Positions 1 through 27,945 are shown, counted from the stretch's first letter. The stretch: DNA of 27,945 nt from a virus (IMGVR_UViG_3300021076_000168:1-27945), one strand, 5' to 3'. Program-made: numbers and translations. Notes: generated by a model not told the origin, from the letters alone.

Positions 1-1
1 A

Positions 2-100
2 GCGGGTTCACAACCTACTGTGTTAGTTATAGGTAGAGCAATTGAAGCAGGAGCTTCTGGACAAGTATTTTGTTTCCAGAACTTCTTCTTCTTGTATTAA
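2..100 (+). CDS. Probable capsid cement/decoration protein, C-terminal fragment
   Basis: An open frame enters from the left edge and stops at TAA 98-100, giving the last 32 residues of a protein. The piece runs through a GRAIEAGASGQ stretch and ends in a short phenylalanine-rich tail. The pattern G-[RI]-A-[IL]-E-A-x-A-x-G-[QE]-[VI] is the usual C-terminal end of DUF2190-like capsid cement proteins, which bind the outside of the shell and lie just before the major capsid gene, as here. The start and most of the gene are outside the window. The family call rests on this short motif and on position only. Confidence 0.5.
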   Translation, partial: AGSQPTVLVIGRAIEAGASGQVFCFQNFFFLY

Positions 101-134
101 GGTAAAACAAAGAAAGGTATAGAGAATATAAATT

Positions 135-1061
135 ATGGATGGCCAATTATACATAGATGCTCCACTAACAAGTTTTAGTCAGCAGTATCGAAATGAACCA
201 GAGGGATTCATTCAGGATGTAGTAGCACCAGTTGTTCTTGTAGAAAAGAAAACCGGTAAATACGCTTACTACCCTAAGTCAAATTTGAAAGCTCCTGTTA
301 ACAGTATTCGTACTGGTGAAGGCAAAACAGCGCGAGCTAATTTCCAAGTTCAATGGAAGAGTTACACAGAGCTAAATGAACATGCTCTAAAAGACGGTAT
401 TACTAAGGATGAGTATGATATGTACCAAGATCCACTAGATCCTGAACAGGATACAGTAGCTTATTTAATGGATCAGTTACAAATCGAGCGAGAGATCGAA
501 CTTAATACCGTTATTACTAATACATCAATCGTTACTCAATATGCTGCGCCATCAACACAATGGAATGCAACTACTGGTGCTGGATCACCATTCCTAGATA
601 TTGAAGCTGGTATTAACCAGATGCAAATCTATGGTCTACGTGCTCCAAATACAGTTGTTATGGGTTACTACGTATGGAGTCAGTTAAAGAACCATCCTGA
701 TTTACTTGACCGTGTTAAGTATTCTCAACTTGGAACTCTTACAACTGAACTATTTACTGGTTTGTTTGAAGGTATTAGCAGAACTGTTGTGGCTCGTGCA
801 GCTTATGACTCTGCCGCAGAAGGTGTTACTGCTTCAAACACTTACATCATTGGTAAGAACCTTTGGTTGATCTATAGTTCTCCATCACCAAAACTTCGAT
901 CAGTAAACTTCATGCATACATTAGTACTTAAAGATGGTCGTTACGTTGACTCTTGGCCAATAATTGATAGAAAAACCACTTACTTCCGAGTAAATGATTA
1001 CTACTCTCAGTTTGTTGTCGGTCCTGAAGCAATTTACATGATTCAAGGGGCTGTAGCCTAG
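135..1061 (+). CDS. Major capsid protein
   Basis: A 308-residue protein likely to form the icosahedral shell (HK97 fold). The N-terminal part, residues 15-60, has the typical layout of this capsid group: a phrase for leaving the N-arm (EGFIQDVVAPVV), then a KKTGKYAYYPKSNL segment followed by a charged loop. A long acidic helix with DPLDPEQD lies near residues 97-106, and a compact beta-rich C-terminal half follows. No scaffold or protease domain is fused to it. The ATG at 135 is 34 bases after the previous stop, with a GAAAGG-type ribosome site upstream. Length and position next to a cement protein and before connector genes agree with the call. Confidence 0.8.
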   Translation: MDGQLYIDAPLTSFSQQYRNEPEGFIQDVVAPVVLVEKKTGKYAYYPKSNLKAPVNSIRTGEGKTARANFQVQWKSYTELNEHALKDGITKDEYDMYQDPLDPEQDTVAYLMDQLQIEREIELNTVITNTSIVTQYAAPSTQWNATTGAGSPFLDIEAGINQMQIYGLRAPNTVVMGYYVWSQLKNHPDLLDRVKYSQLGTLTTELFTGLFEGISRTVVARAAYDSAAEGVTASNTYIIGKNLWLIYSSPSPKLRSVNFMHTLVLKDGRYVDSWPIIDRKTTYFRVNDYYSQFVVGPEAIYMIQGAVA

Positions 1062-1074
1062 AAAGGATCGTAAA

Positions 1075-1578
1075 ATGGGAGTTTTCTCAAAGTTCTTAGG
1101 TCAAATTGGTGTATCTGGTAATTTCAATAACCCAGCCTACTTAGGTCCTACTTATATGCTTGAACCTGTAGTAGCTATTACAGCGGCTAATACTAACCTA
1201 GTAGCCGCGGCTGCTTCAACTTGGTATACGGTCGCACCAGCGGCTGCAACACAAATAAACTTGCCAGTACCTCTAATTGGTGTGCAATACACATTCGTAG
1301 TAACTACATCAGCAACTGGAACTAATACGCTTAAATGGCTAACCGATTCTGCATCAACCTTTATTCAGGGAACTGATATAATTGCAACAGTCGGTGGAGC
1401 ATCTACTATCTTTCAAGGTAATGGAACAAGCCATAGATCATTTAACTGTAATGGAACCACTACCGGTGGATTAATCGGTACTACATTAACATTCACTGCA
1501 TTAACAACTACAAGTTGGCAAGTAACCGCTCAGAACTTTGGTTCTGGGTCATTAGCAACTTCATTTGGAACATCTTAG
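1075..1578 (+). CDS. Beta-rich virion protein, unknown, possible capsid decoration
   Basis: A 167-residue protein directly after the capsid gene, with an AAAGGA ribosome site 7 bases before ATG. After about 30 residues it becomes rich in Thr, Ala, Gly and Ser with alternating hydrophobic residues, as in all-beta virion proteins. A central part (about residues 55-110) contains VQYTFVV and GTDIIATVGGAST. The C-terminal part has TTTSWQVTAQNFGSG, resembling the last strands of phage decoration and fibre head domains, where a conserved Trp precedes the end. I do not recognise a named family. Its position and composition suggest a structural protein exposed on the head. Confidence 0.6.
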   Translation: MGVFSKFLGQIGVSGNFNNPAYLGPTYMLEPVVAITAANTNLVAAAASTWYTVAPAAATQINLPVPLIGVQYTFVVTTSATGTNTLKWLTDSASTFIQGTDIIATVGGASTIFQGNGTSHRSFNCNGTTTGGLIGTTLTFTALTTTSWQVTAQNFGSGSLATSFGTS

Positions 1579-1596
1579 GAAAGGAATTAATAGAAA

Positions 1597-2019
1597 ATGC
1601 CAAATTTAAAAATTTTAAGTAACGTAATCCATAACGGAATCGTTTTAAAACAAGGCGTTGTAGTATCTGATTCACAACAAGATATTGAAAGCGTAGCACA
1701 AGATTTAATAGCAAGAGGGTTAGTAAAAGAAACTACTGAACCTGTAACCCACACAATGACACTAGTAAATGGTGCTCAGGAACCACTACCAGTTAATGCA
1801 TCTACAAACGATGGTCAAGCACCTAATGCTGAACAAGATGATGCCGCTAAAGCACGAGCTAAGGCAGATCAAATTGCAGCTGATAAGCAAACTCAGAAAC
1901 AAGTAAATGATCAGGCACAAAAAGAAGCAGAAACAGTTACAGTTAGTCCCACACCCGATGCTGTAAAAGAAGCTGGTCCTACAAACGAGGAAATTCAAGC
2001 CTCAGTAGCTAATCAATAA
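1597..2019 (+). CDS. Small head-module protein with disordered C-terminus
   Basis: A 140-residue protein. Residues 1-45 form a small globular domain with a VIHNGIVLKQGVVV hairpin and a helix ending in LIARGLVKE. This resembles the short domain of many phage head proteins in which a hairpin is followed by a helix and a final turn (similar in look to DUF7210), although I cannot confirm the family. From about residue 55 on the protein is rich in Ala, Gln, Lys, Asp, Pro and Thr and is probably disordered. The start has a GGAAAGGAATTAATAG-type leader. Function unknown. It probably takes part in virion assembly. Confidence 0.55.
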   Translation: MPNLKILSNVIHNGIVLKQGVVVSDSQQDIESVAQDLIARGLVKETTEPVTHTMTLVNGAQEPLPVNASTNDGQAPNAEQDDAAKARAKADQIAADKQTQKQVNDQAQKEAETVTVSPTPDAVKEAGPTNEEIQASVANQ

Positions 2020-2041
2020 TTAAAAACAAAGGAAATGAATT

Positions 2042-2482
2042 ATGGCACAAGGTTCAACAACTGCTTTAGCATATGATTACACTACAAAAGCTGAAAGAGT
2101 TGAAGTTGTGGCTAGTTCAGGTGGTGGAGCAACAGCTTATACATATTTAAATGTTGCTACATCCACTAATGCAACCTTAGTTCAAGCTGGATCTCATAGC
2201 GGATTTAGTATTCAAGTTTTCAATATTGGAACAGTAGTAGCATTTCTAAAACTTTATAACAAAGCTACACAACCAATACCTGGTACTGATACACCTGTAA
2301 AAAACATTGCTATTCCTATACCTATTACTGGTCAAGGTGCTGCTGGTGTAGTAATTAATGTACCTTCAGGAGTTCAATTCCCATTGGGAATTGGATTTGC
2401 TATTACTGGTGCTGTTGCATTACTTGATAACACTAATGTTACTGCAGCTAACACAATCCTATTGAACTTAGACTGGTTGTAA
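2042..2482 (+). CDS. Beta-rich virion protein, unknown
   Basis: A 146-residue protein with a good AAAGGAAATGAATT leader before ATG. It is dominated by Ala, Thr, Val, Gly and Ile with alternating patterns, no Cys, and a conserved-looking middle part, FSIQVFNIGTVVAFLKLYN, followed by PIPITGQGAAGVVINVP. This design, an N-terminal hairpin, a hydrophobic beta segment with a sentence-like 'NIG...LKLYNKAT...PG' pattern and a final L-N-L-x-W-L strand, is common for small trimeric decoration or base domains of phage structural proteins. The next gene starts 1 base after its stop, so the two are probably translated together. The family is not certain. Confidence 0.55.
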   Translation: MAQGSTTALAYDYTTKAERVEVVASSGGGATAYTYLNVATSTNATLVQAGSHSGFSIQVFNIGTVVAFLKLYNKATQPIPGTDTPVKNIAIPIPITGQGAAGVVINVPSGVQFPLGIGFAITGAVALLDNTNVTAANTILLNLDWL

Positions 2483-2483
2483 A

Positions 2484-3224
2484 ATGAATCCCTGGCCTAT
2501 AACTAGTCCGCAACAAGCAACTCTAACTGGCAATGTCGCTGGTGCTACTACCAGTGTTAAAGCTTTTGGATCTAATACAACTACTGGTAACTTTCTAGCT
2601 ATTGTATTTCAGACTCAAAATGGTGGAGCTGTTACTGTTGCGGATAATGTTAATGGTTCATGGTCAAATGCATTAACTAATATCCAGTCAAACAACGGTA
2701 ACTACAATATCTTTTACAAAGAGAATGTAACAGGTGGAGCTACTACTGTAACTGTTACCTGTCCAAGTAGTGATTATATTACTGGTGTGATCTATGAATT
2801 TAACGGTGTGACTACTTCAGGATCATTCTATGAAGCTATGAATAACCAATCACAATTAACTAGTGGAACAAATATAGCAGTACTACCATCTGGAAACCCC
2901 TGGAACGCAACTAGCACTTCTTCAGAGCTAGTTATAGTCGGAATGTTCCATAATAATAGCTCGACAACTGTTGCTGTGGATAATCCTAATGGATATTCAG
3001 GCTTTGTTAATCAGTTAGGTAGTTATCAGACTGGTTTTTCAGGTGGAGTTACAGCTTCAGCTTGGTATAACTCAACCAACGGTACTCAACCAACATTAAA
3101 CTTTGCTTTTGATGCTAGTTCATCAGGTGCAGATTATACAAATAATGTAATGGCTATATTTTCAGCTCAAGGAAGTACACTGTTTGTTCCACAACCTGCT
3201 CTTGGTACTTTGGGTGTTGGATAG
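2484..3224 (+). CDS. Secreted-type beta-sandwich protein, probable head fibre or decoration
   Basis: A 246-residue protein with the pattern TTTGNFLAIVFQTQ...VTVADNVNGSW...YNIFYKENVTGGATTVTVTC...YITGVIYEFNGV. This is a widespread beta-sandwich repeat seen in phage and bacterial surface proteins: a core strand 'G-N-x-L-A-I', a 'D-x-x-G-N-x-W' turn, then 'Y-x-x-N-x-T-G-G-A-T-T-V-T-V' and 'E-F-x-G-V'. The rest, about residues 115-240, looks like the completion of the same jelly-roll fold. It has no signal peptide, as expected for a virion protein. The ATG follows the previous stop by 1 base with no separate ribosome site, suggesting coupled translation. Confidence 0.6.
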   Translation: MNPWPITSPQQATLTGNVAGATTSVKAFGSNTTTGNFLAIVFQTQNGGAVTVADNVNGSWSNALTNIQSNNGNYNIFYKENVTGGATTVTVTCPSSDYITGVIYEFNGVTTSGSFYEAMNNQSQLTSGTNIAVLPSGNPWNATSTSSELVIVGMFHNNSSTTVAVDNPNGYSGFVNQLGSYQTGFSGGVTASAWYNSTNGTQPTLNFAFDASSSGADYTNNVMAIFSAQGSTLFVPQPALGTLGVG

Positions 3225-3259
3225 TTAAAATTAATTATGATAAGATAGGCATAAGTATT

Positions 3260-3895
3260 ATGAAAAATAATAAACATTCCAAAGACATTAAACTTCCGTT
3301 AATCGGTAGAGTTGGTGTTCATCACGAAACATCAGGTTCTGGTGTTGGCGATCTTAAGGGTAATTTATTCTTTGGCACTAATTTACAGATTCAAGTGCTA
3401 AGAAATGGCGTACCACTTAAGAACAAAGAAACCATCAAGAGATGGGCTAGATTTTGGAATAACATTAGAGCTAATGAGACTATTTATAATGTAGGATCAG
3501 GAACTGTAGTTTATGCAGGTGTTAGATTGATGTCTCAAGATACAGCAGTATCTGCAGGAGCAGCAGCTCTAAATGTATTTAAGTATCATGGTGTCGGTAC
3601 AGGTGTAACCGCAAGTACATCAACTGATACAGCATTACAAACAGCTATTGGTACAACAGCAACAGCAGGTACTAATGTAAACGCTGGTGCAAGTCCTAAC
3701 GCTACAGTTACATCAACCGCAACAGTAGGTCCTTTCGGAAGTCCTTATGCAGTAACTGAATGGGGATTATTCAACCAAGCAACACTATCTGGTGCTACTA
3801 TGTTTGATCACTTAGTATTCGCAGCTATTAACTTAGCAGCTACTACTGATACAATAGTAATAACATTTACACTAACACTAACTTCAGGGAGTTAA
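3260..3895 (+). CDS. Phage structural protein (virion surface, GTG-T/EWGLF type)
   Basis: A 211-residue protein with a motif set I recognise from many phage structural proteins of unknown role: NVGSGTVVYAGVRLMSQD, then FKYHGVGTGVTASTSTDTAL, then a linker rich in Thr and Ala, then AVTEWGLFNQAT and a closing strand DTIVITFTLTL. In those relatives the segment before the EWG motif binds a polar loop, and the last strand completes a beta barrel. About 70 basic N-terminal residues contain NNKHSKDIKLP and a Trp-rich helix (KRWARFWNN), which may anchor it to the capsid. It lies inside the head-module block of surface proteins. Confidence 0.6.
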   Translation: MKNNKHSKDIKLPLIGRVGVHHETSGSGVGDLKGNLFFGTNLQIQVLRNGVPLKNKETIKRWARFWNNIRANETIYNVGSGTVVYAGVRLMSQDTAVSAGAAALNVFKYHGVGTGVTASTSTDTALQTAIGTTATAGTNVNAGASPNATVTSTATVGPFGSPYAVTEWGLFNQATLSGATMFDHLVFAAINLAATTDTIVITFTLTLTSGS

Positions 3896-3900
3896 AAACT

Positions 3901-4191
3901 ATGGCAAATAATTTTGTAATAATGGGTGATGATGGTGAAGGAAACGCAACTGTCAGAATGTTTGTTAATGGACAGCCTTATGATGAAATTTTCCAATATG
4001 TAGTTCCAGTATCTGCAGAAAATCAATTAACACCTATAGTAAATACTAGAATGACTGCACTTGCTGCAGCTCCACCTGCTACATCTGTTGATACACCTAC
4101 AATTGAAACCCCTGAAACATTGACTCCAACTGTTGCTGATGAAGAAGTCGCAACTGATCCAGCTAACATTGGAGCTAAACCAGCTAGTTAA
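3901..4191 (+). CDS. Small acidic protein with Pro/Thr-rich tail, unknown
   Basis: A 96-residue protein starting 5 bases after the previous stop. Residues 1-45 form a short beta-type domain (FVIMGDDGEGNATVRMFVNG, then a hairpin). Residues 55-96 are rich in Pro, Thr, Ala and Glu and are probably disordered. No family is recognised. The N-terminal segment FVIMGDDGEGNATVRM looks like one small sandwich motif. Tight spacing to the genes on both sides puts it in the same late operon. It may be a chaperone-like or linker component of the surface proteins around it. Confidence 0.45.
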   Translation: MANNFVIMGDDGEGNATVRMFVNGQPYDEIFQYVVPVSAENQLTPIVNTRMTALAAAPPATSVDTPTIETPETLTPTVADEEVATDPANIGAKPAS

Positions 4192-4231
4192 AAATTTTAA
4201 TAAATAAGTATTCGATAGGAGAATATAGAAA

Positions 4232-4759
4232 ATGGCACGACAAACATGGAATCAGGTTCTAGTAGTAGCAGAAACATCAGGAGCTGCATATACTAACTCA
4301 ACCGCAGCAACATCAATATTACCAACACCAGCAGTATTTACATTACCTGCTAACCTTTTTGATATCGGTGTATCACTAAGGATTAAAGCATCAGGTCAGA
4401 TTTCAACAACAGGTACACCAACACTTACACTTTCACACTATCTTGCAGGTGCTACTTGGGTAGCTTCACAGGCTATAACAACTGGTTCAGGTATGACATC
4501 AGTTACTTGGACATATGAGAATGTTATTACAGTTAGGGCTATCGGTAACGGTACTACAGCTAACGCAATGTTTGTTGGTCAAGCAATGGGTATCGGTGGT
4601 GCTGGTCTTATGACTGCAATTCCTGCAACATCTCCAACTGTTTCTTCAGGATTTAACTCAACACAGGCTAACGCTTTAGACTTTTACGCAACTTGGGGTA
4701 CAGCTTCAGCTTCAAACACTATTACACTAGTAACTTACACAGTCGAATTGCTCAACTAG
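4232..4759 (+). CDS. Phage structural protein of the LPANLFDIG type
   Basis: A 175-residue protein whose layout I know from many phage structural proteins, especially of actinobacterial phages: an N-terminal strand with AYTNSTAATSILP, the motif FTLPANLFDIGVSLRIKASG, then a beta strand pair (PTLTLSHYLAG), a 'TWTYENVITVRAIGNG' region, an AMFVGQAMGIG turn and a closing ALDFYATWGTAS...ITLVTYTVELLN. The fold is probably an all-beta sandwich and the function is virion surface decoration or attachment. A GATAGGAGAAT leader stands before ATG. Confidence in the family resemblance is fairly high, but the biochemical role is unknown. Confidence 0.65.
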   Translation: MARQTWNQVLVVAETSGAAYTNSTAATSILPTPAVFTLPANLFDIGVSLRIKASGQISTTGTPTLTLSHYLAGATWVASQAITTGSGMTSVTWTYENVITVRAIGNGTTANAMFVGQAMGIGGAGLMTAIPATSPTVSSGFNSTQANALDFYATWGTASASNTITLVTYTVELLN

Positions 4760-4780
4760 TAGAAAGGTAAACTCCTTTCT

Positions 4781-7700
4781 ATGTATCCTAATACAAATCT
4801 AGGAACACCAGGTCTTGGTCCACCTGATCTAGCAAAATTTCAGGCGGATTCAAGATCAACTACCAATTCAGGGTTTAACTATCTAGGTGGTTATCGCTAT
4901 AATTTAATTCCTAATCCAAACTTTGAAACTAATACAGGTAACTGGCAAGGTGCAGGAATCGGAACATTAACAGTAACTCAAGATAGTAACTATTCTTATG
5001 CAGGAAAATATAGTTTAAGACTCGTACAAACAACAGGCAATGTTGATAGTTATGCTTTATTAAGATTTAATAATCTACCACCTGGAGTATATACATTTTC
5101 AGCATATGCATACATTAGTTCATACACTAGTGGAGCAAGTAATAATAGATTGATGCTAGTCGCTGCTGGTTCACAATCAATACCTGTAAATATAGTTGAA
5201 TTAGATAATGCAGCACCTATTGTTGGTCAATGGGTTAGATATAGTATTACTACTACTGTAACTGCTAGTAACTTCTTGCAAGTAAGGTTATATGCACCAC
5301 AGGGCACAATAAATTGGGATAATGTGATGCTTGAACCATCAGCAACTCTTGGAGATTATTTTGATGGTTTAAATCAAGCACAAAACTATCATTCACAATG
5401 GCTAGGAACTCCGAATCTATCATCATCTTACGCAATATTAACACCAGGTGCTAATACAGGATCTACAGCGATTCCTTTATCTACAAATGTATTTCCTGGT
5501 CTAAGTCCTAATCTATTTCAATTTGCTGGTGTAGATCGCAGATCAACAGAGACAACAGGATTAAGTCAGCTAGGTAGAACTAACATGCTAGTTAATCCAG
5601 GCTTTGTTGGTAGTACAGGATGGGGATTAGGAATTAACGGTGGGAATGGTGTAATAAGTTATAGCCAAACTAACCCTGCTAATTTAACTTCATATTCAGC
5701 TAAAGTAACCTTTTCAACTGCTACTGCTTTTCTTCATCAGAATGTGAACATATTAAATAGTCATACTTATACTGTTAGTGTTTGGGTATATATTGCCACT
5801 AACTCAGGTAATGGAACACCTAGAATAACTATTGATGGATCTACCACTACATCATTTATTGGTGGTCCTTTAGTGGCTAGTGGAACACCGAGTATTGGTT
5901 CATGGCAAAAAATAACCAATACATTTACCATCCCAACTGGCGGTATTTACTCAACTAATACTGCAACAGGTGGAGTAATGCTAACTAATGTTGTTCAGGT
6001 GATATTTGATTTTACTTCATCAGCAAACACTGTTTTATATTGGGCTAATCCAATGATGGAAGATGTCACTTTTCTATCTAGTCCAAACACATATTTTGAT
6101 GGCAGTTATCCATTACAGAATTATTTAACTAGTTGGCTAGGTGCACCATATGTTTCACAGTCTTTTGCACTATATGCACCAGGAGTAAATGCAGGTAATA
6201 CAGAATTGACTCAATTTAATAGTGTATTCCCAAGCTTCACTCCTGAGATTGAACAATTTGTTAGTGATCCTAGATCTCCAATAAATTCAGTTAATTTACC
6301 AGTTCCAATAGCAGGTTCTATTACAACTTATGGACTTCAATTTGATGGTTCGCAAAACTATGTATCACTAGGTACAATGGGTAATTTTGGTCAAAACTTA
6401 GCACAAGGTTTCTATGCTAGTTTCAATATTAATACAACATATACAGGCGGTCAGGGTAATATATTCGGAACAGTAAATGTTAATACTACCGTAGTTTTAG
6501 GTGTTTATCTTACAGCTACTACTTTAGTAATTAGATATAGAGATAATGTTGGCAACGAATTACAAGCATCATGTTTATCAGCTAGTATAGCGAATGGTAA
6601 TAATAATTTAGTAACTATTACAGCTAATCTATCAACAAACACAGTTATCTTTACTGTAAATGGTAAAACATTAAACACTTCATATGTTTTTCAGCAAACA
6701 CCATCTAGTTTTATAAACTTTGCATATCCTATGGTTATAGGTGCTTGGAATTTAAGGGGTGTTATTAGTAGCTTTTTGTCTGGAACAATTACTAACTTCC
6801 AAATCGGCACATCTCCTACTAATTTATATGGTTCTTACGCCATGCAAGAAAACGGTGGAACTACAATCTATGATAATTCAGGTTATCAGAATAATGGTAC
6901 TTTAACAGGTACACCAGTTCCTGCATGGGCTTTAATGCAATCATTATTAACTGCACCTACTTATGTAAACTTTGATCCACCAGGTATAAATCCAATGGGT
7001 ACATGGGGAACTAATTTCTTGCCTGATGGTAGGAGTACACAGACTACTGGATTACCACCGCCACAATATGCAATAACTTCTTTAGGTAGTGGTAGCATAT
7101 CAATAGCATTAAATAATAGTGTTATACAACAATCTCCTAGAAGTGCTTTAACGGTCATTGTTTGGTTCTACAATAATGCAACTAGTGGTAATCTTGGTAA
7201 CTTAATAAATGTACCAAATGGTTATGGATATGCTACAGAAGTTAATGGCTGGTTAATTACTCCTGCAGTTGGTAGACAATACTACTCACTAAATCATGGT
7301 AATCCTGTAATTCAGGGTAATTCTAATGGTTATGGTGCAGTTTATCAACAAACACTTCAAAATGCATTTACATGGGATGGTCAAACAATAATAGGTTATC
7401 TAAATGGCTTGAATCAAAATAATGTTGGAGAAGTCAATAGTAGTAATAGTGTAAAAGGATTTCTACTTACTCAATTACCTAATATTTGGACAATACCTAG
7501 TATGCCTGCAGGTTACTCTCTAAAAGATTTACAAATCTATAATGTTCCACTAACAGCTCAACAAATAGCTTTTCTATATCAAAATCCTAGCCAATTAGTT
7601 TCTGGTACACCACCGATATTATGGTTTCAGATGAATGAAGGACAGGGTAAAACTATTATTGATTCTATGAATGGTATTCAAGCTACTTTAACCAACTTCT

Positions 7701-8365
7701 CTTGGAGTCCATCAATAATAAATAGTCCTGCATACCCAATGGCACAAGGCAATGTTCCTACAACCGTATTTCCTGGTTCTCCGTTATCTGATATAAGTCA
7801 GATCCCTGATATAAGATCAACTCAAACAAACTTCATTGGCATAATAAATTACCTAAGTCTATACGCTATTCTTACTCCTATCGGTGTTATAGCTAACTCT
7901 ACACAAAAAACTTTGACCGCTATAATCACTCCTGTTGGAACAATTGCAAAGCAAACACTTAAATCTTTAATTGCTTCTATTACTCCATCTGGTTTATTCA
8001 CTAGCAGACAAACCAATAAGACATTAACTGCTAACATTACACCTACTGGTACAACATCCAAACAAACTAACAAATCAATGACAGGTAATATTACTCCTAG
8101 TGGATCTATTGCTAAATCTACTCATAAATCAGTCAGTGGATCGCTAACTCCATCAGGTCAACTTGCTAAAAAGATTAATAAATACCTAAGTGCTAGTATT
8201 ACTCCTTCAGGTAGTTTGAATACTCAATTACACCGTATAGCAGTAACAATCGGTAGAACAGCTAACTTCTTACGACAGAATCCATCAGATATAACTACTA
8301 TTACTCAAAGACCTTCAGATATAACTCAAACAAACCAAGATAATGAACAAACATATTTAGATTAA
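4781..8365 (+). CDS. Giant multi-lectin virion protein, probable head fibre/adhesin
   Basis: A 1194-residue modular protein. Residues about 41-200 and 269-445 are two similar carbohydrate-binding-like sandwiches (CBM4/9 look): each starts with a [LM]-x-x-N-P-x-F motif and ends in a YFDG...QNY/W-L-G-x-P segment typical of phage lectin proteins. Residues about 519-675 and 770-935 look like LamG/concanavalin-type lectin domains. A phrase resembling VFPG-x-SP...D-x-RST-x-TTG recurs about five times between modules. Residues about 1026-1152 hold seven tandem repeats (listed separately). The likely job is binding host surface glycans. It lies in the head block, before the connector gene, so head-fibre placement is inferred; a tail position cannot be excluded. 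Confidence 0.65.
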   Translation: MYPNTNLGTPGLGPPDLAKFQADSRSTTNSGFNYLGGYRYNLIPNPNFETNTGNWQGAGIGTLTVTQDSNYSYAGKYSLRLVQTTGNVDSYALLRFNNLPPGVYTFSAYAYISSYTSGASNNRLMLVAAGSQSIPVNIVELDNAAPIVGQWVRYSITTTVTASNFLQVRLYAPQGTINWDNVMLEPSATLGDYFDGLNQAQNYHSQWLGTPNLSSSYAILTPGANTGSTAIPLSTNVFPGLSPNLFQFAGVDRRSTETTGLSQLGRTNMLVNPGFVGSTGWGLGINGGNGVISYSQTNPANLTSYSAKVTFSTATAFLHQNVNILNSHTYTVSVWVYIATNSGNGTPRITIDGSTTTSFIGGPLVASGTPSIGSWQKITNTFTIPTGGIYSTNTATGGVMLTNVVQVIFDFTSSANTVLYWANPMMEDVTFLSSPNTYFDGSYPLQNYLTSWLGAPYVSQSFALYAPGVNAGNTELTQFNSVFPSFTPEIEQFVSDPRSPINSVNLPVPIAGSITTYGLQFDGSQNYVSLGTMGNFGQNLAQGFYASFNINTTYTGGQGNIFGTVNVNTTVVLGVYLTATTLVIRYRDNVGNELQASCLSASIANGNNNLVTITANLSTNTVIFTVNGKTLNTSYVFQQTPSSFINFAYPMVIGAWNLRGVISSFLSGTITNFQIGTSPTNLYGSYAMQENGGTTIYDNSGYQNNGTLTGTPVPAWALMQSLLTAPTYVNFDPPGINPMGTWGTNFLPDGRSTQTTGLPPPQYAITSLGSGSISIALNNSVIQQSPRSALTVIVWFYNNATSGNLGNLINVPNGYGYATEVNGWLITPAVGRQYYSLNHGNPVIQGNSNGYGAVYQQTLQNAFTWDGQTIIGYLNGLNQNNVGEVNSSNSVKGFLLTQLPNIWTIPSMPAGYSLKDLQIYNVPLTAQQIAFLYQNPSQLVSGTPPILWFQMNEGQGKTIIDSMNGIQATLTNFSWSPSIINSPAYPMAQGNVPTTVFPGSPLSDISQIPDIRSTQTNFIGIINYLSLYAILTPIGVIANSTQKTLTAIITPVGTIAKQTLKSLIASITPSGLFTSRQTNKTLTANITPTGTTSKQTNKSMTGNITPSGSIAKSTHKSVSGSLTPSGQLAKKINKYLSASITPSGSLNTQLHRIAVTIGRTANFLRQNPSDITTITQRPSDITQTNQDNEQTYLD
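4901..6250 (+). repeat. Tandem pair of CBM-like modules within the giant lectin
   Basis: Two related modules sit side by side at about 4901-5530 and 5585-6250. They share the beginning (asparagine-proline-x-phenylalanine), the YFDG segment, a WLG-x-P motif, an LTPGANTG/YAPGVNAG turn and a closing VFP-x-x-x-P phrase. They are diverged at DNA level, so this is an old duplication rather than a recent one. Boundaries are approximate and were judged by eye from the protein. Confidence 0.55.
7858..8240 (+). repeat. Seven tandem 18-19-residue ITPSG-type repeats
   Basis: The C-terminal part of the giant lectin has seven copies of a short unit with consensus [IL]TP-x-G-x-x-x-K-x-T-x-K-x-[LM]-[ST]-[AG]-x. 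Known phage proteins with the same unit are usually virion proteins, where it probably forms a regular beta stem. The copies differ at many positions, so recombination at DNA level looks old. A short, mixed tail with two PSDIT motifs follows. Confidence 0.7.
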
Positions 8366-8373
8366 GCTATAAT
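8344..8373 (+). promoter_or_regulatory. Candidate internal promoter before the connector gene
   Basis: A perfect TATAAT at 8368-8373 is preceded, after 18 bases, by TGAACA at 8344-8349 (4 of 6 matches to the -35 consensus). It straddles the end of the lectin gene and stands just before the connector gene. AT-rich DNA makes TATAAT common by chance, so this is only a candidate. Confidence 0.25.
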
Positions 8374-8394
8374 AAAACATAAGGATTAAAACGA

Positions 8395-9402
8395 ATGTCT
8401 CAAACCCTAAAAATTGCAAACTTCAACAATAACAATATCGTAGCTAGGACAGTTGTAACTAGTGATTTAGCTGCAGGAGTAAATTCCATACCTGTAGAAA
8501 ATAGTAATGATTTTGTAGCAGGTCCTATACTTTTTGGAGCACCAGGTTCTACTAATCCAGAAATTCTAACAATTACAGCACCAGCTTCAGCACAACTATT
8601 ACCAACAAGTTCAGTTACTAAATTACCTCATAATAACTTTGATCCAATTATTCAATTATTCGGAAGTCAGATTAATGTCTATAGTGCTAATGATATTTAC
8701 GGTAATGGTACTCAACCACCAGACACTAACTTCACTAAACTAAGTGGATCTCCATATAACATTGATGCTAACCAAGTATTTACAACTGTAGTTGATAGTG
8801 CAGGTGTTGCTGGTATGTGGTACAAATTTACTTACTGGAATCCAACTACTAGTCAAGAAACAGCTCTAGTAGACTCTAATGCTGTTCAAGTAGGTCAAAC
8901 TCATTATGTAAGCTTAGATCAGATTAGGAGAGCAGCAGGTTTTACTAACTCTCCAAACGTAACAGATGATATTGTTGCTGAGTTTAGAGATGCGGCTGAA
9001 CGAGAAATAAATGGAGCACTACTACCAGTCTATCAATTCCCATTACCTCAACCGGCCAATCCATTGATAGTCCAGATCGCTAAAAATATTGCCGCTGGTG
9101 AACTTCGATACGAAATGTTCCAAAACTCAGCACCACAAATAGCTGCGGATGCTATGGGAAAGGCTGATGCCGCGAGGCATGGTGGAGGATCACATACTTC
9201 GCTTGATGAGTTAGTAACAAGAGATGTGGTGCTTGAGGATGCTAATTTTACAGAACTAACTATTGAAGAAGGACATGGTTTTGGTGGTTGGCCTGATGCT
9301 ACCACTCAATTTGTTAGTCAAAACCAAGAGGATAGTAATGGAAATTTAATTGATCTTGGTGGTGACGATGGCCATCAATTTCAAATAACACAGGATTATT
9401 AA
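8395..9402 (+). CDS. Head-tail connector (gp6/gp36-like) with N-terminal beta extension
   Basis: A 335-residue protein. Residues about 175-265 are a helical domain typical of phage head-tail adaptors: YVSLDQIRRAAGFTNSPNVTDD, then EFRDAAEREINGAL, then LIVQIAKNIAAGELRYEMF. In relatives this domain forms the ring between portal and tail. The N-terminal ~150 residues are a beta-rich extension with VVTSDLAAGVNSIPVENSNDF and GSTNPEILTI, a motif pair seen in extended connector proteins. The C-terminus has a GFGGWPDATTQF motif. The stop codon overlaps the next gene's start by one base, which links it to the morphogenesis gene. Confidence 0.7.
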   Translation: MSQTLKIANFNNNNIVARTVVTSDLAAGVNSIPVENSNDFVAGPILFGAPGSTNPEILTITAPASAQLLPTSSVTKLPHNNFDPIIQLFGSQINVYSANDIYGNGTQPPDTNFTKLSGSPYNIDANQVFTTVVDSAGVAGMWYKFTYWNPTTSQETALVDSNAVQVGQTHYVSLDQIRRAAGFTNSPNVTDDIVAEFRDAAEREINGALLPVYQFPLPQPANPLIVQIAKNIAAGELRYEMFQNSAPQIAADAMGKADAARHGGGSHTSLDELVTRDVVLEDANFTELTIEEGHGFGGWPDATTQFVSQNQEDSNGNLIDLGGDDGHQFQITQDY

Positions 9403-9878
9403 TGTTATCAGTAACAGTTCACATAACAGGCCTTACAGAAGAACAAACTAAACTTACTAAACTAAGTGCTAGTTTTAGTGATTTTAGTGGTGTACTTGCT
9501 AGTTTAGGATCTCAACTAATCATGTTTTTCAGCCAAACTGTATTTGTATCTGAAGGAGAAGCGTTGGGTGATCCTTGGCAACAATTAACAACCGCAACTC
9601 AAACAGAAAAGGATAAAAAATGGCCTGGTCGTGGAATGGAAGTTCGAACTGGTGCTATGCAGGGTTCTTTTTATGATGATATAACACCACAAAGTTTATT
9701 TATATCTAACAGAGCTAGTTACTTTCCATATCAACAACTTGGTACATCGACTGGTCCAGGTCGCGGACATAATATCCCATCACGAAAAATGCTTGGTGTT
9801 AATGATACAGTTATTGGTATGATTCAAACTGAAATTGAAGCAAATGTAAGAGCTAAAATTGAGGCACTAAACCTATAA
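9402..9878 (+). CDS. Phage virion morphogenesis protein (Mu gpG-like, tail completion)
   Basis: A 158-residue protein of the gpG-like virion morphogenesis family. Visible signs are the N-terminal strand (VTVHITGL), a helix, the FVSEGEALGDPWQQLTTAT region (family pattern F-x-x-E-G-x-x-W-x-x-L), then the RTGAMQGSFYDD motif (typical 'R-T-G-x-L-x-x-S'), the strand LFISNRASYFPYQQ, and the R-K-M-L-G turn before the C-terminal helix. Relatives complete the head-tail joint. It is sandwiched without gaps between connector and terminator genes, and both junctions are one-base TAATG overlaps. Confidence 0.8.
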   Translation: MLSVTVHITGLTEEQTKLTKLSASFSDFSGVLASLGSQLIMFFSQTVFVSEGEALGDPWQQLTTATQTEKDKKWPGRGMEVRTGAMQGSFYDDITPQSLFISNRASYFPYQQLGTSTGPGRGHNIPSRKMLGVNDTVIGMIQTEIEANVRAKIEALNL

Positions 9879-10399
9879 TGGAAGATTCACAAAGCGAATA
9901 TGCAAAAGACACAGTAGTAGGATTAATTGAACTATTCCAGACAAATTTTGGAGATGTCTTTAAATCTTACTGGGAAGCAACACCTACTTCACAACCACCT
10001 GATGTTGATTTTCCGCTTGTAATTGTACAAAAAATGTCAGGTAAAGCAACTTTGGGACCTACATCGACTGATGATGATACTGAAACAATTGTGATTACTG
10101 TCATGTTAAACATGGCTGATGATATTGGTTCGGCTAATGTGCGAACAACAACTATGCGACATCTCCAAAATCTGATAGAGGGTCAAGATCCATCAACCAA
10201 TCAATATAAAACTGGTACATTCTTCTATATTCTTCGTACATATCTAACTCTATTACAAAGTTCAGGCAATATTTGGCTAATCGATTCAGATATATCGGTT
10301 AAGTATGATCAGGTGCCAAGAAAGGATATGCCAGCAATCTCAATAGCTGATATAACCATGACAACACAGCGAAGAGTGATTGTTTCAAATAGACAATAA
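9878..10399 (+). CDS. Probable tail terminator / tail completion protein
   Basis: A 173-residue protein following the gpG-like gene with a TAATG overlap. It begins with a helix (VVGLIELFQTNFGDVF), then PPDVDFPLVIVQKMSGKA, an ETIVITVMLNM strand and a helix with RTTTMRHLQNLIEG; a closing ADITMTTQRRVIV strand follows. This helix-strand layout with a conserved 'x-F-P-L-V-x-V' strand is like that of lambda gpU-type tail terminators, and the gene stands at the position of that gene in siphoviruses. I do not see a diagnostic motif, so the role is inferred mainly from order and size. Confidence 0.55.
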   Translation: MEDSQSEYAKDTVVGLIELFQTNFGDVFKSYWEATPTSQPPDVDFPLVIVQKMSGKATLGPTSTDDDTETIVITVMLNMADDIGSANVRTTTMRHLQNLIEGQDPSTNQYKTGTFFYILRTYLTLLQSSGNIWLIDSDISVKYDQVPRKDMPAISIADITMTTQRRVIVSNRQ

Positions 10400-10439
10400 T
10401 TGACAAAACAGTAGCATTAACTCAAAATGGAGAATAACT

Positions 10440-10673
10440 ATGGCAACATACAAAACCAAAGACGGAACACAGACAGGCGTTGTACCTGGTGTAGGCGAAA
10501 TTGTAAATGGATTATTGAAGAACGCTCCAGCAAATCTGGAGAACCCGAACCTAGAACTAGTGACAGAGAGTCAACCAGCACAGAAAACCACACAATCAAA
10601 TGCCCCTGTTGCTCCAGTTGCCTCGATCCCAGTACAAGAAACATCAAAAACAACTAACGAGGAGACTAAATAA
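10440..10673 (+). CDS. Small tail-module protein, unknown
   Basis: A 77-residue protein just before the tail tube gene. A strong GGAG site 7 bases before this ATG selects the frame over a competing open frame on the same strand starting at 10427, which has no ribosome site and an unnatural Arg/Cys-rich composition. Residues 1-30 hold a short ordered part (TYKTKDGTQTGVVPGVGEIV, then a helix), the rest is rich in Pro, Thr, Gln and Ala. Its last base overlaps the next start codon (TAATG), so it is co-translated with the tail tube. Function unknown. Confidence 0.6.
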   Translation: MATYKTKDGTQTGVVPGVGEIVNGLLKNAPANLENPNLELVTESQPAQKTTQSNAPVAPVASIPVQETSKTTNEETK

Positions 10674-12079
10674 TGGCAACTAACTCACACGGTGAATGGG
10701 TAGGTAATTTAGGTTATGTAGCTTTTGCTACCGAGACAACCGTTGGAACAGCAGTAACACCTACGACCTTCGCATTACTCGACAATGAAACAATGACCAC
10801 TAATTATAATCTTGAAGATCAGATGCCAATTGCTGGTATTCCAGTTGAAACTTATCAGGTTTTGCCAGGACTTCGAGATCATAAAGGTGATGTTGAAATC
10901 ATTGCAGAACCAAATACTTGTGTAGAACTTGTTGATATGTTACTAACTCGTGGAGTTGTCGCTACAATTTACACATTCACAGTAACAAGTGCAAATGCCA
11001 CTATTGGTGCAACTTATACTAATAATTCAATTACTTTTACTGTTAGTGCTACAATTGCCTCTCAAACTACTCTTGTTACAACCGGTGCTGGCGCGCCATT
11101 AACTTCTGGTACACTTACTAGAGCATCTGGAACTGGTGATACCACTATTACATTCTCAGCCTTCACGACCGGAACAAGCACTTGGCCTTTTACTCTTAAC
11201 GGAAACACAATACCTAAAAGTAAGACTATGGATATTTCAACAGGCAATGTTGTTAAACGATTTGTGGGTGTTCAAGGATCAAAATTAGTTCCAGTATTTT
11301 CTAAAAACCAATTGAATCTGAAGATAAGTGTTTCTGCATTAGGTTCATTTCAGGGTGCAGTACTTTTATCAACACCTACAGGCTCAGGACCATACACTGT
11401 AGTTTTCGATCCAACTTACGACACTAATCCAACTGCAAAATTAGTTGTTGGTGACTTAGTTCGTTTTTATCACTCAGGATCACAATACATCGATACTGCA
11501 ATAGTAGCCATTACTAACGCAACTACTATTACTGTAACTGCTAATGTAACTTCAATGGTTCAGGGTGACATTATGTACTTGAGACCCGCTACTGAGACAT
11601 TAACACTTGTATCACCTTTCTTATGGTCTAACACTCAATTTTGTTTTGGTGCTACAGCCTCAGCCGCCTTATCCGCTTCTCAAACAAGAGTTGAACAAAG
11701 CTCTGTATGGGAATGTGATTACTCATTTGAAAGTGATAGTGGTTCACAAAGGTCAGGAAGTGCCGATCCAGCATCACTAATTAGAACTGTTGCTAAAACT
11801 GGTTTGACGATCAAAAAGTTCTTCGATACCGCTGATGACATAATTAACTTCAATCAGACCAATAAAACTGCTTGTGTAATTAGGCACTATGCAACTTCAG
11901 GAAGTACAACCTATGAACTTAGAATAACTCTTAACCATCTTGTAACTGATGATCCATTGCCAAAACTTAAAACTAAAGCAGTAAACTACAGTTCTATCAA
12001 ATACCACGCTCAATATGACACAACTGATGCTCAACTGTTTGATATCAAAGTAATTGATAATGTAGGCACGATAGGATAA
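10673..12079 (+). CDS. Major tail tube protein with inserted domains
   Basis: A 468-residue protein that stacks as rings to form the tail tube. Its beginning, GNLGYVAFATETTVGTAVTPT, followed by the DNETMTTNYNLEDQ and LPGLRDHKGDVEIIAEP segments, is the usual start of long siphovirus tube proteins. Residues about 99-168 are an Ig-like insertion with the well-known pattern 'YTFTVTSANATIGATYTNN...TFTV...G-T-L-T-R-A-S-G-T-G-D-T-T-I-T-F'. Residues about 229-310 look like a second inserted beta module (KLVVGDLVRFYHSGS...TITVTANV). Such insertions normally project from the tube. Most tube proteins are 150-350 residues, so these account for its size. It precedes the chaperone and tape measure genes as in other siphoviruses. 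Confidence 0.8.
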   Translation: MATNSHGEWVGNLGYVAFATETTVGTAVTPTTFALLDNETMTTNYNLEDQMPIAGIPVETYQVLPGLRDHKGDVEIIAEPNTCVELVDMLLTRGVVATIYTFTVTSANATIGATYTNNSITFTVSATIASQTTLVTTGAGAPLTSGTLTRASGTGDTTITFSAFTTGTSTWPFTLNGNTIPKSKTMDISTGNVVKRFVGVQGSKLVPVFSKNQLNLKISVSALGSFQGAVLLSTPTGSGPYTVVFDPTYDTNPTAKLVVGDLVRFYHSGSQYIDTAIVAITNATTITVTANVTSMVQGDIMYLRPATETLTLVSPFLWSNTQFCFGATASAALSASQTRVEQSSVWECDYSFESDSGSQRSGSADPASLIRTVAKTGLTIKKFFDTADDIINFNQTNKTACVIRHYATSGSTTYELRITLNHLVTDDPLPKLKTKAVNYSSIKYHAQYDTTDAQLFDIKVIDNVGTIG

Positions 12080-12081
12080 TA

Positions 12082-12426
12082 ATGCCAGTTCTACCAACAC
12101 TTCCTCAATCCAATGTTAAGCAAATATATCTTCCCTCCACTTCAAAATTGCCAATAGAAGAACAAGCATGGGTCAAAATGGAAGTTAACACTGCAAATGT
12201 CAAAGATTGGTTACAAACGGATCCATCGGGTAATCTAGGCAAACTCACTATTAATATTCTTACGGACAGAATTAAAGAATGGAATTATACAGAGGTCAAC
12301 GGAACTCCTGTTCCTATCAATGCAGAAACAGTAGTTAGAATGGGTATAGAAAACTTAACTTATCTTGCTAATCAAATAGAGAGCCAAAAATACACCGATC
12401 TCTCTGTTGATGAAAAAAAAAGTTAG
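12082..12426 (+). CDS. Tail assembly chaperone, short (G-like) product
   Basis: A 114-residue protein starting 2 bases after the tail tube stop. It lies between tail tube and tape measure genes, the fixed place of the tail assembly chaperone. It is mostly helical in its C-terminal half (AETVVRMGIENLTYLANQIESQ). Ribosomes that do not shift end at TAG 12424-12426, just behind a run of nine A. Its homologs bind the tape measure and recruit tube subunits during assembly. No single residue motif proves the function; the call rests on position, size and the frameshift arrangement. Confidence 0.75.
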   Translation: MPVLPTLPQSNVKQIYLPSTSKLPIEEQAWVKMEVNTANVKDWLQTDPSGNLGKLTINILTDRIKEWNYTEVNGTPVPINAETVVRMGIENLTYLANQIESQKYTDLSVDEKKS

Positions 12427-12650
12427 TTCTATATCTTGATGCTGTTCATTCTGGTAAAACTGATAAAAAAGATTTACCCGAACCACCAAGAGCCTATCTT
12501 GCATTACTTTGGGCGCGGGATTTAGGTATAAGTTACGCAGAAGTTTTAAACATTCCTATGTCAATAATGAATCAGTATGTGCAAATGCGAGAAATAGAAG
12601 AAGATATGCAATCAGAATGGAAAACACAACACGATGAACCTATGGCATAA
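12082..12650 (+). CDS. Tail assembly chaperone, frameshifted (GT-like) product
   Basis: A -1 shift on the A-run at 12413-12421 joins the short chaperone to an open frame that has no start codon of its own near the junction and ends at TAA 12648-12650. The product is 189 residues: 113 from the first frame and 76 from the second. The added part reads LVLYLDAVHSGKTDKKDLPEPP, then a helical segment ending in MREIEEDMQSEWKTQHDEPMA. Phage lambda and most long-tailed phages make G and GT proteins in the same way, and the T part contacts the tail tube protein. The next gene, the tape measure, begins 31 bases later. Evidence for shifting is the slippery site plus coding downstream; efficiency cannot be read from sequence. 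Confidence 0.8.
12413..12421 (+). promoter_or_regulatory. Slippery sequence for programmed -1 frameshift
   Basis: Nine A residues containing the heptamer A AAA AAA at 12414-12420, followed by AG. In the first frame the codons are GAA AAA AAA AGT TAG; after slipping back by one base they become AAA AAA AAG TTA, which stays open for 76 codons. Two lysine tRNAs re-pair perfectly on this heptamer, a classic site in bacteria. I see no strong hairpin directly downstream. Confidence 0.8.
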
Positions 12651-12681
12651 TAAAGATGTAGCTAGAAAGGTAAAATAAGAA

Positions 12682-14781
12682 ATGGCAATATTACCCTCCG
12701 ATTCATCAGCTGGAACAGTCGGTGTTGAAATTGTTACGGTTGCCGATAATACAGGTACTGACTCGGCTAAAGCTGGTCTTGCCGAACTAGATGCTGAATC
12801 AAAAGCATTAACAAGTTCGGTTGCGGGTGCAACTTCTGGATTAACCAATTTTAATAATGGGTTAAAGAACGTAGGTGGTCAAATGACTGCTGTGGGAGGT
12901 AGTTTATCTAAATATATAACACTACCAATCGTAGGTATTGCCGCAGCATCAGTTAAGATGGCAATGGACTTTCAGCAGTCTATGGAACTTTTGCATACGA
13001 ATGCAGGAGTGCCACAGGCGGCTATAGCGAGTCTATCAAGTCAAATACTAGATTTGGCTGGTGTAGTAGGTCAAGACCCGAACTCACTCGCACAAGCTTT
13101 TTATCATATAGCTACGGCTGGTCAGGGAATATATACGACAGCTCAAGAATTAGATCAATTAAAGATAGCTGCGGAAGGTGCAGCCATTGGACAAGCGAAC
13201 CTTGATGACACTACTTATGCATTAACATCTACTTTGGCGGCCAATGTTAAAGGTGCAACTAATACCTCTCAGGCAATGGGTACTTTGCTTGGAATAGTTC
13301 AGGCTGGAGACATGCACTTATCTGATTTGAATGATGTTATTAGCACGGGTCTAATGGGTACATTATCAACCTTTGGTGTCTCTTTGCAATCAGCTGGTGC
13401 CGCACTTGCCGATTTCGGTGACTTAGGTGAGAAGGGTGCTATATCGGGTACGCGATTGCGCATGATGCTTGCATTGATGGCTAGTCCAAGTGCTGCAGCC
13501 GCTAAAATACTTGGTGACCTCGGATTGACGACTGGCGAGACTGCTACGGCTACTGGAACAATGAACCAAGTCTTTGCGGAAACAGGACTAACCACTACAA
13601 AACTCGCAGATGACCTCCGTCAACCAAATGGTATATATGTTGCTATAACTGATCTTAAAACTCAATTAGAAAAAGCTGGTTTATCTGCAAGTCAAACAGA
13701 CACGGTACTCGCTAAAGCTTTTGGTGGTGGTAGAACGGATGCGGCATTACTTCAATTATTAGATACCACAACTCGACTAGATGTTAAATATCAACAAATC
13801 GGTCAGGATAGTGGTAATTTTGCACAAAACTGGGAAGCTCAACAACAAACAATGAAACAACAATGGGATAAGTCTTGGGGTGCTATTCAAGCTGATCTTA
13901 TTAGAATTGGTGAATCAATTATGCCTGAAGTTAGTCACGCCATGAATGACTTTGCTTCAGCTGTCGGATCAGTTACTAATTGGTATAACAAACTAAGTCC
14001 AGGTCAGAAACAGTTTGTAATAGATGCCGCAGGAGTATTAGCGGCAATGGGACCTGTATTAGTTATATTTGGTACATTGGCTAAATCATTAAGTAGTATT
14101 CTTACACTAACTCAAACAGTTGGTAGATTTATGAGTTTAGCATTGCCTGGCGAAGTTGCCGCTGGTGCGACCGAAATGGAAGGTTCAATGGCTGGTGTGG
14201 CTGGTGCTGAGGGTCTAGGAGCTGTTTCTGCAGCAGGAGTGGCACTTGCAAGCGTTTTTAATGTAGTACTAGTTGCAGCCGTCGAATATTGGGCATTAAA
14301 TTCACTAATCCATATTAAGGCTGTACATGATGCACTGGGTGGTCTAAATAGCGATCTTAAACAATGGTCAAGTGATTTCAATACTAATGTGGTACAGCCA
14401 GTTACTAATTTCGTAAATAAAATAGATGGGGTTAAGGGTACTGCTAATAACGTAACAGCTCCGTCAAGTGGTAGTTTTGGATCACAAAACTTTCTGAATA
14501 ATATAAAGAGCTGGTTCGCTACCGGCACCAACTATGCCCCTGGTGGTTGGTCAGTTGTTGGTGAAAATGGACCGGAAGCAATGTATGTACCTCAAGGATC
14601 ACAGATTAAAACAAATACTGAATCAGGGGGATTAACTGGAGGTGGTTCTTCAACCACCGTAAGTATTGGTAATGTATATATTGCAAACCCAGCTGCCGCT
14701 CAAGAATTTTATAGACAATTAAATCAGGATACACTTAACTTAGGTAAAGGATTAACCACTAATCAAGGAGTAACTACTTAA
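12682..14781 (+). CDS. Tail tape measure protein (TP901 type)
   Basis: A 699-residue protein that sets tail length and is passed into the host. From about residue 90 it has the TP901-type core: MAMDFQQSMELLHTNAG, then SSQILDLAGVVGQDPNSLAQAFYHIATAG, then many helices. Two hydrophobic stretches near residues 445-480 and 515-545 fit the membrane segments common in tape measures. At about 619-640 it has APGGWSVVGENGPEAMYVP, the frequent C-terminal signature of this family. By the usual rule of about 0.15 nm per residue, the tail would be near 100 nm long. It follows the chaperone gene and has a GAAAGG site. No muramidase or peptidase domain is visible. Confidence 0.85.
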   Translation: MAILPSDSSAGTVGVEIVTVADNTGTDSAKAGLAELDAESKALTSSVAGATSGLTNFNNGLKNVGGQMTAVGGSLSKYITLPIVGIAAASVKMAMDFQQSMELLHTNAGVPQAAIASLSSQILDLAGVVGQDPNSLAQAFYHIATAGQGIYTTAQELDQLKIAAEGAAIGQANLDDTTYALTSTLAANVKGATNTSQAMGTLLGIVQAGDMHLSDLNDVISTGLMGTLSTFGVSLQSAGAALADFGDLGEKGAISGTRLRMMLALMASPSAAAAKILGDLGLTTGETATATGTMNQVFAETGLTTTKLADDLRQPNGIYVAITDLKTQLEKAGLSASQTDTVLAKAFGGGRTDAALLQLLDTTTRLDVKYQQIGQDSGNFAQNWEAQQQTMKQQWDKSWGAIQADLIRIGESIMPEVSHAMNDFASAVGSVTNWYNKLSPGQKQFVIDAAGVLAAMGPVLVIFGTLAKSLSSILTLTQTVGRFMSLALPGEVAAGATEMEGSMAGVAGAEGLGAVSAAGVALASVFNVVLVAAVEYWALNSLIHIKAVHDALGGLNSDLKQWSSDFNTNVVQPVTNFVNKIDGVKGTANNVTAPSSGSFGSQNFLNNIKSWFATGTNYAPGGWSVVGENGPEAMYVPQGSQIKTNTESGGLTGGGSSTTVSIGNVYIANPAAAQEFYRQLNQDTLNLGKGLTTNQGVTT

Positions 14782-15569
14782 TGAATCCTGGTACAACTGT
14801 TTTATATAATGGTAATTCACTTCAAACAACCAACATTATTACTAATGGTATTGCACATTATGATAGTCCGGTAGTTGATGCTAAATCATACTCAGTTGCA
14901 CATGCCAATGCTAGTGCAGTTCCGTTTACAAGTTACCCAAATAAAGTTATAACCCTAAGTGGTCAGTTATGGGTCAGTACTGGTGTAAATACAATGGATG
15001 CTTTAATTGATACTTTTAAAGGATATTTAACTGCACAAAATGCGAACTTAGATATTGGCTATAATGGCGGAACTCGTAGATATAATGTACTGGTAGTTAA
15101 TAAAACCACCATAACCAGACCGAATGATTATATTGGTGCAAAATTTTCAATTGACTTCTTTTGTCAGCCATTTGGAATGGATACCTCAACAACAACTGTA
15201 GTAAGTGCAACAGGTCGAACATTGGCAACTTACACAGATAGTAGTTATACCTTCTTAGGGAATGCACCTTACCAGTTGCCAATTTATACAGTTACATACT
15301 CAGCAATAGGATCAGCACCAGTTTCAGGTACAGTTAGTATTGGCAATAATACCAATGGTCAGCAAATAAATGTAACTAGAACTTGGTCGGCAACGGATGT
15401 ATTGGTTATAGATACAACTAAAAAGATAGTTACGGTAAATGGTATAGCGGTTAATTTCACAGGAGCATTTCCAGTATTCCCGCCAGGTACTAGCTCGATT
15501 GGCTATTCAGATAGTTTTACTAGTAGAACATTTAACTATAGTGTGGTTTACACTAAACTTTACTTCTAA
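14781..15569 (+). CDS. Distal tail protein (Dit-like)
   Basis: A 262-residue protein after the tape measure, joined by a TAATG overlap. Features of the Dit family are the first strands (LYNGNSLQTTNIITNGI), the central segment IDTFKGYLTAQNANLDIGYNGGTRRYNVLVVN, and the strand AKFSIDFFCQPFG near residue 120, all matching the N-terminal ring domain. The C-terminal part from about residue 160 is beta-rich (VTYSAIGSAPVSGTVSIGNN) and resembles the galectin-like second domain of larger Dit proteins. It forms the hub ring that links tube to tip. The next gene is the hub/tip protein, as expected. Confidence 0.75.
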   Translation: MNPGTTVLYNGNSLQTTNIITNGIAHYDSPVVDAKSYSVAHANASAVPFTSYPNKVITLSGQLWVSTGVNTMDALIDTFKGYLTAQNANLDIGYNGGTRRYNVLVVNKTTITRPNDYIGAKFSIDFFCQPFGMDTSTTTVVSATGRTLATYTDSSYTFLGNAPYQLPIYTVTYSAIGSAPVSGTVSIGNNTNGQQINVTRTWSATDVLVIDTTKKIVTVNGIAVNFTGAFPVFPPGTSSIGYSDSFTSRTFNYSVVYTKLYF

Positions 15570-15578
15570 GGAGAATTA

Positions 15579-17834
15579 ATGTCACCAACAGGACCAGATT
15601 ATGCAGGTACAGCAACAGATGGAGGTGGTTCTAAGTCATGGTCTAATGTCAGTAATGCGACAGGCGTTGCCGATGGCAATGTTGCATATTGTGGAAATGT
15701 TGGTCCAGGTGGCGGAGGAGGATTCCCCAATCAATTAAAGCTCACTAATTTTGGTTTTAATTTACCCTCGACAGCAGTAATTGATGGTATTCAATTAGAT
15801 ATGTTAGTTCAAACAACTGGTGGAAGTAATGGTAATGACAATAACTTAATTTGGCTATTATATGGTTCAAGTAATACGACTACCGCTTCAAATACACCCA
15901 ATAATGGTCAAATTTGGCCTATTTCAGCCTTAACATGGATAACACATGGGGGGTCAACTTCGTTATGGGGAAGAACATGGTCAGTTTCTGATATTAATAG
16001 TACTAATTTTGGGGCTTCAATCGCTTCAATGCCCCTAACTGGTACGGCAAATATAACCGTAGATGCAGTTAAAATAACAATTTATTGGCATACTGCACCA
16101 ACATATTTTCCTAAATATTATCTTTATAAAACATTTAATAATGGAACTTATGTCGGTAATTTCCCAAATGTAACTTCAGAATTTAACTTTAGTTATGATA
16201 TCAATACTGCAGGTTCACAAATATCTGTTAAATGTGCAACTTCAGCTGATACAAGTTTGTTACCTAACTCAGCATTATTAGACGAATCGGGTAATGCTAT
16301 TTTAGATGAAAACAGTAATGCTATAACTGATGATGGCCAAGCACCAATAGTTAGTCTCGGTACTGGTAATCAAATTATTAGAAATGGTAATGAAGTAATA
16401 GTTTACGAATATGGCTATTGGAATCCTAACGGTAAACCAGTCTTTAGAGGAACAATTGAAAGATGGGAAGCTGATTTTGGTGGCGATGGTGGTGATGATC
16501 AAATTAATATTCTTATTTATAGTGATGGGTCTGATTTGGATAATTATCTGGTAAGAGGAAATCCATATACTTATACATCGGATCAATACCAATCGTCATC
16601 TGATGTTTTTGGTACAATTTCCCAAACTGGTTCAGCCTACAATCGTTATAGTCAAACTTGGACTGCTGGTGCTGGTGTTACTAATTTGGGTGCTATCAAT
16701 ATTGCTTTGTATTACTCGAACGCAGTAAGTACAACAGTAAATGTGACGGTTAATGTATATACTGATCCAAGTTTAGGTACATTACTTGGTAGCACCTCGC
16801 AAGTGTTGACCATTAGTTCTGAGGTTACTTATACATTTGCTTTTGCTAATCCTATAGTAACGACTCCTTATGAAAGTTATTTCTTTACTGTCGGGGTTGA
16901 TGATGGTCAAGTGATTTCAATAGCCTACCAGGACACTAGTGTTTATTCATACGGAACTATGTATAATGCCACTTACTCTGGTGGCTCTGGTGGCGGTGGA
17001 TATTCAGCTATTACAGGTGATCTATATTTTGAAACATTTTCGGGTACGGGTACAACCACAGGAACTTATACTAGTGTTGATCCGACAACCGGCATGGTAG
17101 TTCCATTAATGAATGATTATATTGCTAGGGGTGGAAATATTACCTATACAAGTAGTTCAATTCAATCAACGGGTTTAGCAATAACCTATCAATTTAATAC
17201 AAATACTACCTATGAAGGACTTCAAGCAGGTTTGAGTGTTTCACCAAATGGTTTTTACTATACTGTTGATCTCGGAACTGATCTATTAACATTCAGACAA
17301 GCTAGTTCAACTGCCGATATAGTTTTAACAAAAGGTTTACACATAGATAAAATGACATTAATAGCAACTACTGAACAAATAGTAAATTCAGTTTATTTTA
17401 CGGGAGGTATTATATCATCTGGTCCACCCGCAGTTAATTTATATAGTCAATATTATAATGCTAAAAGTATTGCTCTATATGGTCCACACCTTGATAGGCC
17501 AACTAATAATCTAGTAACAGATCAACCCACTGCTGATGCAATTGGAACAAGTGAAATTTCTGAAATGAAGAATGAGCAATATCAAACTACAGTAACTGTT
17601 CTTGATCATACAATGGATATAAGTTCAATAAAAAATGGAATGACAGTTGGCTTTAATGGATTTGGAAACTTTGTTGACAGTCTGATTATGGAAATAGTAA
17701 GAATTGATTATACCCCTGAAGAAGCAACATTAACTCTTGGGATATTACCTAAGAAAATTCATCAAGCTGTTGAACAAGTTGTTAGGGGTGTTATAGGGTT
17801 GAATACAGTTAATAATCCTGATTCTCCGAGTTAG
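15579..17834 (+). CDS. Tail tip / baseplate hub protein with inserted beta domains
   Basis: A 751-residue protein with AAGGAG before ATG. Residues 1-170 are a beta sandwich of a type common in phage structural proteins (AGTATDGGGSKSWSNVSNA...LTNFGFNLPSTAVIDGIQLDM). Residues about 177-345 have the N-terminal hub arrangement: FPKYYLYKTF, then SEFNFSYDINTAGSQISVKC, then PVFRGTIERWEAD and DNYLVRG. Residues about 346-495 hold another sandwich, with SSEVTYTFAFANPIVTT and a GGSGGGGYSA loop, that may bind sugars. The end (DHTMDISSIKNGMTVGFNGF...IVRIDYTPEEATLTLG) is like the closing domain of gp27/Tal hubs. No lytic domain is seen. It likely closes the tail tube and carries the receptor-contacting domain. 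Confidence 0.65.
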   Translation: MSPTGPDYAGTATDGGGSKSWSNVSNATGVADGNVAYCGNVGPGGGGGFPNQLKLTNFGFNLPSTAVIDGIQLDMLVQTTGGSNGNDNNLIWLLYGSSNTTTASNTPNNGQIWPISALTWITHGGSTSLWGRTWSVSDINSTNFGASIASMPLTGTANITVDAVKITIYWHTAPTYFPKYYLYKTFNNGTYVGNFPNVTSEFNFSYDINTAGSQISVKCATSADTSLLPNSALLDESGNAILDENSNAITDDGQAPIVSLGTGNQIIRNGNEVIVYEYGYWNPNGKPVFRGTIERWEADFGGDGGDDQINILIYSDGSDLDNYLVRGNPYTYTSDQYQSSSDVFGTISQTGSAYNRYSQTWTAGAGVTNLGAINIALYYSNAVSTTVNVTVNVYTDPSLGTLLGSTSQVLTISSEVTYTFAFANPIVTTPYESYFFTVGVDDGQVISIAYQDTSVYSYGTMYNATYSGGSGGGGYSAITGDLYFETFSGTGTTTGTYTSVDPTTGMVVPLMNDYIARGGNITYTSSSIQSTGLAITYQFNTNTTYEGLQAGLSVSPNGFYYTVDLGTDLLTFRQASSTADIVLTKGLHIDKMTLIATTEQIVNSVYFTGGIISSGPPAVNLYSQYYNAKSIALYGPHLDRPTNNLVTDQPTADAIGTSEISEMKNEQYQTTVTVLDHTMDISSIKNGMTVGFNGFGNFVDSLIMEIVRIDYTPEEATLTLGILPKKIHQAVEQVVRGVIGLNTVNNPDSPS

Positions 17835-17867
17835 TTATGGTAAAATTAAATTTAAGAGCAAACATAC

Positions 17868-18335
17868 ATGTCAAAAATTTCTGCATATAGTTATGATACA
17901 AGTCCAACCACTTCCGATTATTTACTCGGTAACTCTGCTAGTGGACCTACAACTCAAAAATTTCAAATAGCAACACTTCTTGCTTTACTTGGTGCCGGTG
18001 GTACAGAATTATCTTCTCAGATTCAATCTCAGGCTAATAGTGGTACTGCTGGGGGAACTATTTATTGGATTAATTTGGGGGGGTTAAAGATACTATGGGG
18101 GAATACACCCACCCAAGTCAGTTATGGCGCACCAGCTTATACGGTTGCATTTCCTACCTTTTTTACTACTATACAAGCTTTTGGAGCTTGGGCTAATACT
18201 ATGGGTACTGATATTGCTCAAACAGTTTTATGGGCTGAGACTCCAGCTACAACCGGTGGAGCGATGTATTTTGACACCCTAAGCGGCTCGGCTGGCGCGC
18301 ATACCGCAGCTTCATACATAGTGGTAGGAATATAA
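17868..18335 (+). CDS. Small tail fibre-like protein (gp53-like C-terminal domain)
   Basis: A 155-residue protein. The first 50 residues look like a repeated fibre start (SAYSYDTSPTTSDYLLGNSASGPTTQKFQIATLLALLG), a motif pattern common at the beginning of phage tip proteins. The rest resembles the C-terminal domain of gp53-like tail fibres: IYWINLGGLKILWGNT, then a beta strand with VAFPTFFTTIQAFGAWAN and a final ASYIVVGI strand. Such domains form trimers and bind the host surface. The placement directly after the hub gene and before the lysin fits a fibre at the tail tip. Family assignment is from pattern and not certain. Confidence 0.6.
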   Translation: MSKISAYSYDTSPTTSDYLLGNSASGPTTQKFQIATLLALLGAGGTELSSQIQSQANSGTAGGTIYWINLGGLKILWGNTPTQVSYGAPAYTVAFPTFFTTIQAFGAWANTMGTDIAQTVLWAETPATTGGAMYFDTLSGSAGAHTAASYIVVGI

Positions 18336-18371
18336 TTTATGATAAACTTTAAGAAAGGATAAGCATTCAAT

Positions 18372-19931
18372 ATGTATGCACAAATAAACTATCAACAGAA
18401 AGTCGGAAACTCTAATCTATCAATCGCCGAGGTTGGTTGTTTCGTTACCGCTGATTGTAATATTTTAGAAAAAATTGGTGTTAATGTCGATCCACCCACT
18501 CTAGATAACTTCTATGAAAGTCACGGCTTGTTTACCTACGACCTAACAGATAAAGCTAATGATGATATTACTTGGCAGTCAGTTACTAAATACTATCCAC
18601 AATTGGTTGTATCTCAAGTAGGTGGTGGTGGATTTCCTCAATCTGATCTAGCAATAGTTGAGTTTCATTATAAGAGTCATACAGGTGCAATGGTGACTCA
18701 TTTTTGTGCTGTAAGTAATCATCAAGATCAAAGCATTATTGATAGCTATGATGGTATAGTTAAAACCCCAGCACAATATCAGAGCTACTATGGAACACCC
18801 GTTGCATGGGCTACATATGTTAATCATGTTGTTGCTGAACCAGCTACTTCTCAGGTAACACCGGTAGCCACTACTTCAGCACCCGCAGCACATAGTTCAA
18901 CACCCTCAACACCAGTTGTTGCACCTACAGAATTATACTTGCCACCTAGCGTTTGGATATGGCACGTATATAAACCCGAAGGACCATACACAATTCCTTA
19001 TGCTATACACACCCTTGATCCAAAAATGTATGGCGGATTGACTTATAAAATAGTTGGTAATCCCGCTCCTCATGTTTTCTTAATCGATACTGATATGTAT
19101 GGAAGAGTAGCAATTTACGCTGGTCCTGATACTGTTGCACAATTTCCAGCTGGTGGACATGGTGAGGGTGAACCAACGCCTGAAGTTCCAGTTACTGAGG
19201 TAGTGCCAGCACCTACACCTGAAGTTACTTCGACAATTGGATATGTACGATTCCCTGAGCCAATTAATACGGTTACTAATAAGGCTGCAACAGTTTGGAA
19301 CTTTGTTACTAATTATATTCAAAATGGATTAGCTATCAATACCCCTTTTGTGGCAGTTGGTAAGGCTACAATTGCACCACTGAATGAAATCTACTATATG
19401 ACTGCCGAAAACTTTGGTCAGGCTGATACTACAAACGAACCTACCCAACCATTTGGAATTAAAGTTATTGATCTTACAGCAACAGCTATCACTTCCGAAC
19501 AGAATCCAACAGCTCAATTAGATAACGGTGAGAAAGTTCCTGTTAATATTATTCCTACTAATCCAGATAAATGGAAGGATAGTTTTACGGCCGGTTTAGG
19601 CGCAGTAACTTATATAGCCACTAAAGATGACACAATAGAAGATTTAGCAGGCAAGAAAGAGCCACAAATGCTTCAGGTCGGTGTTCACATTCCTATTGCT
19701 GGAACATTTGATAAGGATGGTTATAAATACTACCGAACAGTTAATAGTGTTGCAAATGATGATTGGTTTGGAATACCTGTTGGTGACATGAAAAGATTAG
19801 ATGATGTAAGTGATGAAGAACTAGATGGAATATTAAATAACACCAGTCAAATTAAGCACGAAGCAGGACTAGCTAAAGCTGCTTCGGTCGATGGCTTTTT
19901 AACTAAAGTTTTTCATAGAAATAAAAAATAA
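18372..19931 (+). CDS. Modular endolysin with C39-like cysteine peptidase domain
   Basis: A 519-residue protein with a GAAAGGAT leader. Residues 1-150 look like a papain/C39-type peptidase: SIAEVGCFVTADC with possible nucleophile C23, GAMVTHFCAVSNH with possible catalytic H110, and SIIDSYDG with D124. Residues 155-190 are a Pro/Thr/Ala-rich linker. Two related SH3-like binding modules seem to follow (about 195-260 and 295-370), split by a second Pro-rich linker. From about 395 to 480 there is a third domain (GLGAVTYIATKDDTIEDLAGK ... YYRTVNSV). The protein has no signal peptide, so export would need the holin next to it. Peptidoglycan cleavage is inferred; an amidase role is also possible. 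Confidence 0.7.
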   Translation: MYAQINYQQKVGNSNLSIAEVGCFVTADCNILEKIGVNVDPPTLDNFYESHGLFTYDLTDKANDDITWQSVTKYYPQLVVSQVGGGGFPQSDLAIVEFHYKSHTGAMVTHFCAVSNHQDQSIIDSYDGIVKTPAQYQSYYGTPVAWATYVNHVVAEPATSQVTPVATTSAPAAHSSTPSTPVVAPTELYLPPSVWIWHVYKPEGPYTIPYAIHTLDPKMYGGLTYKIVGNPAPHVFLIDTDMYGRVAIYAGPDTVAQFPAGGHGEGEPTPEVPVTEVVPAPTPEVTSTIGYVRFPEPINTVTNKAATVWNFVTNYIQNGLAINTPFVAVGKATIAPLNEIYYMTAENFGQADTTNEPTQPFGIKVIDLTATAITSEQNPTAQLDNGEKVPVNIIPTNPDKWKDSFTAGLGAVTYIATKDDTIEDLAGKKEPQMLQVGVHIPIAGTFDKDGYKYYRTVNSVANDDWFGIPVGDMKRLDDVSDEELDGILNNTSQIKHEAGLAKAASVDGFLTKVFHRNKK

Positions 19932-19944
19932 GGAGTAAATTGAA

Positions 19945-20349
19945 ATGCATACAGAAATAGCAAACACAGGAATTACAATTGGTGCTGTTATAGCTTTGCT
20001 TGGTGGCGGTGTCGGAGTGTCGATTATTGCTGAAGTAATTAAGAAAGTATTTAAACTAAATAGTGGTAAGGTTGTTCAGTTCCTAGTCGTGGCACTATCA
20101 ACTGTGGCCGCTGGACTAGCTTATGTAATTAACGCTATTCATGGTAATCCAGCTATTGCTGCTGGTCATGCTGCGGCAATACTAGGTATCGCCAATGCTG
20201 CATATACTTTTATCGTGAGTGATCTTAGTAAAACATTGAGCCAAGTAAGCGTATCTGTTAATAAACCCACAACTGCAACTCCAGAAGTTGTTGCACCAAT
20301 TACAGAAGATACCCCTACCCCAACAACACCAGCTACACCATCATTCTAA
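19945..20349 (+). CDS. Holin-like membrane protein
   Basis: A 134-residue protein with AAGGAG before ATG, directly after the endolysin. It has three hydrophobic segments at about residues 10-32 (IGAVIALLGGGVGVSIIAEV), 42-63 (VVQFLVVALSTVAAGLAYVIN) and 70-92, with short polar turns between them, and a Pro/Thr-rich tail from about 107. Size, three segments and position match class I type holins, which open the membrane at the end of infection. Sequence alone cannot show lethality. No spanin or antiholin gene is visible next to it. Confidence 0.65.
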   Translation: MHTEIANTGITIGAVIALLGGGVGVSIIAEVIKKVFKLNSGKVVQFLVVALSTVAAGLAYVINAIHGNPAIAAGHAAAILGIANAAYTFIVSDLSKTLSQVSVSVNKPTTATPEVVAPITEDTPTPTTPATPSF

Positions 20350-20372
20350 ATAAACAATGATATAGTGGGTTA

Positions 20373-20852
20373 ATGGGTTCAGTATTTAAAAATCCGACTA
20401 CTAAAACAAGATATATACCAAAAGCGGTACAACACGAACAACATCTGCAAAAACAGGTCTGTTCGTATTTGAAGATTAAATATCCTAATATTATATTTAG
20501 ATCAGATTTTTCTAGTGGAATGAAACTATCTATTAATCAAGCAATGATTCACAAATCACTTCAGTCCTCTAGATCATTTCCTGATATCCAAATATTACAA
20601 CCAAGTCGTGGCTATCATGGTTTATTTATAGAACTCAAAAAAGAAGGTACAAGAATATACTTAACTACCGGTCCACGCAAGGGTCAACTAACAGCTGATC
20701 AGCACATACAAGAACAAGCACTAATGCTTAAGCACTTAAATAATTTAGGCTATTGCGCTAGGTTTGGTGTGGGTTTTGAAAAGACTCAAAAACTTATTGA
20801 CTGGTATTTAAACCCAAACTATAAACCCCAAGAAGATCAAACACTATTTTAG
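20373..20852 (+). CDS. VRR-NUC-type nuclease
   Basis: A 159-residue protein resembling the stand-alone phage VRR-NUC nucleases. Visible are the early acidic helix with E22 (HEQHLQKQVCSYLK), RSFPDIQIL with D71, then HGLFIELKKEG with E87 and K89, then the ADQHIQEQALMLKHLNNLGYCARFGVGFEKTQKLIDWYL segment. D71 and E87-x-K89 match the PD-(D/E)xK active site of this family, and the H-x-x-EQ helix is a family mark. Relatives act on branched DNA or recombination intermediates. The ribosome site is weak. It ends the late strand and its stop overlaps the convergent gene. Confidence 0.75.
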   Translation: MGSVFKNPTTKTRYIPKAVQHEQHLQKQVCSYLKIKYPNIIFRSDFSSGMKLSINQAMIHKSLQSSRSFPDIQILQPSRGYHGLFIELKKEGTRIYLTTGPRKGQLTADQHIQEQALMLKHLNNLGYCARFGVGFEKTQKLIDWYLNPNYKPQEDQTLF

Positions 20853-20892
20853 ATGGCCTTACAGCCATTATCGGTGCATTCCCTTGGGGTTT
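20823..20892. terminator. Candidate bidirectional terminator across convergent gene ends
   Basis: A perfect 10-base inverted repeat, AAACCCCAAG at 20823-20832 and CTTGGGGTTT at 20883-20892, spans the overlapping stop codons of the late and early strands. Within the 50-base loop is a second hairpin, ATGGC/GCCAT (20853-20857 and 20864-20868). The right arm continues as GGGGTTTT on the plus strand, and the mirror-image arm is T-rich on the other strand. A long loop makes it weaker than a classical terminator. Confidence 0.45.
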
Positions 20893-21076
20893 TAGCTTGA
20901 TGACCTCTTCCCATTGCTTTGTTTTTATAGTGAGTCCATGCTATAGCCTGATTAGTTGATCTAACAAATATCCAGTGTAGTAAATCTCCAAAGCGATCAG
21001 ACAACCATTGAGCTAAGATAAACTTAATTAAAAGAGTACCCACTACAAATTCTATGATTGCTTTTATTTCAGACAT
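20849..21076 (-). CDS. Small protein with N-terminal membrane segment, unknown
   Basis: A 75-residue protein that ends the minus-strand operon. Residues 6-25 (AIIEFVVGTLLIKFILAQWL) form a hydrophobic helix that could cross the membrane, followed by a Trp-rich amphipathic part (LLHWIFVRSTNQAIAW) and a basic C-terminal tail with two Cys. I see no clear ribosome site before its ATG. Its stop overlaps the last bases of the convergent nuclease gene. The composition suggests a small membrane protein. Function unknown; given its place at the end of the operon, lysis or host modulation is possible but unproven. Confidence 0.5.
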   Translation of the reverse strand: MSEIKAIIEFVVGTLLIKFILAQWLSDRFGDLLHWIFVRSTNQAIAWTHYKNKAMGRGHQAKTPRECTDNGCKAI

Positions 21077-21094
21077 TTTTATTTTTGTTATCTA

Positions 21095-21484
21095 TTACTG
21101 AAGTGTAATTGGATCAGGCGTTGGTGTTGCCTCTGGAACTGGTTGTGGATCAACAGGAGGTGTCGGATCAGTTGGAGGAGTAGGGCTTGGATCAACTGGT
21201 GCTTCGGGTGTTGCTGGCACTTCTGGAGATGCTGGGGTATCAGTTGCCGGTACAGATGGTTCATTTGACACATCATCAGTTGAAGTATTAACTACTTGAT
21301 CTGCTGGTTTATCAACAGGTGCTGGCGCACTAGCAACGAATGTCTCTAGTAATGTAACTTCATCTTTAAGTTTATTTAGAAGCTCGGTTGCTTCTGACAC
21401 ATCATCAGCATTGCTAGAGTCTAGTTCCTCGAAGTTATGAGCTATTATTAAGTCTCCATTAGCTGTTTGTATAATTTTTGACAT
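21095..21484 (-). CDS. Proline-rich acidic protein, unknown
   Basis: A 129-residue protein. The chosen start is the ATG at 21482-21484, because AAAGGAG stands 7-8 bases before it. An upstream in-frame ATG at 21584-21586 would add 34 residues but has no ribosome site. Residues 1-55 are a short domain (SKIIQTANGDLIIAHNF) followed by an acidic helix (SEATELLNKLKDEVTLLETFV). From about 55 the protein is a long Pro/Thr/Asp/Val-rich tail, surely disordered, ending PTPDPITLQ. Similar Pro/Thr tails occur in the holin-like and small head proteins here. Function unknown. Confidence 0.6.
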   Translation of the reverse strand: MSKIIQTANGDLIIAHNFEELDSSNADDVSEATELLNKLKDEVTLLETFVASAPAPVDKPADQVVNTSTDDVSNEPSVPATDTPASPEVPATPEAPVDPSPTPPTDPTPPVDPQPVPEATPTPDPITLQ

Positions 21485-21593
21485 TTTATTATCTCCTTTT
21501 AATTCCTTAATTTGTTTAGTTAAATTCTTAATTATTTGCTTATCAGCATATTTTTCACTATAAAACTCTGTTTGTTTAAAGTGCATAGCATCA

Positions 21594-21881
21594 TTATAGT
21601 TCTATAGATATCTTTTCACAATTTGGCAATGATATCTTTGCACGTTGGACTAATGATAACTGGTTAAATCCAGCCACTTCTTGATTACAAACAGTTTTTA
21701 GCTGATCTACTTCTGATTGGTTTGCATTTGCTTTTTGCTGTGCTAATTTAGCATTTTGAGTTGCAACTGTTTGATTGTGTATTTTTTGGTTTGCTTGATA
21801 GTGATTGTAGGCCTGTACAGATAAAATCCCTACGATTACTATAGCAATAACACAAATTAAAACAGTTAATTTATGTTTCAT
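21594..21881 (-). CDS. Membrane-anchored coiled-coil protein, unknown
   Basis: A 95-residue protein with AAAGGA 4-5 bases before its start. Residues 5-26 (LTVLICVIAIVIVGILSVQAY) form an N-terminal membrane anchor. Residues 27-65 are a charged, Gln/Asn/Lys/Ala-rich helix, probably coiled coil (QKIHNQTVATQNAKLAQQK). Two Cys (near residues 65 and 88) could form a bond in an outward-facing C-terminal part. The topology recalls i-spanins such as Rz, but there is no partner gene and a spanin would be unneeded in a monoderm host. A superinfection or membrane-tether role is equally possible. Confidence 0.5.
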   Translation of the reverse strand: MKHKLTVLICVIAIVIVGILSVQAYNHYQANQKIHNQTVATQNAKLAQQKANANQSEVDQLKTVCNQEVAGFNQLSLVQRAKISLPNCEKISIEL

Positions 21882-21905
21882 CGTTTTCCTTTCTTATTAC
21901 ATCTT

Positions 21906-22532
21906 CTATTGTATCAAATCATACTTAATATGACCTAAACCATGTTTATGGCTAGTGTGATTGACTACATTACCCTTTATCCCCATTTTACGATGAGAAT
22001 GAGTTTGGGTTTTGGGTTTATGTTTATAAGTAGAGGTTCGATGTCTTGTTATCTGATTAGTCCATTTAATTTTTGTAGATTTTGCTTTACTGGAAGATTT
22101 TGTAACTACATTATTACTTCTATTAATGGCACGAGTAACAGCGGCCTTTTTAGCAGCTGCACTTCTTGTTGTGTATGATTCATGACCAAAATTATTAGTA
22201 CCATTGCTTTTACGAGTCTGAGCAGCCTTAACAGCCGCGAGATGTCTTGTGGCAGCGGTTTCATGAGCGAATGGTTTAATTCCCTCGGCTTTTCTAGTTG
22301 CGGCTGCTTTTTTAGCGGCTAGTGACCTAGTGGCCTTAGTTTCATGAGAGAAGTTATTCTCCCCTCTTGCACGTCTAGTGGCTGCGGCTTTTGTGGCAGC
22401 CGCTTTCTTAGCTGAGGCTGATAGTGATGCTTTACTTCTATTGCCAAAAGGTTTTTCACCTTTAGATTTTCTGGTTGCTGCAGCTTTCTTTGCGTTAGCG
22501 GATCTTTGAGCAGAAGTTAGGTGAAAGGTCAT
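21906..22532 (-). CDS. Strongly basic repeat protein, histone-like
   Basis: A 208-residue, very Lys/Arg/Ala/Thr-rich protein. Residues 7-140 hold about five copies of a 27-residue unit: a helix AKKAAATR[KR] with a basic tail, then G-x-[KN]-[PN]-F-x-H-E-[TS]. The turn alternates KPF, NNF, KPF, NNF, so the unit seems to have grown by duplication of a pair. Residues 140-208 are basic and His-rich (HRTSTYKHKPKTQTHSHRKMG). This composition is expected for a non-specific nucleic acid binder. The Ala/Lys helices recall histone H1-like tails, and the G-x-x-x-F-x-H-E-T turn faintly recalls NUMOD3 DNA-binding repeats. Start: ATG in a TAATG overlap with the gene before. Function unknown; DNA packing or host-chromosome binding is a guess. 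Confidence 0.6.
   Translation of the reverse strand: MTFHLTSAQRSANAKKAAATRKSKGEKPFGNRSKASLSASAKKAAATKAAATRRARGENNFSHETKATRSLAAKKAAATRKAEGIKPFAHETAATRHLAAVKAAQTRKSNGTNNFGHESYTTRSAAAKKAAVTRAINRSNNVVTKSSSKAKSTKIKWTNQITRHRTSTYKHKPKTQTHSHRKMGIKGNVVNHTSHKHGLGHIKYDLIQ
21906..22532 (-). repeat. 27-residue tandem repeats in the basic protein
   Basis: Five units of about 81 bases, with an extra five residues inserted in the second. Units one and three share KPF, units two and four share NNF. The unit boundaries are approximate. Confidence 0.55.
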
Positions 22533-22792
22533 TACCTCTTCATTTTAGCATTCTTGCGTTTTTGAGGATCATTCACCAATCTAACCGGCATTATTCTAGC
22601 ATTACCCTCTTCATCTTCAGTAAACTCAACGACATTAGCGTGTCGAACATGACCATTTAATCCCTTATTACGTCTTTCCCAATAAAGAGATTTATCGAAT
22701 GGCTTAACATCACCATCTGAAACAATTTCTATTGCAGGACTAAGTGATCGGAGTCCTAGCCTACGTTCTAGTTTTGCTTTACGACCGTTCAC
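22532..22792 (-). CDS. Small early protein, unknown (GTG start)
   Basis: An 86-residue protein beginning with GTG at 22790-22792, overlapping the stop TGA of the preceding gene as GTGA. This overlap shows TGA acting as stop here. The protein is basic at both ends (GRKAKLERRLGL and the NDPQKRKNAKMKR tail) with an acidic middle (EFTEDEEGNARIM). Its end overlaps the next start in a TAATG. No family is recognised. It may bind nucleic acid, but nothing decides that. Confidence 0.6.
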   Translation of the reverse strand: MNGRKAKLERRLGLRSLSPAIEIVSDGDVKPFDKSLYWERRNKGLNGHVRHANVVEFTEDEEGNARIMPVRLVNDPQKRKNAKMKR

Positions 22793-23067
22793 TTCTTTAA
22801 TACCTCTATTAACTCTTGCAAATCTTCATGCTGCTGTTGGTTAGCTTCTCTTTGAATCTGTAGTTGTTCATCCATATAACCATTAGCTTCCATATTTAGT
22901 TTAAGCTGAAAATTTCTAGCATTATATTCATATAGGTCATTAATCGATTCACAGGCAGCCAATTCCGTAAACCTACCTGATTTATATTCGTTTAAAATTT
23001 CTTTAACTTTTTTTCGGTCAACCGATAAGCTTATTAATACTTTTTCCTCATCTACTTTTTTAGCCAT
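22789..23067 (-). CDS. Small helical early protein, unknown
   Basis: A 92-residue protein with GGAG 8 bases before ATG; the site lies inside the 3' end of the gene before. It is charged and mostly helical, with a likely coiled coil in residues 55-92 (QLKLNMEANGYMDEQLQIQ, then QQHEDLQELIEVLKK). Its first part, KVLISLSVDRKKVKEILNEYKSG, is strand-helix. No known domain is recognised. It is co-transcribed with the recombination genes. Confidence 0.6.
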   Translation of the reverse strand: MAKKVDEEKVLISLSVDRKKVKEILNEYKSGRFTELAACESINDLYEYNARNFQLKLNMEANGYMDEQLQIQREANQQQHEDLQELIEVLKK

Positions 23068-23069
23068 GC

Positions 23070-23372
23070 TTATTTCTCCAGTTCTATTATTGGTTTACCT
23101 TTAATAATCTTAGGTACATCTTCAAAAACATGCCAAGCATCTTTACTTTCATTATCATGAAGTGTTGCTCGGTAGTTTGGTATTAAACTTTCATCAAATG
23201 TTTGGTCATCTTTAACCGCTATTAGAGTTGCACTTTCCCCTTTTTTGCCGAAAATATCTACAATTGCCCAAAAACAAACCTTGTTATTAAACAAACCGAA
23301 TGATAATGGTCTAACCATATACTTAACTCTTATGTAACCCTCTTCATCTGCTTCAAATCGTTGAACTTTCAT
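23070..23372 (-). CDS. Small early protein, unknown
   Basis: A 100-residue protein. It starts at an ATG that overlaps the stop of the preceding 50-residue gene (TAATG). It looks globular and beta-rich: YIRVKYMVRPLSFGLFNN, then VCFWAIVDIFGKKGESATLIAV and a closing AWHVFEDVPKIIKG. There is one Cys. I do not recognise the family. Conserved-looking aromatic residues suggest a folded protein rather than a chance frame. Confidence 0.6.
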   Translation of the reverse strand: MKVQRFEADEEGYIRVKYMVRPLSFGLFNNKVCFWAIVDIFGKKGESATLIAVKDDQTFDESLIPNYRATLHDNESKDAWHVFEDVPKIIKGKPIIELEK

Positions 23373-23524
23373 TATTGATCACTTTCAACAGTTTCTGTTT
23401 GAAAATGTTCAGGATGATAATGATTACTTACATATAGGGGTGGTTCATCTATAAATACTACATGCTTAATAAAATGAATTACTCTATCTTTTAATGATAC
23501 TTCTGGTGTTGGTTGAGTTTCCAT
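23372..23524 (-). CDS. Small early protein of 50 residues, unknown
   Basis: A 50-residue protein found in an open stretch between two genes. It starts at 23522-23524, directly after the preceding stop (TAAATG), with AAGGAGAAAAAG before it, and stops in a TAATG with the next gene. The sequence runs METQPTPEVSLKDRVIHF, then KHVVFIDEPPLYVSNHYH and an acidic end. The tight junctions on both sides and the good ribosome site support it as real. Function unknown. Confidence 0.6.
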   Translation of the reverse strand: METQPTPEVSLKDRVIHFIKHVVFIDEPPLYVSNHYHPEHFQTETVESDQ

Positions 23525-23704
23525 TTACTTTTTCTCCTTCTTAATAACTAATCTTGAATTCTCTTCACGTTTTTTAACTCTAGCTCGAATTTGCTTTTTT
23601 CTTGCTTCCCAAGCATCTGTTTCAAACATTGGTTTCGAGTCACCGGTTTGAGCTTTAAGCCTTTTAGCTATGCGAACTTTAGATTTATGTGTTAACGCAG
23701 GCAT
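23525..23704 (-). CDS. Small basic early protein of 59 residues, unknown
   Basis: A 59-residue protein that fills the gap between the HTH gene and the 50-residue gene. Its ATG (23702-23704) overlaps the HTH gene stop (TAATG) and CAAGGAGAATAAATA precedes it. It is very basic, mostly helical (KSKVRIAKRLKAQTG, then EARKKQIRARVKKREENSR). The composition suggests nucleic acid binding or a leader-like function. No family is recognised. Confidence 0.6.
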   Translation of the reverse strand: MPALTHKSKVRIAKRLKAQTGDSKPMFETDAWEARKKQIRARVKKREENSRLVIKKEKK

Positions 23705-23910
23705 TATTTATTCTCCTTGTTATATATCTCTAACCATCTATATATTGTTCTCCGTTCAACACCAAAAGCATTTGCTATTACACTCTTAGGTTCATTCAGC
23801 TCAACTAATCTTTTAATAAATTCATTATAACCACCCTGAACACCATAGTTGGTGTTCAAATAAGTTCTAAGACCAATATCTTCTATTTTTGGTGGTGGTG
23901 TTAAGGTCAT
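23704..23910 (-). CDS. Small helix-turn-helix protein
   Basis: A 68-residue protein whose start overlaps the stop of the exonuclease gene (ATGA). The C-terminal half, LNEPKSVIANAFGVERRTIYRWLEIY at about residues 39-64, has the layout of a helix-turn-helix: a first helix, a G-V turn, and a recognition helix with RRTIYRW. The N-terminal part is a Pro-rich arm and a helix with RTYLNTNYG. It may be an early regulator, but it lies within the recombination operon instead of next to a promoter. A DNA-binding role is inferred. Confidence 0.65.
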   Translation of the reverse strand: MTLTPPPKIEDIGLRTYLNTNYGVQGGYNEFIKRLVELNEPKSVIANAFGVERRTIYRWLEIYNKENK

Positions 23911-24764
23911 TTCTTTGCTCTCTCAGTTTTTTTAACATTATTTAATAGTGTAACTTTAGATGGAATTAATATCTTAACTATCTTTATATTATTAGAATAA
24001 CAAGTTTGGCAAACATTTATATAGTCTTCAAATACAAGACCACAATCTCGACAAACTCGTTCAGCAAATGGTAAGTATTGTAAGAACATTCCAAATTCTT
24101 TATCGACTTCATCTAGGAACTTAAACAACTCTTCTCTCAGAAAGTTAATGTAGTCTTCATCTCGTTCAACATGAACTGCCAGTAGATCAATTCCCTGTGG
24201 TGCTCTTGAGTCATAGCCAACAAAATGTGAATAATCCCTACCAGTTACAAGTAGCTGAAATTGAACTTGATCTTTAAATTGATCGGGAAGTTCATTATGC
24301 ATCACGACTTCATAAAGATGATTTGATGGTGTTAGGTTTTTAATTTCTAAGTTGCCATCATCATTTATAAGACCATCAGTAGAACAACCAGCCATAACTT
24401 CTTTTAGCTCACCTGTTTTTTCATCGGTTATTTCTAATATACAGAAACCCTCTTCAGTAACTTTGTTACCAGAGAACAATTTATATTGGGTTCTAGCAAT
24501 GTCTTCATTCATCATGCCCCATCGCATAGCTTCATTGATATAAACATCTTCAACTCCGGCTATGCCATAGATTCGTTCAGTAACTAGTTTTCTACGATAT
24601 TTCTTTCTTGCTTCTAGTTCAGGAAATTCAAGTTCACCGGTTTCTTTATTCTTAACACCACGTTTAGAATACGCCACCATATCTTTAACCATTGATGCAG
24701 TAACCTTGCCAAGTCGAGCCTGATACCATTCAGGGGTTCGCTGATCAGCTGTAACAAACTTCAT
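23907..24764 (-). CDS. YqaJ-type exonuclease with C-terminal zinc ribbon
   Basis: A 285-residue protein of the lambda-exonuclease/YqaJ family, which chews one strand of a DNA end for RecT-type annealing. Signs: the start RTPEWYQARLGKVTAS (E12, R17 and G19-x-x-TAS), the helix MRWGMMNEDIARTQY, STDGLINDDGNLEIKN with D130, E140 and K142 as metal ligands and general base, and DQVQFQLLVTGRDYSHFVGYD. From about 236 to 258 there is C238-x2-C241-x10-C252-x2-C255, a zinc ribbon outside the usual core. The gene follows recT with 4 bases between stop and start, which fits a two-component recombination system. ATG start supported by spacing. Confidence 0.85.
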   Translation of the reverse strand: MKFVTADQRTPEWYQARLGKVTASMVKDMVAYSKRGVKNKETGELEFPELEARKKYRRKLVTERIYGIAGVEDVYINEAMRWGMMNEDIARTQYKLFSGNKVTEEGFCILEITDEKTGELKEVMAGCSTDGLINDDGNLEIKNLTPSNHLYEVVMHNELPDQFKDQVQFQLLVTGRDYSHFVGYDSRAPQGIDLLAVHVERDEDYINFLREELFKFLDEVDKEFGMFLQYLPFAERVCRDCGLVFEDYINVCQTCYSNNIKIVKILIPSKVTLLNNVKKTERAKK

Positions 24765-24768
24765 TGTT

Positions 24769-25716
24769 TTAAAGCTCTTCTAGTCTTTTATCAATGGCTG
24801 GTTGAGCCAATTTCTTTTCATTAGGATTAAGATCATCTAATACTTGTTGAAGCTCATCATAATCTTTAGCGTTAGCTATTTTATCAGTAACATATTTAGG
24901 TAAAACTTCTTCCCCTTCAATTACATTACCTGATTTATCGAGATTAAGTTTTCCGGCTTCGGCTAGACTATCCATTGCCACAGCCTTTGCTAGGACATCA
25001 TCTTTAGGCAAGAACTGAGTTAGTCGTTTAATTACTGTTTTAATAGCTTGACGCTCAGGCCATTGATTCCAGGGACCATCAGTACTTTTAGCTTTAGCAC
25101 TGTTCTTGATCTTATCTAGTTCTTTTCTGGTCATGACAGCAAATACATTTTCACCATTAGTAAGTAATGCTGTAGCGTATGCATGAGTTACACCAGCATA
25201 GTTAGTTCGATCAATATCAAAGCTTGGCTTGTGTGTGATTCGTCTATCTGTTCCTAGTTCAACATCAAAATCATCACCATTAAATACAAGTTCTGCACTT
25301 ATAGTTTTAATTTCACCTGATCGTCTAGCTAGTTTAATTAGTCCTTTGTAACCAGTCTGGAACTGAACTTTATCACCGTAAGGGATAATATATGCATCAC
25401 CCTCTGGAGTATTTGGCATAAGGTTTAACGATACGGAAGCCATGTATGCTGATAGAAAACTATCAGGGTTCTTAGCTATAGCATCTCTTAGTTTGTCGTT
25501 ATCACGAGCTATTAGAGCTACTCTAGTAGCAAATTCAGTGGCACGTTCTTTATCAAATAATGCTGTGGCAAACTTAACTACATCAGTTTGAATTTTTTGA
25601 ACTGGAGTTAGTGTTTTAACTACTCCCTTTTTATCGGTTGGAACAACACTGTTATCTGGTTTGCTATCTAGTAGTGAAGCTTGGTCTTTATCTTTTGGTT
25701 TGCTATCTTTATCCAT
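24769..25716 (-). CDS. recT: RecT family single-strand annealing protein
   Basis: A 315-residue RecT-like protein that anneals complementary strands. After a variable, charged N-terminal part (residues 1-35), it has the family core: QKIQTDVVKFATALFD, ERATEFATRVALIARDNDKL, LSAYMASVSLNLMPNTPEGDAYIIPYG, then VQFQTGYKGLIKLARRSGEI, DRTNYAGVTHAYATALLTNG and PWNQWPERQAIKTVIKRLTQFLP. AAGGAG stands 10 bases before ATG, inside a small upstream gene, and a TAATG overlap joins them. The partner exonuclease follows. Confidence 0.9.
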   Translation of the reverse strand: MDKDSKPKDKDQASLLDSKPDNSVVPTDKKGVVKTLTPVQKIQTDVVKFATALFDKERATEFATRVALIARDNDKLRDAIAKNPDSFLSAYMASVSLNLMPNTPEGDAYIIPYGDKVQFQTGYKGLIKLARRSGEIKTISAELVFNGDDFDVELGTDRRITHKPSFDIDRTNYAGVTHAYATALLTNGENVFAVMTRKELDKIKNSAKAKSTDGPWNQWPERQAIKTVIKRLTQFLPKDDVLAKAVAMDSLAEAGKLNLDKSGNVIEGEEVLPKYVTDKIANAKDYDELQQVLDDLNPNEKKLAQPAIDKRLEEL

Positions 25717-25796
25717 TATTGATTCTCCTTTATAAGACTCATTAGATTGTCAAAATCATTTGCGGGAAGTTTGTAAATAATAATACTATCACTCAT
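25716..25796 (-). CDS. Very small early ORF, 26 residues
   Basis: A 26-residue frame, MSDSIIIYKLPANDFDNLMS and a LIKENQ end. The start overlaps the stop of the previous gene and a GAGAGGAAGAAGA leader precedes it. The frame ends in the recT ATG (TAATG) and carries the recT ribosome site in its last codons. A longer frame that extends upstream through the 76-residue gene would be 71 residues, but that part overlaps another real gene. It may exist mainly to couple translation to recT. Function unknown. Confidence 0.4.
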   Translation of the reverse strand: MSDSIIIYKLPANDFDNLMSLIKENQ

Positions 25797-26019
25797 TCTC
25801 TTCTTCCTCTCTTGGGGCATCTGTTCCGTGAAATGGGTAGCCTTTTGGCTTCTCGTTAATTTTGCTACCTTTAACCATAATATAATGGACGGCTTCTCTA
25901 GTAGAGACCTTAGAGAAAATCCAGTAACCATCTTTGATAGCTACTTCTACTTCTTTTCTACGATCAAGAATATCGTCATTCTCTACAAGGATGTACTTAA
26001 CATCATCTATCTTTAGCAT
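25789..26019 (-). CDS. Small acidic early protein, unknown
   Basis: A 76-residue protein whose ATG is preceded by AGGTGG. The sequence is structured for about 55 residues, with LKIDDVKYILVEND, then EVEVAIKDGYWIFSKVSTREAVHYIMV (a strand-loop-strand), followed by an acidic tail ending EEEENE. It is second to the front of the recombination genes and overlaps the next small ORF. No family recognised. Position in the early operon is typical of a phage host-takeover or DNA-metabolism helper. Confidence 0.6.
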   Translation of the reverse strand: MLKIDDVKYILVENDDILDRRKEVEVAIKDGYWIFSKVSTREAVHYIMVKGSKINEKPKGYPFHGTDAPREEEENE

Positions 26020-26037
26020 TTAAACCACCTATTCTTA

Positions 26038-26136
26038 TTAATAATTTATATACTGTTGCCAGTTTGGTGTTTTTGTAGTGACCTTTATTTTAAAGATACT
26101 TCTAATCTTATTTATTTTTATTTTGTTATTTTTCAT
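26038..26136 (-). CDS. Very small basic early ORF, 32 residues
   Basis: A 32-residue frame with AAGAGG 9 bases before ATG. It is highly basic (NNKIKINKIRSIFKIKV) with an aromatic end (TPNWQQYINY). It lies between two other small ORFs downstream of the early promoter. The sequence is AT-rich, so a chance frame is possible. The ribosome site, spacing and order in line with the neighbours support it moderately. Confidence 0.4.
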   Translation of the reverse strand: MKNNKIKINKIRSIFKIKVTTKTPNWQQYINY

Positions 26137-26156
26137 TTTTGTTTACCTCTTATTTT

Positions 26157-26258
26157 TTAATATTGTTGCCTATGTGCCTCACAGTTCTCACAGTGACAAT
26201 TTATTACTAATTGTTTCGTAATTCTGCAAATTAGCAGTCCCACCACAGCATTGCTCAT
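26157..26258 (-). CDS. Very small early ORF with Cys/His cluster, 33 residues
   Basis: A 33-residue frame, first after the early promoter, with AAAGGA 9-10 bases before ATG. After a short hydrophobic helix (SNAVVGLLICRITKQLVINC) it has CHCENCEAH, a C-x-C-x2-C-x2-H cluster that could hold a zinc ion. A similar short CEHC/CxxC-type mini-protein is common in phage early regions. Such sequence is unlikely in a random AT-rich frame. Function unknown. Confidence 0.45.
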   Translation of the reverse strand: MSNAVVGLLICRITKQLVINCHCENCEAHRQQY

Positions 26259-26312
26259 GGCTTTAGTCCTTTCATTTAATTATTTAAAGTTCACTCACGA
26301 GAGTATTTAGTT

Positions 26313-26341
26313 ATTTTATGTGCTGTTACGTAACATGTCAA
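26313..26341 (-). promoter_or_regulatory. Strong early promoter (minus strand)
   Basis: On the minus strand, TTGACA (26336-26341) is followed after exactly 17 bases by TAAAAT (26313-26318), a perfect -35 and 5 of 6 at -10. Transcription would start near 26306 and run through the whole small-gene and recombination operon. The first ribosome site follows about 40 bases later. No comparable minus-strand promoter is seen between it and the genes. Confidence 0.75.
26324..26335. promoter_or_regulatory. Operator palindrome in the early promoter spacer
   Basis: TGTTACGTAACA is a perfect 12-base palindrome lying between the -35 and -10 boxes of the early promoter. A protein bound there would block RNA polymerase. 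It differs from the AACATT-N9-AATGTT dyads of the plus-strand promoters, so a second regulator or a divergent half-site order is possible. Confidence 0.55.
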
Positions 26342-26357
26342 CATAGAAAGCTGTGTA

Positions 26358-26390
26358 TAAATTAAAAGAGCCACTGGTCGGCACAGTGGC
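26358..26390 (-). terminator. Intrinsic terminator facing the minus strand
   Basis: GCCACTG and CAGTGGC form a 7-base GC-rich stem with a 7-base loop at 26370-26390. On the minus strand it is followed by TCTTTTAATTT (26369-26359), the usual T-run of a factor-independent terminator. It lies just upstream of the early promoter and would stop transcripts coming from the right on that strand. No minus-strand gene was found to its right in this window. Confidence 0.6.
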
Positions 26391-26441
26391 GATATATCAA
26401 AGGCACTATTCTAAAAAAGAATAACTATTGCATATAAAGTT

Positions 26442-26470
26442 TTAACATTACTAAACAAAATGTTTACTAT
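26442..26470 (+). promoter_or_regulatory. Promoter for the DUF559-like gene
   Basis: TTAACA (26442-26447, 5 of 6), 17 bases, TACTAT (26465-26470, 4 of 6). It overlaps a dyad AACATT-N9-AATGTT at 26444-26464. Transcription would start near 26477, about 70 bases before the probable start codon. A second, weaker pair TTGTGA/TATTAT (26523-26528, 26545-26550) would only suit a start at 26588. Confidence 0.5.
26444..26464. promoter_or_regulatory. Dyad operator, copy 1
   Basis: AACATT (26444-26449), nine bases, AATGTT (26459-26464), inside the promoter of the DUF559-like gene. Its right half reads CAAAATGTT, followed by TAC. The same dyad occurs before the ParB-like gene. Two copies with the same spacing, each on a promoter, suggest one DNA-binding dimer. 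Confidence 0.55.
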
Positions 26471-26548
26471 AGGTTGGTGTTATTTCAAAATAAATGAAAG
26501 TTGCCGACTAAGGTACTAATCCTTGTGAGATTCAGGCATAATAATATT

Positions 26549-26989
26549 ATGCTTTCGTTAAAGAAACAATACTATTATAAGCGAGCCATGTTGCGTAGAT
26601 TTAGACGGTTGATCTTTCCATCTCCAGCCGAACTTGAATTTATCAGAATTTTTGGTGGCAAGTATAAAAGTTCTAAAAGAATCCGAGATCCTAAAACTGG
26701 CTTTCCATTAACGATTGTTTATAGCATGGGCAAGATTTTAAAACGAGAACTTATTAAACGTGAGGTTCGAGCTGGTGCTATGTGGATTGATTTTGGTGCA
26801 TTGACTAATTATTTCAATCGTGGCATAGAAATTGATGGCCGAGCCTATCACCGCGATATTCTAAAAGAACAAGAGCGTGATGAATATGTAGCTCAATATG
26901 GCTGGTCGCTGCTACATATTGAAGCCGGTGAGGTTTATCGAAATCCGAATTTTGTTCAACGCAAAGTCCTAGAATTTTTAGCACGATAA
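26549..26989 (+). CDS. DUF559-like (Vsr-fold) nuclease-like protein
   Basis: A 146-residue protein from the first ATG; an in-frame TTG at 26501 and an ATG at 26588 are alternative starts and none has a good ribosome site. Residues 14-75 are a basic region (MLRRFRRLIFPSPAE, FGGKYKSSKRIRDPKTGFPL). Residues 78-146 have the DUF559 pattern: MWIDFGALTNYFNRGIEIDGRAYH with D81, E94, D96 and H101, then EQERDEYVAQYGWSLLHIEAGEVYRNPN. Relatives of this endonuclease fold are found in host genomes. It could be a host-acquired gene, since the codons look less AT-biased than in the neighbours. Nicking of DNA is possible but not shown. Confidence 0.65.
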   Translation: MLSLKKQYYYKRAMLRRFRRLIFPSPAELEFIRIFGGKYKSSKRIRDPKTGFPLTIVYSMGKILKRELIKREVRAGAMWIDFGALTNYFNRGIEIDGRAYHRDILKEQERDEYVAQYGWSLLHIEAGEVYRNPNFVQRKVLEFLAR

Positions 26990-27126
26990 ATTTTGTACCC
27001 AATCCGATTACTACCATTTGTATATATTTTTATAATATTTCATAGTATATTTCATTGTAGCAACTTTTGTGTCCTCACTTTCTACTACATTAAATATTTG
27101 CGTAGGTGTTATGGAGGGTTTACTAT

Positions 27127-27207
27127 ATGGATAGTGACGAGCAGCCAAAACCCTCGCCAGTAAATACAAAAACTACCCACACAAAAACAAATATCTTCAA
27201 AAAATAG
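27127..27207 (+). CDS. Very small ORF or leader, 26 residues
   Basis: A 26-residue frame with GGAGGG before ATG and a strong terminator directly behind its stop. The product is polar and Lys/Thr/Pro-rich (MDSDEQPKPSPVNTKTTHTK, then TNIFKK), with no hydrophobic core. The combination of ribosome site, short frame and terminator resembles a small independent transcript, either a leader peptide or a small RNA of about 100 bases. I do not know which. Confidence 0.35.
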   Translation: MDSDEQPKPSPVNTKTTHTKTNIFKK

Positions 27208-27210
27208 TTA

Positions 27211-27251
27211 AACCCCTTAGTTATCTCGTACATACTAAGGGGTTTTTCTTT
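27211..27251 (+). terminator. Strong intrinsic terminator
   Basis: AACCCCTTAGT (27211-27221) pairs perfectly with ACTAAGGGGTT (27234-27244), an 11-base stem with a 12-base loop, followed by TTTCTTT. It is the clearest terminator in the window and separates the DUF559 gene and small ORF from the ParB-like gene. Confidence 0.85.
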
Positions 27252-27305
27252 GATCTGTAGGTGTTCTAACAACATAAATAAGGACTATAATAGTTAGCAA
27301 TACAA

Positions 27306-27328
27306 GAACATTTGTTTGCAAAATGTTC
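27306..27328. promoter_or_regulatory. Dyad operator, copy 2
   Basis: GAACATTT and AAATGTTC form an 8-base inverted repeat with a 7-base centre. Its core is AACATT-N9-AATGTT (27307-27312, 27322-27327), the same spacing as copy 1 at 26444-26464; both right halves read CAAAATGTT-[TC]-AC. It covers the -35 box of the promoter at 27316-27344, so a bound protein would repress that promoter. Confidence 0.6.
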
Positions 27329-27344
27329 ACTTCCCTGCTATAGT
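27316..27344 (+). promoter_or_regulatory. Promoter for the ParB-like gene
   Basis: TTGCAA (27316-27321, 4 of 6), 17 bases, TATAGT (27339-27344, 5 of 6). Transcription would start near 27351 and give a G-rich leader of about 115 bases before ATG 27466. The -35 box lies inside the dyad operator. Confidence 0.65.
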
Positions 27345-27465
27345 ATGTATATATGGTTTATAGAGGTAGAACATAAATCGGGGGAGTGTCAAGGCGAAGA
27401 GGGAAGAGCTTTTTAAGTAGTTTGATATACTAAAAATGATGTTCAATAACTAAATGGAGTTAGCA

Positions 27466-27945
27466 ATGGAAACCAAAAATATAGATTCACTAAAACCAGA
27501 TCCCAAAAATCCGCGTAGACTAAGCGAACATGATGGCAAAAGTCTACAAAATAGCATGGATAAATTTGGCGATCTTGGTTGCATTGTATTTAACATTCGC
27601 ACCGAACAATTAGTTGGTGGTCACCAACGACTTGAAATAATGAAACGACTTAAGGGCGAACCAAAAGTTACTATTACGGATCATTATGATACACCCGATG
27701 AAGTAGGTACGGTTGCAATTGGCTATATTTGGATAGGCAATAAACAATTTGCTTATCGTGAAGTTGATTGGGATGAGGGTACACAACGAGCTGCTAATAT
27801 TGCTGCTAATCGTGTGCAGGGTGAATTTGATCTTGATTTACTGGCTCAAGTTAATTATGAAATTAGCTTGCTAGACAATGGTCAGGATTTATTAGGTTTG
27901 ACTGGACAAACCCCAAATGAAGTTAATGACTTGCTTAAAATGGTT
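27466..27945 (+). CDS. ParB/Srx-like protein, 3' end outside window
   Basis: An open frame from ATG 27466 (GGAG 7 bases before it) to the window end, 160 residues visible. It shows the ParB N-terminal nuclease-like domain found in phage proteins: a start with IDSLKPDPKNPRRLSEHDGKSLQNSMDKFGD, the motif LVGGHQRLEIMKRL (G-G-x-x-R-L), and a C-terminal part AANIAANRVQGEFDLDLLAQ and LLGLTG typical of ParB domains joined to DNA methyltransferases. In phages this protein usually stands next to or is fused with a DNA methylase that lies just before the terminase genes. It is probably not a partition protein, as no parA is in sight. Confidence 0.8.
   Translation, partial: METKNIDSLKPDPKNPRRLSEHDGKSLQNSMDKFGDLGCIVFNIRTEQLVGGHQRLEIMKRLKGEPKVTITDHYDTPDEVGTVAIGYIWIGNKQFAYREVDWDEGTQRAANIAANRVQGEFDLDLLAQVNYEISLLDNGQDLLGLTGQTPNEVNDLLKMV

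What the first reader, a model, noticed from the sequence alone, without database searches (positions are those of the whole stretch)
4781..8365. Giant multi-lectin protein inside the head module
Four lectin-like domains, five short inter-module phrases and a seven-repeat tail in a 1194-residue protein lie between the capsid and connector genes, not near the tail tip. Together with the five to seven beta-rich neighbours this suggests head-bound fibres that stick to glycans, for example mucus or a host cell coat. Such an arrangement would be relevant for hosts that live on other cells, such as Saccharibacteria, but host identity is only a weak guess.
Basis: inference. Interest (0 to 1): 0.6.

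Follow-up and report, generated by a model that had tools for sequence, protein, structure and literature searches.

The report
Sugar-binding fibre encoded beside phage neck
An uncultured tailed phage carries a very large, modular, sugar-binding fibre gene wedged between its capsid and neck genes; its relatives carry a different sugar-binding, sugar-cutting or fibre protein in the same slot, so this is probably a swappable second grappling device on the head or neck, of a kind already suspected in a few other phages.

Summary
ORF 4781-8365 encodes 1194 residues: two CBM_4_9 domains, one weak LamG/ConA-like domain and one unassigned module, five 'DxRS[TP]' linkers, seven 18-residue repeats and a 34-residue end. 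It lies between the major capsid protein (135-1061) and a Mu gp36-like neck adaptor (8395-9402).

Comparison with 14 other uncultured genomes that share this adaptor shows a pattern. The capsid-adaptor interval is far more variable than the flanking genes. In 11 of the 15 genomes the gene directly upstream of the adaptor encodes a tandem-repeat, fibre-like protein. Other genes or domains in the slot include LamG, a GH5-like glycosidase, pectate-lyase beta-helices, LRR and ConA-like modules. The repeat proteins share a weak C-terminal motif while their N-termini differ, the reverse of classic tail fibres. A separate small receptor-binding-like gene sits at the tail tip.

Best explanation: a glycan-binding fibre on the head side of the virion, probably at the neck, C-terminus anchored and lectins outward, for reversible first contact. 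Main rival: a tail-borne fibre encoded out of place (a similar pair lies downstream of Dit in L076). Physical location is untested; the Saccharibacteria and mucus guesses are unsupported. Precedents: phiCbK gp76, lactococcal NPS, HFTV1 turrets, Hoc.

The parts
135..1061 (+). major capsid protein, left boundary of the variable block
   Evidence: PHROG 1005 E 2e-58; 83%, 45% and 40% identical in relatives
1075..1578 (+). small virion-type protein after MCP, shared with L037 (46%)
   Evidence: no family
1597..2019 (+). small protein whose type recurs after MCP (47% in L037; weakly matched in G009)
2042..2482 (+). small hypothetical protein, beta-rich by eye, no relative found
2484..3224 (+). hypothetical protein, beta-rich by eye, no clear relative
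3260..3895 (+). fibre-partner protein: relatives precede repeat fibres in G009, L085, L075 and L076
   Evidence: PHROG 5417 E 2.7e-7
3901..4191 (+). small protein in the same position as one in G009 (no significant blastp match)
4232..4759 (+). small protein with relative directly before the repeat fibre in G009 (32%)
4781..8365 (+). 1194-aa modular glycan-binding fibre candidate
4901..5293 (+). module 1: CBM_4_9 (aa 41-171)
   Evidence: Pfam PF02018
5582..5942 (+). module 2: CBM_4_9 (aa ~268-388)
   Evidence: Pfam PF02018 4.7e-8
6293..6985 (+). module 3: ConA/LamG-like by eye only (aa 505-735)
   Evidence: no significant family; AlphaFold single-sequence model unusable
7097..7570 (+). module 4: Laminin_G_3 (ConA-like lectin), below curated cut-off
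7874..8251 (+). seven 18-residue repeats (putative shaft)
8261..8362 (+). C-terminal element weakly shared with repeat fibres of relatives (putative anchor)
   Evidence: blastp to G009 fibre includes it; leave-one-out profile: 2/600 background windows and 0/202 other C-termini score as high
8395..9402 (+). neck adaptor (Mu gp36-like) with long N-terminal extension; right boundary
17868..18335 (+). small tail-tip receptor-binding-type protein, separate from the fibre
   Evidence: position after baseplate, similar N-term and variable C-term in five genomes

Best explanation
The protein is a structural adhesion fibre mounted on the head side of the virion, most likely around the neck (portal vertex/adaptor). 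Its C-terminal element would dock to the particle, the seven 18-residue repeats would form a short beta-structured shaft, and the linked CBM_4_9 and LamG-like modules would point outward and bind surface glycans. This would give a reversible, multivalent first contact that holds the particle near the cell until the separate tail-tip receptor-binding protein engages. The slot is an exchange site where relatives place other lectins or glycan-cleaving enzymes. Shown: sequence modules, gene position, the recurring gene pair (repeat fibre then neck adaptor), variability, a weak shared C-terminal motif, a separate tail-tip gene. Inferred: virion incorporation, neck/head location, polarity, glycan binding, order of adsorption steps.
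For: Domain hits; linkers and repeats far above chance. Fifteen distinct genomes with the same adaptor: the gene immediately upstream of the adaptor is a tandem-repeat protein in 11 (window, L037, G001, G009, L085, L086, L088, L093, L095, L096, L098), with periods of 14, 18 or 39 residues. L098 repeats the architecture with a different lectin: DUF2341 + Laminin_G_3 (9e-14) + repeats. L037 has a GH5-like protein and G010 a 2532-aa protein with two pectate-lyase beta-helix stretches in the same interval. In five genomes, only 5 of 43 genes inside the interval have half-length matches in two or more of the others, against 34 of 56 outside (Fisher p 5e-7, not corrected for relatedness or contig ends). 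C-termini of repeat fibres share a motif while N-termini differ. Every genome whose post-baseplate gene was read has its own tail-tip RBP-type gene. Precedents.
Against: No virion data. HFTV1 shows that head-turret proteins gp30/gp31 are numbered far from MCP gp19, and Arthrobacter phage relatives of module 1 are annotated 'minor tail protein', so gene position is a weak guide. The repeat + partner pair sits downstream of Dit in L076. Four of 15 genomes break the pattern (L087, L092, L094, G010). The C-terminal motif is weak, with 3 of 10 members near background. Structure prediction of the fibre failed (pLDDT 31).
Confidence: 0.47

Rival explanations
1. It is a tail fibre or side fibre (attached to tail tube, terminator or baseplate) whose gene merely lies in the head module.
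For: Homologous repeat-fibre plus partner pair lies downstream of Dit in L076 and between terminase and portal in L075; CBM_4_9 relatives in Arthrobacter and Microbacterium phages are annotated minor tail proteins, after the tape measure in Ottawa and Corgi and upstream of the terminase in Molivia; the cassette's other fibre class carries the N-terminal domain of PHROG 8469 'tail fiber'; G010 keeps LamG/CBM modules inside its Dit.
Against: In this lineage the gene pairs with the neck adaptor across genomes whose adaptors are 34-60% identical; a tail-tip receptor-binding-type gene is already present; polarity (variable N-term, shared C-term) is reversed from usual tail fibres.
Confidence: 0.3
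2. It is a capsid-lattice decoration (Hoc- or HFTV1-turret-like, many copies on hexamers), not a neck structure.
For: Follows a run of small beta-type genes after the MCP; Hoc, pb10, phi29 gp8.5 and SPP1 gp12 are cell- and carbohydrate-binding capsid decorations; HFTV1 turrets carry a galactose-binding-like domain and a deacetylase-like domain.
Against: The most constant neighbour is the neck adaptor rather than the MCP; adaptor and MCP are both conserved, so sequence cannot separate the two; no sequence link to Hoc or turret proteins was found.
Confidence: 0.15
3. It is not a virion protein but a phage-encoded adhesin or enzyme acting on host or neighbours, as proposed for ConA-like 'auxiliary' genes of Patescibacteria phages.
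For: Groundwater Patescibacteria phages carry ConA-like lectin genes interpreted as auxiliary genes (PMC12911398).
Against: Gene embedded in the morphogenesis operon, paired with the neck adaptor, built like a fibre with repeats; no signal peptide or membrane anchor was noticed by eye (not tested with a predictor).
Confidence: 0.07

Closest known systems
Caulobacter phage phiCbK gp76, candidate head filament (PMC3556154)
   Same: Giant protein with a ConA-like lectin domain, encoded nearer head than tail genes, no BLAST relatives, repeat expansion; phage also has separate tail-tip fibre candidates.
   Different: 2799 aa, glycine/alanine-rich; [quoted passage not shown] no sequence match to our protein among 50,697 phage records. 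gp76 itself was not detected in virions.
Neck passage structure (NPS) of lactococcal 936 phages (PMC4759559, PMC9863714)
   Same: Accessory, variable gene upstream of the major tail protein gene, present or absent between relatives; may carry a carbohydrate-binding module; immunogold placed it at the neck.
   Different: Ours lies before the adaptor, next to the MCP block, and is far more modular; no sequence relation tested or found.
HFTV1 capsid turrets (PMC12494034)
   Same: Head-borne galactose-binding-like domain combined with a glycan-modifying domain, proposed for reversible first adsorption; parallels our lectin or enzyme alternatives.
   Different: Archaeal virus, two-protein turret, genes numbered far from the MCP; different enzyme.
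T4 Hoc, T5 pb10, phi29 gp8.5, SPP1 gp12 (PMC7602432)
   Same: Head decorations, dispensable for stability, help cell or carbohydrate binding; Hoc is several beta domains plus one capsid-binding domain.
   Different: Hoc uses Ig-like domains and no long repeat shaft; no homology found.
Arthrobacter/Microbacterium phage CBM_4_9 'minor tail proteins' (Molivia gp23, Ottawa gp44, Corgi gp13)
   Same: Closest sequence relatives of module 1, ~30% identity over aa 38-219 including the YFDG...W.GT region.
   Different: Encoded after the tape measure (Ottawa, Corgi) or before terminase (Molivia), not between MCP and neck adaptor.
Dit proteins with inserted carbohydrate-binding modules ('evolved Dit')
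   Same: G010, a relative, carries Laminin_G_3 plus CBM-like modules inside Dit.
   Different: The window's Dit (14781-15569) has no such insert.

Membership tests
CBM_4_9 (PF02018) | score above curated cut-off | tested here: met
   45.5 bits whole protein, 35.1 and 33.9 bits for modules 1 and 2, cut-off 25.9
Laminin_G_3 / ConA-like (PF13385) | score above curated cut-off | tested here: inconclusive
   module 4: 25-26 bits against cut-off 27.6, E 1.6e-7 to 2.2e-5; module 3: no hit
phiCbK-type head filament (gp76) | giant lectin protein in head gene block | tested here: met
phiCbK-type head filament (gp76) | sequence homology to gp76 | tested here: not met
   tblastn against 50,697 phage records: no match at 1e-5, and only Arthrobacter, Microbacterium and Acinetobacter phages at E up to 1
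phiCbK-type head filament (gp76) | filament seen on the head | not testable with these tools
   needs electron microscopy
Neck passage structure / neck fibre | accessory variable gene beside connector/major tail genes | tested here: met
   absent in L092, different in L094
Neck passage structure / neck fibre | located at the neck of the particle | not testable with these tools
   needs immunogold labelling or cryo-EM
Canonical tail fibre / RBP | conserved N-terminal anchor with variable C-terminal tip | tested here: not met
   for the repeat fibres the shared part is the C-terminus; N-termini differ
Canonical tail fibre / RBP | encoded after tape measure/Dit | tested here: not met
   not so in the genomes with this adaptor; but met by the distant counterpart in L076
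Hoc-like capsid decoration | capsid-binding terminal domain | tested here: inconclusive
   a weak shared C-terminal motif exists, binding partner unknown

The most novel reading that the evidence does not exclude
A dedicated neck/head 'adapter slot': these phages keep a conserved C-terminal plug and repeat shaft next to the neck adaptor and swap the outward N-terminal part freely between lectins, glycosidases and spike-type beta-helices. This would be a second, reverse-polarity adsorption machine that evolves independently of the tail tip.
Probability: 0.3. Interest if true: 0.65.

Novelty: new variant of a known kind. Interest (0 to 1): 0.47.

Why it matters
Most host-range work looks only at the tail tip. 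If a whole lineage of environmental phages carries a second, rapidly exchanged glycan-binding or glycan-cutting device near the neck, host-range prediction and receptor searches should read the capsid-to-adaptor interval too. It also supplies a set of natural lectin, glycosidase and spike alternatives on what may be one scaffold, usable for direct tests of what head- or neck-borne fibres do, a role known so far from a few isolated cases.

Tried and rejected
AlphaFold of the full protein (single sequence) gave pLDDT 31 and was not used. The adaptor model (5 sequences, pLDDT 56) gave only the helical neck core; its N-terminal extension stayed unmodelled. The idea that the adaptor's N-terminal extension is related to the PHROG 8469 fibre anchor was tested by profile comparison and rejected (probability 0.3%). 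Host search: DNA of the window against 380 Patescibacteria genomes gave mostly short low-complexity-like matches; endolysin profile 0/380; baseplate profile found mostly a widespread N-terminal domain plus a distant tail module in one genome; RecT at 51% in one Patescibacteria genome was kept as a weak hint only. A genome-contig scan with the baseplate gave one 29% partial match in a Wolfebacteria bin, judged too weak. No relatives of the giant protein or MCP were found by single-sequence scans of viral contigs; they were reached through RecT, MCP, baseplate and adaptor alignments. Promoter and terminator scans were at or below shuffle level. Period 17 for the G001 repeats was my reading by eye; computation gives 14.

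Full report
WHAT IS THERE. The window is an IMG/VR virus record of 27,945 bases, unnamed. Structural genes run left to right: MCP 135-1061 (PHROG 1005), eight genes to 8365, neck adaptor 8395-9402 (PHROG 195/Mu gp36), tail completion 9402-9878 (PHROG 26), a conserved tail-terminator-position gene 9878-10399, probable major tail protein 10673-12079, tape measure 12682-14781, Dit 14781-15569, baseplate-type protein 15579-17834, small tail-tip protein 17868-18335, putative endolysin 18372-19931; RecT and YqaJ genes lie on the other strand. ORF 4781-8365 encodes 1194 residues: CBM_4_9 twice, an unassigned module 3, a LamG/ConA-like module 4 slightly under cut-off, five DxRS[TP] linkers (5 observed, 0.011 expected by shuffling) and seven 18-residue repeats.

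RELATIVES. No cultured phage has a full-length relative; the nearest are ~30% matches of module 1 to 'minor tail proteins' of Arthrobacter and Microbacterium phages. Related uncultured genomes were found through RecT, MCP, baseplate and adaptor. Five genomes (window, L037, G001, G009, G010) were compared gene by gene. MCP, adaptor, tail-completion and major tail genes are conserved (27-83%), but the block between MCP and adaptor is not: 5 of 43 block genes against 34 of 56 other genes have half-length matches in at least two other genomes (the p value ignores relatedness and contig ends). The block is 6.4-7.3 kb in the four genomes where both ends were read and at least 9.8 kb in G010, where the MCP lies off the contig. 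In cultured phages with the same MCP family the corresponding stretch holds only small genes.

WHAT FILLS THE SLOT. Window: CBM_4_9 x2 + LamG + 18-residue repeats. G009: 857-aa beta modules + 18-residue repeats, C-terminus homologous to the window's (E 1e-14). G001: 414-aa LRR-like protein plus a 417-aa protein of 14-residue repeats. L037: 519-aa GH5-like protein (PF00150 1.2e-7) plus repeat proteins of 119 and 204 aa. G010: a 2532-aa protein with two pectate-lyase-type beta-helix stretches (PF12708 1.7e-14), while its Dit carries an inserted LamG (1.3e-18) and CBM-like module. The adaptor scan added ten further distinct genomes (L097 was not read, and L098 and L099 encode the same fibre and are counted once). 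Over 15 genomes, the gene directly upstream of the adaptor is a tandem-repeat protein in 11. L092 lacks one, L094 and L087 have other fibre-type proteins, and G010 has a short stub. L098 combines DUF2341, LamG (9e-14) and repeats, i.e. the window's architecture with a different lectin. L095 and L096 look ConA-like at the N-terminus by eye only. L086 has a right-handed beta-helix protein (PF13229 9.5e-9) in the interval.

POLARITY. Repeat fibres differ at the N-terminus and share a C-terminal motif (e.g. FLRQNP..I...Q.P..I...QD.NE..L). In a leave-one-out profile test seven of ten C-termini scored above at least 98% of background windows; three did not. This suggests a C-terminal anchor with N-terminal modules outward. 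It is an inference from weak sequence similarity. A second class of slot protein (G001 414 aa, L037 519 aa) instead has a shared N-terminal domain of PHROG 8469 'tail fiber'; G010 aligns with it more loosely.

TAIL TIP. In window, G001, G009, G010 and G011 the gene after the baseplate protein is 155-215 aa with a similar N-terminus and different C-terminus, as expected of a receptor-binding protein. So the slot fibre is probably an additional device.

WHY NOT CERTAIN. A relative of gene 3260 followed by a repeat fibre lies between terminase and portal in L075 and downstream of Dit in L076; a more distant counterpart lies upstream of terminase in cyanophage BUCT-ZZ01. HFTV1 turret proteins are numbered far from its MCP. 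Gene order is thus suggestive, not proof. The pairing of repeat fibre with neck adaptor across 11 genomes is the best argument for the neck; adjacency to MCP genes also fits capsid decoration.

HOST. Nothing identifies it. RecT at 51% identity lies beside phage-like genes in one Patescibacteria genome, a spring-water phage has RecT at 54%, and a distant tail module sits in another Patescibacteria genome. The endolysin found nothing in 380 genomes. Patescibacteria are possible; Saccharibacteria specifically are unsupported, and mucus has no support.

KNOWN COUNTERPARTS. phiCbK gp76, a 2799-aa ConA-lectin protein near head genes and candidate head filament (PMC3556154), is the nearest idea and was argued on the same grounds. 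The lactococcal NPS (PMC4759559) is an accessory neck gene localised by immunogold; NPS may carry CBMs (PMC9863714). HFTV1 turrets (PMC12494034) and Hoc/pb10/gp8.5/gp12 (PMC7602432) show head-borne carbohydrate or cell binding. Novelty is therefore a new variant of a known kind: a new unrelated family, with a lineage-wide exchange slot beside the neck adaptor as the distinctive part.

Noticed in passing
10961-11173: A ~70-residue domain inserted in the probable major tail protein is ~70% identical to an insert in the post-MCP protein of G009, so the same mobile domain occurs in a tail-tube gene and a head-module gene.
   Followed up: partly
L050 790-2739 (minus strand): G010's Dit is split by an inserted Laminin_G_3 (1.3e-18) and CBM-like module related to the window's module 1.
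   Followed up: partly
4761-4780: AGAAAGG-TAAACT-CCTTTCT hairpin directly before the fibre's ATG; it contains the likely Shine-Dalgarno sequence and may regulate translation.
   Followed up: no
L035 12506-12958: HNH-endonuclease-like ORF inside the G001 slot; may help drive exchange of the cassette.
   Followed up: no
21906-22532: Basic repeat protein (KKAA.TRK..G) related to a G010 gene that sits next to the neck adaptor there.
   Followed up: no
G170 C13 ~136-151 kb (L081, L082): Phage-like region (RecT and terminase/portal-like ORFs) with a reverse-transcriptase-like ORF nearby in a Patescibacteria genome; RecT 51% to the window.
   Followed up: partly
L037 10036-10578 and 10578-11120: Two neighbouring paralogous 180-aa proteins in the slot, also paired in L086.
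   Followed up: no
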